A stretch of 64,000 bases of DNA from Thiocapsa rosea (GTDB taxonomy: Bacteria > Pseudomonadota > Gammaproteobacteria > Chromatiales > Chromatiaceae): contig NZ_RBXL01000002.1 of the NCBI RefSeq assembly GCF_003634315.1, positions 1-64,000 of the forward strand. The letters run 5' to 3'. A program made the position numbers and the translations under genes. Positions 1 to 64,000 of this stretch are shown here, in pieces (position 1 is the stretch's first letter; every line of letters starts with the position of its first letter). The notes beneath the pieces were generated by a model. That model was given only the letters and a program-made list of their open reading frames with translations, was not told the DNA's origin and made no database searches.

Positions 1-1
1 C

Positions 2-625
2 GATCGGGGCGCATCGGCCATCGCCGAGGCGGTTGGCGCAGTGCCCGCGCAGAGTGGCCATCCCAAGCGGGGCTTGCGCGCGGAGCTGGATGATCTAATC
101 GCCGAGGCCCTGGAGTTGCTCGATACCGAGGGCCGGGCGCCGTCGCGGTGGCCGGGCGAGGATCTGGCGCAGTGCGTCGATGCTTATCTGGATCAGCCCC
201 CTGCCCTCTTGGGATCCGGGGACGCGACGGGCTTCACGGCGGAGTTTCCCCACGGCAAGCGCGCCTCTTCGCTCTGCGAGGTCGCGACGGATCAGACCCA
301 CCCCTGGTATGGCCACGGCCTGGCGTTGCGGCAGCGCTTCCCCGTGTCGGTGACATCGGACGTGGAGGGTCGGCACCTGGCGCTCGAGCTGAACGCGCGC
401 GCCTTGAGCGAGACCCCGATGGGCTATGGGTTCGGCAGCTTCGGCTATGAGGAGGGGACGCTTGCGTTCCAGGCGTTCTTCCCGAACACGGCCTATCAGG
501 CGGGATTGGTGACGAATCTCTATCTGTCCTGCGCCGAGCGGGCGCGGATGCTGTCGGTACTGCTGACCGGGGTGGATTGGACGGAGGATTCGTTCGATCC
601 AGAGCGGTCGGCGGCGAGTGGTTGA
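2..625 (+). CDS. Hypothetical protein, 5' end outside window
   Basis: The reading frame is open back to the window edge, so the GTG at 41 need not be the real start. I do not recognise the family. The visible part is about 207 residues, with no membrane segment and an aromatic-rich middle. It ends 58 bases before the convergent stop of the SrfA-like gene, so the two transcripts converge. Soluble, function unknown. Confidence 0.5.
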   Translation, partial: DRGASAIAEAVGAVPAQSGHPKRGLRAELDDLIAEALELLDTEGRAPSRWPGEDLAQCVDAYLDQPPALLGSGDATGFTAEFPHGKRASSLCEVATDQTHPWYGHGLALRQRFPVSVTSDVEGRHLALELNARALSETPMGYGFGSFGYEEGTLAFQAFFPNTAYQAGLVTNLYLSCAERARMLSVLLTGVDWTEDSFDPERSAASG

Positions 626-682
626 GGGGTGGCCCCTTGGTCGTCAGGTTGCGGGATGCGGCTCGATTCGACGTTCGGCTGT

Positions 683-2878
683 TTATCGACGTCGTCCAAG
701 ACAAAGGCTGCTGCCGTTTCCTCTGCAGATCACCCGCCCGCTCGCATCGTAAGCGGCATAGGACGTCGGGATGATGACGCGATCACTGCACCGGTAAGAG
801 AGATCGCCGCGCCAGGTGTTGCGGCCGATCTTGCGCAGGCCGCAGTTGCGGCATAAGGGGTTGGTGGAGGTCACGCGGGCGACGCGCTTGCTGGTCAGCG
901 GATCGATGGTCACGATGTCTCGGACGCGGTCGCCGTCCCAGCCGGCGGTCGGGTCAATGGTGAGGCTTCCGATGCAGTCTCCGCGCATGGCGAAGGCGCC
1001 GCTCTCTTTGGGAGGCGGATGCGCTTGGGCCACGACGGGTTTCGGTGGCGGCGGGCGGCACGGACCGATCCGCTCGCCGAGTTCCCGCCGGACCGGTCGC
1101 AGCGTCGGGGCGGACTCGCGCTTGAGGTCGCGCTCCAGTGCGACGAGTCGGGTGCAGTCCGTGCCGGCCTCGGCGAGGCGTCGGGTGTAGCGGTCGATCC
1201 GATCGCAGTCGGTGATCGGCGCCTTGAGTGCCTCGCGCGCACTGGCGTAGCGCGGGTCGCCTTGGTCCGCGAGACCTGCCGCCAGCGCGCGGGCCTTGGT
1301 GCAGTCTCCACCGATGGCCGCGATCTGCTCCTCGAGCGCGTCGGCCTCGATGCAGATCTGGAGTTCGGGTGCGAGTCGGGTGCGGATGTCGAGGAAGCGC
1401 AGGTTGTTTCGGTAGGCATCGAGCCCGTCGGCCAGTGCCCGAAGACGTTCACAGTCACCGTTCGCCTCGGCGAAGCCTTGCTCCAGGTCGTTCAGGGCCG
1501 CGCATTGGCGCAGCGCGATAGCGAGCCTCTCGGCGATGGCGGCGAGCGGCTCGCGCTCCGGGGCATGGCGTGACAGGGTCTCGTCGAGTCCGGCGAGGGC
1601 CAGACAGTCGTCCTGCGAGCGGGCCAGCTCGCCTTCCAGACGATCGGCCAGGTCGCAGCGCGCGAGGGCCTCGTCGAGCCCGCGCCGGATCTCGCTTAAG
1701 GGTGGGCGGCTTGCGTCCAGCTCGACGGAGGCGGGGGCGGTCTCGCGCGCCAGGGTGCGCAGTGCCGTGCAGTCGGTCGACACCTCGGTCAGCCGCGGGC
1801 CGAGCGTCTCGGCGAGACGGCAGGCGGCGCGTGCGCGATCCAGGCCGATGCGCAGTGCGGCCAGCTCGCTCCGGGGTGCTTCGAGCGTCGCGATCTCTTG
1901 GTCCAGCTCGGCGACGGCGAGGCAGTCGCCGGCGACCGCATCGAGGCGTTGGACGAGTCCCGCGACCCGCGTGCAGGCCAAGATCCTTCGGTCCAGCTCG
2001 GCCTTTAAGGCGCGGAAGGGTTCGCGCTCGAGGTCGTAGAAGGCGAGTTCTTCGTCCAAGGCGGGCAGATGATCGCAGGGCGGCTCGGTCGCGAGCCGCT
2101 CGGTGAAGAGTGCGGCCTCCTCGCAGATGCCGATCTCGGTGAGGACCGCCATGCGGAGGTCCGCGTAGCGTGCGTCCTCCCGATCGAATCGCTCCAAGCG
2201 GGACGCGATCTCCAACAGGGGCGCGACCGGGTCGCAGTGGTTGGCCAGCGCGGCGTCGAGATCCTCGCGCAAGCCCTGCTCGGTCTCCTCCAGTTGCCAG
2301 AGCCAGCCACCCAAGGCGAGACCGAGTCCCAGCGTTGCGAAAGCGATCAAGCCGAGAACGGGCAGGATCCACGCGGGCCGGCGTGGCGGGGGCGGCACGG
2401 CTGCGGGATCCGGCGCACCGGCTGCGCGCGGCGGTCGGCCGGGGTCGGTCCCGCCCCAGGAGATCAGGACCGGGGCGGCGCCGATCACATAGACCGCCTC
2501 GTCGCCCGGGTAGACGATGGCGCGCTTCAGGAGCTGCGCGGGCTCGGGATCCTCCGGCTCGCGACGAGTCAGCTCGTCTGCGAGATGCGAGATCGCGTTC
2601 AGGTGATCGTCGAGGATTCGCCGCGCCGCGGCCTGCGCCTCGTCGGGCAGATCCGACAAAGGCCGCGGTTGTCCGGCCAGCGCGCTGGTCCAGGTGATCG
2701 TACCCGAGCCGTCGAGGGCGATCTCGGGCCGGGCGAAGATGGCGGCCGTTGACCCCGGCAGGTGGCGTCGCAGGGTGCGGCCGAGTGCGTCGAATCGCTG
2801 CCAGGGGTGATCCGGCGGCAAGGCATCCGCGGGCGGACCGGCGTAGATCAGGGTCAGGATACGAACCGATGTTGTCAT
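683..2878 (-). CDS. SrfA-like membrane protein with repeated Cys segments
   Basis: A 731-residue protein. Residues 1-150 form a cytoplasmic domain ending in a 'VYVIGAAPVLISWG' strand that resembles the N-terminal domain of the SrfA family. A Pro-rich stretch leads to one membrane helix around 172-196. Then follow about eight degenerate repeats of some 60 residues, each with a conserved Cys (patterns such as 'GDC..L..L'), apparently helical. The C-terminal 100 residues hold a separate Cys-rich, probably periplasmic domain. A GGGAG ribosome site lies 7 bases before the ATG. The SrfA name rests on remembered N-terminal likeness; no SrfB or SrfC partner is visible. Confidence 0.6.
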   Translation of the reverse strand: MTTSVRILTLIYAGPPADALPPDHPWQRFDALGRTLRRHLPGSTAAIFARPEIALDGSGTITWTSALAGQPRPLSDLPDEAQAAARRILDDHLNAISHLADELTRREPEDPEPAQLLKRAIVYPGDEAVYVIGAAPVLISWGGTDPGRPPRAAGAPDPAAVPPPPRRPAWILPVLGLIAFATLGLGLALGGWLWQLEETEQGLREDLDAALANHCDPVAPLLEIASRLERFDREDARYADLRMAVLTEIGICEEAALFTERLATEPPCDHLPALDEELAFYDLEREPFRALKAELDRRILACTRVAGLVQRLDAVAGDCLAVAELDQEIATLEAPRSELAALRIGLDRARAACRLAETLGPRLTEVSTDCTALRTLARETAPASVELDASRPPLSEIRRGLDEALARCDLADRLEGELARSQDDCLALAGLDETLSRHAPEREPLAAIAERLAIALRQCAALNDLEQGFAEANGDCERLRALADGLDAYRNNLRFLDIRTRLAPELQICIEADALEEQIAAIGGDCTKARALAAGLADQGDPRYASAREALKAPITDCDRIDRYTRRLAEAGTDCTRLVALERDLKRESAPTLRPVRRELGERIGPCRPPPPKPVVAQAHPPPKESGAFAMRGDCIGSLTIDPTAGWDGDRVRDIVTIDPLTSKRVARVTSTNPLCRNCGLRKIGRNTWRGDLSYRCSDRVIIPTSYAAYDASGRVICRGNGSSLCLGRRR

Positions 2879-3147
2879 CGCGTGCTCCCGTGCTGTCGAT
2901 GTGACGTCCTGGGAGGATTCTAAACCGTGTTCGGAGTCAGCGATGTGATCTGGGCTGGATGATGTGCTGCGGGCTGGGTCGGAGTTGGAAGCGGCACGGC
3001 GGCAGGAGATGGTGGCGGGTTTGATTCGGGGTGCGATGAGGCTACGGACCGCGCGTCAAAGGACCAAGTGAGAGAATGGGTATCGGCGACCCGTGAAAGA
3101 TCAGGCGGCGGTCGACTCGGTGTCGAGCCCAGACCAGGAGTGATGCG

Positions 3148-3579
3148 ATGACCGCCGACGATTCCCACGACCTGAACCGCTACCTCCGGGCGCAGGAGAA
3201 CGACTACGCCCCTGCCCTCGCCGAGATCCGCTCGGGCCGCAAGCGCACGCACTGGATGTGGTACATCTTCCCGCAGCTCGACGGGCTCGGGTTCAGCGAG
3301 ACGGCGCGGCGTTATGCGATCCGCGGTCTCGACGAGGCGCGGGCGTATCTCGGCCATCCGGTGCTCGGGCCGCGGTTGGTCGAGTGTGCCGAGGCGGTGC
3401 TCGCGGTTCAGGGACGCTCGGCGCGGGAGATCTTCGGGACGCCGGATGATTTGAAGCTGCGTTCGTGTGTGACGTTGTTTGCGGAGGGGTCGGCGGCGGG
3501 GTCGGTGTTTCGGTGGGTGTTGGAGGTGTATTTCGGAGGTGAGGCGGATGGGAGGACGTTGCGACTCTTGGAACGTTGA
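3148..3579 (+). CDS. DUF1810 family protein
   Basis: 143 residues, full length for DUF1810 (COG5579, once described as calpastatin-like). Family hallmarks are 'DLNRYLRAQE', 'GRKRTHWMWYIFPQL' and 'DDLKLRSCVTLFAE'. The biochemical role of the family is unknown; it is a soluble helical protein. AGGAG lies 8 bases before the ATG. It stands alone, divergent from the SrfA-like gene, with 269 bases between them in which I see no gene. Confidence 0.88.
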   Translation: MTADDSHDLNRYLRAQENDYAPALAEIRSGRKRTHWMWYIFPQLDGLGFSETARRYAIRGLDEARAYLGHPVLGPRLVECAEAVLAVQGRSAREIFGTPDDLKLRSCVTLFAEGSAAGSVFRWVLEVYFGGEADGRTLRLLER

Positions 3580-3698
3580 CAGCGGCTCATCCTGTCCGGC
3601 GCCAACAGGGATGATTTGAAGCTAGCCGATGATGATATGGGTCTTGCCGTTGCCGAAGAACTCGTTGATCGATGGACATCCCTGTCCTTCGTTATCCC

Positions 3699-3773
3699 TT
3701 ACTGGCTGCCGGCTAGGACAGCCAGGATCCAAAAGATCGCCGCTGCGATCTGTAGTCCACTTGCTAGGTCCAT
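3699..3773 (-). CDS. Small hydrophobic peptide, 24 residues
   Basis: A 24-codon frame encodes M-D-L-A followed by a single hydrophobic helix (roughly residues 6-22, rich in Ala, Ile, Leu, Trp) and G-S-Q. The Shine-Dalgarno AGGAGG is perfect and sits 7 bases before the ATG. The leader carries a GGAGGACCTCC palindrome (3808-3818) and, further up, the long hairpin at 3886-3919. Structured leader plus tiny hydrophobic product is the layout of type I toxins (Ibs, TisB style), but no antisense RNA can be shown here. It could equally be a harmless membrane micro-protein or chance. Confidence 0.45.
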   Translation of the reverse strand: MDLASGLQIAAAIFWILAVLAGSQ

Positions 3774-3885
3774 AAAGGAACCTCCTGGAGAAGCTCGCTT
3801 GTTCTTAGGAGGACCTCCGAGTAATCTGAAGGCTGCGAGACCCGTAGACCACCCATCTGCCCTCGGTAGAACTGGTTTACGCCCT

Positions 3886-3919
3886 GAAGCCCTATGGAGT
3901 TCGAGCTCCATGGGGCTTC
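3886..3919. terminator. Long hairpin, possible terminator or leader structure
   Basis: An almost perfect inverted repeat: GAAGCCC.TATGGAG, a 6-base loop, CTCCAT.GGGGCTTC. On the plus strand it is followed by GCCTTTTGT, as in a weak intrinsic terminator for whatever reads in from the DUF1810 side. On the minus strand it lies in the leader of the 24-residue peptide. Confidence 0.5.
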
Positions 3920-4368
3920 GCCTTTTGTAGGCTATCACAATCTTTCTGACTGACCGATTCGGAAAACACAAGATCTTGTGCATCGCCGTTTTAGCACTAC
4001 AAGATCGTGTTTCGAGACCTGGCCATCAGAGAGATCGAAGAATGCACCCTGATGCTACAGGCCCTTGCTTGACTTATCCACAATCGCGCATGAAGGGAGC
4101 AATGGCACGCGCTATTGGAATGTAACTATCTGATAATGAAAGTTGGTGGATTATAACCGTCGCCGTTGTATTCCAGTAAGCGTTCACGAACTTGTCAACC
4201 TACTCTGCTTTAAAGCCGCTTTTCCTCCATGCTTCCCAGCGCTTTGACCTCGTGAAATGACTCTTCCAGAACCTAGGCTTTCTCAGTTCCACCGCGGTTG
4301 GTGGACCGCAAGACCAAGACGCTCGGCACCAATCTACTCGACCTTCAACGCGCTTCGAGATGTGCGGC

Positions 4369-4969
4369 TTACGGATCGAATCCGCCGTCCTTCGAGACCA
4401 CCCGAAACACCCGGCCCGGATCTCGTTGGACCAACTCTCCCAGGTAGAACGCCAGATGGAAGTCAAGCGCGTTGCGCCCGGCCCCCCCGATCCCCCCGAT
4501 CCCCCCGATCCTGACGTAGCGGGCATGCTCCCCGAGCCGCTGCATGGCGTTGGTGAAGTCGAACGGGATGCGGTTCTGCTGGATCCCCACGAATACCGGC
4601 AAGTGCACCTCCTCGCCCTGGAGACCGGCAAGGTCCGTCGGCTGGAGGCTTTTGTAGGCGATGAAGAAGCAGCACAATTCAGGGCGGAGCCAGGAAATAG
4701 ATCGGCTTTAGCGGCAGCAGTTGGCGGGCATCCTCGCTCAGGCGGTCCATGTAATCGATCCACAGCTCTACGAGACGCTCGCGGTCGATCAGGGTGATCT
4801 TGCGCCGTTCCTGGCTGCGGTCCTCGTCATGGGCGTCCTTGGTGAAGCGACCGGTGGTGACGAAGAGGCCAACGTCATTGTCACTGAGGACGGCCATGAC
4901 GAGTCCTCTGGCCAGGTCCGCGGCCTTTTCGTAATCGGCGGGATAGGCCGATTCGGTTAAGCGGCCCCG
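4369..4969 (-). pseudogene. Frameshifted, truncated Mrr-like restriction endonuclease
   Basis: Read on the minus strand, the segment 'GLFVTTGRFTKDAHDED' followed by 'ITLIDRERLVELW' is the end of an Mrr-type PD-(D/E)xK nuclease domain. The frame stops at 4679, and the continuation ('ELCCFFIAYKSLQPTDL') lies in another frame one base away, so a single-base indel splits the gene. The frame also stays open upstream of the 4897 ATG ('SAYPADYEKAADLARGLV'), but the N-terminal catalytic half is missing. A GATCCCCCC triplet repeat inside the 3' part encodes Gly-Ile-Gly repeats. Dead remnant of a type IV-like system. Confidence 0.6.
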
Positions 4970-5069
4970 CCCGCTTTGGCCAAATTGCCGAGCCGTTTGC
5001 GGGTGGGCCTGGTTTGTTGGACGAAGCCGCTACGCGGAGGAGGCTCTGCGTCGGCGTCGGCCTTAAAAT

Positions 5070-5123
5070 GTAACCTCATGCCCTCGCTCGCGAGGGGTTG
5101 CCTGTTCAACATCATGAGGTTAC
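5070..5123. repeat. Inverted repeat upstream of integrase gene
   Basis: GTAACCTCATG (5070-5080) and CATGAGGTTAC (5113-5123) are perfect 11-base arms around a 32-base spacer, ending six bases before the integrase ATG. It may be an operator or leader hairpin for the integrase-transposase pair, or part of the left end of the IS91-type element. Confidence 0.6.
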
Positions 5124-5129
5124 GCCAGC

Positions 5130-5908
5130 ATGTCGGTCTCCTGCAAAGAGCAATTCGAGCGCCACTACGAGGCGCATCTCAAGCACCTTCGGCTCAAGGG
5201 TCTGCAACCGAAGACCATCGAAGCCTACGCGCGCGCCGTGCGGACGGTCGGTGCCTATTTTGACGGCTGCATTGAGGATCTGTCCGAACAGCAGTTGCTG
5301 GACTATTTTACCGATCGGCTCGCAACCCACTCCTGGAGTGCCGTCAAGCTCGACCTCTACGGATTGAAGTTCTACTACGCCCACGTGCTGCGCAAGCCCT
5401 GGACGAGCGTGGATCTGGTCAAGCCTCCCAAGGGGCAGCGCTTGCCGGATATCGTCACGGTCGAGGAGACCCGGCGGCTGATCGAGGCCACACGGATGCT
5501 CAGCTACCGCGTGTTCTTCTTCACCCTCTACAGCCTCGGGCTGCGCCTCGGCGAGGGGCTGGCGCTGACGGTCGCCGATATCGATGCGGCGCGCCGGCGC
5601 GTGCACATCCGCGCGGGCAAGGGCAACAAGGACCGCTTCGTGCCCCTGCCGGCGACGACGCTGGAGGTGCTGCGCCGCTTCTGGCGGCTGCACCGCAATC
5701 CGGTGCTGCTGTTTCCCAATCGCGCGGGCGGACTCGCGGCCGCGGCTGCGGCATCCACCCCGCTGGATCGCGGCGGCGTACAGCTGGCCCTGCGCAAGGT
5801 CGTCGCGGCGTGCGGGCTTAAAAAAAGATCACGCCCCACAGTCTTCGCCACAGCGATGCCACACATCTGATCGAGGCCGGTGTCGATCTGCTGGAAGTCC
5901 AGAAGATC
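5130..5908 (+). pseudogene. Tyrosine recombinase of IS91-type element, 5' part
   Basis: Phage-integrase family protein with N-terminal SAM-like domain and a catalytic domain including the first Arg ('YSLGLRLGEGLAL') and 'GKGNKDRFVPLP'. A run of seven A at about 5820 puts the downstream sequence out of frame; with six A the frame continues as '[26 protein letters not shown]', i.e. the HxLRH box. The gene is then cut at 5908 by the IS21-family element and its last codons reappear at 8626. Such integrases regularly precede the Y2 transposase in IS91 relatives. Confidence 0.8.
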
Positions 5909-6116
5909 TGCGTATTCCGGCCCAATCCGGCCACCCATTCTGATTGAAAGCGGCCACCCATTCTGGTTCAAACCGGCCACCGATTCCGGCTGAATCCGGC
6001 CACCGATTCCGGCGCAAAGCGGCCACCGATTCCGGTTGATCCGGCCACCGCGGCCGGGGCCTCGCCACACGGGATAACCCTGCGTAGGGTGCCTCCTCTT
6101 TTCAGGAGGTGCTCAG

Positions 6117-7658
6117 ATGCCAAGACAGAGGTTATCCATGCGAAAAGTCGACGATGTGCTGCGGTTGAAATGGGGTTCCGGGCGGTCGGTGCGGGAGATC
6201 GCCCGTGCGCTCGGGATCGGGCGAACAACGGTGTCGGAGTACTTGGATCGCGCCGAGGCGGCAGGGCTGTCCTGGCCGTTACCCGAGGGTCTGAGTGCGG
6301 ACGAGTTGGAGCGACGGCTGTTCAAGCCGGGCGGGCGCCCCGCCGAGCGCGGGCTGGTTGAGCCCGATTTTGATGTCGTTCACCGGGAGCTGCGGCGCAA
6401 AGGCGTCACGCTGTTCCTGCTCTGGCAGGAGTACCGCGAGCGCCATCCCGAGGGCTATTCCTACAGCCAATTCTGCGCCCGCTACAGCGTCTGGAAGGGT
6501 CGGGTGGATGTGGTCATGCGCCAGACCCATCGGGCCGGGGAGAAGCTCTTCGTCGACTACGCCGGGCAGACGGCGGCGGTGATCGATCCCGACAGCGGGG
6601 AGATCCGCACGGCGCAGATCTTCGTGGCGGTGCTCGGGGCCTCCAACTACACCTATGCCGAGGCAACCTGGACGCAGGCGCTCCCCGACTGGATCGGCGC
6701 GCAGGTGCGCGCGCTGAACTTTCTCGGCGGTTGCCCGGACATCATCGTTCCCGACAATCTGAAAAGCGCCGTCAGCAAGGCTCACCGTTACGAGCCGGAT
6801 CTGAACCCGACCTACCAGGATTTTGCCGCCCATTACGGACTGGCGGTGATCCCGGCACGGGTGCGCAAACCGCGGGATAAGGCCAAGGCCGAAGGCGGTG
6901 TGCTCTTGGTCGAACGCTGGATCCTGGCGCGCCTGCGCCATCAGGAGTTCTTCTCGCTTACCGAGCTCAACGGGGTCATTGCCACCCACCTGCAGGCCCT
7001 CAATACCCGTCCCTTCAAAAAGCTCGACGGCTCGCGCCTGAGCCAATTCGAGGCGATCGATCGACCGGCCCTGCGCGCGCTGCCGGCAACCGCCTATGAG
7101 TACGCCGAATGGCGTAAGGCACGGGTGGCGCCGAACATTCACATCGAGGTCGACGGGCATTACTACTCGGTGCCGCACGCCCTGGTCAAACGCCAGGTCG
7201 ACGTGCGCCTGACCGCTACCACGGTGGAGGTCCTGCACCACGGCCAGCGGGTCGCCAGCCATGTCCGCAGCGCCCGCCGGGGCGGCTACACCACGGTGAC
7301 CGACCACATGCCCGAGCGCCATCAACGCGCCCTGGAGTGGACCCCGGAACGCCTGCAGCGCTGGGCGCATACCATCGGCCCGGCCACCGCTGCCGTCACC
7401 ACGCAACTGCTCGGCGCGCGGCGCCATCCACAACAGGCCTTCAATGCCTGTTTCGGGGTGCTGCGCCTGAGCACGGCCTACAGCGAGGCCCGCCTGGAGG
7501 CGGCCTGTGCACGCGCGCTCACCCTCGGCACCGTCAGCTACAAAAGCCTCGCCACGATCCTGGAGAAAGGGCTTGATCAGCGGCCCTTGCCGACTCCCGA
7601 TCAGCAGAGTTTGCCGCTGGATCACGCCAATCTGCGCGGCGCCGACTACTACCACTAA
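6117..7658 (+). CDS. istA: IS21 family transposase IstA
   Basis: 513 residues, normal length for IstA. N-terminal HTH ('SVREIARALGIGRTTVSEYL'), then the DDE integrase core: 'KLFVDYAGQT' with the first Asp, 'IIVPDNLKSAV' with the second, and the Glu in 'DKAKAEGGVLLVERW'. A C-terminal Mu-type beta domain begins near 'IHIEVDGHYYSVP'. AGGAGG lies 7 bases before the ATG. Cuts and joins the IS ends together with IstB. Intact, so the element may still be active. Confidence 0.95.
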   Translation: MPRQRLSMRKVDDVLRLKWGSGRSVREIARALGIGRTTVSEYLDRAEAAGLSWPLPEGLSADELERRLFKPGGRPAERGLVEPDFDVVHRELRRKGVTLFLLWQEYRERHPEGYSYSQFCARYSVWKGRVDVVMRQTHRAGEKLFVDYAGQTAAVIDPDSGEIRTAQIFVAVLGASNYTYAEATWTQALPDWIGAQVRALNFLGGCPDIIVPDNLKSAVSKAHRYEPDLNPTYQDFAAHYGLAVIPARVRKPRDKAKAEGGVLLVERWILARLRHQEFFSLTELNGVIATHLQALNTRPFKKLDGSRLSQFEAIDRPALRALPATAYEYAEWRKARVAPNIHIEVDGHYYSVPHALVKRQVDVRLTATTVEVLHHGQRVASHVRSARRGGYTTVTDHMPERHQRALEWTPERLQRWAHTIGPATAAVTTQLLGARRHPQQAFNACFGVLRLSTAYSEARLEAACARALTLGTVSYKSLATILEKGLDQRPLPTPDQQSLPLDHANLRGADYYH

Positions 7659-7715
7659 CCGTCACTATGACCCCGTCCAACGACGGGGTCCTCACCCGTT
7701 ACGGAGACCATCGCC

Positions 7716-8471
7716 ATGTTGCTTCACCCCACCCTGGAGACCCTCGCGCAACTGCGCCTCGACGGCATGCTCAAGGCCCTGCAGGAACAACTCCAGATGC
7801 CGGAGATTCAAACCCTGAGCTTCGAGGAGCGCCTCGGCCTGCTGCTCGATCGCGAACTGAGCACGCGTGAGAATCGACGCCTCAAGACCCGGCTGAAACA
7901 GGCCAAGCTGCGTGAGCCGGCCGCCATCGAAGACCTCGACTACCGCACGCACCGCGGCCTGGACAAAGCCCTGATGAGCCGCCTGGCGACCGGTCAGTGG
8001 ATCGGCGAGCACCTCAACGTCATCCTCACCGGGCCGACCGGCGTCGGAAAAACGTGGATCGCGTGCGCCCTGGCCCACAAGGCCTGCCGCGACGGCTTCA
8101 CCGTGCGCTATCTGCGCCTGCCCCGGCTGCTGCAGGATCTGGCGATGGCCCGCGCCGAGGGCCGCTACACCAAACTGCTCGCCGAACTGGCGCGCACCGA
8201 GCTGCTGGTCCTGGATGACTGGGGCTTGGCCCCTTTGAACGACGAGCAGCGGCGCGATCTGCTCGAAATCCTCGACGACCGTTTCAAGACGCGCGCCACC
8301 CTGGTCACCAGCCAACTCCCGGTCGCCCTTTGGCATGACTACCTCGGCGATCCGACACTCGCCGACGCCATCCTCGATCGCCTCGTGCACTGCGCCTACA
8401 AGATCAATTTGACCGGAGACTCGATGCGCAAACACTCCACCGGGTTGACAGACGATCCCGCCCTCGCGTAA
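7716..8471 (+). CDS. istB: IS21 family helper ATPase IstB
   Basis: 251 residues, AAA+ ATPase related to DnaC. Walker A is 'GPTGVGKTWIACALA' near residue 109, Walker B 'LLVLDDWG' near 166. It lies 57 bases downstream of istA in the same orientation, the standard IS21 order. IstB assembles on DNA and selects the target for IstA. Intact. Confidence 0.95.
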   Translation: MLLHPTLETLAQLRLDGMLKALQEQLQMPEIQTLSFEERLGLLLDRELSTRENRRLKTRLKQAKLREPAAIEDLDYRTHRGLDKALMSRLATGQWIGEHLNVILTGPTGVGKTWIACALAHKACRDGFTVRYLRLPRLLQDLAMARAEGRYTKLLAELARTELLVLDDWGLAPLNDEQRRDLLEILDDRFKTRATLVTSQLPVALWHDYLGDPTLADAILDRLVHCAYKINLTGDSMRKHSTGLTDDPALA

Positions 8472-8625
8472 CTACACCCATCCCGTGTCGCGGGGCCATT
8501 TCGGACCGGCCGCTTTGGCCAGAATCACCGGCCGCTTTCCTTCGGACTGACTGGCCGGATTGAATCAGAACCAGTGGCCACTTTCCTTCGGACCGGGTGG
8601 CCACTTTCGCCGGAATACGCACGGC

Positions 8626-8691
8626 AACGCCGAGCAGGCCATCAATGACGTGATGAGCGGCTTCTCCATCCACTGGAGGGGCGTGAAATGA
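8626..8691 (+). pseudogene. 3' remnant of the interrupted IS91-type integrase
   Basis: Directly after the IS21 right end the frame reads 'NAEQAINDVMSGFSIHWRGVK' and stops, the usual end of integrases that precede IS91 transposases. Its TGA overlaps the transposase ATG (ATGA), the original translational coupling. About 30 residues, including the catalytic Tyr region, are missing between this and the 5' part. Confidence 0.7.
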
Positions 8692-9797
8692 TCCTGCTCT
8701 CCGCCATCATCGCCACCTTCGAGGCGGACTATCGGGCCGCGTACGGCGAGACGATCCTGCCCGGTCAGCTCAATGCCCTGCACGCCCTGAAGCGCTGCCG
8801 CACCTCGGTCAGCCCCCTGATGCGGGCGCAGTGCGGGGACTGCGGCCACACGCAGCTCGTCCCGCACTCCTGTGGTCATCGCGCCTGCCCGCACTGCCAG
8901 CATCACGAGAGTCAGCAATGGCTCGAGCGTCAGCTCGCCAAGCAGGTGCCGGCGAGCTATTTCCTGCTGACCTTTACCGTCCCCGAGGCGCTGCGCGCGC
9001 TGGTATGGGACAACCAGCAGACGCTCTACGATCACCTGATCCGCGCAAGCTGGGAGACGGTGCGCACGTTCGTGCGCAACGACACGCAGCTGCAGGGCGA
9101 GGCCGGGGCGATTGCGGTGCTCCATACCCATTCGCGACGACTCGATTTCCATCCCCACGTTCATCTGGTGGTGCCGGCCGCGGCGATCGATCCGGACAAC
9201 AAGCGCTGGCGCACCAAAAGCGCCAAGCGCGGCTATCTCTTCAACCACAAGGCCCTGGCCAAGGTCTTCCGCGCCAAGCTGCTCGCGGCCATCGCCGCCG
9301 AGGGGCTAGCGCAGCCCGCGGGCGTGCCCGGGACCTGGGTCGTGGACTGCAAGAACGTCGGCCGCGGCGAGAAGGCGCTGGTCTATCCGGGGCGCTACCT
9401 CTACCGCGGCGTCATCCAGGAGAAGGACATCGTCGCCTGCGAGAACGGCCAGGTGACCTTCCGCTACCGTCATGCCAAGCGCAAGCGCTTCGAGTACCGC
9501 ACCCTGCCGGGGGCGTGCTTCCTCGCCCTGGTGCTCCGGCATGTCTTGCCCAAAGGCTTTCGCCGGGCCCGCAACTTCGGCTTTCTGCATCCCAACAGCA
9601 AGCGCGCCATCGCTGTCCTGCAGTGGCTCTTCGGACTCGACCCGAAGCGCCTGATCGCGCACCTGAAACCTCGGCCTCGACTGGCATGCCCATGCTGCGG
9701 GGCCGACATGGTCATCGTGCAGACCGGTCTGCCGCCACAACCGCCCCGAGCACCGGTCATCCCGAACCTCGCGGCGAGCAAGACCCCGGCGATGTAA
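8688..9797 (+). CDS. IS91 family Y2 transposase
   Basis: 369 residues. An N-terminal zinc finger ('CGDCGHTQLVPHSCGHRACPHCQ') is followed by the HUH relaxase-like core: 'RRLDFHPHVHLVVPA' carries the HxH metal site and 'YPGRYLYRGVI' the two catalytic tyrosines. A C-terminal 'CPCCGADM' knuckle follows. This single-strand transposase drives rolling-circle-like movement. It lacks its own upstream signals now that the IS21 element splits the preceding integrase, so expression may depend on the IS. The ends of the IS91 element could not be placed. Confidence 0.92.
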   Translation: MILLSAIIATFEADYRAAYGETILPGQLNALHALKRCRTSVSPLMRAQCGDCGHTQLVPHSCGHRACPHCQHHESQQWLERQLAKQVPASYFLLTFTVPEALRALVWDNQQTLYDHLIRASWETVRTFVRNDTQLQGEAGAIAVLHTHSRRLDFHPHVHLVVPAAAIDPDNKRWRTKSAKRGYLFNHKALAKVFRAKLLAAIAAEGLAQPAGVPGTWVVDCKNVGRGEKALVYPGRYLYRGVIQEKDIVACENGQVTFRYRHAKRKRFEYRTLPGACFLALVLRHVLPKGFRRARNFGFLHPNSKRAIAVLQWLFGLDPKRLIAHLKPRPRLACPCCGADMVIVQTGLPPQPPRAPVIPNLAASKTPAM

Positions 9798-10027
9798 CCG
9801 CCGCGACGAGCGCCGTTCCCCGGATGTCGGTTTCCACGGGCCGAAGTCCGCGCTCGGCCTGAATTCGGGCATCATCGCCCGCTCAAGCCGTCTCTACCGC
9901 TGAATTCGCCGCAACGGCGAGCCACAACCGCTGCAACGCGAGATCTTCCTCGGCATCCGAGCCCGGCGCTCCCTCGGCCTCGCAAAAGCTATTTTCTATC
10001 CCCCCAAACCGCCACGATACCGGGCTC

Positions 10028-10090
10028 GTCCAACAAGCGGTTCAGATCGCCGCTCGCTGCGCTCGGACGATCTAACCTTGTTCGTTAGGC
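10028..10090. other. Integron attC-like site
   Basis: GTCCAAC at 10028 and GTTAGGC at 10084 match the R'' and R' core boxes (consensus RYYYAAC and GTTRRRY). Between them AAGCGGTTCAGATCG pairs with CGATCTAACCTTGTTC with a few extrahelical bases, and a short GC hairpin forms the tip. At 63 bases it has the normal attC size. No integron integrase is in the window, so this would be an orphan site. Confidence 0.55.
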
Positions 10091-10260
10091 GCGCGCGGCG
10101 TCGGGGCGGTTGCTTGCTCCGAAGTTAGGGCGGCCGAAGCCGAGGTAACGAGTTCGCGCACTGTATCGCAGATGGTCCCCGCCCCTTCGCGCAACACGCC
10201 GATTGAGTTGCCCATCCACGACCGAACTCGCCACGGTTCCAGCAGTCCCGGCGCCATCAT
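10072..10260 (-). CDS. Doubtful 62-residue ORF after ygjP
   Basis: The start overlaps the stop of the preceding gene (ATGA), which would allow coupled translation. Against it: its last third runs through the attC-like site, and its middle lies in a repeat shared with 61213-61291, so much of the frame is probably chance. No domain recognised. Confidence 0.25.
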   Translation of the reverse strand: MMAPGLLEPWRVRSWMGNSIGVLREGAGTICDTVRELVTSASAALTSEQATAPTPRAPNEQG

Positions 10261-10994
10261 TGCGCGATGACTCGATTCAACAGCGCCCGCCGCTGGTCAT
10301 AGTCGGGCATCAACTTCTCTAACAACGCCCAGAACCTCGGCCCATGATGCGCCTCCTCCAGGTGACAAAGCTCATGCATGATCACGTAGTCGATGCACTC
10401 CTTCGGCGCCTGGATCAGCTCCAGATTAAGGGTGATGGTGCCGTCCGCCGCACAACTCCCCCAGCGCTTCCGCATTCGCTTGATCTTGAGAATCGGGCGC
10501 GGGATCCCTTCGCGCTCGGCCCGCGTCTGGCAGACCTCCAGCCGCTGATGGAAGACGGCCTCCGCCCGATCGCGAAGCCATGCCTCGAGTCGCCGACGCG
10601 CCAACGCCGGCGTGGGCTCTTCGCGGCTGGTGATTTGAAAATAGCCGCGCAGACACTTCACGCTGTTCACCTCTCCCTGAATCGCGCGTAGCCGATACTG
10701 CCGACCGAGGTAGCGGTGGGTCTCGCCATTGACGAAGCGTCGCGGCGGCTGCTTGGGCAGATAGAGCTCGAGCTCGCGCCATTGCTCGCGGATCCATGCG
10801 CCATGTTTGCGCACCCTGGCGCGGATCACCTCGGGGTCGGAGTCGAGCGGAGCAGTGACGCTCACGCGTAGATCCGGATGCACAGAGATCGCCAGCGTCT
10901 TGCGCGCCCGGAAACTGATCTCATAGTGGATCGTGGTGCGCCCCCAATGCACGCAGTCACGCGCTGGCGACTCCGTCTCACCCGTTGCGCTCAT
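10257..10994 (-). CDS. YgjP/SprT-like metallopeptidase of RM locus
   Basis: 245 residues of the YgjP (DUF45, M48-like) family. The zinc motif is 'HELCHLEEAHHGPRFW' (HExxH plus downstream His) preceded by the family signature 'RMRKRWGSCAADGTITLN'. Proteins of this family are common companions of type I restriction systems, but their substrate is not established. The start overlaps the HsdR stop by 4 bases (ATGA), so the two are translationally coupled. Confidence 0.9.
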   Translation of the reverse strand: MSATGETESPARDCVHWGRTTIHYEISFRARKTLAISVHPDLRVSVTAPLDSDPEVIRARVRKHGAWIREQWRELELYLPKQPPRRFVNGETHRYLGRQYRLRAIQGEVNSVKCLRGYFQITSREEPTPALARRRLEAWLRDRAEAVFHQRLEVCQTRAEREGIPRPILKIKRMRKRWGSCAADGTITLNLELIQAPKECIDYVIMHELCHLEEAHHGPRFWALLEKLMPDYDQRRALLNRVIAQ

Positions 10995-13900
10995 AGGTGT
11001 GCTCGTTTGCGGGCGATGTCCAGACAGCGTTCCATGATTGCATCCATGTCGACAGTCTCGAGGTCTAATCCCACCGTGTCGCGCAGCTCGAAGAGATAGT
11101 CGTCAATCGCATTGCTCATCTGCTGTTGCACGTCCGCGTTATGGACCCAGTCGCGAATGCTGCGGACAGCGATCAGGTCCTCGATGCTGGTCGCCATGTC
11201 CACGGCGAGCTGGGTCCGGGTGTCGACGTCGTGCTGCGGGTAGCGCTCGAGGACCTCGCCCACCACGCCGAAGAACGCCTGGGCGGTGCGACGCCCGCGC
11301 AGCGGCGCCGGGATGGCGTCCTCCTGTCCCTGAACGATGGCCGCGTGAAAGCCCTCCATCCGCTTGAGATACTCCACCTCGTCGATCCGACCGGCCCGGT
11401 AGTCATCGATGGCCTGTTGCACCAGGTCGACAAAACGCTGATAGCGCACGGGATCTTCGTCCATCCTCTCGGTGATGGTCCGCTTGAGGCGGCTCGCGAT
11501 GGTGTCCGCTTTCGCGGCGTTGCCCTCGACCCGCTCGACCTCGGCTTGGAAGGCGTTGACGTTGAAGATATCCACCTGCTGGGTGATGACGCTCACGTCC
11601 GGCGACTGGATGTGCGCGTCCATGAGCTTGCGGATTTGCTGCTCGTAAGCGCTGTAGTCGACCTTCTCGGCGTAGCGCTGCTGCACCGAGCGGCGTAGCT
11701 GTACGAAAAACTTGAGATCCCGCTTGTACTGCGCGATGCGGTCTTCGGGGGTCTGCGCGAAGAAGATCTCACTGCCCAGCGCAACCGCGAGTGTCTTCAG
11801 GTAGGCGCGCAGAGCCGCGTAGAAGTCGGTGCGCACATCCTCGGGCCCGAGGTGGCGCTCGAGCGCTTCTTTGTCCTGCTTGTTCTTGACCTCCTTGAAG
11901 ATGCCCCAGAGGTCTGAATGGAGCTGCGGCAGTCGAGCAATCTCGGCGGCGACGTCGGTCAGCACCTCGGTCAGATCGACGTCCTTGGGATCGAACTCGG
12001 CCAGTGAGTCATAGGTGCACATCGCCTCATTGAGTTTGCCGAGCACACCGCGATAGTCGATCAGCAATCCATGCTCTTTCTCTTCGTAAAGCCGGTTGAC
12101 GCGGGCAATGGCCTGCAGCAATGAGTGCTCTTGGAGCGGCTTGTCAATGTAGAGGACGCGATTACGCGGCTCGTCGAAGCCGGTCAAGAGCCGGTCGATG
12201 ACGATCAGGAGTTCGACCCCATCGGCCCGGGAGAAGGACGCCAAGGTGTCATCGTTGTAGTGCTTCTCCGAGCCGTGGCGGTCCATCATCGCTTGCCAGA
12301 AGTCCTTGACCGCCTGGCTCTCGGCGCGCAGGTCGGGCTTGGACATGATGACCGCGCTCTCGACGACGCCGAATTCCTCGAAGAACCGCTGGTAGCGGAT
12401 CGCGCTCTCGCGCGAATCGGCGGCCAGCTGGGCCTTGAACCCGGTACCCTGGATGTTCTGGCGGTAGTGCTCGCCGATATCGTAGGCGATCATCCTCAAC
12501 CGCTGCTCGGCGCGCGAGAGTTCGCCCTCGCTCGCCATGCGCCGTTTGAGATCGGCCGCCTGAGCCTCACTCAGATTGCGCGTAACACGCTCAAACCAGC
12601 GTTGCAGGGTGTCTTCCTGTAGCTCCAGCTCGGCCACGCGCCCCTCGTAAAGTAACGGCACCACAGCCCCGTCGGCGACCGCCTCACGCATCGGATAACT
12701 GTGGATGAAGCCGCCAAAGCGCGCGGCGGTGTTTTTCTCCTTCTTGGTCAGAGGGGTGCCGGTGAAGGCTAGGTAGCAGCCATTGGGGAAGACCTGGCGC
12801 ATCAGTGCCGCCGTCTCGGCATAGTTGCTGCGGTGTCCTTCGTCGACCAGTAGGAAGGTATTGGGGTCCGGATCGCTCAGCTTGTAGCGTTTCGCGGCCG
12901 TCTCGAACTTGTCGATGACGGTCGTGATGACAGGGACCGATCCGGCCTCGATCAGCTCGGCGAGATGCTGACCGCTCTTGGCCCGCTTGGCGGTCTTACC
13001 GCAGGCCTGGAAGGTGCCCCACAACTGCTTGTCGAGATCGATACGGTCGGTCACCAGCACGATGCGCACGTTGGTCAAGGCCGGATGCAAAGCCAACGCC
13101 TTGGCCAGCATGACCATGGTCAGCGACTTGCCGCTGCCGGTGGTGTGCCAGATGACGCCACCTTGGCGCCGTCCCTCACGCAGGACGATGACCCGCCGCA
13201 GCGTCTCCTGCACCGCGAAGAACTGCTGATAGCGCGCGATCTTGCGTACGCCTGCGTCGAACAGCACGTAGCCATAGGCATAGTCCAGCAGCCGCGAAGG
13301 GCGCAACATGGCCCAGAGCACGCGGTCTTGCTCGGTCGGCATGCGCTCGCCGCCCGACCACAAGTCCTCGAAGTACGGTAGCGCTGCGCTGTAGGTGGTG
13401 ACCTCGTCCTCGCGCGGGGCAAAGAGCTTGGCGTGTGTCTCGGCGCTAAAGCGATGATTGGCGGCCGTTCGAACCGCCGCCGTGTCCTCGTCCTGCTCAC
13501 GCCAGCGCGACCAGAACTTCTCCGGGGTGCCGACGGTGCCGAACAGCACGTCATTGACCGAGGTCGCCAGGATCACCTGCACGAATTGGAACAGGTGCGG
13601 AATTTGGTCGGGCTGCTGGTAGTCGGTGAGCTGCTCGATCGCCACCTTGACCTGCGGTCTGCCGCCGGCCTGATCCTTGTCGCGACGCTTGCACTCGATG
13701 ACCACGAAGGGGATGCCGTTGACGAACAGCACCAGGTCGGGTCGCCGCGTGGTCTTCGCCCGGCTGCGCTCCACCGCGAATTCATCGGTGACATGGAAGA
13801 CATTTCGCTCCCAATGTACCCAATCGATGAATGCCAGCGAGCGTCCCTTACGCTCTCCTTGGATGGTCTCATCGAGGCTCGTGCCCAGCGTCAGGAGGTT

Positions 13901-14191
13901 GTAGATCGTCTCGTTGGTATGGATCAGCCCATCGAAGGGTACTGTGGTCAGGCGGCGCAGCGCCTCGTCGAGGCTGTAGGGCGAGAACGGATAGGTATTG
14001 CCGCGCGTCTCGAAGCGGGCGTGCTCCTCGAGCCAGGACCGCAGGATTCCGGTCAACACCACCTGATCGAGTCGCCCGCCACGCAGAGCCAATGCCTCGT
14101 CCGGGGGCAAATAGGTCCAACCCAGGGCCTCCAGCACCTGGATGGCGGGGATCTTGGAGTCGAGGTCCTCAAGATAGGGAGAGAGTGACAT
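10991..14191 (-). CDS. hsdR: Type I restriction enzyme R subunit
   Basis: 1066 residues from ATG 14191, which has CAGGAG 8 bases upstream; a longer frame exists to 14473 but its extra part overlaps the next gene. The N-terminal nuclease core 'DLVLFVNGIPFVVIECKRR' (around 150-168) has the PD-(D/E)xK residues. The Snf2-type translocase follows with Walker A 'HTTGSGKSLTMVMLAKAL' (about 350), 'LLVDEGHRS', 'LAFTGTPL' and motif VI-like 'QAIARVNR'. It translocates DNA and cuts unmethylated targets with HsdM and HsdS. The gene begins 25 bases after the HExxH gene. Confidence 0.96.
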   Translation of the reverse strand: MSLSPYLEDLDSKIPAIQVLEALGWTYLPPDEALALRGGRLDQVVLTGILRSWLEEHARFETRGNTYPFSPYSLDEALRRLTTVPFDGLIHTNETIYNLLTLGTSLDETIQGERKGRSLAFIDWVHWERNVFHVTDEFAVERSRAKTTRRPDLVLFVNGIPFVVIECKRRDKDQAGGRPQVKVAIEQLTDYQQPDQIPHLFQFVQVILATSVNDVLFGTVGTPEKFWSRWREQDEDTAAVRTAANHRFSAETHAKLFAPREDEVTTYSAALPYFEDLWSGGERMPTEQDRVLWAMLRPSRLLDYAYGYVLFDAGVRKIARYQQFFAVQETLRRVIVLREGRRQGGVIWHTTGSGKSLTMVMLAKALALHPALTNVRIVLVTDRIDLDKQLWGTFQACGKTAKRAKSGQHLAELIEAGSVPVITTVIDKFETAAKRYKLSDPDPNTFLLVDEGHRSNYAETAALMRQVFPNGCYLAFTGTPLTKKEKNTAARFGGFIHSYPMREAVADGAVVPLLYEGRVAELELQEDTLQRWFERVTRNLSEAQAADLKRRMASEGELSRAEQRLRMIAYDIGEHYRQNIQGTGFKAQLAADSRESAIRYQRFFEEFGVVESAVIMSKPDLRAESQAVKDFWQAMMDRHGSEKHYNDDTLASFSRADGVELLIVIDRLLTGFDEPRNRVLYIDKPLQEHSLLQAIARVNRLYEEKEHGLLIDYRGVLGKLNEAMCTYDSLAEFDPKDVDLTEVLTDVAAEIARLPQLHSDLWGIFKEVKNKQDKEALERHLGPEDVRTDFYAALRAYLKTLAVALGSEIFFAQTPEDRIAQYKRDLKFFVQLRRSVQQRYAEKVDYSAYEQQIRKLMDAHIQSPDVSVITQQVDIFNVNAFQAEVERVEGNAAKADTIASRLKRTITERMDEDPVRYQRFVDLVQQAIDDYRAGRIDEVEYLKRMEGFHAAIVQGQEDAIPAPLRGRRTAQAFFGVVGEVLERYPQHDVDTRTQLAVDMATSIEDLIAVRSIRDWVHNADVQQQMSNAIDDYLFELRDTVGLDLETVDMDAIMERCLDIARKRAHL

Positions 14192-14216
14192 CGGATGGGC
14201 TCCTGGTGCGGTCACG

Positions 14217-15410
14217 TCAGCCAAACAAGTCCTGCTGACCCTCGTGGCGTGCTTGCTGAGCAGCGGCTGCCTTGGCTGCTGCGCGCTCGGCGCGTTCTTC
14301 TGCCTGCTTCTGTGCGACATACGCGTCGATCGCGCTGGTTTGATAGGGCCAAAACAGCGTCGTGTAGGCCTCGTTCGGAGCCGGAACCCACGCATGCAAC
14401 TGCTTGAGCTCCGCGTCCGTTCCGACGAGGTAGGTGGGAATGTCGGGCTTCGGGACCAGTGCGGTGAAGCCATTAGGCATCAGGTGCTTTGCCAAACAGC
14501 TCAGCGGTGCGTGGTCGACAGCGTCCGGCGCCCCGATCATCTGGGCGATCAGGTACGCCCCGCCGCTGACGTAGCGGCCGCCGATGTAATGCCCCGCGTC
14601 GCGATAACCGGCCGGCTCGAGCCGCCAGTGACCCTCCAGGGCCGCTTGGTAAGTCTTGATGACTGCGGTCTTGTAACCAGCCTTCACCCGAGCGAGGAAG
14701 CCCAGGGCGTTATGCGCGTACGCGTTCGCGAGGGCCTCTTCGAGCGGCGCGTGTGGATAGTCGAATCCGTTCTCTCGCGCACGTTTCCGGTACTCCAGGT
14801 AGACGGGCCTACCCGTATCGGAAGCAGCGCCGAGGATCTCCAAGTAGGTGGCGGTTGATTCCGCCATGTGATGGAAGAATTCGTGATGGAAGACTTCGAA
14901 CAGGACCAGGTGCGCGAGCGTCTCTGGGGAATAGAGATTTAGACCCTGTGCCAGCGTCTGAAGCCGCTTGATGTATTTCAAGAGCGGCTCGACCAGAAGA
15001 TAAACGCCCCACTGGTCGAAGGGTGGATAGTGGAAGGGCCGGTAGAAGGCCATCGCGTCGGCCGGCAGCTTCTTCCAGTCAAGAGTCCTCACCGCGATCT
15101 TAGGCTTCTTGACCGCTTGCCAAACGGCCTCTGGGCTCACGCCAGAGGGTGAGACTTTGCCGAGCCGTTCTTTCAATTCCTTCCGTTGCTTGGTTGTCAG
15201 AGGCGTTGTTCGGTGTCGTCGGGAGGTCGGCGCAGCGAGCGCAAGGCTTGCACCATCCAGCAGCTCGGGGCTCGTAAGATCGACCGCCGGAATGTCCATC
15301 GTCCCGCCGCTACCGACCAGATTTTGCTGACTGAGCCACTCGAACAAGGTCTCCGGCTTCTCGTCGAGCATCGGCGGTCGATGGCCAAGAGGAACATCAG
15401 CCGCGGTCAT
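14217..15410 (-). CDS. Putative gluzincin-type metallopeptidase inside RM operon
   Basis: 397 residues, not a standard RM component. Residues 171-183 read 'FEVFHHEFFHHMA', containing HEFFH (HExxH, 176-180). Some 45 residues later 'APLEEALANAYAHN' offers a third ligand Glu in the E-(E)-A-x-A-N context of gluzincins. N-terminal 80 residues are polar. The C-terminal 50 are Ala/Glu/Gln-rich and end in 'QQDLFG', a pattern resembling DNA-clamp-binding tails (QxxLF), which may be chance. Position between Abi and HsdR in one direction suggests a role in the defence locus. Activity is inferred from motif only. Confidence 0.7.
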   Translation of the reverse strand: MTAADVPLGHRPPMLDEKPETLFEWLSQQNLVGSGGTMDIPAVDLTSPELLDGASLALAAPTSRRHRTTPLTTKQRKELKERLGKVSPSGVSPEAVWQAVKKPKIAVRTLDWKKLPADAMAFYRPFHYPPFDQWGVYLLVEPLLKYIKRLQTLAQGLNLYSPETLAHLVLFEVFHHEFFHHMAESTATYLEILGAASDTGRPVYLEYRKRARENGFDYPHAPLEEALANAYAHNALGFLARVKAGYKTAVIKTYQAALEGHWRLEPAGYRDAGHYIGGRYVSGGAYLIAQMIGAPDAVDHAPLSCLAKHLMPNGFTALVPKPDIPTYLVGTDAELKQLHAWVPAPNEAYTTLFWPYQTSAIDAYVAQKQAEERAERAAAKAAAAQQARHEGQQDLFG

Positions 15411-15603
15411 TGCAGCGGCTTCCGTGTGCTTGTGACGTGAGCGCCCTCCGGAGCGAGCGTCCGCGTCCCGGCAGCGGCCAGGGCAACAGCCGCTGAATCA
15501 TAGGACTGGGCTTTTCCCGGTCGACAGAGGGACTTTGGACTCGATCCGAGGCCCTTTTGTTTTTTGGCGTCTGGTCTATCTTCAGCGCGCGGCTTGCTAC
15601 CGG

Positions 15604-16515
15604 TCAGGTCAGATTCCATAGCGGATGCTCCATCCAGTCTTCGGGAAGCCCCATGCGATTGCGCCACCGCGGCGCGCCCGCGATCGGGGTCAGCAGTTCT
15701 TCGATGGCCGCTTGCCAGTCGATCCCCTGGTGATGCGGGCACAGCATCTGACGCAGGATCAGCAGGGCGATCCAGGCACGGTTGCGGTGGGGAACGCCCG
15801 GCGGCAGCCAGCGCGGATCGCGGTTTGGGACCTTGGGCACGATGCTCAAGCCTCGGTCCCAGAGTCGGCTGTGATGGGCGCAGATGTTGCGAACATGCGA
15901 GAGGGTGTGGAGCCAGGAGGTCAGCACTACACCATCGACGCCGTAGAGGGCCGCGATGGGGGCGCGGTCGCGGTCGCGCAGCGCCGCGAACCACATGGAC
16001 AGGTCGCCCAGGGTGATGACCTCGGCCATCTTCCACACCGGCAGCGCCGGAAAGCCATGATAGGTCTGGCTGTGATGGGCGATGAACAGCTCTTTCGAGC
16101 GCTCGCCCGCGCGCGTCAACGAGGCTAGCCAGTCGTCATGGCTGACCCGGCGGCGGGGATCGAAGCTCGGGCGGAAGTTGTGCCGGTCGAGATGACCGAA
16201 GACGCCATAGCGGTTGGCGAAGCGGTCAGCAATCGCGCTGCGCAGCGCCACTTCCACCCGCTCGATGGCATCGAGGACCAGCATGCGAAACTGCCGATCC
16301 AACTCGTAGAGCCCGATCACGGTGGCGAAGGTAAGACCGGACTCGAAGCTATCGTCGGGTTGCTTGAAGGGCAGCCAGTAGCCGCTGAGGCGGTAGTATC
16401 CGACACGTTTGAGGGCATGCAACGCCGCGGATGGATCCTCGATCATTAGCCCGCGACTGGCGAGGGTGCGCAACAGTGCCTTGGGTGGAAGCGGCGGCTT
16501 GGCGTAGGGTTTCAT
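15604..16515 (-). CDS. Abi_2 (AbiD/AbiF) family abortive infection protein
   Basis: 303 residues from ATG 16515; a TTG six codons upstream is less likely. The family start 'KPPLPPKALLRTLASRGL' and 'RVGYYRLSGYWLPF' mark Abi_2 (PF07751). Residues 209-214 read R-N-I-C-A-H, the RxxxxH motif of HEPN ribonucleases. Members stop phage growth by damaging RNA in the infected cell. It sits 194 bases after HsdS and 194 before the HExxH gene, both gaps without genes, so it may be transcribed separately or be an insertion in the RM operon. Confidence 0.9.
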   Translation of the reverse strand: MKPYAKPPLPPKALLRTLASRGLMIEDPSAALHALKRVGYYRLSGYWLPFKQPDDSFESGLTFATVIGLYELDRQFRMLVLDAIERVEVALRSAIADRFANRYGVFGHLDRHNFRPSFDPRRRVSHDDWLASLTRAGERSKELFIAHHSQTYHGFPALPVWKMAEVITLGDLSMWFAALRDRDRAPIAALYGVDGVVLTSWLHTLSHVRNICAHHSRLWDRGLSIVPKVPNRDPRWLPPGVPHRNRAWIALLILRQMLCPHHQGIDWQAAIEELLTPIAGAPRWRNRMGLPEDWMEHPLWNLT

Positions 16516-16560
16516 GCCTGCCGACCGCCCCAAAAAAATACCCGCCAGGGTTGCGCGTCA

Positions 16561-16580
16561 CGCACCGGCGAGCCGGTGCG
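16561..16580. terminator. GC-rich palindrome between hsdS and abi
   Basis: CGCACCGGC-GA-GCCGGTGCG is a perfect 9-base-arm palindrome in the hsdS-abi gap. It has no T tract on either side, so it could slow transcription, stabilise an mRNA end or act as an operator. Confidence 0.4.
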
Positions 16581-16709
16581 GAGAGGCGTGGCGGGTCTGT
16601 TACTCCTGAGTATGAGGGTATTACCTGTATCACACAATCGGCGTTGCCAATCGCCAGGAGCGAACAATGAGCGATGGTTGCGTTGGCTTCCGGCCATGGC
16701 GCGCATCCA

Positions 16710-17917
16710 TCAAGCCGCCGCGTCCGCGACCTGGACCCTGACCTTGCCGGTCAGTAGCTGCTGCATCAGGCCGCGTTTCTGGGTCTTGAGGGCGGCGAGT
16801 TGGGAGCGGAGGACTGAGAGCTCGCGGTCTGCCTCAGAGAGCAATTCGACAATTCGCCGCTGCTCTCCAACTTCGCCAGGTAGATGGATCTTTTGCTTGA
16901 GGTAGTCTTCCACGACAAAGAATAGCTTTTCGATATGGACGCCGTTGCTGGTGATGTAGGTCTTCCAAACCATGCGGGGCAACTTTGCCAGCCATGAGAA
17001 GAATTCGATGTCCAACACTTGAGAATCCCGAGCCCGCAGGATCGTATAGGAGCTTGAGACTTTGGCTCCATCGAAATTCGGCGTGACCAGACCTGTTGCG
17101 CCGTGCACAACCTGCCGCTTAGAGATCAAGAAGTCATCTGTATGGATGGTGTGTAAGTCCTTTGTTTTGATGCCTCGTCCTTGCTTCGTCGCGCGATGAA
17201 ACAGCCCTTGTGACCCTCGGCGGACACTTGCTAGACGATACGTTGCGTCTTCATCCCATTCGACTGGTCGCCTCACCTCGTGGAGAACTTCGCCGAGCCT
17301 AACCTCCCGCCATGGCTCCGAAAACCCCGGAAATCGCCGCTTGCCGGTCAGCAGTTGCTGCATCAGGACCTTGCGCAGCGTCAGCTTGGCAGCGATCAAA
17401 CGTTCGGTGAGGGAGATGGCGCGGTCCCATGTCCCCAAGATGCTAGCGATTCGATCTTGCTCAATGGCTGGTGGAACTAAAATCGGGAATGACTCTAAAA
17501 GGTCTGTCTGTAGTCTTCCTGTTCCATGGCCCGCCTCGTTTACCAACTGCATCAAATTCGATTTTCTAGAAACGAGAAAGTAGCCGAGATATGCATTATT
17601 GATGGAGCTGGTTTCGAGCGCTTTGACATCCTGATTAAACGCAACATCCCGCGTTGCAATTGCAAGCGGCACATCTTTCTTGAGTGTCATACCTCGAACC
17701 AACAGAAGGATGCTTCCCTTCTTTGCAATCCGAGTCCCGTTTCTTGCTCCCACCGCTGTGATCTTGATCAACGAATCGCCGAGGTAGAACGATTTCAAAT
17801 CTTTTGCGGTGATCCAAGGTATGTTTCCGCCCCAATATTCTTGAACTGTCTTCGCTGGGGTTCCACCAGATCGGAACTTGACGAGCTTGCCAAGCTCTTC
17901 CTGCCGCCACGACTTAT

Positions 17918-17921
<4 letters not shown>
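16710..17921 (-). CDS. hsdS: Type I restriction enzyme S subunit
   Basis: 403 residues with two target-recognition domains: TRD1 about 1-140 ('VKFRSGGTPAKTVQEYWGGNIPWITAKD') and TRD2 about 200-345, each followed by a conserved helical spacer ending in 'LTGKRRFPGF' and 'LMQQLLTGKVRV'. This is the complete two-TRD form that reads a bipartite sequence. Its ATG overlaps the hsdM stop (ATGA). The AT-richer base composition compared with hsdM is usual for TRDs exchanged by recombination. Confidence 0.95.
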
Positions 17922-19465
<1,544 letters not shown>

Positions 19466-19476
19466 CGGGGTTCCTG

Positions 19477-20079
19477 TCAGGGGTGTGCCTTCGGTCGCTC
19501 GCCGAGCAAGGCGCGACCGATGGCCTCGTGATAGCGGACGGTTGCAGCATCGAGCCGGCGCAGCAGTTTCCGTTCGCGCTGCATCAGCGCGGCCACGTGG
19601 GCGATATGCCGTTGATCCGCCAGTGGCGGGAGCGGGATGCAGGCGGCGGCGAAGTCCTCGCGCTGCAAGATCGGCGTCGCGGCACCGGTTCGGACTTGGG
19701 CGATCTGGGCTTGAACGCTCGGTTGCTCCAGGACCCAGGCCAGGTAGTCCGGCGCGACCGCTGGACCGGGCCGGAGGATATAGAAGGTCGCCGGGGCAAT
19801 CGTCGGCTCGGGCACCGCCGCGATGGTCACGGCATAGTTGGCCGTGCCACGTGAGGCGATGAGCACATCCCCGGGACCGACGCGGTAACGGTCCGCGCTG
19901 CGGGCCGGGCTGATGCGCAATCGATCCACCTCGCGGTAGCGATAGGGCTCCCCGGGGGTCAGATGCTTGCCTTGTATGAGCTGATACCGCCCGTCCGGGT
20001 CTGGCTCCACGCTGCCCTTAAGCGCATAGCCGGGCAGGACCGACGCCACCTCGCCGATTGAAATCTGCTTGCTGGTCAC
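19477..20079 (-). CDS. Half-length S subunit with one TRD
   Basis: 200 residues from GTG 20079. It has a single TRD ('VASVLPGYALKGSV', then 'GPGDVLIASRGTANYAV', 'APDYLAWVLEQPSVQAQI') and one conserved helix ('PLADQRHIAHVAALMQRERKLLRRLDAA'). Half-S proteins can dimerise to form a symmetric specificity unit. Carrying it beside a full HsdS next to one HsdM suggests alternative specificity, or a modifier of the complex. Frames upstream of the GTG overlap the GIY-YIG gene and are not used. Confidence 0.85.
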   Translation of the reverse strand: MTSKQISIGEVASVLPGYALKGSVEPDPDGRYQLIQGKHLTPGEPYRYREVDRLRISPARSADRYRVGPGDVLIASRGTANYAVTIAAVPEPTIAPATFYILRPGPAVAPDYLAWVLEQPSVQAQIAQVRTGAATPILQREDFAAACIPLPPLADQRHIAHVAALMQRERKLLRRLDAATVRYHEAIGRALLGERPKAHP

Positions 20080-20099
20080 GGCACTGCCCGTCCCTTTGC

Positions 20100-20420
20100 T
20101 TAGCCGTTGCAGGGTGGCTGGTGAGCGGCGATCAAGTCGCGCTCGATGGCCCGCTGCCGCGCCTCGGAAGGCTCGGCGAAGACCCCGATATGGGTCTGCC
20201 CATACCGCTGGAAGCAGGCCAGCTTGTGGTGAGCAAGGAAACGCTCGCTCATGTCCATCGTTTGGCCGACGTAGAGGAGCTGATAGCGGCCGTCGTGCTG
20301 CCGCCGTAGGACGACATAGACCGCGCCGAAACGCCGGAACGCGGTGCCCCAAGGGAACAAGGTGAATGGATATTGGGTGCGGGAGGCACCAGGTATCGTC
20401 AGGGTTGGTTGTTGGACCAT
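20100..20420 (-). CDS. GIY-YIG domain nuclease-like protein
   Basis: 106 residues from ATG 20420, which has AGGAG 10 bases upstream. 'GAVYVVLRR' and 'YQLLYVGQTMDMSERFLAHH' form the two GIY-YIG strands, here A-V-Y and Y-V-G, with the catalytic Arg of the following helix ('SERF') and a C-terminal Glu in 'RAIERDLI'. It is the first gene of the RM locus, 20 bases before the half-S gene. It may be a small nuclease or a DNA-binding helper. Confidence 0.8.
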   Translation of the reverse strand: MVQQPTLTIPGASRTQYPFTLFPWGTAFRRFGAVYVVLRRQHDGRYQLLYVGQTMDMSERFLAHHKLACFQRYGQTHIGVFAEPSEARQRAIERDLIAAHQPPCNG

Positions 20421-20472
20421 GGAGTATGGCTCTCCTGGAGAGAGGAGGCAGACTTGGCCGAACGAACCGCCC

Positions 20473-20528
20473 GCGTTAGACTGAAGTTGCCACACCCGCT
20501 AACGCAACCGGCCGCCGACCAGGTCGGC
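20473..20528. promoter_or_regulatory. Two palindromes before the defence operon
   Basis: GCGTTAG (20473-20479) and CTAACGC (20499-20505) are perfect arms 19 bases apart, and GCCGACC-A-GGTCGGC (20514-20528) is a perfect palindrome next to them. They lie 50-110 bases upstream of the first gene of the minus-strand operon, where operators or a controlled promoter would be expected. No regulator gene is adjacent. Confidence 0.45.
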
Positions 20529-20550
20529 CCGAGTTGATGATGCGGACTCG

Positions 20551-20580
20551 AAAGCCCGCCCTCGTGCGGGCTTTCGTTTG
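20551..20580 (+). terminator. Intrinsic terminator
   Basis: AAAGCCCGC, loop CCTCGT, GCGGGCTTT, then CGTTTGTTTG. Perfect 9-base stem with a T-rich tail on the plus strand, but there is no plus-strand gene before it; it may end antisense transcripts entering the defence operon or belong to a lost gene. Confidence 0.7.
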
Positions 20581-20942
20581 TTTGCCGACAATGCCCACAG
20601 CTATGACTGTAAATACTCCGCGAACGCCTGTCAAGAATATTGCAGTTTTGGCATTCGTCCACTCTTTACCGTTGATCTGCTGACCCGAGGACGATGGTTT
20701 CAGAAAGTTTGGCGGAGGCTGATGTGGTGCCAGCGCGGACACAGGCAGGGGTCAGTCGGGCGGATGGACGAGACGTTTCACATTAGTCCGAAGTTCCAGC
20801 GCGAATCGTTCTCATCTTTGCGCCAACCGATTGCAGCAGTTGCGGAAATCCCCGGCGATGCCGAGCCTGGACGTAAAATGTACCCATGTAAGTATTGACG
20901 AAGATCAATACAAAACATGGACTTTGTGCTATACGTTTGCCC

Positions 20943-22649
20943 ATGTACATCGACATCGTCCCGAACCGCAACTCCCGCCCCGCGATTTTGCTGCGCGAAT
21001 CGATCCGCGACGGCAAGACGATCATCAAGCGCACCATCGCCAACCTGTCCGCGCTCTCCCTGGAGCAAGCACAGGCGATCCGGGCCGTGCTCAAGGGCAG
21101 TGCGCTGGCGCCGCTCGATACGGTTTTCGAGATCGTACGTTCGCGCGCTCACGGCGCGGTGCAGGCGATCGGGTTGGCGATGGGGCGCCTGCGCCTGGCG
21201 AGCCTGCTGGGGCGCGAGGCCTGCCGCGAGCGCGATCTGGTGCTGGCGATGATCGCTGCGCGGGTGCTCGACCCGCAGAGCAAGCTCGCCACCGCGCGCA
21301 GTTGGGATCACAGTACGCTCGGGGCCTGGTTCGGCGTTGCCGACGCCGACGAGAACGAACTGTATGCGGCGCTGGACTGGTTGCTGGCCCGCCAGGACGT
21401 CATCGAGCAACGCTTGGCCAAGCGCCATCTGCGCGACGGCGCACGCGTGCTCTATGACCTGTCCTCGAGCGACGTGGAGGGCGCCTGCTGTCCGCTGGCC
21501 GTGCGCGGCTATTCGCGCGACGGCAAGAAAGGGCTCCCGCAGGTCAATTACGGCTTGCTCACCGACGCGCGCGGCTGTCCGGTGTCCATCTCGGTGTTTG
21601 CCGGCAATACCGGGGATCCCGAAACGCTGCTCGAGCAAGTGGAGACACTTCAGCAGGACTTTGCACTGGAGTCGGTGATTCTGGTCGGGGATCGCGGCAT
21701 GATCTCCCAAAAACAGGTCACGGCGTTGCGTGATCGCGAGGGCGTGGACTGGATCACGGCGCTCAAGAGCGGCGCGATCCGTGCGCTGGTGGACGACGGA
21801 ACACTTCAACTGGATCTCTTCGACGAGCGCAATCTCTATGAATTCGCGCACGAAGACTATCCGGGCGAGCGCCTGATTGTCTGCCGCAATCCCCAACTCG
21901 CCACCCTGCGCGCGGCCAAGCGGCGCGACCTGCTGAAGGCGACCGCCGCGCAGTTGGACATCGTCAAGGGCATGGTGGCCAACGGGCGGCTGAAGGACCC
22001 GGAGAAGATCGGCGTGCGGGTCGGGCGCGTCCTCAACCAATACAAAATGGCGAAACACATCATCCTGGACATTGCCGCCGAACACTTCGCGTTTCGGATC
22101 GACGAGGCGAAGGTGACCGCGGAGGCCGCGCTCGATGGACTGTACGTGATTCGCACCTCGTTGCCGGCCGAGCAGTCCAGCGATGACGAGACGGTCCTTC
22201 GATACAAAAGCCTCAGCCACGTGGAAGCGGCGTTCCGCTCGCTCAAAAGCGATGATCTGCAGATCAGGCCGATCTACCATTACAGCGAGGATCGGGTCCG
22301 CGCGCATCTGTTCTTGTGCATGCTCGCCTATTACGTGAAATGGCATATGAGCGAAGCCTGGCGCGGGCTCTTATTCGCCGACGAGGATCAGGAGCGGCTG
22401 ACCCGGCGCGACCCGGTGGCGCCGGCCACGCGCTCCGCGGCGGCCTTGCGCAAGGCGGCCACCAAGCAGCTGCCGGACGGCTCCCCGGCACACAGCTTTC
22501 GCACCCTTTTGAACGACCTCGCGACCATCGTGCGCAACATCTGTCGGCGCCCGAACGCACCACCCGACGAGGCCACGTTCGACATCGACACGACACCGAC
22601 GCCCAAGCAGTCTGCCGCGCTGGATCTGATCAAAGCGATCCGCGTGTAG
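20943..22649 (+). CDS. IS1634 family transposase
   Basis: 568 residues from ATG 20943 ('MYIDIVPNRNSRPAILLRES'). The DDE residues are visible in 'VLYDLSSSDVEG', 'ILVGDRGMISQKQ' and 'RYKSLSHVEAAFRSLKSDDL' (the Y(2)R(3)E(6)K-like box). This places it in the IS4-superfamily branch IS1634. A GTATTGA...TCAATAC inverted repeat (20892-20911) precedes it and a hairpin follows it; the outer ends of the IS could not be fixed. Intact. Confidence 0.9.
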   Translation: MYIDIVPNRNSRPAILLRESIRDGKTIIKRTIANLSALSLEQAQAIRAVLKGSALAPLDTVFEIVRSRAHGAVQAIGLAMGRLRLASLLGREACRERDLVLAMIAARVLDPQSKLATARSWDHSTLGAWFGVADADENELYAALDWLLARQDVIEQRLAKRHLRDGARVLYDLSSSDVEGACCPLAVRGYSRDGKKGLPQVNYGLLTDARGCPVSISVFAGNTGDPETLLEQVETLQQDFALESVILVGDRGMISQKQVTALRDREGVDWITALKSGAIRALVDDGTLQLDLFDERNLYEFAHEDYPGERLIVCRNPQLATLRAAKRRDLLKATAAQLDIVKGMVANGRLKDPEKIGVRVGRVLNQYKMAKHIILDIAAEHFAFRIDEAKVTAEAALDGLYVIRTSLPAEQSSDDETVLRYKSLSHVEAAFRSLKSDDLQIRPIYHYSEDRVRAHLFLCMLAYYVKWHMSEAWRGLLFADEDQERLTRRDPVAPATRSAAALRKAATKQLPDGSPAHSFRTLLNDLATIVRNICRRPNAPPDEATFDIDTTPTPKQSAALDLIKAIRV

Positions 22650-22666
22650 CCAGACGCTGACACCGC

Positions 22667-22692
22667 GATTTTCTGAAAACAGTCAGAAAATC
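22667..22692. terminator. Hairpin after IS1634 transposase
   Basis: GATTTTCTG, 8-base loop, CAGAAAATC: perfect 9-base arms starting 17 bases after the transposase stop. Either the terminator or an internal part of the IS right end. Confidence 0.5.
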
Positions 22693-22715
22693 AAGTGCTT
22701 TATGCGTATTCAAGG

Positions 22716-23010
22716 CTGGAACTTCGGATTAGTGTAGAAGCGGATTTCCGAGCGAACCTGCGCCGGTTGGCGATGGCGGCGGGCCTGACGACTCGACGTA
22801 GCGGCGGTCGCGCGGCCGGTTCGGTCAGGGCTCGGGATTGGGGTGGAAACGGCAGGCTAGGGACACCGGCCATGAATGCGCTCCCCGACGCCATCTGGGA
22901 CTTCGGCTGGTATGGCGCCGGGATGGGCGGGGAGTCGCTGGAGGCGGTCCTGGCGGATCGGCCCGCGCTGCTGCGTCCGGTCCTTACTCATCGCGGCACT
23001 TTCGCCGACC
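22716..23010 (+). pseudogene. Remnant of plasmid-type genes, internally deleted
   Basis: Two recognisable pieces lie in one frame. 'ISVEADFRANLRRLAMAAGL' matches 'YVSCETDLRADLRRLGITAAL' encoded at about 31,040. From 22872, 'MNALPDAIWDFGWYGAGMGGESLEAV.A.RPALLRPVLTHRG' looks like the complete gene at 57082 (EIGWFGAGY ... AGESIDDALARTLEGRADLLRQLRTHG) with its middle deleted. Both appear to be dead duplicates of plasmid-borne families. Confidence 0.45.
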
Positions 23011-23160
23011 GGAGGTTACATCGAGTCTTACCCGAGATCTCCGCGCAGGCGACCTTGAACATCGTCACGTTCAAGAGATTGACTGAGCTATATCCCGCAG
23101 CCCAGATAAGGCCGAATCGCTCGGTCCTCACCATCGCATACCACGATGCCCACCCTTGGC

Positions 23161-23802
23161 TCATCCGTTCGAAACGAGTCCTGATACTGTCGCATACCAG
23201 TGCTCCTCCCCAACCAGCGCGATCCGATGCCCACGTTCCCGCATCGCGACGGCACTTTCGATCTTGCGGCCATGCGTCGAGTGGATCCAATCCCGACTGC
23301 CGATGGAGCCGATCACCACGATGTTGGTCTTCAGGGTCGGCGCCGTGCAGACCTTTGCGCCGAGCGATCGAGCCAGCTGCTGAACCTGGCTGCGCGTGCC
23401 GCAGGCGAATGTTCCGGTGAAGCAGTAGGTCCAGCCGTCGAAGGTCAGGGTCGGTGGTGGGTCGTCGAGCGGCAGCGCGGTCGACATGCTGGAGGCCGAC
23501 TCACCGAGGACCGGTGCCCCGGTCAAATCCAGCAAGGTGGCGAGCAAGTCGCGCTCCTCGTCGGAATCCATGACCCCGTCGGCCAAGACCTCCTGAATCC
23601 GCTTGTACAGCACGACCGCGGGCCACTGGTCCGCAATATGGCGATGTCGGTCGAGCCAGTCGGCGAGGAAGCGGACCTCCGACTCGGCCAAGACGCCATC
23701 GGCGAGAACGCCTCGGCAGAGTCCGATGAGCTCGTCGATACCTCGATCGCTCAAGCGTGATTGGCTGAACCGGCTTGGCGGTTGCCCATGTTCATCCTGC
23801 AT
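23161..23802 (-). CDS. BRCT domain protein with TerB-like N-terminal part
   Basis: 213 residues from ATG 23802, with AAGGAG 7 bases upstream. Residues 10-95 are helical and acidic ('LCRGVLADGVLAESEVRFLADWL', 'VLADGVMDSDEERDLLATLL'), the double pattern of TerB-like domains. Residues 125-205 form a BRCT domain ('WTYCFTGTFACGTRSQVQQLARSLGAKV'). The same arrangement is frequent in small proteins derived from DNA polymerase epsilon-type exonucleases. Probable role in DNA repair or binding phosphorylated or DNA partners; no catalytic part is present. Confidence 0.82.
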   Translation of the reverse strand: MQDEHGQPPSRFSQSRLSDRGIDELIGLCRGVLADGVLAESEVRFLADWLDRHRHIADQWPAVVLYKRIQEVLADGVMDSDEERDLLATLLDLTGAPVLGESASSMSTALPLDDPPPTLTFDGWTYCFTGTFACGTRSQVQQLARSLGAKVCTAPTLKTNIVVIGSIGSRDWIHSTHGRKIESAVAMRERGHRIALVGEEHWYATVSGLVSNG

Positions 23803-24251
23803 GGCTTCACTCCTTGTCTGACCGATCATCCCGAATGATCTCTCCTGTCTCTCCCGGCGGCCTGGCGCGGTGCCGTATCTCGTTTCAGGCGCCGGCACCG
23901 TCCGCGGACATTGCCCTAAGGATAGCACCCACAGTGTTGATTGATGCAGAAGTCGTTGCCCATTGATCGAGCCGACCCCGTGTCACGCGAGTCCAGGGTC
24001 CGTGTCAGGGGATGCCCAGGTGTGATCCGTGGTTGTCCATCATCCGCGGCGAGGGCCCGCGATTGTTCGCCATATCCTCGGGTGCTAGCCTGCCGCATAA
24101 GAAGCGGAAGCACGACCGCCGGCGGATTTCATGGATCCTCTGAGTATCTACCGGCCCTTCGGGAGATCCGCTCTCGCCCGTGATCATCGCTCGGTCGACG
24201 AGCCCGCACCCCCACGGCGGAGGATCCAAGGTGTCCCGAGAAGGCGATCTC

Positions 24252-24686
24252 ATGCGCAAGGCGCTTCTTAAGCATCTTCTTACCGCGCTCGCTGCGGCCG
24301 GCTTCGTCGGCAAGTCCATCCACTTCATGCAGCTGCGGGACGACGCCCAGGATCTGCTCTCGATCCAGTATTGGAAGTACGGCGGCAGCTTCATCCTCGA
24401 GTTCAGCCGGAGAGATCGAGGACCGCTGCACACCGCATGGGGGCCGGTCATCCCCGAGGAGTCGCTCGAGGTCGCGTATCTGCCAGTCGCAGATCGTGCA
24501 CGGCTCCAAGAGCGCGATGCTCCGCCGGACGACATCTTTGCGGGCTTCAGCTTTGCCGATTTCGGGGAGGATTTCGCCAAGTACGAGCGGCTGGCACTGC
24601 GGGTGGCGGGCTACCTTCCGCAGGTAGATGCCTGGTTGTCGCGCCGCGAGGTTGGCCCGGGCATCGCTCCGTTCACCGGGACCTGA
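24252..24686 (+). CDS. DUF4304 family protein
   Basis: 144 residues from ATG 24252, with GAGAAGG 6 bases upstream. 'KALLKHLLTALAAAGFVGKSIHFMQLRDDAQDLLSIQYWKYGGSFILEFSR' is the DUF4304 pattern (unknown function, often near immunity or polymorphic-toxin genes). Soluble alpha/beta protein. Isolated here between degraded sequences; the 566 bases upstream of it to the BRCT start hold no other gene I can support. Confidence 0.7.
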   Translation: MRKALLKHLLTALAAAGFVGKSIHFMQLRDDAQDLLSIQYWKYGGSFILEFSRRDRGPLHTAWGPVIPEESLEVAYLPVADRARLQERDAPPDDIFAGFSFADFGEDFAKYERLALRVAGYLPQVDAWLSRREVGPGIAPFTGT

Positions 24687-25020
24687 CCCCGCAAGAGCGC
24701 ACTACCTCGATTGTGGTCAGCCATCGGGAACCCATTGCGGTCGACTTGCTCAACCCGGAGCGGGACTCGGACTGCACGCCGGACGGAGAGGCCGCGCGAC
24801 AGGATGGGGCATGCAGCAACACCGCACCTGGCTCCGCCTACTCTGTCTTGAGCCCCTTTGTCAGCCTCAAGTCGGACATCCGATAAAGACCAACTAAAAT
24901 ACTAGGTAAATACCACGGAGTGTCTGCGGTATTCGTTGAACCTGGCTGGACCGTTCCTAAATTCACGATCGTCGGTACGACACACCAACATCAACCAAAC
25001 GACCAATCGAGGTGACAACG

Positions 25021-25125
25021 ATGAGCGATGAAGCACTGCATTCCTGGAACCGCCGTGCCTTTTGGACGGCTGTGGTTATCTGCCTGATTCCTCTTGTTCC
25101 CTACGCCATCCTCGGCGGCTCCTGA
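25021..25125 (+). CDS. Small membrane protein, 34 residues
   Basis: A 34-codon frame with GAGGTG 5 bases before the ATG. It begins 'MSDEALHSWNRRAFW' and continues as one hydrophobic helix (about 14-31) ending G-G-S. A perfect intrinsic terminator follows 40 bases after the stop, so this is a complete single-gene transcript. The 330 bases before it contain no other gene. Family unknown; the N-in orientation with Arg-Arg before the helix is typical of bacterial single-pass micro-proteins. Confidence 0.7.
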   Translation: MSDEALHSWNRRAFWTAVVICLIPLVPYAILGGS

Positions 25126-25164
25126 TGCCTCTGCGGCGCGGCGTCGGCCGCGCCCGATCGTTCC

Positions 25165-25190
25165 AAACGGGGCCGCTGGCCCCGTTTTTT
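25165..25190 (+). terminator. Intrinsic terminator of 34-residue gene
   Basis: AAACGGGGCC, loop GCT, GGCCCCGTTT followed by TTT: perfect 10-base stem with T run. Strong rho-independent terminator. Confidence 0.9.
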
Positions 25191-25219
25191 ATGGCGACGC
25201 TGGATAAGCGTTCGGCGAA

Positions 25220-25430
25220 CTACCGGCTTGACCCTTCCCTTTTGAGTTCGTCCATTATCAGATTGTGTGGCAGCAGCGCCGCGACCGCCTCAGGTGACTT
25301 GGCATCAGGCAGCAAGCGATCGACGAGAATCGCTTCCGCATGCCTGCTGCGCTCGGGCGACGGCCCGTCGGGAGAAAGGTCGGGGCCGTGCGCGATGCCG
25401 AAGCCATGACCTTCCAACCAAGAAAGAGCT
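25220..25430 (-). pseudogene. Fragment of a second type I HsdR N-terminus
   Basis: The minus strand reads 'EELALSWLEGHGFGIAHGPDLSPDGPSPER' then 'AEAILVDRL', the start of HsdR proteins of the class that begins with a 'HGPDIAPDG..PER..Y.DVVL..RLR' pattern. That class differs from the intact hsdR at 10991. After 'DRL' the sequence departs, and a TAA precedes it in frame, so only about 50 codons survive. Confidence 0.45.
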
Positions 25431-25495
25431 AATTCCTCACCGTGGGATTAGCAGATTTGGTTGACCACATGGCTCCTCTCTCACCTAATTCCTAT

Positions 25496-26260
25496 TCAGA
25501 CGCGACTGGCTTTTTGATAGGCTTCCTCCAAATCCCGATCGTAAATCTTCAATTGATCGACAGCAGATTGAGAGACCAGTAAAGACTCTTTCTCTTTTTT
25601 CATGCCGATAAGCCTTTCCTCTTCATCTCCAAGAGACGTTTCTTCTTGTCTAAATACTAACCTTCCCGCGCCGAATTCAGCAATGAGTTCTTCTGTTGTT
25701 AGCTCTGCTATCGATGGATCTATTTGCTTGATTTTCTGCTTGAGTTTAGCAATGCTCTCTTCTTGTGTTTTGATGTTTATGGTTAGTATGTTCAATTTAG
25801 ACTCGACATCAGCGGACAAGCGACTAATTTGATTCTCGGACCGCCAAAACCCTTCCGGTACTTGTTCGTCGCCGAAAGCTCCCCTAAGATGAACCTCTAC
25901 TCTTTGGCACAAGTGAGGCAGAACGTCCATCTTTATCTTCAGCCTGTTCCAGTCGTCTTCCTTCTCTAGATGGGCAAGGGTTTTTTCCACCTCCATCTTG
26001 TACAGATCAAGATTATCTTCTTGTTTTTTCAATTGCGCTGATTGAATCAAAATCGCGTACACCAAAGCCGCCAATGCCAGACCGGTAAACAAACTATTAA
26101 GCACTCCGTAGGCATCGCCAATCGGCCCTGCTTTAGCCATTACTTTTGCAATAGCTAATGCGTCCGATTCAGATAAAAACTGAATAGCGAAAGGAAGCGA
26201 AATCCAAAACAATAAAACGGAAAAGGCAATCAGAAAAAAGTAACTCAATCGCGGGTTCAT
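25496..26260 (-). CDS. Membrane protein resembling phage-abortive-infection family
   Basis: 254 residues from ATG 26260, chosen because GAGGTGG lies 4 bases upstream. Two membrane helices (about 8-28 and 55-78) with the loop 'GPIGDAYGVLNSLFTGLALAALVYAILIQS', a pattern I know from putative abortive-infection membrane proteins (PutAbiC-like). The rest is coiled coil (about 80-110 and 145-235). Base composition is much more AT-rich than its surroundings, pointing to recent transfer. No effector domain is visible, so function is inferred weakly. Confidence 0.6.
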   Translation of the reverse strand: MNPRLSYFFLIAFSVLLFWISLPFAIQFLSESDALAIAKVMAKAGPIGDAYGVLNSLFTGLALAALVYAILIQSAQLKKQEDNLDLYKMEVEKTLAHLEKEDDWNRLKIKMDVLPHLCQRVEVHLRGAFGDEQVPEGFWRSENQISRLSADVESKLNILTINIKTQEESIAKLKQKIKQIDPSIAELTTEELIAEFGAGRLVFRQEETSLGDEEERLIGMKKEKESLLVSQSAVDQLKIYDRDLEEAYQKASRV

Positions 26261-26462
26261 TAGCCACCTCAAAAATAGCAAATCATCAATATAAAATGCC
26301 TTCGGACTGGAAGGAAGCTCAATGCGATGAATTAAATTTCCAGAAATCCTGTGTCATTGTGCGGCCTGGAAAGGCCGTAAGTTCTAGCGGGGTGGGATCC
26401 CGCGCCGCGAGCCGGGTACTGAGCCTTGCGGCGTCTCCGGCAACGGAGATGTCGATGCCTAG

Positions 26463-27075
26463 GAGCCTGTCCGACTTAGGTTCCGGATCGGGTTCCGAGA
26501 GCCTGCATTGGCAAAAAAGAGACAACAAGCCGCGAAGCCTGAAATGTCCCAGTTGCGGGTAGTTTTCACCAAAACGCGCGATCTTGCCCTCTTTTTCATC
26601 CTTTAAGCGCAAAAAGGCGCTTGAGGTTCCATCCCAGACACACCAGCGTCCACTCGCCCTGCACCGCACGCAGACCGCGGAAAGTCGGCGATGGTGCGGT
26701 GGTCGGGGGATGCGTGTTGGCGCAGATGTCGCGAAACGCGATCGAGTTGTGCGTCGCCAATGCGAGTTTGCGACTGGAGAATACGCCGGTGGCGTAGCCG
26801 TAGAACAACAGCGCCACCAGCATCGCCGGGTGATAGGGCCGCGAGCCGGTGCCGGCGTAAGCCGCCACCAGCTGGCTCAGATCGAGCTGATCGACGATCT
26901 CCACCACGAACCGCGCCAGATGGTCTTCGGGCAGGTACTCGTGCACCGAAGCCGGGAACCGGTCCGGCGTCTCCCGATCCACCGTCACGAAGTTCACCGC
27001 CATGCTGCATGCTCTCGTCGATGCCAACCCAGCCCTATTGTACTCGAAGGCCGGGCCGACAAGTCGGACAGTCTC
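26463..27075. mobile_element. Internally deleted IS1182-type element
   Basis: 613 bases bounded by GAGCCTGTCCGACTT and AAGTCGGACAGTCTC (14 of 15 matching as inverted repeats) and flanked on both sides by CTAG (26459-26462 and 27076-27079), a probable 4-base target duplication. The transposase inside has lost most of its middle. It could still move if an intact relative supplied transposase, like a MITE. Confidence 0.75.
26596..27003 (-). pseudogene. IS1182 transposase, internal deletion
   Basis: N-terminal 'YLPEDHLARFVVEIVDQLDLS', 'YHPAMLVALLFYGYATGVFSSRK' and 'FRDICANTHP' are classic for IS1182 (DUF772 domain). The frame then jumps to the C-terminal 'LRAVQGEWTLVCLGWNLKRLFAL', so the DDE core (roughly 300 residues) is gone. 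In the neighbouring frame 'HPDHRTIADF' appears just before the junction, so a small frameshift accompanies the deletion. Confidence 0.8.
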
Positions 27076-27096
27076 CTAGGCGCGAAAGCAGGCGAG

Positions 27097-27608
27097 GTGC
27101 AACAGGTAATAGGTGATGCCGACCTTGAAGGTATTGAGCCCCGAAGAAGGCTGGTCGGGAGTGCCGACGGAGTGATGAATCCGGCGGGCCACAATCCGAG
27201 TCGCGCAGTGGCGAGCGGCGCGGATGCTCCCCAGGGTCTGAGGCCGTGTCGAGCCTGACATCGACAACATGCGGTAACCAGGTAGATCCAAGCATCGGTC
27301 CGCCGGAGGTGGGCACCCGTGAAAGAATGTAAGAAGCGAGGAAACGGGCGGTGGTGCCTGGAAATCGGAGCCACCCATACGAGCGTAGACGCCCCGTAAC
27401 TCGGGTCGAGCGAAGGCGTGGCGGCTTGAGAGGACGCGAAAGCGAAACACGGCCCTACGCCGAGAGGACTCTGCCCGTGACAAACAAACGTAAGCGTTTC
27501 ATGCGGATGGCATGCGAGCAATCGCATCTGCGGTTCAATGCCCTGATGGGTATGCTTTTCGATCCCGAAGGGTTGCGTGAAAGCCTTGAGCGCCAGGACG
27601 GATCTTGA
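27097..27608 (+). mobile_element. Group II intron 5' fragment
   Basis: Starts GTGCAACAGG, close to the GUGYG 5' end of bacterial group II introns. It shows domain I-like sequence ('GTGGGCACCCGTGAAAGAA', 'GAGGAAACGGGCGGTGG', 'AGACGCCCCGTAACTCG') leading straight into the start of a reverse transcriptase. The ORF and the whole 3' half (domains II-VI) are missing after 27608. It begins 21 bases after the IS1182 remnant. Confidence 0.65.
27477..27608 (+). pseudogene. N-terminal stub of intron reverse transcriptase
   Basis: From GTG 27477, 'SHLRFNALMGMLFDPEGLRE' followed by 'SLERQDG' is the N-terminal (RT0) signature of group II intron-encoded proteins. It ends in a TGA after 43 residues of an expected 450 or so. 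Confidence 0.75.
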
Positions 27609-27773
27609 GCTTCCGGGTAGCGCGACGACCTCGTTTGGCCTAAAGTCAATCGCGGCAGGATCTTCAAATATCTTTCCGAACCCTCGGTAAGCTTACGCTT
27701 CCAAAGTAATAAAATTTCAAGGGTCCTGCCAAATCCCCTCACATCAGTCACCCAGTCCTGGATTCGAATTTGG

Positions 27774-28719
27774 CACCGGGTGGCCGCGGGTGATTGCTCA
27801 CCCGCGGCTCCCACAGATCCGGACGTGCCCAACTCGGCCATCCGGCTCCTCAGGCTAAGCAGATGCTACACCCCGTAGTGGTGGTGCACCCTGACACCAC
27901 GAGGCATCTTGCTCGTGGGTCTCGATCGCACTCTTCTGTCGTTGTGTTGAGAGGACGATGCGGCTCGATGTCCGCGCCCTCGTTCCCTCCAGAAGCTGCC
28001 TAGACCGGTCGGCCGCTTCCCTCCCACGGGTCCTCTGGGGCGAGTTCCCCGCGCTCGGCGGTACTATCAGCCGACTCTGACTGCTCAGCCGTCATCGCGC
28101 CGCACTTCGTTGCCTTCGTTTGGCGCTACCTTGCCGTCGGTCCTGTTCGCTCCCGTCGGCTGGACCAGCGCCGACAGGCCAGGGCGGCTTCTTACGCGGT
28201 GCCCGCGCCGCGTCTCGGGCAAGGAACAACTAATCGCTCCCAGGTTCCTGGACGACCCGTGCGTACATGCCCTGCTCTCAGACCCCGGCGGAGTCTCGAC
28301 ATCAGGCCGTTACGATGCCGAAACTGTTGCCTTCCGGTGTTCCGAATACGTCGGCTCCGCTGAACTCAGTAACGGGGCTCCATCACATGGCCTGCACACC
28401 CCCTGCGTACGCTTCGCAGGCGGGATCGCTCCCGCACCACGCAACACTCGGTTCCGGCGGATGGCCAGTCCTTACCGGCTCGGGACTTGCACCCGGTGGG
28501 GCGCAAAAAGGAGTTTCCGATTGGCTTATCCGTTCGCTATCTTCCTCTCCTTCCAGGCTTTGCCTGGCGCAACGGTCTTATGAACAAAGCCCGGCAAACA
28601 AGCGATAGCCCGGTAAGCTCCTTGCTAATCAGGAGCCCCAGAGGCCGGCATTCGAAATTCCCCGGTTAACCGGGGGCTGGATACTAGCTATCGCGTGGTA
28701 TCTCCACCATACGCGGCAC
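27774..28719 (-). mobile_element. Group II intron, reverse transcriptase largely deleted
   Basis: Minus strand. The 5' end GTGCCGCG (28719) is followed by domain I helices (GCGATAGC pairs with GCTATCGC about 70 bases on; 'GGTGCAAGTCCCGAGCCGG'). At the far end, GAGCCGGATGGCC ... GGGCACGTCCGGATCTG is a domain V hairpin, and CCGCGGGTGAGCAATCACCCGCGG is domain VI. Only a few dozen degenerate RT codons remain in domain IV. The ribozyme parts look nearly complete, so it may fold, but it could move only with protein supplied in trans. Confidence 0.7.
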
Positions 28720-28784
28720 AACAACGTCCCATCGTCGGAAGTAAGATTCCTTGTTGGATCAACGGGCGAACATACACTTTCATG

Positions 28785-29144
28785 TCACTCTCCAGTGTCA
28801 AGGTTGCTGATGTATCGCGCTAGGCGACATTTTTTGAGGAGGCTGAAGGTAATCTTCGCCTTCTCTGGAAAGGTCTGGCATGCCTGCGGTCGGCAGGCAT
28901 AAATCAGGCATTTTTTAGTTAGGTTATTTAAGAAGACACAGGCTCCGTTGCTCTGACTTTTCAATATTAAACCAACACCATCAAAAATAACAAACTCTTC
29001 CTTTACAGCATCGTATTTTTTATGAAGGAAACGACCAATTTTGCTAATATCATTTTCATTAACTGGACATACGCCAAGACTTGAGCAACAAAAATCGCAG
29101 CCTTCGCATAAATCTCCGCCAGTCACGTTAGGCTTTATTGCCAT
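28785..29144 (-). CDS. YkgJ-like cysteine cluster protein
   Basis: 119 residues. Eight conserved-type cysteines in 'CEGCDFCCSSLGVCPV' and, later, 'CLIYACRPQACQTFPE' match the YkgJ family of zinc or iron-sulfur chelating proteins. Its ATG overlaps the stop of the radical SAM gene by one base (TAATG), so the two are translated together. Companions of this kind next to radical SAM maturases may assist cluster loading or peptide handling. AT-rich like its partner. Confidence 0.85.
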   Translation of the reverse strand: MAIKPNVTGGDLCEGCDFCCSSLGVCPVNENDISKIGRFLHKKYDAVKEEFVIFDGVGLILKSQSNGACVFLNNLTKKCLIYACRPQACQTFPEKAKITFSLLKKCRLARYISNLDTGE

Positions 29145-30526
29145 TACTTAAGGTCGCGCCAAGCACAATATGTTTTCCAGCCGACCGAACAGTCTTGTTG
29201 GCTTATCGCGTCGATTAGTCCTGTGTCAGAGAAATGGTCCGCGGGGCATGGCGAACATACATCCTTCGCATCACAGCTTGCACACTTTGGATAATCGTCT
29301 ATAGTGACCTTTCGCCATCGCGCCAGACTGGAAGAGTTTTTCCATACATGTGACAAACTTTCACTTATGATGTTTCCACATGGCATACGCAATGAATTGC
29401 ATGGAAACAAGTTACCGTAAGCATCTAAAGAAAAATTTCTGAATCCGGCCTGGCAAATCATCCGTGTGCTTTTATCGACTCTACTTAAAGTTCTTATGTC
29501 GTCCCTAAGGTATGGGTTCACTCTTGCGTCCCACAGCAGGGAATCGAAATCACGAGATTGGATGCGCAATTGCTCAGGAATTCTTTCGTTGTTTTCGCTC
29601 TTTGATAGCTTGACGCTGAATTTAAGCTCTAGCCCTTTCTTTGTTGCCCAGGCATGCAACTCATCGACAGATTCTTTATTTATCCTGGTTAATGGGCACG
29701 CAATCGTCGGTCGTATCCCGAATGACTGAAGCGAATCGATAGCCTTCAATGTCTTCTGCAAGCTTCCTGGAGTGCGCGTGATGCCATCGTGGATGCCGTC
29801 ACGTAGGGAATAGACGGATATTTGGACATTTCTAGGCTTAACGTCGGCTATAAGCTTTGCTCGCTCATCGCTTAAGAGAGATCCGTTCGTGAGTATGGAA
29901 ATAATGAAGCCTCTGTCGTAAGCAAGCGAAAGGATCTCAAAGAAATCAGGATGTGCCAGGCATTCGCCACCAGTGAACTCTATATCTATAACACCAATTG
30001 CCATCATTTCTTCTAATGCTGTTCTCGCCTTATTTACCGTCCAGGCACCAAGACCCGGAGTGGCGCAGTAACAGTGAGAGCACTTCAAATTACATAAACT
30101 GGTTATTTCCCAAGTGGCCGAATACGGAATCATTCTTGAGGAAAAATAATCGATTACCTCATTCTCGTCTATGCTGCTAGTTCCTTGCCTGGATACCGCG
30201 ACTGTAGTTTCTGTCGTTTCTAATTCGCTCCATTGATTATCTCCCGCGACAATGCCAAGAGCAGCCAGTTCCAGAACGAAGTTTTCGACGTCCGATTTAA
30301 CCTCAGAAAACATTTCATCGCAATTGTAAGCCTTACATACTTCACGTGAGATATCAAAAACCTCAAGCCCTTTTTCTATGAGCCGGAATATCTCGGCGGC
30401 TGTTTCTTCAAACTTAAAGAATTGCCTGTTCTCCCGATTCACGGCAAGAATTATTTCACCAATATCGCGAAAAACATAGTCTGTCTTATTAAAGAAAAGC
30501 GGGCGTAATAAGAAATCCGTGCTCAT
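29144..30526 (-). CDS. PqqD-radical SAM-SPASM peptide maturase
   Basis: 460 residues. Residues 1-95 form a PqqD/RRE-type domain that would bind a precursor leader. 'EITSLCNLKCSHCYCATPG' holds the CxxxCxxC radical SAM cluster (Cys145, 149, 152), with 'FTGGECLAHPDFFEI' as the SAM motif. The SPASM domain supplies auxiliary-cluster cysteines in 'ICQAGF', 'FPCNSLRMPCG' and 'CASCDAKDVCSPCPADHF'. Such fused enzymes modify ribosomal peptides (RiPPs). Base composition is distinctly AT-rich against the region, a sign of transfer. A candidate substrate is encoded just upstream. Confidence 0.9.
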   Translation of the reverse strand: MSTDFLLRPLFFNKTDYVFRDIGEIILAVNRENRQFFKFEETAAEIFRLIEKGLEVFDISREVCKAYNCDEMFSEVKSDVENFVLELAALGIVAGDNQWSELETTETTVAVSRQGTSSIDENEVIDYFSSRMIPYSATWEITSLCNLKCSHCYCATPGLGAWTVNKARTALEEMMAIGVIDIEFTGGECLAHPDFFEILSLAYDRGFIISILTNGSLLSDERAKLIADVKPRNVQISVYSLRDGIHDGITRTPGSLQKTLKAIDSLQSFGIRPTIACPLTRINKESVDELHAWATKKGLELKFSVKLSKSENNERIPEQLRIQSRDFDSLLWDARVNPYLRDDIRTLSRVDKSTRMICQAGFRNFSLDAYGNLFPCNSLRMPCGNIISESLSHVWKNSSSLARWRKVTIDDYPKCASCDAKDVCSPCPADHFSDTGLIDAISQQDCSVGWKTYCAWRDLK

Positions 30527-30557
30527 TATATTTACCCAAAGACAAATGGATCATCAA

Positions 30558-30687
30558 TTAATATCCACAAGCGTGTATCTGAACTTTCCTGGTCCTGAAA
30601 TCAATCTTGGGCTGCGCGTCAATGTCGCGGGTTTTTACCATGCTTTGCATGAATGCCCTTGGCAAAAATCCTGAAGAATCCTCTCAC
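30558..30687 (-). pseudogene. Candidate RiPP precursor, split between two frames
   Basis: GTG 30687 has a perfect AGGAGG 5 bases upstream and opens 'MRGFFRIFAKGIHAKHGK', stopping at 30619. The next frame, from ATG 30650 (weak AAGG), reads on through 'TRDIDAQPKIDF' to a Cys-containing end 'VQIHACGY' and stops at 30558, 31 bases before the maturase. Removing one base from the A5 run at about 30,630 joins them into one 42-residue peptide. Either a lesion, a sequencing error, or frameshift expression; as it stands either short frame alone could be the product. The 'ACGY' end recalls ACGX-type targets described for SPASM maturases. Confidence 0.45.
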
Positions 30688-30919
30688 TGCTTCCTCCTAG
30701 GTCAAAGCTGAAAACCTCAGCTTGAGTCGGCAGCGATAGCAATTCTAATATTTCAATTTATATTTCGTGGTATGGAGTGTCTGCAAGTAAAGTAGATTTC
30801 TTGCATTTTTTCTACGACGCGCCGTATATTTTTGACAATATTTTTCGAGTCTGCCTGACGGCGGTCAAGAACTCGCCCTCGCGCCCTGCCCCGAAATGTC
30901 CCCGCAAATGGGGGCAATA

Positions 30920-31195
30920 GTGGGGTATGTGGTCGAGCCTGCCTACACGACGCCCGTACTCGCTGGGTTGACGCTTACGCCTGACGGTCACCTCAAAGGG
31001 AAGCCGTAGCTCCTAGGCGACATCAGCCAGTCCATCTATGTGAGCTGCGAAACTGATCTGCGTGCCGATCTGCGACGTCTTGGAATCACGGCCGCGCTGC
31101 ACCAGGGCGAGTGGGGGCCGAGTGACGGCAGAATTGCCCGTACGGGTGCCCTTGCGGATCGTTATCGATCTTGGCGGGCAGGTTCCTCACGATAA
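30920..31195 (+). pseudogene. Degenerate plasmid-type gene fragment
   Basis: One frame with an internal TAG (31007) encodes 'VEPAYTTPVLAGLTLTPDGHLKG' and then 'ISQSIYVSCETDLRADLRRL' plus 'GITAALHQGEWGPSDGRIARTG'. The second piece matches the relic at about 22,740. No known domain. The 200 bases before it (30,720-30,919) are AT-rich at first and hold no gene I can support. Confidence 0.45.
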
Positions 31196-31313
31196 CGGTT
31201 AGCGGTCAGCGGGGTCATCATTCAACCGGTCGATCTAGAACTGTCGTCGGCATCGGGCGGCACTGGCCGTCCTGTCCGAACCCGCCCGCGCCCGTGATAG
31301 GAGCCCGCAGTGC

Positions 31314-31480
31314 GACCGCTTTGGAGCGGCAGAAGAAGGAGAAGCGCAGGCGGCGATCGAGGCGTTCAACGCCGACGCCCGGCCAGATGCGTACACGGTC
31401 GACCGTGGCGTAAAGCGCATCCTCGCAAAGGTGAGGAAAGAGAACTGCTCGGGCGGGTATCTACGACGAGGTAAGACTTC
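31314..31480 (+). pseudogene. Fragment of plasmid transfer or replication-type gene
   Basis: 'DRFGAAEEGEAQAAIEAFNA' followed by 'DARPDAYTVDRGVKRILAKV' is a coherent alpha-helical stretch of a kind seen in plasmid-encoded proteins, then the frame drifts into unlikely sequence. No start codon or ribosome site; I cannot name the family. Confidence 0.3.
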
Positions 31481-31499
31481 CGAGCATAGTCTGGGTGCT

Positions 31500-32210
31500 G
31501 TTTCACCCGATGAGCCTGTTTGGCCACGACGACTGAGCCGGACCATCCGGATGTCACTGTCGTGGCAGAGACGATCGCTTGGCTGCCCACGATGCTTGGC
31601 AACCTCGTCGCGGCGCTACCGCGCCTCTCCTAAACAACAGGGCCATAAGCCCGCATCTCTTGGCCGAAGGTGCCGTCCGCGCAGCAAACACAGATAGACC
31701 GATCGCGAAAAACGTTAGTCACGACCAAGCCGCCCTGTCTTGCGAGCCAGACCGTCCCTTTTCCTTCGCCGCTTCCGCACCATGAAGGTTCCTGCACGCG
31801 CTATCTGGGCACGATAGCGATATGCTCCTCTGCCTCGTTCAAACCCAGCCGCTCTCAGGCAGGCATCGTCGTCCCTTCAGATCGTTACTTGCAATCAGGT
31901 CGCCGGGCTAGTCCCCCGGCACGGAAGCTCAGCTCGGCAAGCGATTCGAGTTGCCGGATTCGCCCTCCGGGAAGCTTCGAGCCACGTGTTTCCAGCCAGC
32001 AGAGAGCCTTCACCCAGCCATTCTGTCGCACTCGATCCGTTCGAGGCTACCTGACTCGCCCCGGACCGCACCGACTCCAATCGGCCTACTCATGCAAGGC
32101 AAAGGCACATGGGCGGCTTCCCCAGGACTTGCGGCCCCGCCTCTCAGTTGTGTCGCCGCCGCGCGATTCCTCCAGCCATCTAACGCCTTCTAAAATTATC
32201 CGCAAACAGG
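31500..32210. other. Gene-free degraded stretch
   Basis: About 700 bases without a frame I can support on either strand. The long plus-strand frame 31670-32257 has Ser/Arg/Pro-rich shadow-like composition and no ribosome site. The stretch ends at the first GGTCGAAAAA promoter-like element. Confidence 0.5.
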
Positions 32211-32211
32211 C

Positions 32212-32249
32212 GGTCGAAAAATCCCGCGCAGCGCCGTACTACCATAGTG
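32212..32249 (+). promoter_or_regulatory. Two-box promoter element, copy 1
   Basis: GGTCGAAAAA (32212-32221), 15 bases, then TACTACCATA at 32237. First box perfect, second box diverged from TCTTTACCCATA. Lies 84 bases before the start of the acidic micro-protein gene. Confidence 0.6.
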
Positions 32250-32320
32250 AGAGCTGATCTTCTGGGGAGCAGAACAGCTCTACGCAAATCTACCCGTTCC
32301 CCCAAAAAAGGAGTCTACCC

Positions 32321-32452
32321 ATGTCCGAATACTCAGAATGGACCCATCGTTACAGCCTCCCAGAAGAGGATCCTGACTACCGCAGCCTGGACGACGAAAT
32401 CAACGATCTCATCGATGAGCGTGAAAACGAAGATGACGGAGGGGACGACTGA
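32321..32452 (+). CDS. Acidic micro-protein, 43 residues
   Basis: ATG 32321 has AAGGAG 8 bases upstream. The product begins 'MSEYSEWTHRYSLPEEDPDY' and is strongly acidic after that (Asp/Glu-rich, ending G-G-D-D), with no hydrophobic helix. It is the first gene downstream of the promoter-element series. Family unknown; the charge would suit a DNA mimic or a binding partner of a basic protein, but that is speculation. Confidence 0.7.
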   Translation: MSEYSEWTHRYSLPEEDPDYRSLDDEINDLIDERENEDDGGDD

Positions 32453-32712
32453 TTCGCCGTCTGGTCGGTTAACCGAGCAAACCGGTTGCATCCTCTTCCC
32501 TTCAGCCGCGCCTGCGCGCCCGCCTGGGCGCAGGCGAACTGGCGACAACAACAGATGCCATGAAAGACCTCGCCCGACCGGAAACCCGGTGATGGTCGGC
32601 ACTTTGTCGCCCGTGACAAGGTGAAGACGCAGTAACGGCGAAGGCGCTCCAACCTTACCGATAGCCTCGAGGGCTACGCCGCCAGGCGACAGGGGTGTGT
32701 CTGACCAGGGAT

Positions 32713-32750
32713 GGTCGAGCGTACATGCTCGCTGCTGTCTTTTGATCGTT
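32713..32750 (+). promoter_or_regulatory. Two-box promoter element, copy 2
   Basis: GGTCGAGCGT (32713-32722), 15 bases, TCTTTTGATCGT (32738 on). The spacing is identical to the other copies. It argues that the membrane-protein gene starts at 32840 rather than at the ATG at 32711, which overlaps this element. Confidence 0.55.
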
Positions 32751-32839
32751 GTAGGTTAATTAAATCGATAATCATCCGCCTACAGCGTCTCTACCGACGA
32801 GCACAGGTTCTCAATCTCGTACTGTTCTGGAACTCACGT

Positions 32840-33601
32840 ATGTTCAAGCTGAAGCGTAAATATAAGGATTCATCGATCGAAGGACTTCGGACCTTCATCT
32901 TCACTCGCTTCTATCCGAGGGTCGTTGTGGGTGGCTATGTGGGCATGCATCACCTTCGTAATCTGATCAGTCCACTCGGGGTCAACACGATCCTGCTGGT
33001 CTACGTTCTCTTGCTCACCCTGCTGGTCGCGCAGGAGTTGCTGCATGGCGACCCACTGTGGCGGTCCGTGCTCCTCACATTGCTTGTCGCACATGTCGTC
33101 TACGACATGCTGGCGAATGTCGAGTTGATCTACATCGCGATGGCGCAGGAAACGCCCTCCTTCGAACTCGAAGTCGTGATGCTTTCCGACTGCATGACAT
33201 TCGATGATCGACTCCGGCGGCTGCGTGTCCGGGGGGATCCCAAGGCGTTGGCACATGCGGAGCAACAGGCCGCCGTTCTGAGGGAATGCGGTGAGCAGAG
33301 TTTGGCATGGCCGGCCGGGCTGAAGATTCGCGACAAGCGCAGCGGTCAGTGTTGGAAGTTCTACGAGCACGAGCAGAACGATTACGAAGCCCACTTGGAC
33401 CTCGGGAATCAAAAACGCATGGTGATGGACACCGACGATTTTCTCTTTATTTCCGTCATCCAAGAGTTGATCGATCGGCGTTTGTCGCCGAAAAGGCGCG
33501 ATCAGATTTGGAATCGACTCTATCGTTTGGGTCTGTACATTAAACCTTGCTCAGAGAATGCGCCGATCCTGCTTCCTGGAGAAGCGGGTGTGATCGTCTA
33601 G
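32840..33601 (+). CDS. Membrane protein of the E1/AAA cluster, unknown family
   Basis: 253 residues from ATG 32840; a frame from 32711 would begin inside the promoter element. Two closely spaced hydrophobic helices ('LGVNTILLVYVLLLTLLVAQEL' region and 'SVLLTLLVAHVVYDML', about residues 47-92) are flanked by soluble parts. The C-terminal 160 residues are cytosolic with no motif I recognise ('SGQCWKFYEHEQNDYEAHL'). The inverted repeat at 33624-33662 follows and may end its transcript. Likely the membrane anchor of the neighbouring system, by context only. Confidence 0.65.
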   Translation: MFKLKRKYKDSSIEGLRTFIFTRFYPRVVVGGYVGMHHLRNLISPLGVNTILLVYVLLLTLLVAQELLHGDPLWRSVLLTLLVAHVVYDMLANVELIYIAMAQETPSFELEVVMLSDCMTFDDRLRRLRVRGDPKALAHAEQQAAVLRECGEQSLAWPAGLKIRDKRSGQCWKFYEHEQNDYEAHLDLGNQKRMVMDTDDFLFISVIQELIDRRLSPKRRDQIWNRLYRLGLYIKPCSENAPILLPGEAGVIV

Positions 33602-33623
33602 TTACATCGGCAGTTAGATCGCA

Positions 33624-33662
33624 GTTCCATCGTAGCGAAACTGCGGAGCGGCACGATGGAAC
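33624..33662. terminator. Inverted repeat after membrane-protein gene
   Basis: GTTCCATCGT (33624-33633) and ACGATGGAAC (33653-33662) are perfect 10-base arms around 19 bases, 23 bases after the stop. No T tract, so it may be an operator for the AAA gene or a processing site rather than a terminator. Confidence 0.45.
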
Positions 33663-33770
33663 CAGCGTTCAATATGATTACCCTCCTCGAAAAGGCTATA
33701 ACATTCAAGAAGTGGCCAACCCGTAATAACCGGCCTAAGCCCACCCGTTTCTCAGGAGTTAATCCCCGCC

Positions 33771-35888
33771 ATGCTTGAAACGTTCGACGTTGGTTTCGAC
33801 GAGCATGATCATCCGTTTCAGCCGGCCTTAGCGGTCGATGAGATGGCCGTGGTTCGCTTGGCTTTGGGTCTGCTGTTCGACAGCGGCGGCATCTCCCGCT
33901 TTCTCAATGCGCTTCCACACACCCCATCAAGACCGCGACTAGGGCAATTTCTGGGTTTGCAGGAGTTGTTGGCCGACGCGGCTCAACCGGACCAAGTCCT
34001 TCGGCAATTGACGGCCCGGCGAGGCGAAGTCGGCCGCTTCGACGGCCGCTTCGGCCCACCGCTCGACGATAGCCTCCAACAGTTCGCGAGTCATGTCGGG
34101 CTTTCGACCACCGAACAGCGGTTGCTCGGGTTAGCCACTCTGCTGCATCTGCGTCCGTGTCTCGCGAAACTGGCGTCCAAAGGGTTCGGCGAGGTCGATG
34201 CCGTCGGGTTGGTGAAGATCTGTGCACCGCTCTTGAGCACCAGTGAAAAGGAAATGCGTGCAGCACTTGCGCCCACTGGGATCTTGCTCCGATCCGGGTT
34301 GATGACGATTCAGCGCGATGAGCGCAGGAAGCTGCACGAACACTACGAATTGCTCCCTGGGGTGATCGAGGCGCTTTGTACCGGTGGCGATGAAATCGGG
34401 ATCTTGCTCGCCCGTTGGGTGACACCCGCATCCGCGCCGACGCTGACACTCCGTGACTACCCGCACCTGTGCCAGCCTGTCGGGTTGGCCCGGAAAACGC
34501 TGAAAGCGTGTCTTCGTAGAAATACCATCGGGACGAACTTGTTGCTTTATGGGCCACCCGGCAGCGGCAAGACGGAGTTAGCGCGCGCCTTGGCGGCAAC
34601 CCTTGGCATGGCACTCTATGCGGTGCCCTGCGCGGACGAGCAGGGTGATCCGCTCGATGGTGCCAAGCGGTTGCGTGCCTATCGGCTTGCGCAGAACGTG
34701 CTCGCCCGACGGGAGGGCGCAATCGTGTTGTTCGATGAGGTCGAGGATGTCCTCCCCACCCGACTCAGCATCAACCTAGGCAACTCCGACCTAACCAAGG
34801 GGTGGATCAACGAATCGCTTGAAACCAACCCCCTCCCAACGATCTGGGTGTGCAACGGCCTGGCAGGATTCGACGAAGCCTATTTGCGACGCTTTACACA
34901 GGTCATCGAAGTCGGTCTGCCCCCGCTATCCGTACGCAAGCGCATGATTACCTACCGGACGCGGACCTTGTCGGTCTCCGCCGATTGGTGCGCGCGGGCG
35001 GCAGCGCACCCTGGGCTTTCGCCTGCCTTGTTGTGCCAAGCGGTACGCACGGTCGCGACGGCGGGGTATCGCCGCGTGTCCGATCGCGAAGCGGCATTGG
35101 ACACCCTGCTTAACGCCAGTTTGAACGCCATCGGCGAGGGATGCCTGCCCTCGCGTAACCCGGTCGACGCGCTCGCCTATCTGCCTGATTGCCTCAACGC
35201 CGATCAGGATCTCGATGCGCTGGTTCGGGGCCTCCAACGCGATCCGCGCGGCCGTCTGTGTCTGATCGGTCCGCCTGGAACCGGCAAGACCGCGTTCGGG
35301 GCTTACGTGGCTCGCAAGATCAAGCGACCAGTCCTATTCAAGCGAGCCTCGGATCTACTCTCCCCGTTCCTCGGCGGTTCGGAGCAGCGGATCGCGGCGA
35401 TGTTCAAGGAAGCTTCACAGTCTGGATCAGCCTTGTTGCTCGATGAAGCCGACAGTTTCCTCCGCGATCGGCGTTCCGCCCGTCAAAGCTGGGAAGTCAC
35501 GCAGGTCAACGAGTTCTTGGTTCAGCTCGAAACCTTCGACGGGCTGTTCATCGCCTCGACCAATCTATTTGAGTCATTCGACTCAGCGGCCTTGCGGCGA
35601 TTCGATCTGAAGATCCGGTTCGACTATCTCCGCCCTGAACAGGCGTGGCCGCTTTTCAAGGCGACGCTGCGCCAATCAGGCTCACGTCTGACGCAACCTG
35701 CCATCTGGCAGAACCGGCTGGCTGCGCTCGATGGCTTGACGCCAGGCACGTTCGCCACGGTGATGCGTCGTCAACGTCTGACCCAAGAGCCACTCATGCC
35801 GCAACGCCTGCTCGATGCCTTGGTCGCCGAGTTGACCGCAGTCCAGCAAGCGCTTGTCCGACCCATTGGGTTCATGGCGGATCTATAG
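33771..35888 (+). CDS. Tandem AAA+ ATPase
   Basis: 705 residues. Residues 1-240 are helical without a known domain. First AAA+ module: Walker A 'LLYGPPGSGKTELARALA' (about 258-275), Walker B 'AIVLFDEVEDVLP' (about 316-328). Second module: 'LCLIGPPGTGKTAFGAYVA' (about 497-515), 'GSALLLDEADSFLRDRRSA' (about 550-568), sensor 'IASTNLFESFD' and arginine finger in 'AALRRFDLKIRF'. The layout is that of Cdc48/ClpA-like unfoldases or remodellers, soluble. Within a ubiquitin-like/E1 cluster it would suit remodelling of tagged proteins (inference). Ribosome site CAGGAG, 12 bases before the ATG. Confidence 0.88.
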   Translation: MLETFDVGFDEHDHPFQPALAVDEMAVVRLALGLLFDSGGISRFLNALPHTPSRPRLGQFLGLQELLADAAQPDQVLRQLTARRGEVGRFDGRFGPPLDDSLQQFASHVGLSTTEQRLLGLATLLHLRPCLAKLASKGFGEVDAVGLVKICAPLLSTSEKEMRAALAPTGILLRSGLMTIQRDERRKLHEHYELLPGVIEALCTGGDEIGILLARWVTPASAPTLTLRDYPHLCQPVGLARKTLKACLRRNTIGTNLLLYGPPGSGKTELARALAATLGMALYAVPCADEQGDPLDGAKRLRAYRLAQNVLARREGAIVLFDEVEDVLPTRLSINLGNSDLTKGWINESLETNPLPTIWVCNGLAGFDEAYLRRFTQVIEVGLPPLSVRKRMITYRTRTLSVSADWCARAAAHPGLSPALLCQAVRTVATAGYRRVSDREAALDTLLNASLNAIGEGCLPSRNPVDALAYLPDCLNADQDLDALVRGLQRDPRGRLCLIGPPGTGKTAFGAYVARKIKRPVLFKRASDLLSPFLGGSEQRIAAMFKEASQSGSALLLDEADSFLRDRRSARQSWEVTQVNEFLVQLETFDGLFIASTNLFESFDSAALRRFDLKIRFDYLRPEQAWPLFKATLRQSGSRLTQPAIWQNRLAALDGLTPGTFATVMRRQRLTQEPLMPQRLLDALVAELTAVQQALVRPIGFMADL

Positions 35889-35913
35889 GCGCGTCGCCTC
35901 GTCGATAGCAGCC

Positions 35914-35950
35914 GGTCGAAAAACGGGATGCTCGCGCGTCTTTACCCATA
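35914..35950 (+). promoter_or_regulatory. Two-box promoter element, copy 3
   Basis: GGTCGAAAAA (35914-35923), 15 bases, TCTTTACCCATA (35939-35950). Both boxes are identical to copy 5. Confidence 0.7.
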
Positions 35951-36008
35951 ACAGGGTTCGCAACTGGAGTACCTGACCCAATGGCCCGGCGTTCATCGAG
36001 CGACTGCC

Positions 36009-36046
36009 AGTCGAAAAAAGGTCTTCTCCAGCGTCTTCTCTATCAA
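36009..36046 (+). promoter_or_regulatory. Two-box promoter element, copy 4
   Basis: AGTCGAAAAA (36009-36018), 15 bases, TCTTCTCTATCAA (36034 on). A weaker copy 95 bases after copy 3 and 95 before the next gene. Confidence 0.5.
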
Positions 36047-36140
36047 GGCGGTCCGCTGCATCCGCCTTGCCGTGTCGTCGATCAAGCATCTTGCAGCAGT
36101 CGACGATCACGGTGTCGCAGCATTTTACAGGAGCAATACC

Positions 36141-36377
36141 ATGATGGTTTCGACCAATCCGGATGTCCGCGCGCTCGTTCGCTGGGCACTGAAGCAATAC
36201 CCCTGGCTCTGTTTGGAACCGGGCAGCAAGCATTGGCGTCTGCGCAGTGAGCGGTCGCAAGATTTCACCCCGATTCCGGTTTCGCCATCCGAGTTCAAGG
36301 TCGTCAAGCAACTCCGCGCCCAGATCCGTCGGCTCGCGCAGCAGGGGCGAGGGCTAATCGACTCGAAGCGACGCTGA
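36141..36377 (+). CDS. Small HicA-like basic protein
   Basis: 78 residues from ATG 36141 with AGGAG 8 bases upstream. The order 'LEPGSKHWRLRSERSQDF' then 'TPIPVSPSEFKVVKQLRAQI' recalls the dsRBD-like HicA fold (a G-S-x-H loop, a strand, then a helix), but HicA identity is not certain and there is no HicB beside it. Strongly basic, so RNA or DNA binding is plausible. It has its own pair of two-box promoters. Confidence 0.6.
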   Translation: MMVSTNPDVRALVRWALKQYPWLCLEPGSKHWRLRSERSQDFTPIPVSPSEFKVVKQLRAQIRRLAQQGRGLIDSKRR

Positions 36378-36435
36378 ATAGACGAGAGAACGATATATAA
36401 GTCACTGATTATAAATCTATAAGTTAAGAAACTAC

Positions 36436-37928
36436 GGCTCTCCCGGAATTCAGGGAAAGCGCTAAAATATTTAAAAACATGACGTTGTAGTCATTTTGAC
36501 CGAACACGTTGGTTGAAAATATCGCTGGACGCACCCCGTCCAAGCCATTTTTAAGCGGTTGTTTTTCATTGATCAGCGCGCGAAAACCCGATAACCGCAC
36601 AGATCGAGGTACACCCTCTGGTAGAGCCGGCGCAGGTTGCTCAAGCCATAGCACCGCCGTTTTAATACTTTGATCTTGTTGTTGAGACCTTCGACGAAAC
36701 CGCTCGTGTGTCGTTCGGTAAAATAATTGGTGATCTCGTCCCAATGACGGCGCAACGTTTTCAGGAAGGATTGAAAACACGTCATCTCGGCGTTCTTGAC
36801 CCGTCGCATCCAGCCACTGAGTTTGCGCTTGGCCTGACCTTTGGACAGGGGCATGTCGTAGACCTCGGTGAGGGCTTGGCTGAGGGCATGGGCTTGCGCG
36901 AGTTGCGGGGAATAGGCGAACAACCGGGCGCGGATCCGCCGTTCCTCGGCGCTCAAGTCGGATTCGCGCTTGCGCAGGATCCAATGGACGTTCTTGAGCC
37001 CGCCGTACTCGGTTTTCGACAGGTCGCGCTTGAGCCGGCGCAGTTCTGTCTTGCGCAACGTCTCCACGGCGTCGCGATACAAACGCGCAACATGGAAGCG
37101 ATCGGCGCAGATGGCGACGTGCGTGCCGAAGACGGCCTTGGCCGCACCGATGAAGCCGCTGTACAGGTCGGTGCACACGACGCGAACGGTGCGCCGCAAG
37201 GATTTCGGGATCGTGCGCAAAAACGCCTCGACGGTCGCGCGCTTACGGTCCTTGAGCACGGCGAGGATGCTCAGGGTGTCCTCGACCCTGGCGCTGACGA
37301 TCACCACGAAATTGCCGTGGCCTTTGGTCAAGGCGATCTCGTCGAGCCCGAGCACGGGGAGCGCCGGGAGCGTCGTCCAATCGATTGTGCTCGGGACCTC
37401 GCGATCGAGGATGCCTTCGAGGTGTTCCGGGGTGACGGCGTCCTTGTGAGCGACGTCTTCGAGGGTGCTGTTGATCAAGGCGCGCAGCAGGCTGTGTTCG
37501 AAGGCACGGGTGAAGGCGCTGCGCGGGTCATACCAGTCCACTCGTTGGGTGGTGGTGGGATGATCCTGGCAATCGGGGCAGCGATACCGTTTGGGCCGAA
37601 TGACGATTTCAGTGCGATGCTCGAAGATCGACAGATGGCGCAACCGCCGTTCTTCACCGAGTCCATGCGGCTCGGTGATGTATCGGCCGCAGCTCCGGCA
37701 CTGCGTGCCCTCCTCGGTGCTGTGCACATGAATTTCCAGCACAGCGGCGTCCGTGATCTCGACGCGGTCGATGGCGATCTGCGGCAGTCCGAGCAGGCGC
37801 AGGAGTTGGCTCTGGTCAATCATCGGTTTTCCATTGAGTTAAAAGCGTTCGAATGGAAGTTTACCAAGATTGGCTGCGTAGAACACTGATTTTACTAAAC
37901 TTGGCGTTCCCTGAGATCCGGGAGAGCC
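36436..37928 (-). mobile_element. ISL3-family insertion sequence, complete
   Basis: 1493 bases with imperfect inverted ends GGCTCTCCCGGAATTCAGGG / CCCTGAGATCCGGGAGAGCC. The 8-base target duplication GAAACTAC is perfect (36428-36435 and 37929-37936), so insertion is recent. It landed between the HicA-like gene and the promoter of the NYN gene. Confidence 0.95.
36573..37823 (-). CDS. ISL3 family transposase
   Basis: 416 residues, usual length. N-terminal zinc-binding 'CRSCGRYI' and 'RYRCPDCQ', then the DDE domain: 'LPVLGLDEIALTKGHGNFV', 'VRVVCTDLYSGFIGAAKAVF', and 'SGFVEGLNNKIKVLKRRCYG' with the Glu. Intact. Confidence 0.95.
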   Translation of the reverse strand: MIDQSQLLRLLGLPQIAIDRVEITDAAVLEIHVHSTEEGTQCRSCGRYITEPHGLGEERRLRHLSIFEHRTEIVIRPKRYRCPDCQDHPTTTQRVDWYDPRSAFTRAFEHSLLRALINSTLEDVAHKDAVTPEHLEGILDREVPSTIDWTTLPALPVLGLDEIALTKGHGNFVVIVSARVEDTLSILAVLKDRKRATVEAFLRTIPKSLRRTVRVVCTDLYSGFIGAAKAVFGTHVAICADRFHVARLYRDAVETLRKTELRRLKRDLSKTEYGGLKNVHWILRKRESDLSAEERRIRARLFAYSPQLAQAHALSQALTEVYDMPLSKGQAKRKLSGWMRRVKNAEMTCFQSFLKTLRRHWDEITNYFTERHTSGFVEGLNNKIKVLKRRCYGLSNLRRLYQRVYLDLCGYRVFAR

Positions 37929-37946
37929 GAAACTACACATAGGAGG

Positions 37947-37975
37947 CCGCTGCCGCCGTTTTTTAGCGGCAGCGG
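37947..37975. repeat. Hairpin overlapping promoter element 5
   Basis: CCGCTGCCG, 11-base loop containing T6, CGGCAGCGG. Its right arm runs into the first base of GGTCGAAAAA. It could be the original terminator of the HicA-like transcript or a regulatory structure at the NYN promoter. Confidence 0.45.
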
Positions 37976-38010
37976 TCGAAAAATCGAGCGTTCCTGAGTC
38001 TTTACCCATA
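37974..38010 (+). promoter_or_regulatory. Two-box promoter element, copy 5
   Basis: GGTCGAAAAA (37974-37983), 15 bases, TCTTTACCCATA (37999-38010), 42 bases before the NYN gene start. Identical boxes and spacing to copy 3. Confidence 0.7.
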
Positions 38011-38051
38011 TCGCCAAGTCTTTTTTAACCATTCGTCATGAGGAATTATCC

Positions 38052-38579
38052 GTGATCAAGAAGATCCTTGCCATTGATCTGACCCCCTGCGAGATCGTCG
38101 CACGAGACCTAGGTCAGCAATATTTTCCGGTCCAATCGGTCCGCAACCTCGTCGCTGGTGAAGGCGTCGATCTCATCGAGACCCTGGTGACCTTGGTCGA
38201 GCGGGTCGCCGAGGACAACCCGGAGTCGATCGCAACGAACAAGGTGAACTTCACCCGCAAGAAACACGCATTGGAGGACGCGGGAGCACGCGTGGTCCGG
38301 GCGCCTGCCAAGCGCTTGACCGATGGGGGATTCAAGCAGTCCGACGACCAACGCTTGGTGATCACGACCCTGTCGCTGGCGCTGCGGCTGCGGCCGGACT
38401 TCCTGGTACTCGCGGCAGCAGACGGCGACTTCGCGCCCATGGTGTGGGAGCTGCGCAACGAGGGGATTCGCACCGAGGTCCTGGCGCGTCCCCAGATGCT
38501 CGCGAGCGATCTGCGCCGGGCCGCCTATTCCGTGATCGATCTCGATACCGTTCTTAAGCAGGTTGGAGGAAACCGCTGA
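38052..38579 (+). CDS. NYN (LabA-like PIN) domain protein
   Basis: 175 residues from GTG 38052 with GAGGAA upstream. 'KQSDDQRLVITTLSLALRLRPDFLVLAAADGDFAPMVWELRNEGIRTEVLA' is the NYN core, with acidic residues Asp (DDQ) and the D-G-D pair expected to bind metal. The N-terminal 'AIDLTPCEIV' strand offers the first Asp. Known relatives are RNases or nucleic-acid-binding PIN-like proteins. Its TGA overlaps the next ATG (TGATG), coupling it to the ubiquitin-like gene. Confidence 0.85.
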   Translation: MIKKILAIDLTPCEIVARDLGQQYFPVQSVRNLVAGEGVDLIETLVTLVERVAEDNPESIATNKVNFTRKKHALEDAGARVVRAPAKRLTDGGFKQSDDQRLVITTLSLALRLRPDFLVLAAADGDFAPMVWELRNEGIRTEVLARPQMLASDLRRAAYSVIDLDTVLKQVGGNR

Positions 38580-38917
38580 TGGGTCTGAACGGCGACAAGC
38601 TGGGTTTTGTTCGGGCGACCGGCTACGGGCGGATTCGCAGCGACGAGTTGGCCGCGCTCTTGGAGCTTGCCCCCAACGAGGCCGTGTATCGATCGGGTGT
38701 CGACAATGGGGTGCGTTCGGGACAGGTCGTGAAGGATGCGGAGGTCGAGATGAAACCGGGAGACACCTTTTCCGCCGGACCGCGCGTCGTCAAGGGCAGC
38801 CAGCCCGTCCCCGCGGCGCTTCGCGATGAGCTCGACGGCTTGCGCCGCTCCGGGTTCGGAGGAGTCGGCGACCCGGAGCCGAGTCCCGAAGGATGGGGCT
38901 GCGCCTGCGGGGACTGA
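38579..38917 (+). CDS. Ubiquitin-like (multi-ubiquitin type) small protein
   Basis: 112 residues. The stretch 'LAALLELAPNEAVYRSGVDN' to 'EVEMKPGDTFSAGPRVVKGS' follows the strand-helix-strand order of bacterial Multi_ubiq/beta-grasp proteins ('elaLk.GdtF...PrV'). Position directly before an E1-like gene strengthens the idea. The tail after the fold is Gly-rich and ends 'GWGCACGD' rather than Gly-Gly, so conjugation through its C-terminus is uncertain. Overlaps the NYN gene by one base. Confidence 0.6.
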   Translation: MGLNGDKLGFVRATGYGRIRSDELAALLELAPNEAVYRSGVDNGVRSGQVVKDAEVEMKPGDTFSAGPRVVKGSQPVPAALRDELDGLRRSGFGGVGDPEPSPEGWGCACGD

Positions 38918-38945
38918 CCTTGCCGGGCGGAGTTCTGCGGAACGG

Positions 38946-39709
38946 ATGTGCGTCGGTATCGTCGGAGTCGGAGGTTTGGGCATGCTGGCGACGGAGCAAT
39001 TGGCGCGCGCAGGCTTTCGCCGCTTCGTGCTCGTTGATCCCGACACCATCGAAGCCACCAACCTCAATAGGTTGCCTGGTGTCACCCATCGCGACCTCGG
39101 GATGCTCAAGGTCCAAATCGGAAAGCGGATGATCCGCACCATCGCTTCAAGCCTGGGCTGCACCGCGGAAGTTTCGGCTTACCCCCTCGACGTCTATCAG
39201 TCTGTCGAGGCCCAACGCACCTTGTCGCGATGCGATCTGATCCTCGCGTTAACCGACAATGAGCTGAGCTGGACCATGGCCCTGCAGCTGGCAATGGATT
39301 CAGGCCGGGAATATCTGCAAGCCGGAACCGATATCGCGCTCGGAGCTGACGGTTCGATTGTCGGTCTACGCGCGGAGGTGACCGGCGCGGAGATCGGCCG
39401 CTTTTGCCCGCTCTGCAGCGGTCGACTCGCGCATACGCAGGAGGGGATGTCACAGCACAAGCCGTCAACGCCGGCTACTTGCCTGATGTAGCCGCGCCCG
39501 CTGTGATGGGTTTGAATGCGGCCGCCTCAGGGATGCTCGCTACCTAGATTCAGAGGCGAGCTGCTGGCATCGGAGTACGCGACCTTGTGCAGGTCGATCT
39601 CCAATCCGGCCAGACGTATCTACGGGATCGGATAGTGATTGATCTCAACTGCGAGATCTGTGGATCCGAATGCTCTAGTCAAGAGAATTTTGCACCAAGT
39701 GTCTATTGA
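38946..39709 (+). pseudogene. E1-like (ThiF family) enzyme with two lesions
   Basis: Rossmann adenylation core: 'VGIVGVGGLGMLATEQLARA', 'VLVDPDTIEATNLNRLPG', Lys in 'MLKVQIGKR', 'CDLILALTDN'. Zn pair 1 is 'CPLC'. At about 39,440 a G-run shift takes the protein out of frame: the other frame reads 'DVTAQAVNAGYLPD', then 'APAVMGLNAAASGMLAT', hits TAG (39545), and reads on 'RAAGIGVRDLVQVDLQSG' to Zn pair 2 'CEICGSEC', ending at 39709. The uninterrupted product stops at 39491. E1 enzymes adenylate a ubiquitin-like C-terminus. Two lesions point to a pseudogene unless the read has errors. ATG 38946 is the conservative start. Confidence 0.75.
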
Positions 39710-39734
39710 CACCGGATACGGGATGTTTCAGAAT
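39706..39734 (+). promoter_or_regulatory. Sigma70-like promoter
   Basis: TTGACA (39706-39711), 17 bases, CAGAAT (39729-39734), 85 bases before the sigma-like gene, which does not carry a two-box element itself. Confidence 0.5.
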
Positions 39735-39818
39735 CCAGCTTAGCCATTTGGAATTCAAGGATGGCTAGATCTTTAACAAATCGGCGAGGGCAGGCAGTTA
39801 CTTAAGAGGTAACTGTCC

Positions 39819-40466
39819 ATGGGATATTTTGGTGAAGTCAAGAGATTCGCTAAGAATGTTGCCAGAAAACAAGGCTTCTCGGCAGCAGCTAACGAGGATT
39901 TCTATCAGGATGTTTTCGAAAGGGTTTGGAAATTCCGGCATGCATCGATCGTAAACGGCTCAGTTCATTACGGGTATGTCGAAGACATCATCACCACCGT
40001 AATCGCAGAGCAAAGGAAAGCGTACCTAAAAAACACGAATTACTTGAAGTGTCAAGAGTACGCGGAGAAGAAGCGGCTGAAAGGTACTGCCGAGGAACAG
40101 CCGAAACCCCACGATTTGGAAGTGCCTCTTCCACATATGGACGTACTGGATAACCATTACGGAGGACAATGGGTTAACCCGATGGTGTTGGGTGGCGAAA
40201 TGGATTTTCTGGGGTACGAGCAAGATCCAGTCGACGAGATTCAAGCAGAGCAGCTGCTCTTGCATTGTAAAACGGTCCGCATCTCAAAGAGTGAGAGCAA
40301 GGGAGGAGGGATTCGGGAGTCCGTCCGGGAGCTTTTGTTAAGTGGCATGACCGATGGACAAGATATCGCGGCAGAACTCCATCTTGAACAGAAACCTGTG
40401 TCGCAAGCAAAGTCTTATGTTATCAAAATGATGAGAGAAGAATTAGAAGCGTTACTTAATCGATAA
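39819..40466 (+). CDS. Sigma-factor-like protein, diverged ECF type
   Basis: 215 residues. 'FAKNVARKQGFSAAANEDFYQDVFERVWKFR' resembles sigma region 2 (the '..aeDl.Qdvf.r.wr' helix). The C-terminal 'SVRELLLSGMTDGQDIAAEL' with 'HLEQKPVSQAKSYVIKMMRE' resembles the region-4 HTH ('..diA..L.....V...k.......L'). The middle is longer than in most ECF factors and unusual. AT-richer than its neighbours. If correct, it is the natural candidate to read the five two-box elements upstream. It could instead be another HTH protein. Confidence 0.5.
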   Translation: MGYFGEVKRFAKNVARKQGFSAAANEDFYQDVFERVWKFRHASIVNGSVHYGYVEDIITTVIAEQRKAYLKNTNYLKCQEYAEKKRLKGTAEEQPKPHDLEVPLPHMDVLDNHYGGQWVNPMVLGGEMDFLGYEQDPVDEIQAEQLLLHCKTVRISKSESKGGGIRESVRELLLSGMTDGQDIAAELHLEQKPVSQAKSYVIKMMREELEALLNR

Positions 40467-41036
40467 AACTCGATATAACAAAATTATCAAAAATTTAAAA
40501 ATTAAATTAGTATCTTAGCGTAAGTTTATTGTTCCATTTCCTGCCTGCTCTCGCCGATTCCCCTCAGCGCAGGGCACTACTCTCAAGCCAGCAATCTGCT
40601 GATTCCTGCAGAACACGTCAGGATGTTTTGTTTTTGTCGTCCGGCCGGGGCTTGAGCGGCTGCTGGCCGTGATCACCTCGGTGTCCTCGGCAGAGGACCG
40701 CATCCCTTCTCAAAAAAGAATCGTTGATGGTATCGCGGCGCAGGGCTCCTCCACTCGCAAAGTGACGGGGTCCGTCTAGGTTCCAATCTCAATGTGACCA
40801 GCTACAATACACACGAGTCCGGCCCTATTCGACCTTAAGAGCCTTCGTTTCCTCGACGTCGTTATCGGAATCGTAGGCCATCGCTCTCGCTGATTTTTCT
40901 GGCGCGCATGAAAGGTCTTCAACGGCGCCTAACCCGGCTGCGAAAAGACCACGGCGGTACTCGTGATCCCGTTGCTCTATCCAGGTCAGGACGAACATAA
41001 TTGTCTATTTGCGGAATCGCTCCCAAGCGACTTCCT
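40467..41036. other. Intergenic, no gene supported
   Basis: AT-rich just after the sigma-like gene, then mixed composition. Short minus-strand frames (e.g. 40515-40703, 40919-41182) lack ribosome sites and known motifs. Confidence 0.5.
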
Positions 41037-41276
41037 TTACATGACCCATTTGTTGTGAACATCAGCGGGTAGATAGCCCCGCGCCCTCCTCCGCTTCTCG
41101 ATCTCCTCCAATCGCCTCTCCGCTTGCTCCCTCGTCTCCACCCAAGCAGTCCGCATCCGCCCGAGCTTCGACCCCAAGCCACCCCAAGCCGTGACCACCG
41201 ACCAACCCCCGAGTAAATCCTCGACCAGGTCAGCCTGATAGTACCGTGCCGTCTCCGGGTTGACCCAACGATGCAT
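41037..41276 (-). CDS. WGR domain protein
   Basis: 79 residues from ATG 41276, with GGAGGG upstream. It is a bare WGR domain: 'HRWVNPETARYYQADLVEDL' then 'GGWSVVTAWGGLGSKLGRMRT' (W-G-G here) and a charged helix 'REQAERRLEEIEKRRRARG'. WGR domains bind DNA ends or nucleic acids. Stand-alone forms occur on plasmids. Minus strand, 60 bases before the recombinase stop. Confidence 0.85.
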   Translation of the reverse strand: MHRWVNPETARYYQADLVEDLLGGWSVVTAWGGLGSKLGRMRTAWVETREQAERRLEEIEKRRRARGYLPADVHNKWVM

Positions 41277-41407
41277 CCCCCTACCCTCCTCGCCTGCGGT
41301 CAAAAACTATCCATTCCCGGTGGTGCTACGCGCATAAAACCGGTTTCGCGTGGGCTGAGAGCCACGAAAATCGCGTAGGAGCGCGCATATTCCGTAACCG
41401 TTTGTTT

Positions 41408-42343
41408 CTAAAGCCTAGAGACAACATCCGCCATGCGCTCTTCGCCGACGTGCGTGTAGATCTGGGTGGTCGAGATGCTCACATGGCCCAGCAGGGCCTG
41501 GATATCGACCAACTGAGCCCCCGACTCGAGGAGCCGGGTTGCATAGGTATGCCTCAACTTGTGGGGTGTGACCCGCTTGTCGATCTCGGCACGCTCGACT
41601 AAGCGCCGCAGATACAGGCGCACCGCCACCGGGCTGGGTGGACCCTCGCCGACAGCCTTCGCGAAGACATGAGCATCCTTCGGCAGATCCGCGATCCACT
41701 CCCCGAAGATCGTCCCGAAGGCCTCGGGCAAGGGAACCACCCGCTCCTTGTCCCCTTTGCCGACCACGCGGACCGACTTCGCCAAGCGGTTGATCATACG
41801 AACATCTTTGACCTTGAGCCCCAGCGCCTCTGAGATCCGCAAACCCGACTGCTGGATCAACGAGAACAACATGCCGTGACGTCGCCGCGCATCGAGAATC
41901 CGTTGACGGGCGTTCCCGTGAAGGTTGTCGGGTAAGTTCTCGATGTCGGCGGCGACCGCCTGGAGGCGCGCCTGCTCGTCCCGATCGAGCCAGATCGGCA
42001 GACGTTGCGGGCGTTTAGGCTTGTCGGTCAGATAGATGGGATCGTTGGAGACCATCGCGCGCTTCTTCGCCCACTTGTAGAAGGACGACAGACACGACAC
42101 GCGCCGGGCGATGATGTGCGGCTTGGCCTTCCTCTCGCGGGCCTGCCAGCCAATCCACTGCTCGACCTGGACGTGGCTGCAATCGCGCCAGTCGCGTTTC
42201 AGCTCGTCGAGCCAGTCACCCCACAGCTTCAGATCCGACGCATAGCCTGCGCAGGTTCCTGCGGCGGCCCCGCGCGTGTAACGCAGGTCGTCGAGGAAGT
42301 CCTTGCGTGCGGTCCAGTAGTCAGTCGTGTCCACGTTGTCCAA
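41408..42343 (-). CDS. Tyrosine recombinase, XerC/D-like integrase
   Basis: 311 residues. SAM-like DNA-binding domain (1-110), then the catalytic set: Arg in 'SGLRISEALGLKVKDV', 'GKGDKERVVPLP', His-x-x-Arg-His in 'TPHKLRHTYATRLLESGA', His in 'LLGHVSISTTQIYTHV' with the nucleophilic Tyr. Complete. It could integrate or resolve the element; no att site is obvious beside it. An 'AGTGCTATT' box just upstream resembles the operator halves at 43424-43467, suggesting control by one of the XRE proteins. Confidence 0.93.
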   Translation of the reverse strand: MDNVDTTDYWTARKDFLDDLRYTRGAAAGTCAGYASDLKLWGDWLDELKRDWRDCSHVQVEQWIGWQARERKAKPHIIARRVSCLSSFYKWAKKRAMVSNDPIYLTDKPKRPQRLPIWLDRDEQARLQAVAADIENLPDNLHGNARQRILDARRRHGMLFSLIQQSGLRISEALGLKVKDVRMINRLAKSVRVVGKGDKERVVPLPEAFGTIFGEWIADLPKDAHVFAKAVGEGPPSPVAVRLYLRRLVERAEIDKRVTPHKLRHTYATRLLESGAQLVDIQALLGHVSISTTQIYTHVGEERMADVVSRL

Positions 42344-42479
42344 GCCTATGATTCACAGTGCTATTCGATGAGGGCGGGTCGATGCGGTCCCTACCCGGCT
42401 GCTCGCGTCTCGGTGCGGTGCCCTACTCCGCCCGGTCGATACCGCCCCCTTCGGTGCCCATGCGCCAGAGACATACTTA

Positions 42480-42497
42480 CTGAAATACAGATTTCAG
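42480..42497. promoter_or_regulatory. Palindrome CTGAAAT-N4-ATTTCAG
   Basis: Perfect 7-base arms with 4 bases between, in the gap between the integrase start and the XRE stop. Likely operator for the integrase or a bound site of a nearby regulator. Confidence 0.45.
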
Positions 42498-42554
42498 AAA
42501 GGATGCTCGGATGCTGTCGAACGCACGCTCGACGTGCAGAATCACATAGAGGTA

Positions 42555-42995
42555 TCAGGGACTTTCGGTCGAGTCTCGCGACGGGGTGCCCCGCCCTCCC
42601 GTCACCAGCCGGATGGTGATCAGGAGGGCGATGTATCCGTCCTTGGTCGCGGGGGTCGGCAAGACCAGCGACCGCAAGGCGCGCCACTCGGAGGGCAAAA
42701 TGTCGAGGCTTGCGGCCAGCACCCGGTCGCTGGCCAACTCGCGCAGCCCCTCGGCTGTGTGCTGGTTCTCCAGCAGTGCATCCGGACTGTCCGGAAGATG
42801 ACCCGCGCTGTCCGCCAGACTGTCGAGCGCGATCCCCAGGGCGTCGGCCAGCGCCTGTGCGGTCTCGGGTGTCGCCGAGCGATCGCTTCGCTCGATTGCG
42901 CCGATCATGCTTTGGCTGAGCCCGACACGCCGACCGAGCTCGGTCTGGTTCAGACCGGCGCGTAGCCTCGCCTCGCGCAATCGCTCGCCGTTCAT
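42555..42995 (-). CDS. XRE-family transcriptional regulator
   Basis: 146 residues. N-terminal HTH_3 'LREARLRAGLNQTELGRRVGLSQSMIGAIERSD', followed by a helical C-terminal domain of unknown type with 'LPSEWRALRSLVLP'. Divergent from a second XRE gene with a 115-base shared control region, the layout of lysis-lysogeny-like switches in phages and ICEs. Confidence 0.9.
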   Translation of the reverse strand: MNGERLREARLRAGLNQTELGRRVGLSQSMIGAIERSDRSATPETAQALADALGIALDSLADSAGHLPDSPDALLENQHTAEGLRELASDRVLAASLDILPSEWRALRSLVLPTPATKDGYIALLITIRLVTGGRGTPSRDSTESP

Positions 42996-43110
42996 GGATC
43001 TGCCGCATCTGTTGGGCCCGTCAGTTTAATACTGACAGTGTTAATCAGATGCGCTTTTCAAGCAATACTAAAAGTGCTAAAAACACACTAAATGTACAAG
43101 GGAGATCACC
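42996..43110. promoter_or_regulatory. Divergent operator-promoter region of two XRE genes
   Basis: AT-rich spacer with repeated half-sites: AATACTGACAGTGTTAA (about 43,028) and AATACTAAAAGTGCTAAA (about 43,064), then ACACACTAAATGTAC. The direct repeats share AATACT-N3-AGTG-T/C-TAA and are likely bound by one or both XRE proteins. Confidence 0.6.
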
Positions 43111-43329
43111 ATGTCAGATGCGTTGGCGAGGAACTTACGTCATCGTCGCGTTTCCGCTGGGCTGTCTCAAGAAGACCTGGCCGAACGCACCGGGTTGTCC
43201 CAGACCTGGATCAGTCGCCTCGAGACAGGAGGCGCCAACCCCACAATGGAAACGCTAAATACGCTTGCTGAGGGCCTTTCGATTCGGGTTCACGATCTTT
43301 TCGACGACCATGCGGAAGCCGTCGGTTGA
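43111..43329 (+). CDS. XRE-family small repressor
   Basis: 72 residues, nearly all HTH_3: 'LRHRRVSAGLSQEDLAERTGLSQTWISRLETGGANPTMETL'. GGGAG lies 7 bases before the ATG. Cro-like partner of the divergent regulator. The 214 bases after it hold no gene but contain the next operator. Confidence 0.92.
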   Translation: MSDALARNLRHRRVSAGLSQEDLAERTGLSQTWISRLETGGANPTMETLNTLAEGLSIRVHDLFDDHAEAVG

Positions 43330-43423
43330 TGGCGTCACGACAGAGCAGGGTTAACTTAAGGTGTTCATCAGAGCCCCATGAGCCGGACTCAGTCAGTCCG
43401 TACTCGGATTCTGCACCTGCGAT

Positions 43424-43467
43424 CAAATAGCACAAAAAGTGGCAAAACTTTTTAAATGTGCTATTTG
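43424..43467. promoter_or_regulatory. Inverted-repeat operator before lipid operon
   Basis: CAAATAGCACA (43424-43434) and TGTGCTATTTG (43457-43467) are perfect 11-base arms, 22 bases apart, in an AT-rich stretch 77 bases before the first gene of the operon. A similar half (AGTGCTATTC) precedes the integrase. Confidence 0.65.
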
Positions 43468-43543
43468 TATCGCCGTTGCTCATTGACGGAGCGACGGGAC
43501 GGCACCTACCGCCGCACCATTCACCGCACAGGGGGACCTTGCC

Positions 43544-43807
43544 ATGCAATCCGAACGCACCTTCCGCACCGATGGTGGTCGTGACGCCTCGGTATCCATG
43601 GAGACCATCCAGATCTCGGGACTCTCTTGCCGGGTCAAGAAGATCACCTGCACGGACGACGGCAAGTTGACGATGGCGATCGATGCCACGGCGACGGACA
43701 ACGAGGCAATCGAGCGCGTCCGAGATCTGATCATGATCCAACAGGGCGAGGTGATGATGACCCTGGAGGGCGTGATGGTCGAGTCGGCCGACCCGGCTCC
43801 TCACTGA
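43544..43807 (+). CDS. Unknown 87-residue protein, first gene of lipid operon
   Basis: Soluble protein with a Cys pair in 'GLSCRVKKITCTDDGKLTMAID' and a second strand-rich part ending in 'MTLEGVMVESADPAPH'. GGGGGA ribosome site. The pattern suggests a small beta-sandwich. No family recognised. It lies 48 bases before the patatin gene and after the palindromic operator, so it probably shares its transcript. Confidence 0.7.
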   Translation: MQSERTFRTDGGRDASVSMETIQISGLSCRVKKITCTDDGKLTMAIDATATDNEAIERVRDLIMIQQGEVMMTLEGVMVESADPAPH

Positions 43808-43855
43808 CCAGATCCGACTTAGTGCCACGCCGGCTTCGGCCGGCGGGAGGGAACC

Positions 43856-44884
43856 ATGAATCTTGCCGAAACGCTCGGCTTGCGTCCCAAGCCCTACCGG
43901 ATCCTGACGATCGACGGGGGTGGCGTGCGCGGGATCATTCCCGTGCTCTGGATCGACCGATTGGAGCGTTACCTAAACGGGCCCGTGCATGCCCACTGCG
44001 ACCTGATCGCGGGGACCTCGGTCGGGGCGATCCTCGGATGTGGGTTTGCGATGGGGATGACCGCCACGCAGGCGCGCGAGATGTGGCTGAATGGCGCCCA
44101 CGTCGCCTTCTCCAAGCCGCACTCGATGAAGGAGCGAGGACGGCGTATCGCCGCTCGGGCCGGTCTCATGGCCAAGTACGAGAGCGCGGGGCTGGAGGCT
44201 CTGCTCAGATCGATCTTCAGAGACACCCGCATGGGTGACCTTACCCCGCCGACGCTCGCCCTCTCCTACGACATCCAGAGCATGCAAGTGCATGTCTTCT
44301 CCTCCGCGAAAGAGGAACACAAGGATCTCAGGGTCTGGGAGGTTTGCCGGGCCTCGACCGCCGCGCCGCTATTCTGGGATCCGCACCTGATGGCGCTTGA
44401 CGACAGCGGGGTGAGGCATCCGATGGCGGACGGCGGCATGACCGCCAACAACCCGGTGGTGCTCGCGATCAGCGAGTCGGTGAGTCACGCCAAGGGGACC
44501 GGCAGGGCTGTCCCGCTCGAAAACGTCGTGGTCGCGAGCTTCGGTACGGGGGCGCCGCCGGAGGGCCAAACGCAGATTCCCAAAACGATCTTCGGGCATG
44601 GCTCGATGATCATGCGCGCGCTCATGACCGGCGCGACCGGCACCGACCATGTCACCGCCCGCACTATGCTGCCGGCGAAGAACTATTGGCGTTTTCAGAC
44701 CTCGATCTCCGGACGCCTCGCACCCCTCGACGACATCGAAAATATCGACGAGCTCCAGGCCGTTGCGATGGCGCATCTGGCCGACGGCGCGGATCAGCGT
44801 CTCGGGCAGCTCGCGCGCCGCCTGCAAGGCAAGCCGCTCGACAGACGCTGGTGGGAGGGTAGCACCGAAGAGGCGGTAGCCTGA
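43856..44884 (+). CDS. Patatin-like phospholipase
   Basis: 342 residues. Oxyanion loop 'DGGGVRG' (20-26), nucleophile elbow 'GTSVG' with Ser55, and the catalytic Asp in 'MADGG' (Asp192) complete the Ser-Asp dyad. Members hydrolyse membrane phospholipids at the acyl esters. Cytosolic, no signal peptide. CBASS effectors of the CapV type look similar, but no nucleotidyltransferase is present; here the partners are lipid enzymes. The stop overlaps the next ATG. Confidence 0.93.
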   Translation: MNLAETLGLRPKPYRILTIDGGGVRGIIPVLWIDRLERYLNGPVHAHCDLIAGTSVGAILGCGFAMGMTATQAREMWLNGAHVAFSKPHSMKERGRRIAARAGLMAKYESAGLEALLRSIFRDTRMGDLTPPTLALSYDIQSMQVHVFSSAKEEHKDLRVWEVCRASTAAPLFWDPHLMALDDSGVRHPMADGGMTANNPVVLAISESVSHAKGTGRAVPLENVVVASFGTGAPPEGQTQIPKTIFGHGSMIMRALMTGATGTDHVTARTMLPAKNYWRFQTSISGRLAPLDDIENIDELQAVAMAHLADGADQRLGQLARRLQGKPLDRRWWEGSTEEAVA

Positions 44885-45498
44885 TGTGCGCGCGTTACTA
44901 CAGTTTGCTGTGGTTGACGACGCTCCTACTCTGGGCGGCACTCTGGTGGCAGGCGATCCCGCTGCCCGCGTGGTGGCCCCTGATCCTGCTTGCCGGCTGG
45001 GCCACCGCCGACGCGGGCAGCTACGTCTTCCACGTCATTCTCGATCACCACATCGGCGCCGAGCGCTCGGCGATGGCGCGCGGCTTCCAGGAGCATCATG
45101 CCGACCGCCTGAAGATCACACGCGAGTCGTTGTCGCAGGTGCTGGCGCCGGTCATGCCGTTGCTTCTCCCAGCCTGGTTGCTGTTGAGCGCACCGGCCGC
45201 GCTTGGGTGGATCGCTCCGGGCTGGGCGCTCTATCTGTGCGCGGTAGCATTAGGCGTGGGGTTCGGGCAGGTGATCCACCGCTGGTCGCACCTCCCTGAT
45301 CCCGGGCCGGTGGTGATCGCGTTGCAGCGCATGGGGCTGGTGGTCTCGGCTCGCGCCCACGACGCCCACCATCGCCCGCCGCACGGGAGCGCTTACGCCA
45401 TCGTCAGCGGGTGGAGCAATCCACTGTTCGATGCCGTGGCGCTCGACCGCAGATTGAGCGCCGTGCTGGCGCGCTTGGGGTATCCGAGGGTCGCCTGA
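44884..45498 (+). CDS. TMEM189/CarF-like lipid desaturase
   Basis: 204 residues, four or so membrane helices. The eight-His pattern of the family is present: 'HVILDHH', 'FQEHHAD', 'HRWSH' and 'HDAHHRPPH', with 'GWSNPLFD' near the end (Lipid_desat, PF10520). Characterised members (TMEM189/PEDS1, CarF) form the vinyl-ether bond of plasmalogens. Whether this one acts on ether lipids is inference. Its start overlaps the patatin stop and its own stop overlaps the next ATG. Confidence 0.88.
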   Translation: MCARYYSLLWLTTLLLWAALWWQAIPLPAWWPLILLAGWATADAGSYVFHVILDHHIGAERSAMARGFQEHHADRLKITRESLSQVLAPVMPLLLPAWLLLSAPAALGWIAPGWALYLCAVALGVGFGQVIHRWSHLPDPGPVVIALQRMGLVVSARAHDAHHRPPHGSAYAIVSGWSNPLFDAVALDRRLSAVLARLGYPRVA

Positions 45499-46613
45499 TG
45501 GACGGGGCACAACGACTCCTCGTCATGGCATCCCTGCTGACTGCCACGCCCGTCTACGGCTCCGGCTTTGCCCTGATCGAGCGCGACGCCGCGGGCCTCG
45601 GGCGTGCCTACGCCGGTCAGGCGGCCGTCGTCAGCCCCTCGGCGGTGGCTTTCAACCCGGCCGCGCTGCCGACGATCACCAAGGTGAGCGCGAATGTCTC
45701 GTATCTCTGGAACCATCTTCAACCCGAGGACGCAGGCACGGAAGCTGCGGTTCCGGCGCTCTTCGGCACGACGCACGGCATCGGTCTCGGGGTGTACGGC
45801 GAGTTCGGACTCGCCACCGACTATCCCGCCGACTGGTCCGGGCGCTATCACGCGCTGCATTCAGAGATCACCTCCGCCCGCGTCCAGATCGCGGGGGGCT
45901 ACCCCCTGACGCCGACGCTTAGACTGGGCGCCGGCCTTTTCCTGCAATCCTTCGAGGCGCAGCTGACGCAGGCGGTGCCGACCCCTCTCGGCGATCGGGT
46001 CTCGAAGGTCGAAGGCAACGACACCGGTATCGGCTGGACCCTCGGCATGCTCTGGTCCCCGCTCCCCGACGTGGCCGTCGGTCTGTCCTACGCATCGGCC
46101 GTCGATCATGTGCTGCGCGGCACGGCCACCACGCCGCGCGGCCGACAGGGTGCGTCCGTGCCGATCACCACACCCGAAGTCGTGCGCTCCGGAGTGCGGT
46201 GGGCGGTCCGTCCGCAGATCGCCCTGATGACGGGTGCGACCTGGACGCGTTGGAGCCGCCTGCAGGCGCTCGACATCCGGCTTGAGGACGGCAGCCGGCT
46301 CATCGAGGAGCACGCCTGGCGCGACACCTGGCGCCTGGACCTGGGTGGGGAATACACCCGCGAGCCTTGGACCTGGCGTCTCGGTACCGCCTGGGACCAG
46401 TCGCCTGTGGCAACTGCCACAGCTCGCTCGCCGCGTCTGCCCGACAGCGATCGAACTTGGCTGGCGGGGGGACTCGACTACCACACCGGCCCCTGGAGCC
46501 TGAGCTTGAGTTACGCCCATCTGTGGTTTGCGGGCGGGCGAGGCGAGCATCCCCCGATCGACTACAGCGCCGGCAGCGACATCCTTGCCGCCGGCATCAC
46601 GCGAAGTTGGTGA
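45498..46613 (+). CDS. FadL/OmpP1-type outer membrane lipid transporter
   Basis: 371 residues from ATG 45498, overlapping the previous stop. A signal peptide ('MDGAQRLLVMASLLTATPVYG') precedes the FadL plug 'SGFALIERDAAGLGRAYAGQAAVVSPSAVAFNPAAL' (FadL 'N..P..FNPA' signature). Alternating beta strands and aromatic C-terminal 'AAGITRSW' complete the barrel. It would import fatty acids or other hydrophobic compounds. A perfect copy of the palindrome of the 54-kb array lies inside it (46405-46422). Confidence 0.9.
   Translation: MDGAQRLLVMASLLTATPVYGSGFALIERDAAGLGRAYAGQAAVVSPSAVAFNPAALPTITKVSANVSYLWNHLQPEDAGTEAAVPALFGTTHGIGLGVYGEFGLATDYPADWSGRYHALHSEITSARVQIAGGYPLTPTLRLGAGLFLQSFEAQLTQAVPTPLGDRVSKVEGNDTGIGWTLGMLWSPLPDVAVGLSYASAVDHVLRGTATTPRGRQGASVPITTPEVVRSGVRWAVRPQIALMTGATWTRWSRLQALDIRLEDGSRLIEEHAWRDTWRLDLGGEYTREPWTWRLGTAWDQSPVATATARSPRLPDSDRTWLAGGLDYHTGPWSLSLSYAHLWFAGGRGEHPPIDYSAGSDILAAGITRSW
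46405..46422. repeat. Copy of the 18-bp palindrome inside fadL-like gene
   Basis: CTGTGGCAACTGCCACAG, identical to copies 1, 3 and 4 of the array at 53936-54301. Confidence 0.8.
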
Positions 46614-46623
46614 AGGAGTACTC

Positions 46624-47130
46624 ATGCCAAACGAGACAGAGATCCCTTTCAAGCGGCGTATCCGTGACGCACGCCGCCTGGCGTGGCGGGCCGGTTTCGA
46701 GGAAGCCATGCGCACGGTCGAGGTCAATCTGGCGCTACTGCTGATCCTCGCCGAGCAACAGGCCGAGCTGAACCCACCCGGCGCGGACGAGCATGTGCGT
46801 GCACGTCAACGGCTGTCGGACCTGACGCAGGCGTTCGCCGTCATTACCTCCAACCCGGTCGATCGGATGGACGATCGTGCACGCCTCGGCGGTGCGCTGG
46901 CCGGGGCGGTCGAGCAGATCCTCGCCCCGCTGCGTACGAGCGGGAGCGACACCCGTTCCGATCGCAACATGGAGGGTGCCGAGGACCTGGTCAACGCCGT
47001 TCTGATGGGACTCCAGCTCTGGCCGAACTGCTGGGGACAGGATGTCGCGGCGGCAGCTTGGTTGCTGACCGACGAGGGGACGCAACGCTGCTTCCGCTCG
47101 CGTGCCTCTGAGTACGGCCACCTTCCCTGA
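46624..47130 (+). CDS. Unknown 168-residue helical protein
   Basis: ATG 46624 follows the porin stop by 10 bases and has AAGGAG 5 bases upstream, so it is the last gene of the lipid operon. Alpha-helical, soluble, with hydrophobic 'FEEAMRTVEVNLALLLILAEQQAEL' and a Trp-rich end ('LQLWPNCWGQDVAAAAWLL'). No domain recognised. It ends 60 bases before the transposon genes. Confidence 0.7.
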   Translation: MPNETEIPFKRRIRDARRLAWRAGFEEAMRTVEVNLALLLILAEQQAELNPPGADEHVRARQRLSDLTQAFAVITSNPVDRMDDRARLGGALAGAVEQILAPLRTSGSDTRSDRNMEGAEDLVNAVLMGLQLWPNCWGQDVAAAAWLLTDEGTQRCFRSRASEYGHLP

Positions 47131-47189
47131 TGGGTTTTACCCCTTAAATCGTCATCTTTCATGAGGGAGAGCGGAGGGCCTCCCTCGGG

Positions 47190-47873
47190 GTGCTTGAACA
47201 ACAGCACCCGTCGGGAGAGTCTCTTGTTTGCGAAGACAAAGAGACTCCATCAGTGTGCCACGCCTTACTTGAAAGCCCCACGTTTTTCGCCTTGTTGCTG
47301 CACATCGACGAGGATCTCGCCGAGGCCGCCCGAGCGGAGGGCTGCCCCGCCTGCGGCGGCACGCTGCATCGGGCCGACTACCCCCGTAAACCCCGAGGCT
47401 GTCCGGAGCCATGGCGCGAGGCGTTCGCCACGCGTCGCAGCTTCTGCTGTGCGCAGTGTCGGCGGCGCCTGACGCCGAACTCGGTGCGGTTCCTGGGCCG
47501 TCGGGTCTATCTCGGCGTGATCGTCGTGGTGGCTTCCGTGCGCCATACCGGGCATCACCCCAAAGCGCACGCCTTGGCCGCGACGTTGGCGGTCCCGATC
47601 CGCACCCTGCGGCGCTGGCAGACTTGGTGGCGGGAGCAGTTGGCGCAGACCCCGCTGTGGTGCGGTGCGCAGGGCCGCTTTGTCCCGCCGGTGGATCTGC
47701 AGCAGGCGCCGGGGAGTCTGCTCGAGCGCTTCCTCGGCGATGCCGCGGCCGCCCTGGCGGCGTTGCTGCGCTTTTTGAGTCCCTTGACGAGTCGTTCGTG
47801 CAGGCTGCACGAGGGCGGCCGACGCCACGCAGAGGATGCAGCTCGAAGGCGTCCGGGTACCCCGCTAGGCTGA
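47190..47873 (+). CDS. Zn-ribbon protein of the transposon
   Basis: About 227 residues. 'CPACGGTLHRADYPRKPRGC' and 'FCCAQCRRRLTPNSVRFLGR' form paired zinc knuckles, followed by an HTH-like 'HALAATLAVPIRTLRRWQTWW'. Companion of this transposon family (I recall the name DUF6431). Probably binds the element ends. The start is uncertain; a GTG at about 47,254 is an alternative. Confidence 0.75.
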   Translation: MLEQQHPSGESLVCEDKETPSVCHALLESPTFFALLLHIDEDLAEAARAEGCPACGGTLHRADYPRKPRGCPEPWREAFATRRSFCCAQCRRRLTPNSVRFLGRRVYLGVIVVVASVRHTGHHPKAHALAATLAVPIRTLRRWQTWWREQLAQTPLWCGAQGRFVPPVDLQQAPGSLLERFLGDAAAALAALLRFLSPLTSRSCRLHEGGRRHAEDAARRRPGTPLG

Positions 47874-47918
47874 TCGCGAAGGTGCCGGAACCCCCGGCAC
47901 CGTAGCCGGGAGACCCGG

Positions 47919-49372
47919 ATGCCGATTCCCATCGAGGTTCCGCAACGCGAGCGGTGGGCCCGCGTGCGCTTTGCGATCATCGGACCCTTGCTCGCCGCCC
48001 CGCCGCCCCGCCGCCGGACGGCGACCTGCAGGCGGCACTCGCCGCCTTGGCAGCCAAGACCTGGCGCCATCCCGTCACCGGCCTGGATGTTCGGTTCGGT
48101 GTGTCGACCCTCGAGCGCTGGTATTACGCCGCCCGCGCCGCCCCCGATCCGGTGGCGGTGCTGCGCAATCGCGTGCGCGCCGACCGCGGGGCCTTCCCGA
48201 GTGTGCTGCCCGCCGCACGCGAGGCCCTGCAGGCGCAGTACCGCGATCATCCCGGCTGGACCGCCCAGCTGCATCGCGACAACCTGGCCGCGAGCCTCGC
48301 CGGCACCGCCACCCCGGTGCCGTCCTATCCGAGCGTGCGGCGCTATTTGAAGGCCCACGGGATGGTGCGCCGTGCCGCGCCCAAGCGCGACACCGCCGGC
48401 GCGTTGGCCGCGCGCGATCGCCTGGAACAACGCGAGGTGCGCAGCTTCGAGGTCGAGCACGTCTCGGCGCTGTGGCACCTGGATTTCCATCACGGCTCGC
48501 GCAAGGTGTTGACCGCGGCGGGAACCTGGCTCACGCCGCTGCTGTTCGGCGTCATCGACGACCGCTCGCGCCTGCTCTGTCACCTGCAGTGGTACACCAA
48601 CGAGACCGCCGAGGTGCTGGTGCACGGGCTGTCGCAGGCGTTCATGAAGCGCGGCCTGCCGCGTGCCCTGATGACCGACAACGGCGCGGCGATGCTGGCC
48701 GAGGAGACCGTGGCCGGACTGGCCCGACTGGGTGTCCTGCATCAGACCACCTTGCCCTATTCGCCCTATCAAAATGCCAAGCAAGAGGCCTTTTGGGGTC
48801 GCGTGGAAGGCCGCCTGATGGCGATGCTCGAAGGCGAGTCCGGGCTGACGCTGCAGGCCCTCAACCACGCCACCCAAGCCTGGGTCGAGCAGGAGTATCA
48901 CCGCAGCACCCATTCGGAATTGGCCGCCACGCCGCTGGCGCGCTATCTGGAGGGCCCGACCGTGGCGCGCCCCTGTCCGGACGCCGCTGCCCTGCGCGCG
49001 GCCTTTCGCATCGAGGTCGCCCGGCGCCAGCGCCGTGCCGACGGCACCGTCAGCCTGGCCGGCATCCGCCTGGAGATCCCCGCGCGCTACCGCGCCCTGG
49101 AGACGGTGCATCTACGCTACGCGCGCTGGGATCTGGCCCATGTCGATCTGGTGGATCCGCACAGCGGTGCGATCTTGAGCCCCCTGCGTCCGCTGGATAA
49201 GGCCGCCAATGCCGGGGAGGCCCGCCGTGCGCTGGTGCCCGGCGCACCGGTGCCGCAACCGAGCACACCGAGCGGGATGGCGCCGCTGCTGCGCCAGCTC
49301 CTCGAGACCCATGCCGCGACTGGCTTGCCGCCGGCCTATCTGCCCCTGAACACCGCCGAGGACACCCGATGA
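47919..49372 (+). pseudogene. DDE transposase with N-terminal frameshift
   Basis: ATG 47919 with GGGAG upstream reads 'MPIPIEVPQRERWARVRFAI' and 'IGPLLAAPP', then runs out of frame in a CCGCCCCG repeat at about 48,000. The frame carried on from 47954 continues 'PPDGDLQAALAALAAKTWRHP' to the end at 49372. The catalytic core is intact: 'LWHLDFHHGSRKV', 'ALMTDNGAAM', 'QNAKQEAFWGRVEG' (D, D, E), plus a Mu-type C-terminal beta domain. One-base slippage in the repeat would restore 484 residues; the shift may be a mutation, a read error or programmed. Confidence 0.8.
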
Positions 49373-50214
49373 ATGCGCGACTGCTCGCCCTCTACGGCCT
49401 GAAATGGCATCCCTTCTCCTCGGAACTGCCGATCGAGGCCCTCTACATCCCCCCGCGCGTGGAACACTTCCTGTGGCGCATCGAACAGGCGCAGATCCGC
49501 GAAGGCGGGTTTGCGATGATCCACGGCGAACCGGGCACCGGCAAAAGCGTGGTGCTGCGTCTGCTCGCCGAGCGTCTCGCCCGGCTCCCGGATCTGAGCG
49601 TCGGCGCCATCGACCATCCCCAAAGCAGCCTCGGGGATTTCTACCGCGAGCTCGGCGAGCTGTTCAGCGTCCCGCTGCGTCCGCACAACCGCTGGGGCGG
49701 CTTCAAGGCGCTGCGCGCCACCTGGCTCGGCCATCTGGAGACGACGCGTCGGCGTGCCGTGCTGCTGGTGGACGAGGCCCAAGAGATGAGCCCCGCCGTG
49801 CTCAACGAGCTGCGCCTGCTCGCCAGCGCCCGCTTCGACTCCCAACCCCTGCTGTGCGTCGTCCTCGCCGGGGATACCCGCCTCACCGATCACCTGCGCC
49901 GCGAGGAGCTGCTGCCTCTGGGCTCGCGCATCCGCACCCGCCTGGCCACCGAGCATGCGCGCCGCGAGGAGCTGCTCGCCTGCCTGCAACACCTGTGCGC
50001 CAGCGCCGGCAACGCCGCACTCATGAGCGAGCCCCTGCAACACACCCTCTGCGACCACGCCGCCGGCAACTACCGCATCCTCGCCTCACTCGCCGCCGAG
50101 CTGCTCGCCGTCGCCGCCCGGCAGGAACGGCCCCAGCTCGACGAGGCGCTGTTCCTCGAGGTCTTCACCCCGCCCGCCACCACGACCCCGCGGCGGGCTG
50201 CCCTGCCACGTTAA
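49369..50214 (+). CDS. ExeA-like AAA ATPase of the transposon
   Basis: 281 residues. 'YGLKWHPFSSELPIEALYIPP' is the ExeA-type start, Walker A 'GEPGTGKSVVLRLLAERL' (about 53-60), Walker B 'RRAVLLVDEAQEMSPAVLNELRLL'. This is the TniB/TnsC-like regulator that couples target choice to the DDE transposase. It overlaps the transposase stop by 4 bases (ATGA). Confidence 0.92.
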   Translation: MNARLLALYGLKWHPFSSELPIEALYIPPRVEHFLWRIEQAQIREGGFAMIHGEPGTGKSVVLRLLAERLARLPDLSVGAIDHPQSSLGDFYRELGELFSVPLRPHNRWGGFKALRATWLGHLETTRRRAVLLVDEAQEMSPAVLNELRLLASARFDSQPLLCVVLAGDTRLTDHLRREELLPLGSRIRTRLATEHARREELLACLQHLCASAGNAALMSEPLQHTLCDHAAGNYRILASLAAELLAVAARQERPQLDEALFLEVFTPPATTTPRRAALPR

Positions 50215-50232
50215 CCGACTCGGAGCACCACC

Positions 50233-50451
50233 ATGCCGCAGCCCTACACCACCCTGCAGCCATTCTTCTGGCCACCCCTGTCCGATGATGCGGTCCTCGC
50301 CATCCGGGAGGTCCTCTTCCGACTGACCGAGCAGTTCGAGACCCGCTACGCCTCCCAAATCCGCGATGCCGAACGCGAGGAAAACCGGCCTCACGACCAC
50401 CAACCGGACCTGTTCGACGGACCGGATTTCGACGATCCCCTGTTGTTCTGA
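50233..50451 (+). CDS. Small 72-residue transposon protein
   Basis: Begins 18 bases after the ATPase stop. 'QPFFWPPLSDDAVLAIREVLFRLTEQFETRYASQI' predicts a helical protein, ending with 'QPDLFDGPDFDDPLLF'. Small accessory protein commonly found last in this gene set; role unknown. The 219 bases to the next gene contain no supported ORF. Confidence 0.7.
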   Translation: MPQPYTTLQPFFWPPLSDDAVLAIREVLFRLTEQFETRYASQIRDAEREENRPHDHQPDLFDGPDFDDPLLF

Positions 50452-50670
50452 GTCCCGTCACCGCGCTTGATCCACCTCGCGCCGTCGGCCCACACCCCGG
50501 CCGCGCGAGACCGGGGAGCGCTTCACCGAACCCCATCACGCAACTTGATCACGCCACCATCAAAATCGCTGACCGCACTCACCTCCGGGAGGCTCGCCTC
50601 GCACACGGTCCCCGAGGGCGTCATCGCGGCAAACACGCCATCCCGGTCCGATCGTGCGGCATGAGCAAGC

Positions 50671-51318
50671 ATGCGCACTCTGTCCCGCCGATGCCGATCG
50701 CTGCTCGTTGTTCCGCTGGTCCTCGCTGGCCTGCACGTCCGCGCCGACTGCCCCGGAAGCGCTCGGCTTGAAGAGGCACTGGTGCTCGTCGGCACCGTTC
50801 ACCCAGTCCTGATCGCCGAGGGCTCCGCGCATGCCGAGACGCAAAAGCAGCGTGACTGGAAGGCGGTGTTGAGCCTGGGCTACGACACCAACACCACCTT
50901 CGAGACGGGCGAGGCCGGTGGCCGGGCGGCCCTGCGCGTCGAGATCCCGCTCTGGGACCGAGCCAATCAGATCGAAAAGGCGAAGGCCCGCGCGACCCTG
51001 GTCGCCAAAGAAGACAACGCGCGGGTGTCACTGCTGGGCGACATCCAGAGCCTCTGCGAGCTGTCCAGTCAGGTCAAGGCACTCGATACCCTCCGGCTCT
51101 TCACGCGCGATCGGCTCGAGTATCGTCAGGAGCGGGTGACCCAGGGACTCGATCCCGCCGAGTCGCTGTGGCGCGAGGCCGAGTCCATGCAACGCGCGGA
51201 GCATGATTGGCAACGCGAATCGGGCAAGCTGGACGCGCTGCGCCTGACGCTCGCACGGCGTTACGGAGGTGAGGAATGGTCACGGCTGCAGGCGCTGTTG
51301 ACGGCGATGACGAACTGA
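50671..51318 (+). CDS. TolC-like periplasmic or outer membrane helical protein
   Basis: 215 residues with a signal peptide (1-26, 'LVVPLVLAGLHVRA'). 'AVLSLGYDTNTTFETGEAGGRAALRVEIPLWDRANQIEKAKARATL' is the TolC/OEP strand-turn-helix pattern; long helices follow. It has about half the usual length, so it may be a reduced TolC relative rather than a full channel. Overlaps the next gene by 43 bases. Confidence 0.75.
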   Translation: MRTLSRRCRSLLVVPLVLAGLHVRADCPGSARLEEALVLVGTVHPVLIAEGSAHAETQKQRDWKAVLSLGYDTNTTFETGEAGGRAALRVEIPLWDRANQIEKAKARATLVAKEDNARVSLLGDIQSLCELSSQVKALDTLRLFTRDRLEYRQERVTQGLDPAESLWREAESMQRAEHDWQRESGKLDALRLTLARRYGGEEWSRLQALLTAMTN

Positions 51319-52274
51319 TCGGGCCGGCATCCGAGCCGGATCCGATCTTCGTCGGGCGTTCCGCCGAGCTGGAACGGGGACTCGCCGCCCTGCGTATCGG
51401 ACACAGCGTCCTGATCAAGGGACAACCCGGCATCGGCAAGCGCTCGCTCCTGCGCGAGGTGCGGATTCGCCTCGCCGAGGAGCGGATCTGTCTCTGCCCG
51501 ACGCTTGCCACACCGAAAACGTTCGTCGCCGAGTTGGCCGAGCAGGTGCATCACGCCGTCGGCCTGACGGTCCCGGAGCGGCTCATCCCGCCGCGGTTTC
51601 GCGCCGAGGCCGAGCGCACCGGGCGTATCGCCTGGAAACACATCCAACGCACCATCGTGCGACTGCCAGCCCAGGAGGTCATCCTCTTGGTCCTCAACTC
51701 GTTGGAGGGGCGCGAAGATGTAGTGCTGTTCGTGGAGAGCTTGGAGGTTCCTCCCTCTCAGGCCGACATGCTCCACCAACTCGCCGAGCATTGTCAGGTC
51801 GCGGCCGGGATCGAGACACAGAACCGTCGCAACAAGGTCATGCGATTGTTGTGGCGGTTTCAGGTCACGCTTGAGCTCAAGCCGCTGATCGGCTCCGAAA
51901 GTCGCGCGCTGGTCGAGGGGCACCTCGAGCGCACGCCCATCGACTTCGAGACCGAGACGGTCCGGGGCGCCTTCGTGACGCGCGTCGTGCGCGAATCGCG
52001 CGGGCTGCCCGAGGCCGTCGTTGGGATGCTCGCCGCCGCGGTCAACGAGCGCGAGGTGACTCGCCATTCCCTTCATGGCTTCCACCATGAGTCAGCCATC
52101 ACCTACATCGACATGACACCGATGCTCCTGGTGATCGCCGTCGGTCTGATGGCGTTGCGCTATGTCTCGCGCGGGATCGGGATTCAGGAACTGATGGTGT
52201 TGGCCGGCGTCGGCACCTCGATGTTCTCGCTCATGCTGTTCTTTGCCCGGCGGATGTCGAGCCAGGGACGCTGA
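51276..52274 (+). CDS. AAA-type ATPase with C-terminal membrane helices
   Basis: 332 residues. 'FVGRSAELERGLAALRIGHSVLIKGQPGIGKRSLLREV' shows Walker A at about 47-54. Walker B is weak ('VILLVLNSLEG'). Two membrane helices end the protein ('MLLVIAVGLMALRYV' and 'ELMVLAGVGTSMFSLMLFFA', about 280-325). ATPase facing the cytosol on the inner membrane. Overlaps the TolC-like gene upstream and abuts the YdjM-like gene (stop and ATG share one base). Confidence 0.78.
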   Translation: MVTAAGAVDGDDELIGPASEPDPIFVGRSAELERGLAALRIGHSVLIKGQPGIGKRSLLREVRIRLAEERICLCPTLATPKTFVAELAEQVHHAVGLTVPERLIPPRFRAEAERTGRIAWKHIQRTIVRLPAQEVILLVLNSLEGREDVVLFVESLEVPPSQADMLHQLAEHCQVAAGIETQNRRNKVMRLLWRFQVTLELKPLIGSESRALVEGHLERTPIDFETETVRGAFVTRVVRESRGLPEAVVGMLAAAVNEREVTRHSLHGFHHESAITYIDMTPMLLVIAVGLMALRYVSRGIGIQELMVLAGVGTSMFSLMLFFARRMSSQGR

Positions 52275-53368
52275 TGCTGACGCCGACCCACCTTGTCACC
52301 GCTCAGAGCGCCTATCTTGCGGTCTGCGCCGCATCCGGGAATCCTCCCGCAATCTCCGAGTCGCTTGTGGCACTCGCCGCAGCGATGCTCCCGGATCTCG
52401 ACTCGCGGCAGTCCTACATCGGGCGACTGGTCCCGCCGCTGTCCACCTGGGTCGGCACGCGTTTCGGCCATCGCACCCTGACCCACTCGCTGGCGGCGCA
52501 GGTCGTGGTCCTGACCATCGCTTGGTGGCTGATCCCGACCGGCTATTTCATCGCCTTGGCCGCAGGCTGGATCTCCCATTCGATCGCCGACATGATGACC
52601 CGCTCCGGCGTCTGTTGGTTCTGGCCGTCCCTTGCCCGCTGCGTCCTGCCCGGCAATCCCAGGTATCGAATGGAGGTGTTGGGACAAGGCGAGTTGTGGT
52701 TCCTGCTCGTCATGGTTGGGTTCGGTCTCGTGATGATGCCGCTGGCGCAGCGTGCCGAGGGAACCACCGGGCTGATCCGCTCGGCGATCGGCGACATCGG
52801 CAATGCGCGGAAGGACTTTGACGCGGACAAGGGAAGGTTGCGCTTTACCATCACCATCCGCGGTCGCGACAACATCTCCTATGCGGACATCTCGGGGACT
52901 TATCGGGTCATCGGTCCCTGGCGCGAGGACGGCTTCCTGATTGCCACACCGACCGGCCCTCGCTCGGCGTGCCGCGGCACCGCCTGCGACTGGTACGCCG
53001 ACCATGCGGACCTGACGCGTGCCGGACATCAGATCACCACCTCGTTCACGCTCAGTGCCGAGGTCGCGACCGGCGATGCTCTTCGGGCAGCGCTCGCCCC
53101 GCTCACAGCCGACGAGATCTACTTGATCGGGGACTTCATCGCGCCCGAGTCCAAGGCGGCCCTGCCGACTGTGCTGATCTCCGGTGACCAGGTCACGCTT
53201 TTCTATGCAACGCCGAAGATGTTGGATGCGTGGGACAAGCGCGCTCTTATCGCGGTCGAGCTGACGGTTCAGGCTCGTCATGCACCAGGGGTCGATCCGG
53301 GGCAACTCGGGCCAATCGGACCTGCTGCACCGACCATCGACCCACGCATCATGAGGTGGCTGGAATGA
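52274..53368 (+). CDS. YdjM-like membrane hydrolase with periplasmic domain
   Basis: 364 residues. Residues 1-165 form the LexA-regulated YdjM family (PF04307): 'MLTPTHLVTAQSAYL', 'MLPDLDSRQSYIG', 'FGHRTLTHSLAAQ', 'ISHSIADMMTRSGVCWFWP' carry conserved His/Asp. Several membrane helices. The remaining 190 residues form a soluble domain not usual for YdjM ('ISYADISGTYRVIGPWREDGF'). Metal-dependent hydrolase is the family guess. Shares its last bases with the thermonuclease start. Confidence 0.85.
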   Translation: MLTPTHLVTAQSAYLAVCAASGNPPAISESLVALAAAMLPDLDSRQSYIGRLVPPLSTWVGTRFGHRTLTHSLAAQVVVLTIAWWLIPTGYFIALAAGWISHSIADMMTRSGVCWFWPSLARCVLPGNPRYRMEVLGQGELWFLLVMVGFGLVMMPLAQRAEGTTGLIRSAIGDIGNARKDFDADKGRLRFTITIRGRDNISYADISGTYRVIGPWREDGFLIATPTGPRSACRGTACDWYADHADLTRAGHQITTSFTLSAEVATGDALRAALAPLTADEIYLIGDFIAPESKAALPTVLISGDQVTLFYATPKMLDAWDKRALIAVELTVQARHAPGVDPGQLGPIGPAAPTIDPRIMRWLE

Positions 53369-53910
53369 GCGGCTCCGGAATCCTGGACGTTGCCCACCAT
53401 CGGCTGACCCTGTTCTGGGCTCTGGCGCTGATTGGTCTGTTGGTACCCTGGGCGCTGACAGGTCTCGACATCGGCGACTGGTCGCTCCTCGACGCTAAGG
53501 GTCGTGCCTGCACCGTGGCATCCATCCATGACGGCGACACGCTCCGAGCCGTCTGTGACGGAGAGCGGCTTCAGGTGCGCCTCTACTGCATCGACGCCCC
53601 CGAGATGTCGCAGGCGCCATGGGGCCGCGAGAGCCGCGATTATCTGCGGCGCATGACCCCCGGCGAGGTCGCCATTCGGATCCACGACACCGACCGCTAC
53701 GGACGCAAGATCGGGGAGATCCTGACAGCGGACGGTGCGAGCCTGAATCTGGCGATGGTGTCGGCCGGTCAAGCGGCGGTTTACCCGCGCTATTGTCAGG
53801 ACCCGCGATTTTTTGCCGCCGAGCGGGCGGCACGGAGCGGTGGGCTCGGGATCTGGTCAAGCGCCGGTAACCATCAACGCCCCTGGGATCACCGACGCGG
53901 ATCCCGATGA
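53365..53910 (+). CDS. Membrane-anchored thermonuclease (SNase family)
   Basis: 181 residues from ATG 53365 (ATGA overlap). One N-terminal membrane helix (about 12-33) then an SNase domain: 'VASIHDGDTLRAVC', 'VRLYCIDAPEM', 'GRESRDYLRRM', 'DTDRYGRKIGEIL', 'LNLAMVSAGQAAVYPRYC'. Catalytic Arg, Asp and Glu positions are kept. Secreted or membrane-bound nuclease, frequent on conjugative elements. Last gene of the operon; its end is 26 bases before the palindrome array. Confidence 0.92.
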   Translation: MSGSGILDVAHHRLTLFWALALIGLLVPWALTGLDIGDWSLLDAKGRACTVASIHDGDTLRAVCDGERLQVRLYCIDAPEMSQAPWGRESRDYLRRMTPGEVAIRIHDTDRYGRKIGEILTADGASLNLAMVSAGQAAVYPRYCQDPRFFAAERAARSGGLGIWSSAGNHQRPWDHRRGSR

Positions 53911-53935
53911 GGGCAAGTAGGGCGACCATGAAGTG

Positions 53936-54301
53936 CTGTGGCAACTGCCACAGTTGACCGCTTTGGTTGGTCTTCGAGCGGCCTGAACGATGAACGAACG
54001 GCTCGATCAATGTCCGGAAGCGATGCGTGTCGGAGCTGTGGCAACTGCCACAATTGACCGTTTTAGTCGGTTGCCGGGTAGCCAGGACGATGGTCGATCG
54101 GCTCGACCGTTGGCCGGGAACGACCCGCTTCCTGAACGATGATCGACCGGGTTATCGATGTCCGGAAGGAACGCGGTTCGGGGCTGTGGCAACTGCCACA
54201 GTCGACTGTTTAAGTCGGCCATCGAGCGGCTTTAAGGCAGACGAACGCATCGGACGAGTGCCTGGTATCGACCCGGATCGGTGCTGTGGCAACTGCCACA
54301 G
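53936..54301. repeat. Array of four 18-bp palindromes, parS-like
   Basis: CTGTGGCA-AC-TGCCACAG at 53936, 54184 and 54284, and CTGTGGCAACTGCCACAA at 54036. Centre-to-centre distances are 100, 148 and 100 bases. The sequence between is a degenerate direct repeat (GACCG.TTT..GTCGG after each palindrome, then CGAACGGCTCGA-type words). It lies 233 bases beyond the parB stop. A centromere for ParB is the best guess; an iteron-type origin is the alternative. Confidence 0.7.
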
Positions 54302-54533
54302 TCGCCGAAAGAAGCGCCTCGAACGAAGCCTCGCTCGGGCCGAGCAAGGCGCGGATGCCGGGCATCCTGGCGCTGAAATGACACGATCTCTTGTGCGTGG
54401 GTATTGGACGGGTTTTTTCGCCGTCTTTTTTTTCGTCCCACACCCACCTGTCTCGGTCGGGGCACCCGGCATCGGCCGGGCAGGGTAGGGCGAGGATCCA
54501 CCGCCCCGGGCACGACTCACCGGAACCCGCCCC
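54302..54533. other. Intergenic between palindrome array and parB
   Basis: No gene supported. It contains two T runs (GGGTTTTTTCGCCGTC and CTTTTTTTTCG near 54,410-54,435), possibly transcription ends for the plus-strand operon. Confidence 0.4.
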
Positions 54534-55628
54534 CTACTCCTCGAAGTGGTCGTCGACCGCCTGTTGCAGCGCCGCGTAGAGTTCGTCCTTCGTCGCACCC
54601 GACGCCCTCGGGATCTCCAGCGTCATCCCCCGCATCGTGCGCTTGATCCGCATCGCCAACTTACCGGTTGCCTTGGCGCTGATCGTGGCCACGACCATGC
54701 CGCGCTTGGCTCTGCCGCTGTTGCGTTCCCTGGCCGCGTCCAGCAAGGCATTCAGTGTCTCAGCGCCCGTCATCGGCAGGTTGTGGCCATGTTCGGCCCG
54801 AGCCTTGGCGAGCGAGCGCGCAAAGGCCAGGATGCGCTTGGCCGCATCCCGTTGAGCCGGTTCTTCGCTCGAAAAGATCGGGCTGAGCTGCCGCCAGTGC
54901 GAGGTACGGATCTCCAAAATCGACGGATACGCCCGAACCAGCTCGTCCGGCATGTCACAAAGCGCAAGGAGCCGACTCAGGTTCGAGCGGTCGATCCGGA
55001 TCGCCTCCGCCATCCGCGAGATGTTCCCCTCGTAGAGGCTCTCCAGCGCCCACCGATACTCCCGTGCCCGCTCGTAATCCGAGATGTCGCGCTGGCCCCG
55101 ATTCTCCGCATCCGACAGCTCGAACGCCGCCGCGGTGTCCAGCTCGTCGCGAACCTGGATCAGCAGGAGGTAGGGCTCGCCTTCGCCATTCATCTCGCCG
55201 TGCATGCGAAGCCAGGAGACCGTCCAGTGGCGACGTGCCCCCGACAAGATCTCGAAGTCATGTTCCGCCCCTTCCGCTCCCATCCGCGCATCACCCTTGA
55301 GGCTGCGCACGATCGCCGGACGCTCCTGGCGCCCGAGCGTGCGGAAGCCTGCGATCAGATCCGCGCACCGTTCGGCGTTGAGCAGCTGGTAGTCACGGTT
55401 GTGGTGCTGCCACAGCCGACAACGCGCCGGATCGACCCAGTGCAAACGCTGGATCGTTGCCTTCTGAATCGCGGCATTCGGCTGGCCGGGTGCCCGTGGA
55501 TTCGTGATACCGGCGATGTTCGCCCCAAACGGCCCCGCACGTTCATCCCCGGCCGACCCCGAGCCGGCACCCTCGTGCCCCTGCTCGATCCGATCGGCAA
55601 TCCCCGAGAGCAGGCTGCGGTTCTTCAT
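54534..55628 (-). CDS. parB: ParB family partition protein
   Basis: 364 residues. The ParB/Srx fold (about 62-160) includes 'LIAGFRTLGRQERPAIVRSL' and 'EILSGARRHWTVSWLR' (the GxRR box region, G-A-R-R). A KorB-like HTH follows: 'SRMAEAIRIDRSNLSRLLALCDMPDELV'. The C-terminal part dimerises. ParB binds parS and clamps DNA, feeding ParA. It begins 13 bases after the parA stop. Confidence 0.92.
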   Translation of the reverse strand: MKNRSLLSGIADRIEQGHEGAGSGSAGDERAGPFGANIAGITNPRAPGQPNAAIQKATIQRLHWVDPARCRLWQHHNRDYQLLNAERCADLIAGFRTLGRQERPAIVRSLKGDARMGAEGAEHDFEILSGARRHWTVSWLRMHGEMNGEGEPYLLLIQVRDELDTAAAFELSDAENRGQRDISDYERAREYRWALESLYEGNISRMAEAIRIDRSNLSRLLALCDMPDELVRAYPSILEIRTSHWRQLSPIFSSEEPAQRDAAKRILAFARSLAKARAEHGHNLPMTGAETLNALLDAARERNSGRAKRGMVVATISAKATGKLAMRIKRTMRGMTLEIPRASGATKDELYAALQQAVDDHFEE

Positions 55629-55641
55629 GACGATACGCCCC

Positions 55642-56823
55642 CTACATGAGCCCCGCTTCGCGCAGGGCTTCGTGATGACTCGGCCACGTGCGCCGGACCA
55701 GGATTTCGAGCTCGCGGTTGAACCCGTCCAGATACGCGATGCAGCGTCGATGGACCTCGCGCGACGTCAAGGCGACGGGTTGCTCATAGACCGTCTCGAA
55801 TCTTGCCGATGCATTGTCGATCTCGGCGCTGTCCTTGATGGGCGACACCATCAGGTAGGAACCGAAGACCTTTCTCATCATTTCGGCGATCGCCGTCTGC
55901 GTAGACTTGCGCTCGTCCAACTTCGAGAGCGCAACACGCACGAAACGGTAGCTCGGGTCGACCCCATGCCTGCGCAGGGTCTCCAGCGTATCGATCACCA
56001 TGCTGAAGAAATGCGTGGTCGAGGCGAAATCGATGTTCGCTGGCGGCACCGGAATCACAAGCGCATTGGCCGCGACCAGCGCACTGATCGAGATCAGACC
56101 CAGCGCAGGCGGCGGATCCAGGATGATGATGTCGTAGCTGTCCGCAATCCCTTCGAGACCGGCACGCAAGGTCTCCAGCAGCTCGACATTGCCGGCCACC
56201 TGCGCCGCCAACTCGTACTCGGCGCTGTAGAAGTGCAGGGCACTGGGAATCAGATCGATCCCCGGCCAGTAGGTCTTGCGAATGGCGTACTGAAGGCTGT
56301 GCTGCTCGCCGAGCAGATAGGGGGCGATGGTCTCGTCATGCCCGATCTGCAGATCCGGATTGAAGCCGAACACCGTCGTGGTGCTCGCCTGGCTGTCCAG
56401 ATCGACGACCAGGACCCGATAGCCCTGAATCGCGAAGTATTGTGCCGAGTGACAGGCGAACGAGCTCTTGCCGACCCCGCCTTTGAAGTTGGAGAAGCTC
56501 AGGATCAGGGGCGGATCCTGTGGCGAGCGCCACGGACGGGTCCCGAAGAGGTCGCGCATCCGATTGACGGCATCCAGCGAGTAGCCGCTGCGCCGACCAT
56601 TCTCCAGGAGGCCGGGGGAGGGCAGCTTGCCTTCTTTCTCCGCCAGTCGGATCGACTGCTGGCTGCGCCCGACCAGCTCCGCCGCCTCCGAGATCGACCA
56701 CAGCTTGCGCAGTGTCTTCGTGCCCTCGGGAGCGAAGACATCCTCGCGCAACTTCTCGAGCACGTCCTCGGCGCGCTGGCGAAGGAATTTCAGCGGGTCC
56801 AAGCCTGTATCTTCCATTTCCAT
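55642..56823 (-). CDS. parA: ParA family partition ATPase, type Ia
   Basis: 393 residues. N-terminal HTH ('SISEAAELVGRSQQSIRLAE') as in P1 ParA/SopA, which also repress their own operon. The deviant Walker A 'NFKGGVGKSSFACHSAQYFA' starts at about 117, Walker A' 'VLVVDLDSQASTTTVFG', Walker B 'IIILDPPPALG'. It drives DNA segregation with ParB and parS. Confidence 0.95.
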   Translation of the reverse strand: MEMEDTGLDPLKFLRQRAEDVLEKLREDVFAPEGTKTLRKLWSISEAAELVGRSQQSIRLAEKEGKLPSPGLLENGRRSGYSLDAVNRMRDLFGTRPWRSPQDPPLILSFSNFKGGVGKSSFACHSAQYFAIQGYRVLVVDLDSQASTTTVFGFNPDLQIGHDETIAPYLLGEQHSLQYAIRKTYWPGIDLIPSALHFYSAEYELAAQVAGNVELLETLRAGLEGIADSYDIIILDPPPALGLISISALVAANALVIPVPPANIDFASTTHFFSMVIDTLETLRRHGVDPSYRFVRVALSKLDERKSTQTAIAEMMRKVFGSYLMVSPIKDSAEIDNASARFETVYEQPVALTSREVHRRCIAYLDGFNRELEILVRRTWPSHHEALREAGLM

Positions 56824-56848
56824 GATCGCTACCCGTTGGCCCTCGACA

Positions 56849-56912
56849 GTTATCGCTTTTCGAGAAGGATAGACGATAAAAGCGCTAATAGACAGAAAAT
56901 GAAACCGATAAC
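56849..56912. promoter_or_regulatory. parA operator region
   Basis: Arms GTTATCG (56849-56855) and CGATAAC (56906-56912) and an inner pair CGCTTTT (56854-56860) / AAAAGCG (56878-56884) lie directly before parA. This fits autoregulation by the HTH of type Ia ParA. Confidence 0.5.
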
Positions 56913-57081
56913 GTTAATCCATGCCCAGTGGCTCGGTTAGCGCAAATACACCGGTGTAGGAGGATAGGGTAGGGCAGCATCTCTGTTCGACGCCAGGATG
57001 CACGGGTGCCAAAATCACCCGGACGACGGGTTCGGCCGCAACGACCCTCGTCCACGCTCACACGAATCGGGAGACTCCTGG

Positions 57082-57390
57082 ATGCCCCCGCACGAGATCG
57101 GTTGGTTCGGCGCCGGCTATGCCGTGGCGAAGGGCGGTACTGCCCCCGACGACTACTATCCGCCGCTGAACGATATGGAAGCCCAGCGCGAATGGTTGGG
57201 CGGCTTCGGGGCAGGGTGGGTCGAGTGCACCGACGGCGATCTCGACGTCCTGCTCGCGACCTTGTTCGGCGACGGGAGCGCCGGCGAGAGCATCGACGAC
57301 GCCTTGGCGCGCACACTGGAGGGGAGGGCCGATCTGCTGCGGCAACTGCGAACGCATGGGGAGGGTAGGGCGCATCGTACACTGCATTGA
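57082..57390 (+). CDS. Unknown acidic 102-residue protein
   Basis: ATG 57082 with GGGAG 9 bases upstream. Begins 'MPPHEIGWFGAGYAVAKGG', with a second repeat-like 'LGGFGAGWVECTDGDLDVLLATLF' and a helix 'SIDDALARTLEGRADLLRQL'. No domain recognised. A deleted relative lies at about 22,872. Located between parA (divergent) and a convergent gene; plasmid-type hypothetical. Confidence 0.65.
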   Translation: MPPHEIGWFGAGYAVAKGGTAPDDYYPPLNDMEAQREWLGGFGAGWVECTDGDLDVLLATLFGDGSAGESIDDALARTLEGRADLLRQLRTHGEGRAHRTLH

Positions 57391-57519
57391 CGGTTATCCC
57401 CCGTTGCTGTGGATAACCCAGCTTGGAACATCCATTTCCTGCAGCAAACCTCTGCTAAATCAAACCGAGGCGTTAGATCGATCAAGTATTGACCACTTGT
57501 CGCGGCATCGGTCTTGCGG

Positions 57520-57843
57520 TCACGTCGTGACCGACTCCTGTCTGTCGATCTCCTCTTCCTGTTTCTCGATTTCCTCTTTCAACCGCGCCAACTGCGCACG
57601 CAGCTCGCGCATCTCGTAGTCTCCAACGTCGTTCTCCCTGCAATTCGGCGAGGGCAAATCGGCGACGAGCCTACTCAACACCTGAACGGCCTCGTAATGC
57701 CCGATACGATCCAGGATTTGCGCGGCGCCATTAAGCGTGCATTCCACTTCCTTTAGGTCTTTCCAGCCATAATAATAACCGCAGTCCAAGTGCTTGATTG
57801 TCTCGGCGGCGAGCCGACGCGCTTCCAATATGACGTCAATCAT
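57520..57843 (-). CDS. Unknown 107-residue protein with coiled-coil tail
   Basis: ATG 57843 with AGGAG 6 bases upstream. 'MIDVILEARRLAAETIKHLDCGYYYGWKDL' starts a helical protein; the last 35 residues ('LRAQLARLKEEIEKQEEEID') form a coiled coil. AT-rich spacer follows at 57,391-57,519 with no gene. Confidence 0.6.
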   Translation of the reverse strand: MIDVILEARRLAAETIKHLDCGYYYGWKDLKEVECTLNGAAQILDRIGHYEAVQVLSRLVADLPSPNCRENDVGDYEMRELRAQLARLKEEIEKQEEEIDRQESVTT

Positions 57844-58233
57844 CGAGTCTCCTACAATCGGTGTTGGTGGTGCGAGTGGATGACGGATCCTTATAGCCAG
57901 CGGCTGGATTCCCCGCAACCACGACGCCCGGCCGAATCAGGCGATCGTCCGGCCCATTTCGTATAACGCACTTTATGTCAAGTCGCCTGCTCAGGTATAT
58001 CAAGCTATTTGCTATGATCGGAGTTGACATAAACCGATGAACCAGAGACGACCGGCCGGGACACGCCATCGCGCCCGCATTCGCCCGGATGATGGTCGCA
58101 CCCTCCGGACCGCGTCCCGCGCCAACGACCCGAAATCGCCGTTTGTGGATTTGGCCGGGATGCGGTATGTGTGCGCGTCAGGCGGCAACCCGCCAAAAAG
58201 CCCAGCCGAATCACTTTCAGAGGAGAGCCGAGC

Positions 58234-59103
58234 ATGTCGAGACGAGGCCGTCACCGTCCGTCCATCGTCCCCTGGCACGAGTATCTCCGCCAAGTGTTCG
58301 ATCATGAGGGGTTCCCGACGTTTCCCGATCTGAATCTGCTCGCCGAAGGAGATTCCTGGTTCACCATCAGCGGCATACCATCCTATAACCTCCTCTTTGA
58401 GCTTCGTTTCCGCAAACAGACCAGAATCGTCAACTGCGGGTCGCCCGGCGACACCATCGTCAGCATGGCCAGCATCGCCCGAAGCCAACAGTTGCGCGAG
58501 GCATTATCGCCTGGGATCCAGCGCTGGGATGCCATCCTCCTGAGCGGCGGCGGCAACGACTTGATCAACGCGGCCGGCAAGATCGTCCTGCCGAAGAGCG
58601 ACCGACCGACCCATCCCGGCAACCCTGCCGACTACTGCGACGCTGCCGAGCTCGGCGCGCTCCTCGACGACGTCCAGGACGGGTATCGGCGCATCGCCGC
58701 AATGCGCGACGTCCCCGGAGGCCCGAGCCGCGGTGTGCCGATCCTCGCCCACACCTACGACTACGCCACGCCCCGAGACGCGCCGGCCATCTTCATCTTC
58801 GGGAGCCTCGGGCCCTGGCTTCATCGGGCATTCAACGATCGGGATATCCCCCCTGCGGACCGGGTCAAACTCGCCGACTACCTGACCGATCGCTTGGCCG
58901 AGAGAATTCTGGAGCTCACGGTCGGCTCGAAAAAGATCCCCGAGTTCCACGTGTTGGATACCCGGGGTACCTTGACCCCAGCCATGCTCGGCCACCGCGG
59001 AGACAGCCACGACTGGCAAAACGAGATCCATCCCAACGGCGGCGGCTACGAAAAGCTCGCCAAGCGCATCGAGCCGGTCCTCGAGGGGCTGCTGGGTCTC
59101 TGA
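58234..59103 (+). CDS. SGNH/GDSL-type hydrolase
   Basis: 289 residues from ATG 58234 with AGGAG upstream. The blocks are 'LLAEGDSWFTI' (Ser of G-D-S), 'NCGSPGDTIVSMA', 'LLSGGGNDLINAAG' (G-x-N-D) and 'DWQNEIHPNGGGYEKLA' (D-x-x-H, spaced as Asp and His). No signal peptide, so it may act in the cytosol. Substrate unknown; relatives cut esters of lipids or carbohydrates. Isolated; the 390 bases before it contain no gene. Confidence 0.85.
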   Translation: MSRRGRHRPSIVPWHEYLRQVFDHEGFPTFPDLNLLAEGDSWFTISGIPSYNLLFELRFRKQTRIVNCGSPGDTIVSMASIARSQQLREALSPGIQRWDAILLSGGGNDLINAAGKIVLPKSDRPTHPGNPADYCDAAELGALLDDVQDGYRRIAAMRDVPGGPSRGVPILAHTYDYATPRDAPAIFIFGSLGPWLHRAFNDRDIPPADRVKLADYLTDRLAERILELTVGSKKIPEFHVLDTRGTLTPAMLGHRGDSHDWQNEIHPNGGGYEKLAKRIEPVLEGLLGL

Positions 59104-59200
59104 CGGTATCGACGGCGGGCGTCGCGCCGTGTTTTGCTCCGGAGCCGACGGCTCCTGCGGCGCACGGCGACCGGGCGCCATCCCTCAGGAGGAACCCCCC

Positions 59201-59356
59201 ATGATGGTCTTACCCTTCGCACTGGTCACCCTGGCCCTCGGCGCACTCCTCATGCGGCGGCGCAGGATCGCCCTGACACTCTGGGGACTCGCCCTCCTGT
59301 CGCTGCTGTGGCTGTTCCATCTGCATGCCAGCGACCCGCTGGCGCTGAGCTTCTGA
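59201..59356 (+). CDS. DUF5993 small membrane protein
   Basis: 51 residues, two membrane helices ('MMVLPFALVTLALGALLM' and 'ALTLWGLALLSLLWLFHLHA') joined by an Arg-rich turn (R-R-R-R). AGGAGG lies upstream. It stands 13 bases before dsbB, the constant position of DUF5993 proteins, and probably works with DsbB. Confidence 0.85.
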   Translation: MMVLPFALVTLALGALLMRRRRIALTLWGLALLSLLWLFHLHASDPLALSF

Positions 59357-59369
59357 GGAGGCCGCCACC

Positions 59370-59915
59370 ATGACGTACAGGATCGCCCGCAGCCTCGACG
59401 CACTCGGCCTGATCGCCATCGGTCTCGTACTTGCCGTGGCGTTCTCCGACCAGCTGTTGAACCACGAGCTACCTTGTCCACTTTGCCTGCTGCAGCGCGT
59501 CGGCTTTGTCCTCGCCGGGTTCGGCTTGGCGATGAACCTCGTGTTCGGTCCCCGGCCCAGCCACTATGCCCTGACCATCCTAGGAGCCATGGCCGGCGGC
59601 GCGGTCGCGCTGCGCCAAATCCTGTTGCACATCGTGCCGGGTACCGGTGCCTTCGGCGAGCCCTTCCTGGGGCTCCACTTCTACACCTGGGCGGCGATCC
59701 TGTTCGCCCTGATCGTCATCGGCAGCGCCGTCCTGCTGCTGTTCGACGCCCGCCTCGAAGCATCCCCCGCGGAGCACGAACCCATCGGCACCCTGGCCCG
59801 AACCGCCCTCGTCCTGTTCACCCTGCTGGTCGTCGGCAATGCCCTCTCGACCTTCCTTGAGTGCGGCCTTGGCTTGTGCCCCGACAATCCGACCGGGTAC
59901 GAGATGCTTGAGTGA
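59370..59915 (+). CDS. DsbB-like disulfide bond formation protein
   Basis: 181 residues, four membrane helices. The first periplasmic loop has the redox pair 'CPLC' ('NHELPCPLCLLQRVGF'); the second has Cys in 'LECGLGLCPDNP' near the C-terminus. It passes electrons from DsbA-type oxidases to quinone. GAGGAGG ribosome site. Paired with DUF5993. Such plasmid-borne pairs often support transfer or secretion machinery. Confidence 0.9.
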   Translation: MTYRIARSLDALGLIAIGLVLAVAFSDQLLNHELPCPLCLLQRVGFVLAGFGLAMNLVFGPRPSHYALTILGAMAGGAVALRQILLHIVPGTGAFGEPFLGLHFYTWAAILFALIVIGSAVLLLFDARLEASPAEHEPIGTLARTALVLFTLLVVGNALSTFLECGLGLCPDNPTGYEMLE

Positions 59916-60027
59916 CCCATGGAACCGAACCACAAGCGAAACATGACCTTTGCTAGTTCAAGCCCCGACACCCTTACCGTGCCGATGGTGGTTTAGCACC
60001 GCAGATTCAGGGAAACGCATACCATCC

Positions 60028-60312
60028 ATGAACAAGATTCTCCTACGCATCCCAGAGGACGCCGAATGGCCGGTCATCGGACGAGATCCCGAGACCGGCT
60101 CCCTGATCCTGCGGCCCGGCTTCGTGACGGCAGCCGCAGAGGCATCCGGTTGCACCTTGTACGACGACGGCAGCAACCGACCTCTATTCACGACCGACAT
60201 GCTGGGCACCCTGCTCATTGAGTGGTATCGCGAACGTCTCAAGATAGGCGCTCCTGCCTGCCCGACCATGGAAGCGGTGATCCAGAATGCGCGGAAAGAG
60301 TCCATGCACTGA
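60028..60312 (+). CDS. Unknown 94-residue protein
   Basis: ATG 60028; no strong ribosome site. 'MNKILLRIPEDAEWPVIGRD' then 'PETGSLILRPGFVTAAAEAS', 'LFTTDMLGTLLIEWYRERLK'. Small alpha/beta protein with no family recognised. Follows the dsbB pair by 112 bases. Confidence 0.55.
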   Translation: MNKILLRIPEDAEWPVIGRDPETGSLILRPGFVTAAAEASGCTLYDDGSNRPLFTTDMLGTLLIEWYRERLKIGAPACPTMEAVIQNARKESMH

Positions 60313-60435
60313 TTGCCTGCTGTCCGCCCGACCGCGATCAAGTTCTCGCCGCCGAGCACCGCGACGCCTGCTCGACCCTCATCCCGATGCCACCCCCGCC
60401 CCGCACCTCCGCACGGCCCCCGCTGGGGGTGGATC

Positions 60436-60637
60436 GAGCGTGGCCAAGCGGCTCTTGGCAAACAACGCCAACAGCCGCTTGGCCACGACCGTAGGATTTA
60501 CATGCGGGAGGGCCCGCACCCCGGCCCTTCGGGGTCGCAAGCTCCATAAGGTGCGTCTGCCCCCGCCGGGTCGTGCCCGGCAAACAGCGCCGGTCACTCC
60601 TGTCCGGCGGGGGCAGCCGAGGCCGGGGATTTTGATG
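60436..60637. repeat. 202-bp exact repeat, copy 1
   Basis: Identical base for base, as far as I can align by eye, to 60888-61089. It opens with a 47-base hairpin (60440-60486: GTGGCCAAGCGGCT.TTGGC ... GCCAA.AGCCGCTTGGCCAC, one mismatch). Later CTGCCCCCGCCGG (60557-60569) pairs with CCGGCGGGGGCAG (60604-60616). No coding evidence. Confidence 0.9.
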
Positions 60638-60773
60638 CCGGTGTCCGAGACCTCGAAGCCAGCCCGACAAAGACTCACAAACGACGTGAGTCACTGTCGG
60701 GCAGCAGCCGTGGTCAGGTTGCGCGATGCCCCAAGAGCGGAACTGCTGCGCAGATCCGCAGGGAGCGTTTTCC

Positions 60774-61089
60774 CGATGCCACCCCGCCCTGCCCCTGCAC
60801 ACTCCGCCGCCCCTGGCAAACGACGCCAGCAGCGGCTCCGCGCTCCGGGACAGGGCTCCTCACTTCGACGAACCCTCGGCAGATGAAGAGCGTGGCCAAG
60901 CGGCTCTTGGCAAACAACGCCAACAGCCGCTTGGCCACGACCGTAGGATTTACATGCGGGAGGGCCCGCACCCCGGCCCTTCGGGGTCGCAAGCTCCATA
61001 AGGTGCGTCTGCCCCCGCCGGGTCGTGCCCGGCAAACAGCGCCGGTCACTCCTGTCCGGCGGGGGCAGCCGAGGCCGGGGATTTTGATG
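60774..61089. repeat. Longer repeat unit, copy 2
   Basis: The 202-bp segment (60888-61089) preceded by a 114-bp segment (GATGCCACCCCGCCCTGCCC...) that recurs at 63818-63930 before copy 3. Fuller unit of about 316 bp. Confidence 0.9.
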
Positions 61090-61212
61090 GCGGTGTGCGC
61101 AAGCACGGCAGAGATCCGCGAACCTCTCAGCCGCCTTGCCGCGCCTTGGGCGCTGTGTCGGTGGAGTCGGCTCATCCGCGCGCGATTCGCCGCCCTGACG
61201 GGCGTCTCGCCG

Positions 61213-61291
61213 GGCGCGCGCGGCGTCGGCGCGGCTGATAGCTCCGCGAATCGGGCGCCCGGCTCCGACGCCGGGGTAACGAGTTAGCACA
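61213..61291. repeat. Dispersed repeat related to 10088-10161
   Basis: Shares GCGCGCGGCGTCGG, a GCTCCG word and GGTAACGAGTT with the sequence just after the attC-like site at 10 kb, with several mismatches and small indels. Non-coding. Confidence 0.55.
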
Positions 61292-61393
61292 CCGCCGCGA
61301 AGACGGCTACGCCACTTCGCGGCGCATGCAGTCGCAGTGATGCGGACCATCGGAGCAGGGCCGCTCTGCTCGGGTCTCCAAAGTTTAGCGGGG

Positions 61394-61520
61394 GTCTGAT
61401 CCTGTCAAGGGCACCTCCCCATCCGCTTGTCGGGGCGCCTGAACCCTATCCCGTAGAACACAATCCGACCCGATCGCGCCCCGACAATCGGACGGGGCCC
61501 CTCCCTTGACAGGATCAGAC
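61394..61520. repeat. 127-bp element with perfect 18-bp inverted ends
   Basis: GTCTGATCCTGTCAAGGG (61394-61411) and CCCTTGACAGGATCAGAC (61503-61520) are exact inverted repeats. A nested pair TTGTCGGGGCG (61427-61437) / CGCCCCGACAA (61477-61487) lies inside. No target duplication seen. MITE-like, or a large cruciform before the small Zn-ribbon gene. Confidence 0.75.
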
Positions 61521-61581
61521 ACCAACCGCTGACGAGGAGACGACCCGAACAGAGGGTTGCCGAAGCTCAAGGAGAAACGCC

Positions 61582-61770
61582 ATGACGCGCAACATCGAAG
61601 ACTACCCGGATGCCTTGTGGTTGGACGCGGGGCAAGGGGCGACGCGCTACGACATCGGCGAGGACTACCCGGTCCACTTCTGCAAGGAATGCGGCGACGA
61701 GGTGACGCCGGAAGACGGATGCGAGAGCTGCGGGACCGGGCTCTACGCGGAGGACAGCGACGGGGACTAG
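61582..61770 (+). CDS. Small Zn-ribbon protein, 62 residues
   Basis: AAGGAG 6 bases before the ATG. 'HFCKECGDEVTPEDGCESCG' carries two CxxC knuckles 11 residues apart, a single zinc ribbon. The N-terminal 'MTRNIEDYPDALWLDAGQG' is acidic. Very small acidic Zn-ribbon proteins like this occur on plasmids; function unknown. Confidence 0.8.
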   Translation: MTRNIEDYPDALWLDAGQGATRYDIGEDYPVHFCKECGDEVTPEDGCESCGTGLYAEDSDGD

Positions 61771-61863
61771 CACGTCGCACGAAGGCCCCAGGAACGGGGC
61801 TTTCGCCTCTTCGATCCCCGATCCGCCAAACCGAACCCAGGGCGGCTCGGGCGGACCCGAGCC

Positions 61864-61934
61864 GATGCTCGATGCTCGATGCTCGATGCTCGATGCTCGA
61901 TGCTCTACAGCATTCTGATGCTCTACAGCATTCT
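61864..61934. repeat. Tandem heptamer and 18-mer repeats
   Basis: Six copies of GATGCTC (61864-61905), then TACAGCATTCT-GATGCTC-TACAGCATTCT, so the 18-mer GATGCTCTACAGCATTCT occurs twice. The right end overlaps the stop of the minus-strand membrane-protein gene. Slippage-prone. Confidence 0.9.
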
Positions 61935-62177
61935 CAGGACAGTCACGAACACGAACGCGATCGACACGATCGCAGCAAAAAACACGACCAGCACGAGCAG
62001 CAGCCTGAACAGACCTTCGTAGCGACTGAAGTCGATCTCCGGTCCGGGGCCAAGATCCGAGCCGAAACCGGGACCCGACGAACGCGTCCGAGCCGAAGCA
62101 CGCGGCGCTTTCCCCGCCAACCGCTGGTCTCGCTCATCCCGCGCTTTCCAATACCAATCCCGATCCTCAAGACCCAT
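61923..62177 (-). CDS. Small membrane protein, 84 residues
   Basis: ATG 62177. 'MGLEDRDWYWKARDERDQRL', a charged start, leads through a Gly/Ser/Arg linker to one hydrophobic C-terminal helix ('LFRLLLVLVVFFAAIVSIAF'). Tail-anchored layout. The D-W-Y-W start is known to me from small membrane proteins on conjugative plasmids, function unknown. Confidence 0.7.
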   Translation of the reverse strand: MGLEDRDWYWKARDERDQRLAGKAPRASARTRSSGPGFGSDLGPGPEIDFSRYEGLFRLLLVLVVFFAAIVSIAFVFVTVLRML

Positions 62178-62411
62178 ACACGACCCCACGGCAAACCCTG
62201 CCGTCGCGATGCGACACATTCATCCTGATATCGACCATGTCCGAAATTACTCCTGGGGGTGTCCGTCAATCCGCATAGTCTCGCACCGAGGAGTGTTTCG
62301 GAAAGCCTCGCGTCGCAACCACCACGACCTCTGCGATCAACCGTGCGGTTGTCTCACCACGGCGTTGACCCCGACAATCCATCTCATCGGCACGACCCGA
62401 CCGAATGGCCT

Positions 62412-62981
62412 ATGGCACTCACGATTCATCAAAAACTCGCCTCCATCGTCGAGGAGATCGACCGCAAAGGATTTGCGGAGCTTGTCCGCCTGTCGGTCCT
62501 GAAGAAGTGGTTCGACAAGCCAGGGCGCCTCATCGCCTTCGCCCTCTGGATCGCCGAGAAGGCGACAACCGGCGAAACACCGGCATCCGAGCCGGAAGCC
62601 GCGTTGTTGGCGCAAGCGCGCGCACTGCTCGAGGACATCCAGGCGCGCGGCGATCTGAATCCACGGGCGATGCGGGAACTTCATGGGCGGCTCGAGGCAT
62701 TCCAGTCCGACTACAGGAGCCTGAGCTGGGGCCAAGTTCGCATGGTCCACTCGAAAGCGCTGTTGCTGATCGAAGATGCGCTCACGATCTGCCTCCGGCA
62801 TCCGGACGACCCCCGCTTGGGCTACAAGCTCGCGGCCGACTACTGCGGGCACTACGATGCGAGGTACGGCAGAAACCTCAATGGCCCGTCGCGTGACCGC
62901 GTCCAGGAGATTGCCGAGCTCATCGCCAGACGGGAAGCGGACGAGATCGCTTTCCCTCATGGGACATCGATACTCGGCTGA
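62412..62981 (+). CDS. Unknown 189-residue helical protein
   Basis: ATG 62412; upstream frame to 62259 is probably not translated. 'MALTIHQKLASIVEEIDRKG', 'LVRLSVLKKWFDKPGRLIAFALWIAEKAT', and 'EDALTICLRHPDDPRLGYKLAADYCGHYD'. Soluble, mostly alpha-helical, no family recognised. Plasmid-type hypothetical protein. Confidence 0.65.
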   Translation: MALTIHQKLASIVEEIDRKGFAELVRLSVLKKWFDKPGRLIAFALWIAEKATTGETPASEPEAALLAQARALLEDIQARGDLNPRAMRELHGRLEAFQSDYRSLSWGQVRMVHSKALLLIEDALTICLRHPDDPRLGYKLAADYCGHYDARYGRNLNGPSRDRVQEIAELIARREADEIAFPHGTSILG

Positions 62982-62984
62982 GCG

Positions 62985-63817
62985 GTGCCGTTCACTCCTC
63001 TCCGTCGGGGGCAGGAATCTCGGATGAGGATGAGGATGCCGATACCGGTGTCTTCGCACACCGTACGAATTGCCGACCTCTGCACGGCCTGCGAGGTCGG
63101 CCCGTCCGACGCACGCTCATCCCGGAGAGCAACCCCGCCCCGCACCTGCGCACTTCGCCGGGACAGGCATACGACGCCTGACCCGGCTCGCTGCTCCGGT
63201 ACGGGGCTCCTCACTCCGACGCACCCTCGGCAATCAAGGAGTGCCCCTGTCACCCGCCTTGCAGATCAGCACCCAACGGCGCCGCAGTCTGCTTCAGGTG
63301 GTGGCGTCCCCGTCGGGCGCCGGCAAGGCGGGCGCCAGGGGCACGGCTGTGTGGACATCTTCCCCCCCGCGCCCGCTGGGGGGACCGCCCGACCGAATCC
63401 TTCTCGCATCACGAACGGGATCCGGCACCGTTTCCACATCTGAGCGCTATCCCGAGCGCACCCCCGACTTCGGATGGGTCACCAGTGCCGAAGCCTTCCA
63501 TCCGGTCGGCGAATCGCAAATACTCCCGAATGGTCCCGGCTCCTGCGCACCGGCTGCGAACGGCACGACTCAACGCACCTTCACAGTCGTCCGAACTTCC
63601 TATGGGTTGACCAGGCCGGCAGGTGTCGCAACGTCGGCGGCTCGACCTCCATCCATGTCACGGCCTGGAATGTCCGCCCGCCGAGATGCCGAGCGGACCC
63701 GAGACGGTGTCCATCCCTGGAGGGCGGCCGGCCGTCCCTGGCCGGACGCAGCACGTGGCACCCGACCCGAGACCTTCTCGCGTGGTCGAGATCGCACGTA
63801 CGGCGCATGCTCATCCC
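62985..63817. other. Gene-free region with diverged copies of the 316-bp repeat
   Basis: At 62985-63050 and 63128-63240 degenerate versions of the repeat unit can be seen (e.g. CTCCGTCGGGGGCAG; ACCCCGCCCCGCACCTGCGC; GGGGCTCCTCACTCCGACG). No ORF has a ribosome site or plausible product; the frames present are Arg/Pro-rich shadows. Confidence 0.6.
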
Positions 63818-64000
63818 GATGCCACCCCGCCCTGCCCCTGCGCACTCCGCCGCCACTGGCACACGACGCCAGCAGCGGCTCCGCGCTCCGGGACAGGGCT
63901 CCTCACTTCGACGAACCCTCGGCAGCTAAAGAGCGTGGCCAAGCGGCTCTTGGCCAACGACGCCAACAGCCGCTTGGCCACGACCGTAGGATTTACATGC
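63818..64000. repeat. Longer repeat unit, copy 3, cut by window edge
   Basis: Matches 60774 onward with few differences and includes the 47-base hairpin again (63935-63981, with GGCCAACGA in place of GGCAAACAA in the loop). Runs off the right edge. Confidence 0.9.

Follow-up and report, generated by a model that had tools for sequence, protein, structure and literature searches.

In the window, by which we mean the whole 64,000-nucleotide stretch of Thiocapsa rosea DNA analysed here, three genes follow one another on the minus strand: a probable precursor peptide ORF of 30 aa (30558–30650, stop included), a gene for a 460-aa radical SAM-SPASM peptide maturase with an N-terminal PqqD/RRE domain (29144–30526), and a gene for a 119-aa CxxCxxCC protein (YkgJ-like, PF03692; 28785–29144). 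Pfam placed PqqD (residues 29–93), Radical_SAM (140–292) and SPASM (358–419) domains in the maturase, all above gathering score, so that the three domains of the RRE-rSAM-SPASM architecture stand in one chain. The radical SAM cysteines are C145-C149-C152, and the SPASM cysteines are C358, C376, C415, C418, C424, C427 and C446. An AlphaFold2 model built from 16 aligned sequences reached a pLDDT of 85.7 (three aligned rows had given a poor model, pLDDT 45) and contained a beta-beta-beta-alpha-alpha-alpha N-terminal domain at residues 17–89. The closest solved folds were RiPP maturases (SuiB, SkfB, CteB and PqqE) and anaerobic sulfatase-maturating enzymes (anSME), with SuiB and SkfB first by Foldseek E-value and CteB and anSME first by Z, where CteB was the top solved fold, tied with others. 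The peptide-maturase architecture is certain, and the domains and fold model bear out the PqqD-rSAM-SPASM maturase that an earlier note on this DNA had proposed.

For each of the NCBIfam models listed, the maturase scored far under the cutoff. With SuiB, SkfB and CteB it shares the N-terminal winged-helix domain, the CxxxCxxC radical SAM core, the C-terminal SPASM cysteines and, probably, an adjacent upstream precursor; however, identity in structural alignments was only 15–19%, the precursor is a different one, the window has an additional CxxCxxCC partner, and the maturase did not reach the SkfB, AlbA and StsB cutoffs of NCBIfam. The ACGX system rSAM (TIGR04340), likewise a radical SAM/SPASM protein by its model name, is associated with ACG-containing peptides, but the window maturase reached 76.8 bits where the cutoff is 400, and the window peptide has a single ACG at its C-terminus.

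The probable precursor ORF and its overlapping frames

The 30-aa ORF starts at ATG 30650, encodes MQSMVKTRDIDAQPKIDFRTRKVQIHACGY and ends ...KVQIHACGY* with its stop at 30558; a second in-frame ATG at 30641 would give a 27-aa version. An AAGGG Shine-Dalgarno-like site (30656–30660, minus strand) lies 5 bases from ATG 30650, with an anti-SD duplex of −4.2 kcal/mol, and 31 bases separate the ORF from the maturase ATG at 30526. Overlapping it in another frame is a GTG ORF of 22 codons (30619–30687, minus strand; VRGFFRIFAKGIHAKHGKNPRH), preceded by the minus-strand letters AAGCTGAGGTTTTCAGCTTTGACCTAGGAGGAAGCA; its AGGAGG Shine-Dalgarno site (30693–30698, minus strand) has an anti-SD duplex of −10.2 kcal/mol. 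This may be a leader ORF, or the N-terminus of a longer precursor if the frameshift is real. The third frame offers an ORF from TTG 30742 to 30635 that ends in HSCKAW, with no Shine-Dalgarno site (0.2 kcal/mol) and no P-x-[ILV] motif.

The earlier note had described the AGGAGG-GTG start at 30687, the VQIHACGY tail in another frame and the 31-base distance to the maturase, and we found each of them in place; translation likewise confirmed that removing one A from the A5 run in GGTAAAAACCC yields a single peptide, VRGFFRIFAKGIHAKHGKTRDIDAQPKIDFRTRKVQIHACGY*, of 42 aa (129 nt with stop). Its proposal that the gene is split by one base and would have to be joined was not supported. The note had overlooked the tail ORF's own ATG and AAGGG, as well as the coupled CxxCxxCC gene. 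Since the tail has its own Shine-Dalgarno site and ATG, no frameshift is needed and the 30-codon ORF is complete; as judged from the sequence, it is the probable precursor, intact as it stands. A precursor that is not broken provides a peptide that can be used in its present form for testing.

Dinucleotide shuffles of the 300 bases upstream of the maturase, together with 7128 real 300-bp stretches, indicated how much weight each property of such an ORF can bear. A Shine-Dalgarno-preceded ORF of 20–60 aa was present in 35% of shuffles, so the short ORF by itself carries little weight, and a Cys within the last 12 residues arose by chance in 12%. The combination of a leader motif P-x-[ILVM] and a correctly spaced Cys appeared in ~1% of the shuffles and of the real stretches, and a CG(x)Y end in ~0.02%, the latter being a post hoc test. 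No sequence homologue of the 30-aa peptide turned up, either in the genome that contains the window or among plasmids, and the peptide had no NCBIfam or Pfam match. When the window was scanned for promoters, terminators and RNA folds, nothing rose beyond chance level. A few bases upstream of the GTG ORF's Shine-Dalgarno site lies an inverted repeat, AAGCTGA-GGTTT-TCAGCTT (30705–30723, minus strand), a possible operator or RNA hairpin whose folding is not above chance.

Relatives of the maturase and their upstream ORFs

True relatives of the maturase were rare. Across 1,647 genome searches (repeats included), orthologues came only from G118 (L013), G489 (L016, L017 and L020), G810 (L112 and L113) and, more distantly, G647. 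No nucleotide relatives of the operon were found in plasmids, phages gave remote matches only, and viral contigs gave only remote rSAM fragments with no match to the CxxCxxCC protein; a genome-contig scan with conserved rSAM motifs was dominated by other SPASM families. In the tree, the window maturase formed a clade with L112, L013 and L017 (support 100/99), to which a sister group of L015 (Photobacterium plasmid), L024 (Synergistales) and L109 (G647) was weakly joined (84/55). This clade defines a small, previously unnamed group of peptide-modifying radical SAM enzymes. A Thiodictyon plasmid, pTs417 (L014, 5941–12018), carries another RiPP-like cluster, uncharacterised, in which a PqqD-rSAM gene is followed by a second radical SAM gene and by amidohydrolase, YcaO and TfuA-like genes.

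Four relatives have a Shine-Dalgarno-preceded ORF of 30–40 aa lying 30–80 bases upstream of the maturase: L112 (MKTYARPTLVIIRANPHKMGSCCFVNTYKTQ, 31 aa, 30 bp upstream), L109 (MSYQKPTIVAINKPTGSYAAGCPPKEGSGSFCKRCDRAQ, 80 bp), L024 (MSYRKPKVLVKSISQEHNREFKCANSKCPW, 63 bp) and L015 (MSYSKPTVLAKSSTYMAQCRPNSKPSGRPCNPPGPSGR, 77 bp). All four encode P-x-[ILV] near the N-terminus and a Cys in the core, with the leader proline at residue 6–10 and the first core Cys 13–17 residues later; a similar upstream ORF precedes the more distant L025. The window ORF has P14-K-I followed by Cys28, the only Cys of its core, and both this gap of 14 and the distance to the maturase match the relatives. Before the leader proline the relatives have [YW]x[KR] and the window ORF has DAQ. 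Numbered from the alternative starts, the window proline is P14 in the 30-aa form, P11 in the 27-aa form and P26 in the joined 42-mer, the last unlike any relative; given residue 6–10 in the relatives, the 27/30-aa start fits far better than the joined peptide.

The earlier suggestion that homologous maturases should follow a short Cys-containing ORF thus held for most readable relatives, at 30–80 bases; the clade member L017 has different upstream ORFs, which lack the P-x-[ILV] motif. The ACGx ending that the note had also expected was absent from all four of the closest relatives whose upstream ORF bears the motif. At the L017 locus (7347–7768, G489), two tandem Shine-Dalgarno-preceded ORFs stand before the maturase, one of 61 aa and one of 69 aa that contains CDPVC. 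The G118 contig starts 160 bases before its maturase, so the precursor there is not readable, and a relative's precursor peptide used as query retrieved nothing convincing among 194 family genomes.

The CxxCxxCC protein

The start of the CxxCxxCC gene overlaps the maturase stop in TAATG, and this downstream gene is translationally coupled to the maturase. Its product scored 46.6 bits against a Pfam gathering cutoff of 23, which places it in PF03692. In G810, a single 543-aa protein (L112, 901–2532) combines CxxCxxCC, rSAM and SPASM, and L113 likewise has the CxxCxxCC domain fused to rSAM-SPASM, with the 31-aa precursor-like ORF and a terminator upstream. The CxxCxxCC domain forms the N-terminus of the L112 fusion, shares 32% identity with the window protein over 103 aligned positions, and was the only match to that protein across G810, G118, G489 and G647; the segment in between can be aligned to the PqqD region but received no Pfam call. 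Between the L112 precursor ORF and its maturase lies a strong hairpin terminator (z −5.75), a position typical of RiPP layouts. Because of the L112 fusion, which is the strongest evidence for membership, we consider that the CxxCxxCC protein belongs to the system.

The flagellin lysine methylase FliB carries a related, CxxCxxCC-like Cys-rich motif that binds [4Fe-4S] (PMC8598068), and this binding makes a redox or Fe-S role for the CxxCxxCC protein plausible. The FliB motif differs, being CX4CX3CC, whereas the window protein is a stand-alone partner of 119 aa, and methyltransfer is not implied. The protein is predicted to be a metal/Fe-S partner of the maturase. Through the natural fusion, RiPP maturation becomes connected with the CxxCxxCC (YkgJ-like) proteins, a family that is still poorly understood; no paper in the literature searched mentions CxxCxxCC alongside RiPP, or YkgJ alongside radical SAM and RiPP.

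Interpretation, alternatives and genomic setting

The ORFs with their signals, the domains, the fused relative and the leader motif common to the relatives, all read directly from sequence, point to a minimal radical-SAM RiPP operon consisting of precursor (30650–30558), maturase (30526–29144) and CxxCxxCC partner (29144–28785), a reading to which we assign a probability of about 0.58. Such an operon would most likely be a new form of radical-SAM RiPP system. We infer that the winged-helix PqqD/RRE domain would bind the precursor leader around AQPKIDF, that SAM would be reductively cleaved at the CxxxCxxC cluster to a 5'-deoxyadenosyl radical, and that hydrogen abstraction by this radical would take place in the C-terminal core (RKVQIHACGY). 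Most likely this would give either a thioether, as in sactipeptides and ranthipeptides, between Cys28 and a residue of that core, or an oxidative modification of the final Tyr. Together with the maturase, the CxxCxxCC protein would work probably as an Fe-S protein, supplying electrons or supporting a second SAM/Fe-S step. A bolder version, which we put forward as speculation with a low chance of being right, is that the operon belongs to a new class of RiPP: the CxxCxxCC domain, separate in the window and fused in G810, would be a catalytic or electron-donating subunit of the maturase, and the modified C-terminal ACGY core would yield possibly a small intracellular redox cofactor, not an exported antimicrobial.

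Other assignments of the precursor were weighed against the 30-aa ORF. The joined 42-aa peptide from GTG 30687 has an ideally spaced AGGAGG and becomes a clean ORF after a one-base deletion; since its start has the stronger Shine-Dalgarno site (−10.2 vs −4.2 kcal/mol), it stays in consideration, whether the frame was broken by a sequencing error in the A5 run or by a genuine mutation that inactivates the gene, or is bridged by programmed +1 frameshifting. A5 is a short run for slippage, however, and all 28 radical SAM domain hits of the genome (28/28) are uninterrupted, which argues weakly that indel errors are not frequent. With a complete tail ORF that has its own start signals and with the leader proline displaced to residue 26, we judged the joined form unlikely. 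The tail ORF could also be a chance frame, the true precursor being the TTG ORF ending in HSCKAW or a gene elsewhere; the frequency of Shine-Dalgarno-preceded short ORFs in shuffles and the two quite different ORFs upstream of L017 are consistent with this. Yet the TTG ORF lacks both a Shine-Dalgarno site and the motif, and the tail ORF agrees with the relatives in its motif, in the interval to the Cys and in how far it lies from the maturase, so that we regard this possibility as distinctly improbable.

Two further readings concern the chemistry and the substrate. Mycofactocin also combines a short peptide ending CG(V)Y, a PqqD-type chaperone and an rSAM-SPASM enzyme, and the V-x-I-x-A-C-G-Y end in the window mimics the MftA end V-S-I-D-G-M-C-G-V-Y. 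On this reading, the C-terminal Tyr would undergo the oxidative decarboxylation known from MftC. MftC was the best NCBIfam match of the maturase, MftA tails could be read directly from L110 (SIDGMCGVY) and L111 (TIDGMCGVY), and among 28,133 ORF ends none but those of the window and of true MftA matched [VI]xI...CG(x)Y. But the score of 116.4 bits falls far short of the MftC cutoff of 265, and GeoRSP and AhbD scored nearly the same; the MftC sequences L110 and L111 lie on another part of the tree; the window peptide ends VQIHACGY, not IDGMCGVY; PqqD is fused and not a separate MftB; there are no mft genes nearby; and the relatives' cores lack the CGY end. With no sister relation between the enzymes and no penultimate Val in the window peptide, we take the likeness to MftA as convergence or chance, leaving only a slim chance for a mycofactocin-like system and a small probability for analogous Tyr chemistry. 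That the locus is not a RiPP system at all and the maturase acts on a protein, such as the CxxCxxCC protein or another cellular protein, in the manner of anaerobic sulfatase-maturating enzymes, would accord with the anSME structures among the closest folds and with the L112 fusion. The PqqD/RRE domain argues against it, as does the 31-aa Shine-Dalgarno-preceded ORF of L112 with its attenuating terminator directly upstream, and we consider it very unlikely.

The operon sits on a 221-kb contig, with IS fragments and the remnant of a group II intron around it, and its GC content is 0.42–0.45 vs 0.62 for the whole window. The G810 locus, too, is low in GC and flanked on both sides by sequence of higher GC, and the operon was likely acquired horizontally as a low-GC island. 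No transporter or protease was recognised among the neighbours scanned. Just downstream of the operon, a group II intron D1-D4-6 match (28273–28489, minus strand, 147.5 bits) is probably a remnant. On the plus strand, a 705-aa protein with two AAA+ modules (33771–35888) resembles IetA/IteA-type defence ATPases, at a score far under the curated cutoff; before it lies a gene (32711–33601) whose 296-aa product matched no family. Type I restriction-modification genes occupy 10991–19465 on the minus strand (R 10991–14473, S 16710–17921, M 17918–19465). Two ORFs with no Pfam match, at 25496–26281 (minus strand, GC 0.43) and 39819–40466 (plus strand, GC 0.47), are likely further recent imports.

Follow-up and report, generated by a model that had tools for sequence, protein, structure and literature searches.

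Among bacterial operons with an E1/E2/JAB logic, CBASS (Cap2/Cap3) and Bil operons act in immunity. In type 6e operons (Iyer et al. 2006, PMC1779556), a JAB domain is found at the N-terminus of E1, the ubiquitin-like protein (Ubl) has a C-terminal E2/RWD-like domain or this domain is encoded by a separate gene before E1, and the E2-like domain was described as having no cysteine. The regulators reported for Bub systems include CapW, CapH-CapP and CapK-CapS (PMC13373217), and none of these was among the neighbours seen at the loci described here.

The region studied belongs to a 221-kb plasmid from a bacterium of the purple-sulfur type and lies at 32321–40466 of the 64,000-nucleotide stretch that was analysed (the window). 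As shown in Table 1, the ORFs of the module were all on the + strand, only the transposase gene of an ISL3 element lying on the minus strand. The eight co-directional ORFs of a preliminary description were thus all present in one direction; its acidic, membrane, AAA, basic, NYN and sigma-like genes were retained, but its Ub-like and E1 genes proved to be remnants. Judged from sequence, the region is fairly likely to be a decayed copy of a conserved module comprising a Bub/type 6e-like Ubl-E2/JAB-E1 cassette, NYN, a Cdc48-like tandem AAA+ ATPase, basic and acidic proteins and, in the sub-variant seen here, an ECF-like sigma factor that has a promoter element to itself. It probably represents a new, NYN-linked variant of the Bub/type 6e Ubl conjugation systems, decayed in the window, with a probable role in defence and frequently located near type III CRISPR genes. 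Among plasmid records, no DNA near to the window region was detected, nor was a match to the Ubl fragment or to the sigma-like protein.

Table 1. Features of the region and its flanks (positions in the window)
Feature	Position	Strand	Remarks
Diverged two-box element, GTCGAAAAA-N14-GTACT	32213..32240	+	before acidic microprotein gene; exact copy at same place in G548 (L072 13255)
Acidic microprotein, 43 aa	32321..32452	+	homolog in G548
Two-helix membrane protein	32840..33601	+	homolog 58% identical beside AAA gene in G006; two hydropathy peaks
Tandem AAA+ ATPase, 705 aa	33771..35888	+	Pfam AAA in two stretches, E 3e-38
Two-box element	35915..35942	+	pattern scan
Two-box element	36010..36037	+	pattern scan
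Basic protein, 78 aa	36141..36377	+	homologs in G548, G484, G437
ISL3-family insertion	36428..37936		inverted ends; flanked on each side by the 8-bp target duplication GAAACTAC
ISL3 transposase	36573-37823	minus	within the insertion
Two-box element	37975..38002	+	pattern scan; before NYN, downstream of ISL3 insertion
NYN-domain protein, predicted RNase, 175 aa	38052..38579	+	intact; profile E 2.5e-13
Ubl-E2 fusion gene remnant	38579..38934	+	one frame through Ubl and E2 start as far as 38896, where it changes; E2 catalytic half missing
JAB-E1 gene remnant	38928..39676	+	JAB lost by deletion; E1 core split between two frames that switch at 39428-39440; in-frame TAG (39545)
Conserved leader TCTTTAACAAATCGGCGAGGGCAGGCAG	39770..39797	+	boxA-like; 3' part is left arm of inverted repeat around sigma-like gene
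ECF-sigma-like protein, 215 aa	39819..40466	+	TIGR02937 match
Right arm of inverted repeat around sigma-like gene	40541..40559	+

The 112-residue protein at 38579–38917 had been taken for a Ub-like protein; it was instead a Ubl plus the severed start of an E2. Residues 1–106 matched the first half of intact Ubl-E2 fusion proteins of 206–208 aa (78% to that of G484), and after a frame change at 38896/38899 the remaining E2 was missing. A deletion of ~840 bp had removed the catalytic (cysteine) half of E2 and the whole JAB domain, joining E2 to E1 out of frame. Sequence of the ThiF/E1-like enzyme proposed earlier was indeed found (profile match, E 1e-22), but as a remnant with the N-terminal JAB half deleted, a frame change and an in-frame stop. 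Separate frame changes were located at 38896, 38928–38934 and 39428–39440, in addition to the stop at 39545. Since the E2 catalytic half and JAB were deleted and E1 was frame-broken, the conjugation branch of the window cannot work as described. The NYN, AAA, basic, acidic and sigma genes were still open.

The predicted structure of the Ubl (pLDDT 81) had a strand/helix order compatible with a beta-grasp, and a fold search gave no clear PDB match. The Citrobacter multi-ubiquitin 9d59 appeared in that search among unrelated rows (Z 4.9, rmsd 2.8 over 61 residues); matches to a TNF-like jelly roll at Z up to 6.1 were judged uninformative. Cyanobacterial counterparts of the Ubl matched the ThiS-like family PF14453 weakly (E 6e-4 and 0.0075), and profiles of the purple-bacterial and cyanobacterial Ubls resembled each other weakly, in the C-terminal stretch alone.

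Co-occurrence of the genes was surveyed in 210 family genomes. The objection that the neighbours might not be conserved together fails, because G548 contained the window gene set intact except for the membrane protein. The NYN/Ubl-E2/JAB-E1 genes were found in G001, G437, G438, G484, G545 and G548, and also in two Methylococcaceae (methanotroph) MAGs, while three cyanobacterial plasmids carried the set as separate genes; it recurs in purple sulfur bacteria, methanotrophs and, in split form, cyanobacteria. NYN itself occurred in 7/210 family genomes, and a search of viral contigs with the NYN profile yielded 122 pattern matches and 0 confirmed relatives. The full set was found in two genomes only, the sigma gene being rare. 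All six aligned JAB-E1 proteins kept the JAMM residues HxH...S..D, the Prok-JAB profile matching L093 at E 1.6e-8. The E2 cysteine was kept in 9/9 NYN-linked E2 domains; the E2 of a Bradyrhizobium multiubiquitin operon, used for comparison, lacked it. A conserved ...VVKG preceded E2 in the Ubl-E2 proteins.

The acidic microprotein (18 D/E, 3 K/R) had a homolog in G548 (L072 13352-13510, MSDLSEWTHDYS...LDDEINDMID), with an alignment score of 94 against a best of 72 in 5000 shuffles. Comparison with the G006 homolog indicated that the membrane protein probably starts at ATG 32840, the listed ORF beginning at 32711. The relatives of the AAA protein were 72% (G006), 57% (G479), 55–56% (G548, two copies) and 54% (G438) identical. 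This closest subfamily occurred in 5/210 family genomes, three of them with the same NYN subfamily and a fourth beside a paralogous NYN2-UblE2 operon; more distant AAA relatives were widespread without NYN/Ubl/E1. The 78-aa basic protein, labelled “HicA-like” in the preliminary description, had no HicA family match in Pfam or NCBIfam. Its gene was present in 5/210 family genomes (4/5 with NYN): the homologs of G548 (65%) and G484 (60%) lay immediately upstream of NYN and that of G437 (71%) immediately downstream of an AAA gene. In the window an ISL3 element, absent from the preliminary description, was inserted between the basic gene and NYN. Substitutions in the NYN, AAA and basic genes were concentrated at third codon positions.

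A two-box element shared by these genes had also been noticed beforehand, and a scan bore it out as present beyond chance. The pattern GTCGAAAAA-N11..17-GTCTT gave three matches in the 6.1-Mb genome, all in the region (35915, 36010 and 37975) and each with a spacing of exactly 14, and 0 in the control. Across 210 genomes eight matches were obtained, five at the two sigma-gene loci and three single. The sigma-like gene was detected in 2/210 family genomes, both with NYN; the other one was G548, where the two-box element preceded the same genes. The sigma-like protein matched TIGR02937 (sigma70-ECF) at E 9e-5 (22.2 bits, under the cut-off of 42.9), and its G548 homolog matched Sig70_bacteroi1 at E 4e-6, also under the cut-off. 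With one copy in the genome, the sigma gene was ruled out as a mobile repeat; its boxA-like leader had no second genome site allowing ≤2 mismatches, as a copied rRNA leader would.

The gene set, its conservation, the lesions and the recurring two-box element were seen directly in the sequences, while for the intact relatives we infer each biochemical step, the control of the promoters by the sigma factor and the part played in defence. A stress or invasion signal would increase the sigma factor, which would act at the two-box promoters to turn on three genes: acidic, basic and NYN. Trimming and recycling of the Ubl (...VVKG before E2) would fall to the JAB domain, E1 would adenylate it, and the E2 cysteine would hand it to targets, perhaps NYN, AAA or invader proteins. 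The AAA protein would then remodel tagged complexes and NYN would cut RNA. A wider reading is possible but tentative: the module may be an immune system, not described before, that regulates itself. An ECF sigma factor and promoter dedicated to it would drive Cys-type Ubl-E2/JAB-E1 tagging, this tagging would control both an NYN RNase and a Cdc48-like AAA+ motor, and the system would often serve type III CRISPR as an accessory arm. Should the module work in the way proposed, a single bacterial gene set, which includes a sigma factor of its own, would link Ubl tagging, RNA cleavage and an unfoldase, and such tagging would be tied to the neighbourhood of CRISPR loci in groups ranging from purple bacteria to cyanobacteria. 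The intact loci (G548, Halochromatium roseum, Lamprobacter and Thiorhodococcus) would allow asking what bacterial ubiquitin-like systems tag, and why.

Three other explanations were weighed. The window copy might still work in a reduced form, with free Ubl and an E1 core, or sequencing errors might account for the frameshift and stop in E1; third codon positions were still where substitutions were concentrated in the remnants of the Ubl head and of E1, and a second copy in G001 was similarly reduced (Ubl of ~74 aa, partial E1). The ~840-bp deletion with its out-of-frame junction, together with the independent frame changes and the stop, makes this improbable. Alternatively, a NYN-Ubl-E2-E1 operon would merely lie together with a mobile defence gene, AAA(-membrane protein), the two being separate modules that are both drawn to defence islands and CRISPR loci. 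In four of its five genomes, the closest AAA subfamily had a NYN-UblE2 operon within ~10 kb, and the promoter-like element was common to the acidic, basic and NYN genes in two genomes, which speaks for one module; yet G006 had AAA and the membrane protein with no NYN/Ubl/E1 nearby, plasmid AAA relatives neighboured WYL, DUF2779, RtcB or BREX genes, and a second acidic+AAA+AAA2 copy in G548 adjoined type III-D cas genes, ~180 kb from the NYN operon. We regard two separate modules as rather unlikely.

Those type III-D genes also favour the view of the module as an accessory of type III CRISPR and not an independent system, as do the Cas1/Cas2/Cas10/Cmr genes or arrays adjoining the operon in three cyanobacteria, Cas1 and an array near it in G484, and a Cas1 fragment and a CARF-PDDEXK nuclease near it in Halochromatium. 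This view is doubtful, though conceivable: a simple scan for repeats detected no CRISPR array in the window, the Cas proteins used as queries had no match there, and in the methanotroph loci and G545/G001 a Sel1-repeat or STAND-like protein was found downstream instead. A decayed copy of one NYN-linked module is the reading that we prefer.

In comparison with known systems, the AAA protein resembled IetA-type and Cdc48-like ATPases in its AAA modules, but it combined AAA modules in tandem with an N-terminal region of its own, scored far under both family cut-offs and had no PDB match at 1e-20 in a sequence search. CBASS and Bil differed from the present module, in which E2 was fused to Ubl and JAB to E1, and no nucleotidyltransferase (CD-NTase) match was obtained among the module proteins (Pfam, PADLOC). 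Type 6e operons (PMC1779556) shared the JAB-E1 fusion and Ubl-E2 arrangement with the NYN-linked relatives, but the E2 of these relatives has a Cys, and the type 6e descriptions did not include the NYN, AAA, sigma, acidic and basic genes. Citrobacter Bub (BubB/BubCD, multi-ubiquitin; PDB 9ea4, 9eae and 9d59) likewise had a JAB-E1 fusion, an E2-fold partner and a ubiquitin-like modifier. BubCD was the best PDB match of JAB-E1 (E 4e-18 and 1e-17 for intact relatives) and BubB the best fold match of an intact E2 (L055; Z 11.7, rmsd 2.8, 119 residues), tied by the eukaryotic UEV fold (Tsg101 UEV, Z 11.5). The NYN-linked relatives differed in having a single Ubl fused to E2; at the site of their conserved E2 Cys the aligned BubB read WSRH, and the module had NYN as its first gene and an ECF-like sigma factor.

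The preliminary description gave a row of ORFs that were all present in the sequence but omitted an ISL3 transposase gene between the basic gene (78-aa product) and the gene for the NYN protein, a predicted RNase. This transposase gene had inverted ends, and an 8-bp duplication (GAAACTAC) flanked both sides. The module was carried by contig C2, a replicon of 221 kb alongside a chromosome of 5.89 Mb. Directly to its left was a Radical SAM/SPASM-like and CxxCxxCC protein pair, and ~1.5 kb nearby without a convincing intact gene was possibly decayed sequence. A tyrosine-recombinase-like gene on the right was possibly linked to mobility of the module (see table).

The NYN profile matched proteins of Halochromatium roseum, Lamprobacter modestohalophilus, Thiorhodococcus mannitoliphagus, two Methylococcaceae MAGs and Methylotuvimicrobium buryatense among reference genomes. 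In the first three and both MAGs, NYN was followed by a 208–232-aa ubiquitin-like (Ubl)-E2 fusion and then a ~445–490-aa JAB-E1 protein. Within the family of the window, NYN was present in 7/210 genomes. Three cyanobacterial plasmids carried NYN, a small protein (coiled-coil-like on at least one of them), a ThiS-like Ubl, Prok-E2_E and E1 in this order, adjoining Cas genes or arrays; the same three were independently recovered with the Ubl-E2 fusion as query against plasmids. In the methanotrophs, the operon went on to encode a Sel1-repeat protein followed by another long protein. A homolog of the latter was retained in M. buryatense, where NYN was damaged and no Ubl-E2/E1 match was recognisable. 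Genome G479 contained a paralogous subfamily, NYN2-UblE2, accompanied by its own JAB-E1; in Lamprobacter this subfamily stood in tandem with the main operon.

Translated comparison with intact relatives located lesions in the window copy. Ubl-E2 kept its frame up to 38896, another frame was seen at 38899–38934 (LRLRGLTLPGGV), and from 38928 homology resumed only at residue 183 of E1; the E2 lacked its last ~86 residues, cysteine included, and the E1 protein its first ~182, i.e. the JAB domain. The lost stretch was ~830–840 bp by DNA comparison. E1 followed one frame until 39440 and another at 39428–39676, with a TAG at 39545. No comparable lesions were found in the NYN, AAA, basic or sigma-like proteins of the window by comparison with intact relatives. 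Another family genome (G001) had one complete and one reduced copy, indicating that decay recurs.

In the G548 genome, locus L072 comprised three two-box elements (promoter-like, second box GTCTT), the basic gene, a two-box, NYN, Ubl-E2, JAB-E1, the sigma-like gene, a two-box, an acidic microprotein, AAA, a 141-aa ORF and a second AAA. Only the two-helix membrane protein of the window module was absent. Identities to the window were 65% (basic gene), 55% (AAA) and about 36–38% (sigma-like gene). By hypergeometric tests, which ignore shared ancestry and chromosomal distance, overlaps with NYN-bearing genomes were 4/5 for the basic gene (P 2e-6), 3/5 for the AAA subfamily (P 2e-4) and 2/2 for the sigma-like gene (P 1e-3). 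A fourth AAA-subfamily genome, G479, had its NYN2-UblE2-JAB-E1 operon ~4 kb from AAA.

The sigma-like gene was confined to the window and G548 loci (2/210 family genomes). Across the 210 genomes, the exact two-box pattern matched eight times: the window accounted for three matches, the G548 locus for two, and three were singles elsewhere. It was absent from loci without the sigma gene (L055–L057). Co-occurrence of the gene and the element in only two genomes, and a 14-bp spacing that did not vary in nine copies, make it probable that the sigma-like protein recognises this element. The sigma-like gene also had a conserved boxA-like leader (TCTTTAACAAATCGGCGAG), and a 19-nt inverted repeat enclosed its entire ORF, resembling rRNA leader/trailer pairing. 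RNA of this region folded better than 20 shuffles (z −4.7).

Coordinates of features in the window and at related loci
Feature	Window	Other loci
Radical SAM/SPASM-like and CxxCxxCC pair	28785–30526 (−)	
Region without convincing intact gene	30700–32200	
Sigma leader and inverted-repeat arms	39770–39797, 40541–40559	L072 about 12205–12235 and 13000
Tyrosine-recombinase-like gene	41408–42343 (−)	
NYN2-UblE2 subfamily		L056 7480–8861; L093 14591–17431
Extended methanotroph operons and damaged M. buryatense NYN		L058 11649–15520; L059; L054
CARF-PDDEXK-type nuclease gene, H. roseum		L055 5203–6885
Second acidic protein, AAA and AAA2 copy, G548		L094/L095 (C1 3506000–3543900)
AAA and membrane-protein pair, G006		L024 8027–13016

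Intact relatives retained the JAMM residues of JAB and the glycine-rich and D-x-D...NLNR motifs of the E1 core. The E2 cysteine, within W(Y/F)C, and a downstream tryptophan were conserved in 9/9 aligned NYN-linked proteins; this cysteine was not seen in Citrobacter BubB or the E2 of a Bradyrhizobium multiubiquitin operon. When the Halochromatium Ubl-E2 was modelled with AlphaFold (mean pLDDT 81), it showed an E2 fold best matching BubB. A putative beta-grasp fold of the Ubl was compatible with the predictions, although fold searches gave no clear match. The Ubl of the fusion ended in VVKG ahead of E2 and stand-alone cyanobacterial Ubls at or just past IVKG, which suggests a JAB processing site.

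Joint control of a tagging pathway, an RNase and an unfoldase by the sigma-like protein and two-box element would suit a response triggered by stress or invasion. In relatives, the neighbouring genes for Cas1, Cas10, a CARF nuclease and a STAND-like repeat protein would be in keeping with a defence setting. In H. roseum the CARF-PDDEXK-type nuclease gene lay between the Ubl operon and AAA. The second acidic protein, AAA and AAA2 copy of G548 adjoined type III-D Cas10/Cas7/Csx19 genes, with a further basic gene and an acidic-like fragment ~20 kb away; the AAA and membrane-protein pair of G006, another family genome, adjoined a CRISPR array.

A full-text literature search for NYN in ubiquitin-like/E1-like operons matched only Iyer et al. 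2006 (PMC1779556), whose type 6e operons encode JAB-E1 along with Ubl-E2/RWD proteins. According to the Bub authors (PMC13373217), phage protection by Bub is so far undemonstrated. Bub operons also encode a JAB-E1 protein of this kind. Neither of the two texts consulted mentioned an NYN, AAA or sigma partner for type 6e or Bub operons. Relative to the searchable literature, the NYN-linked module appears to be a new variant of type 6e/Bub-like operons.
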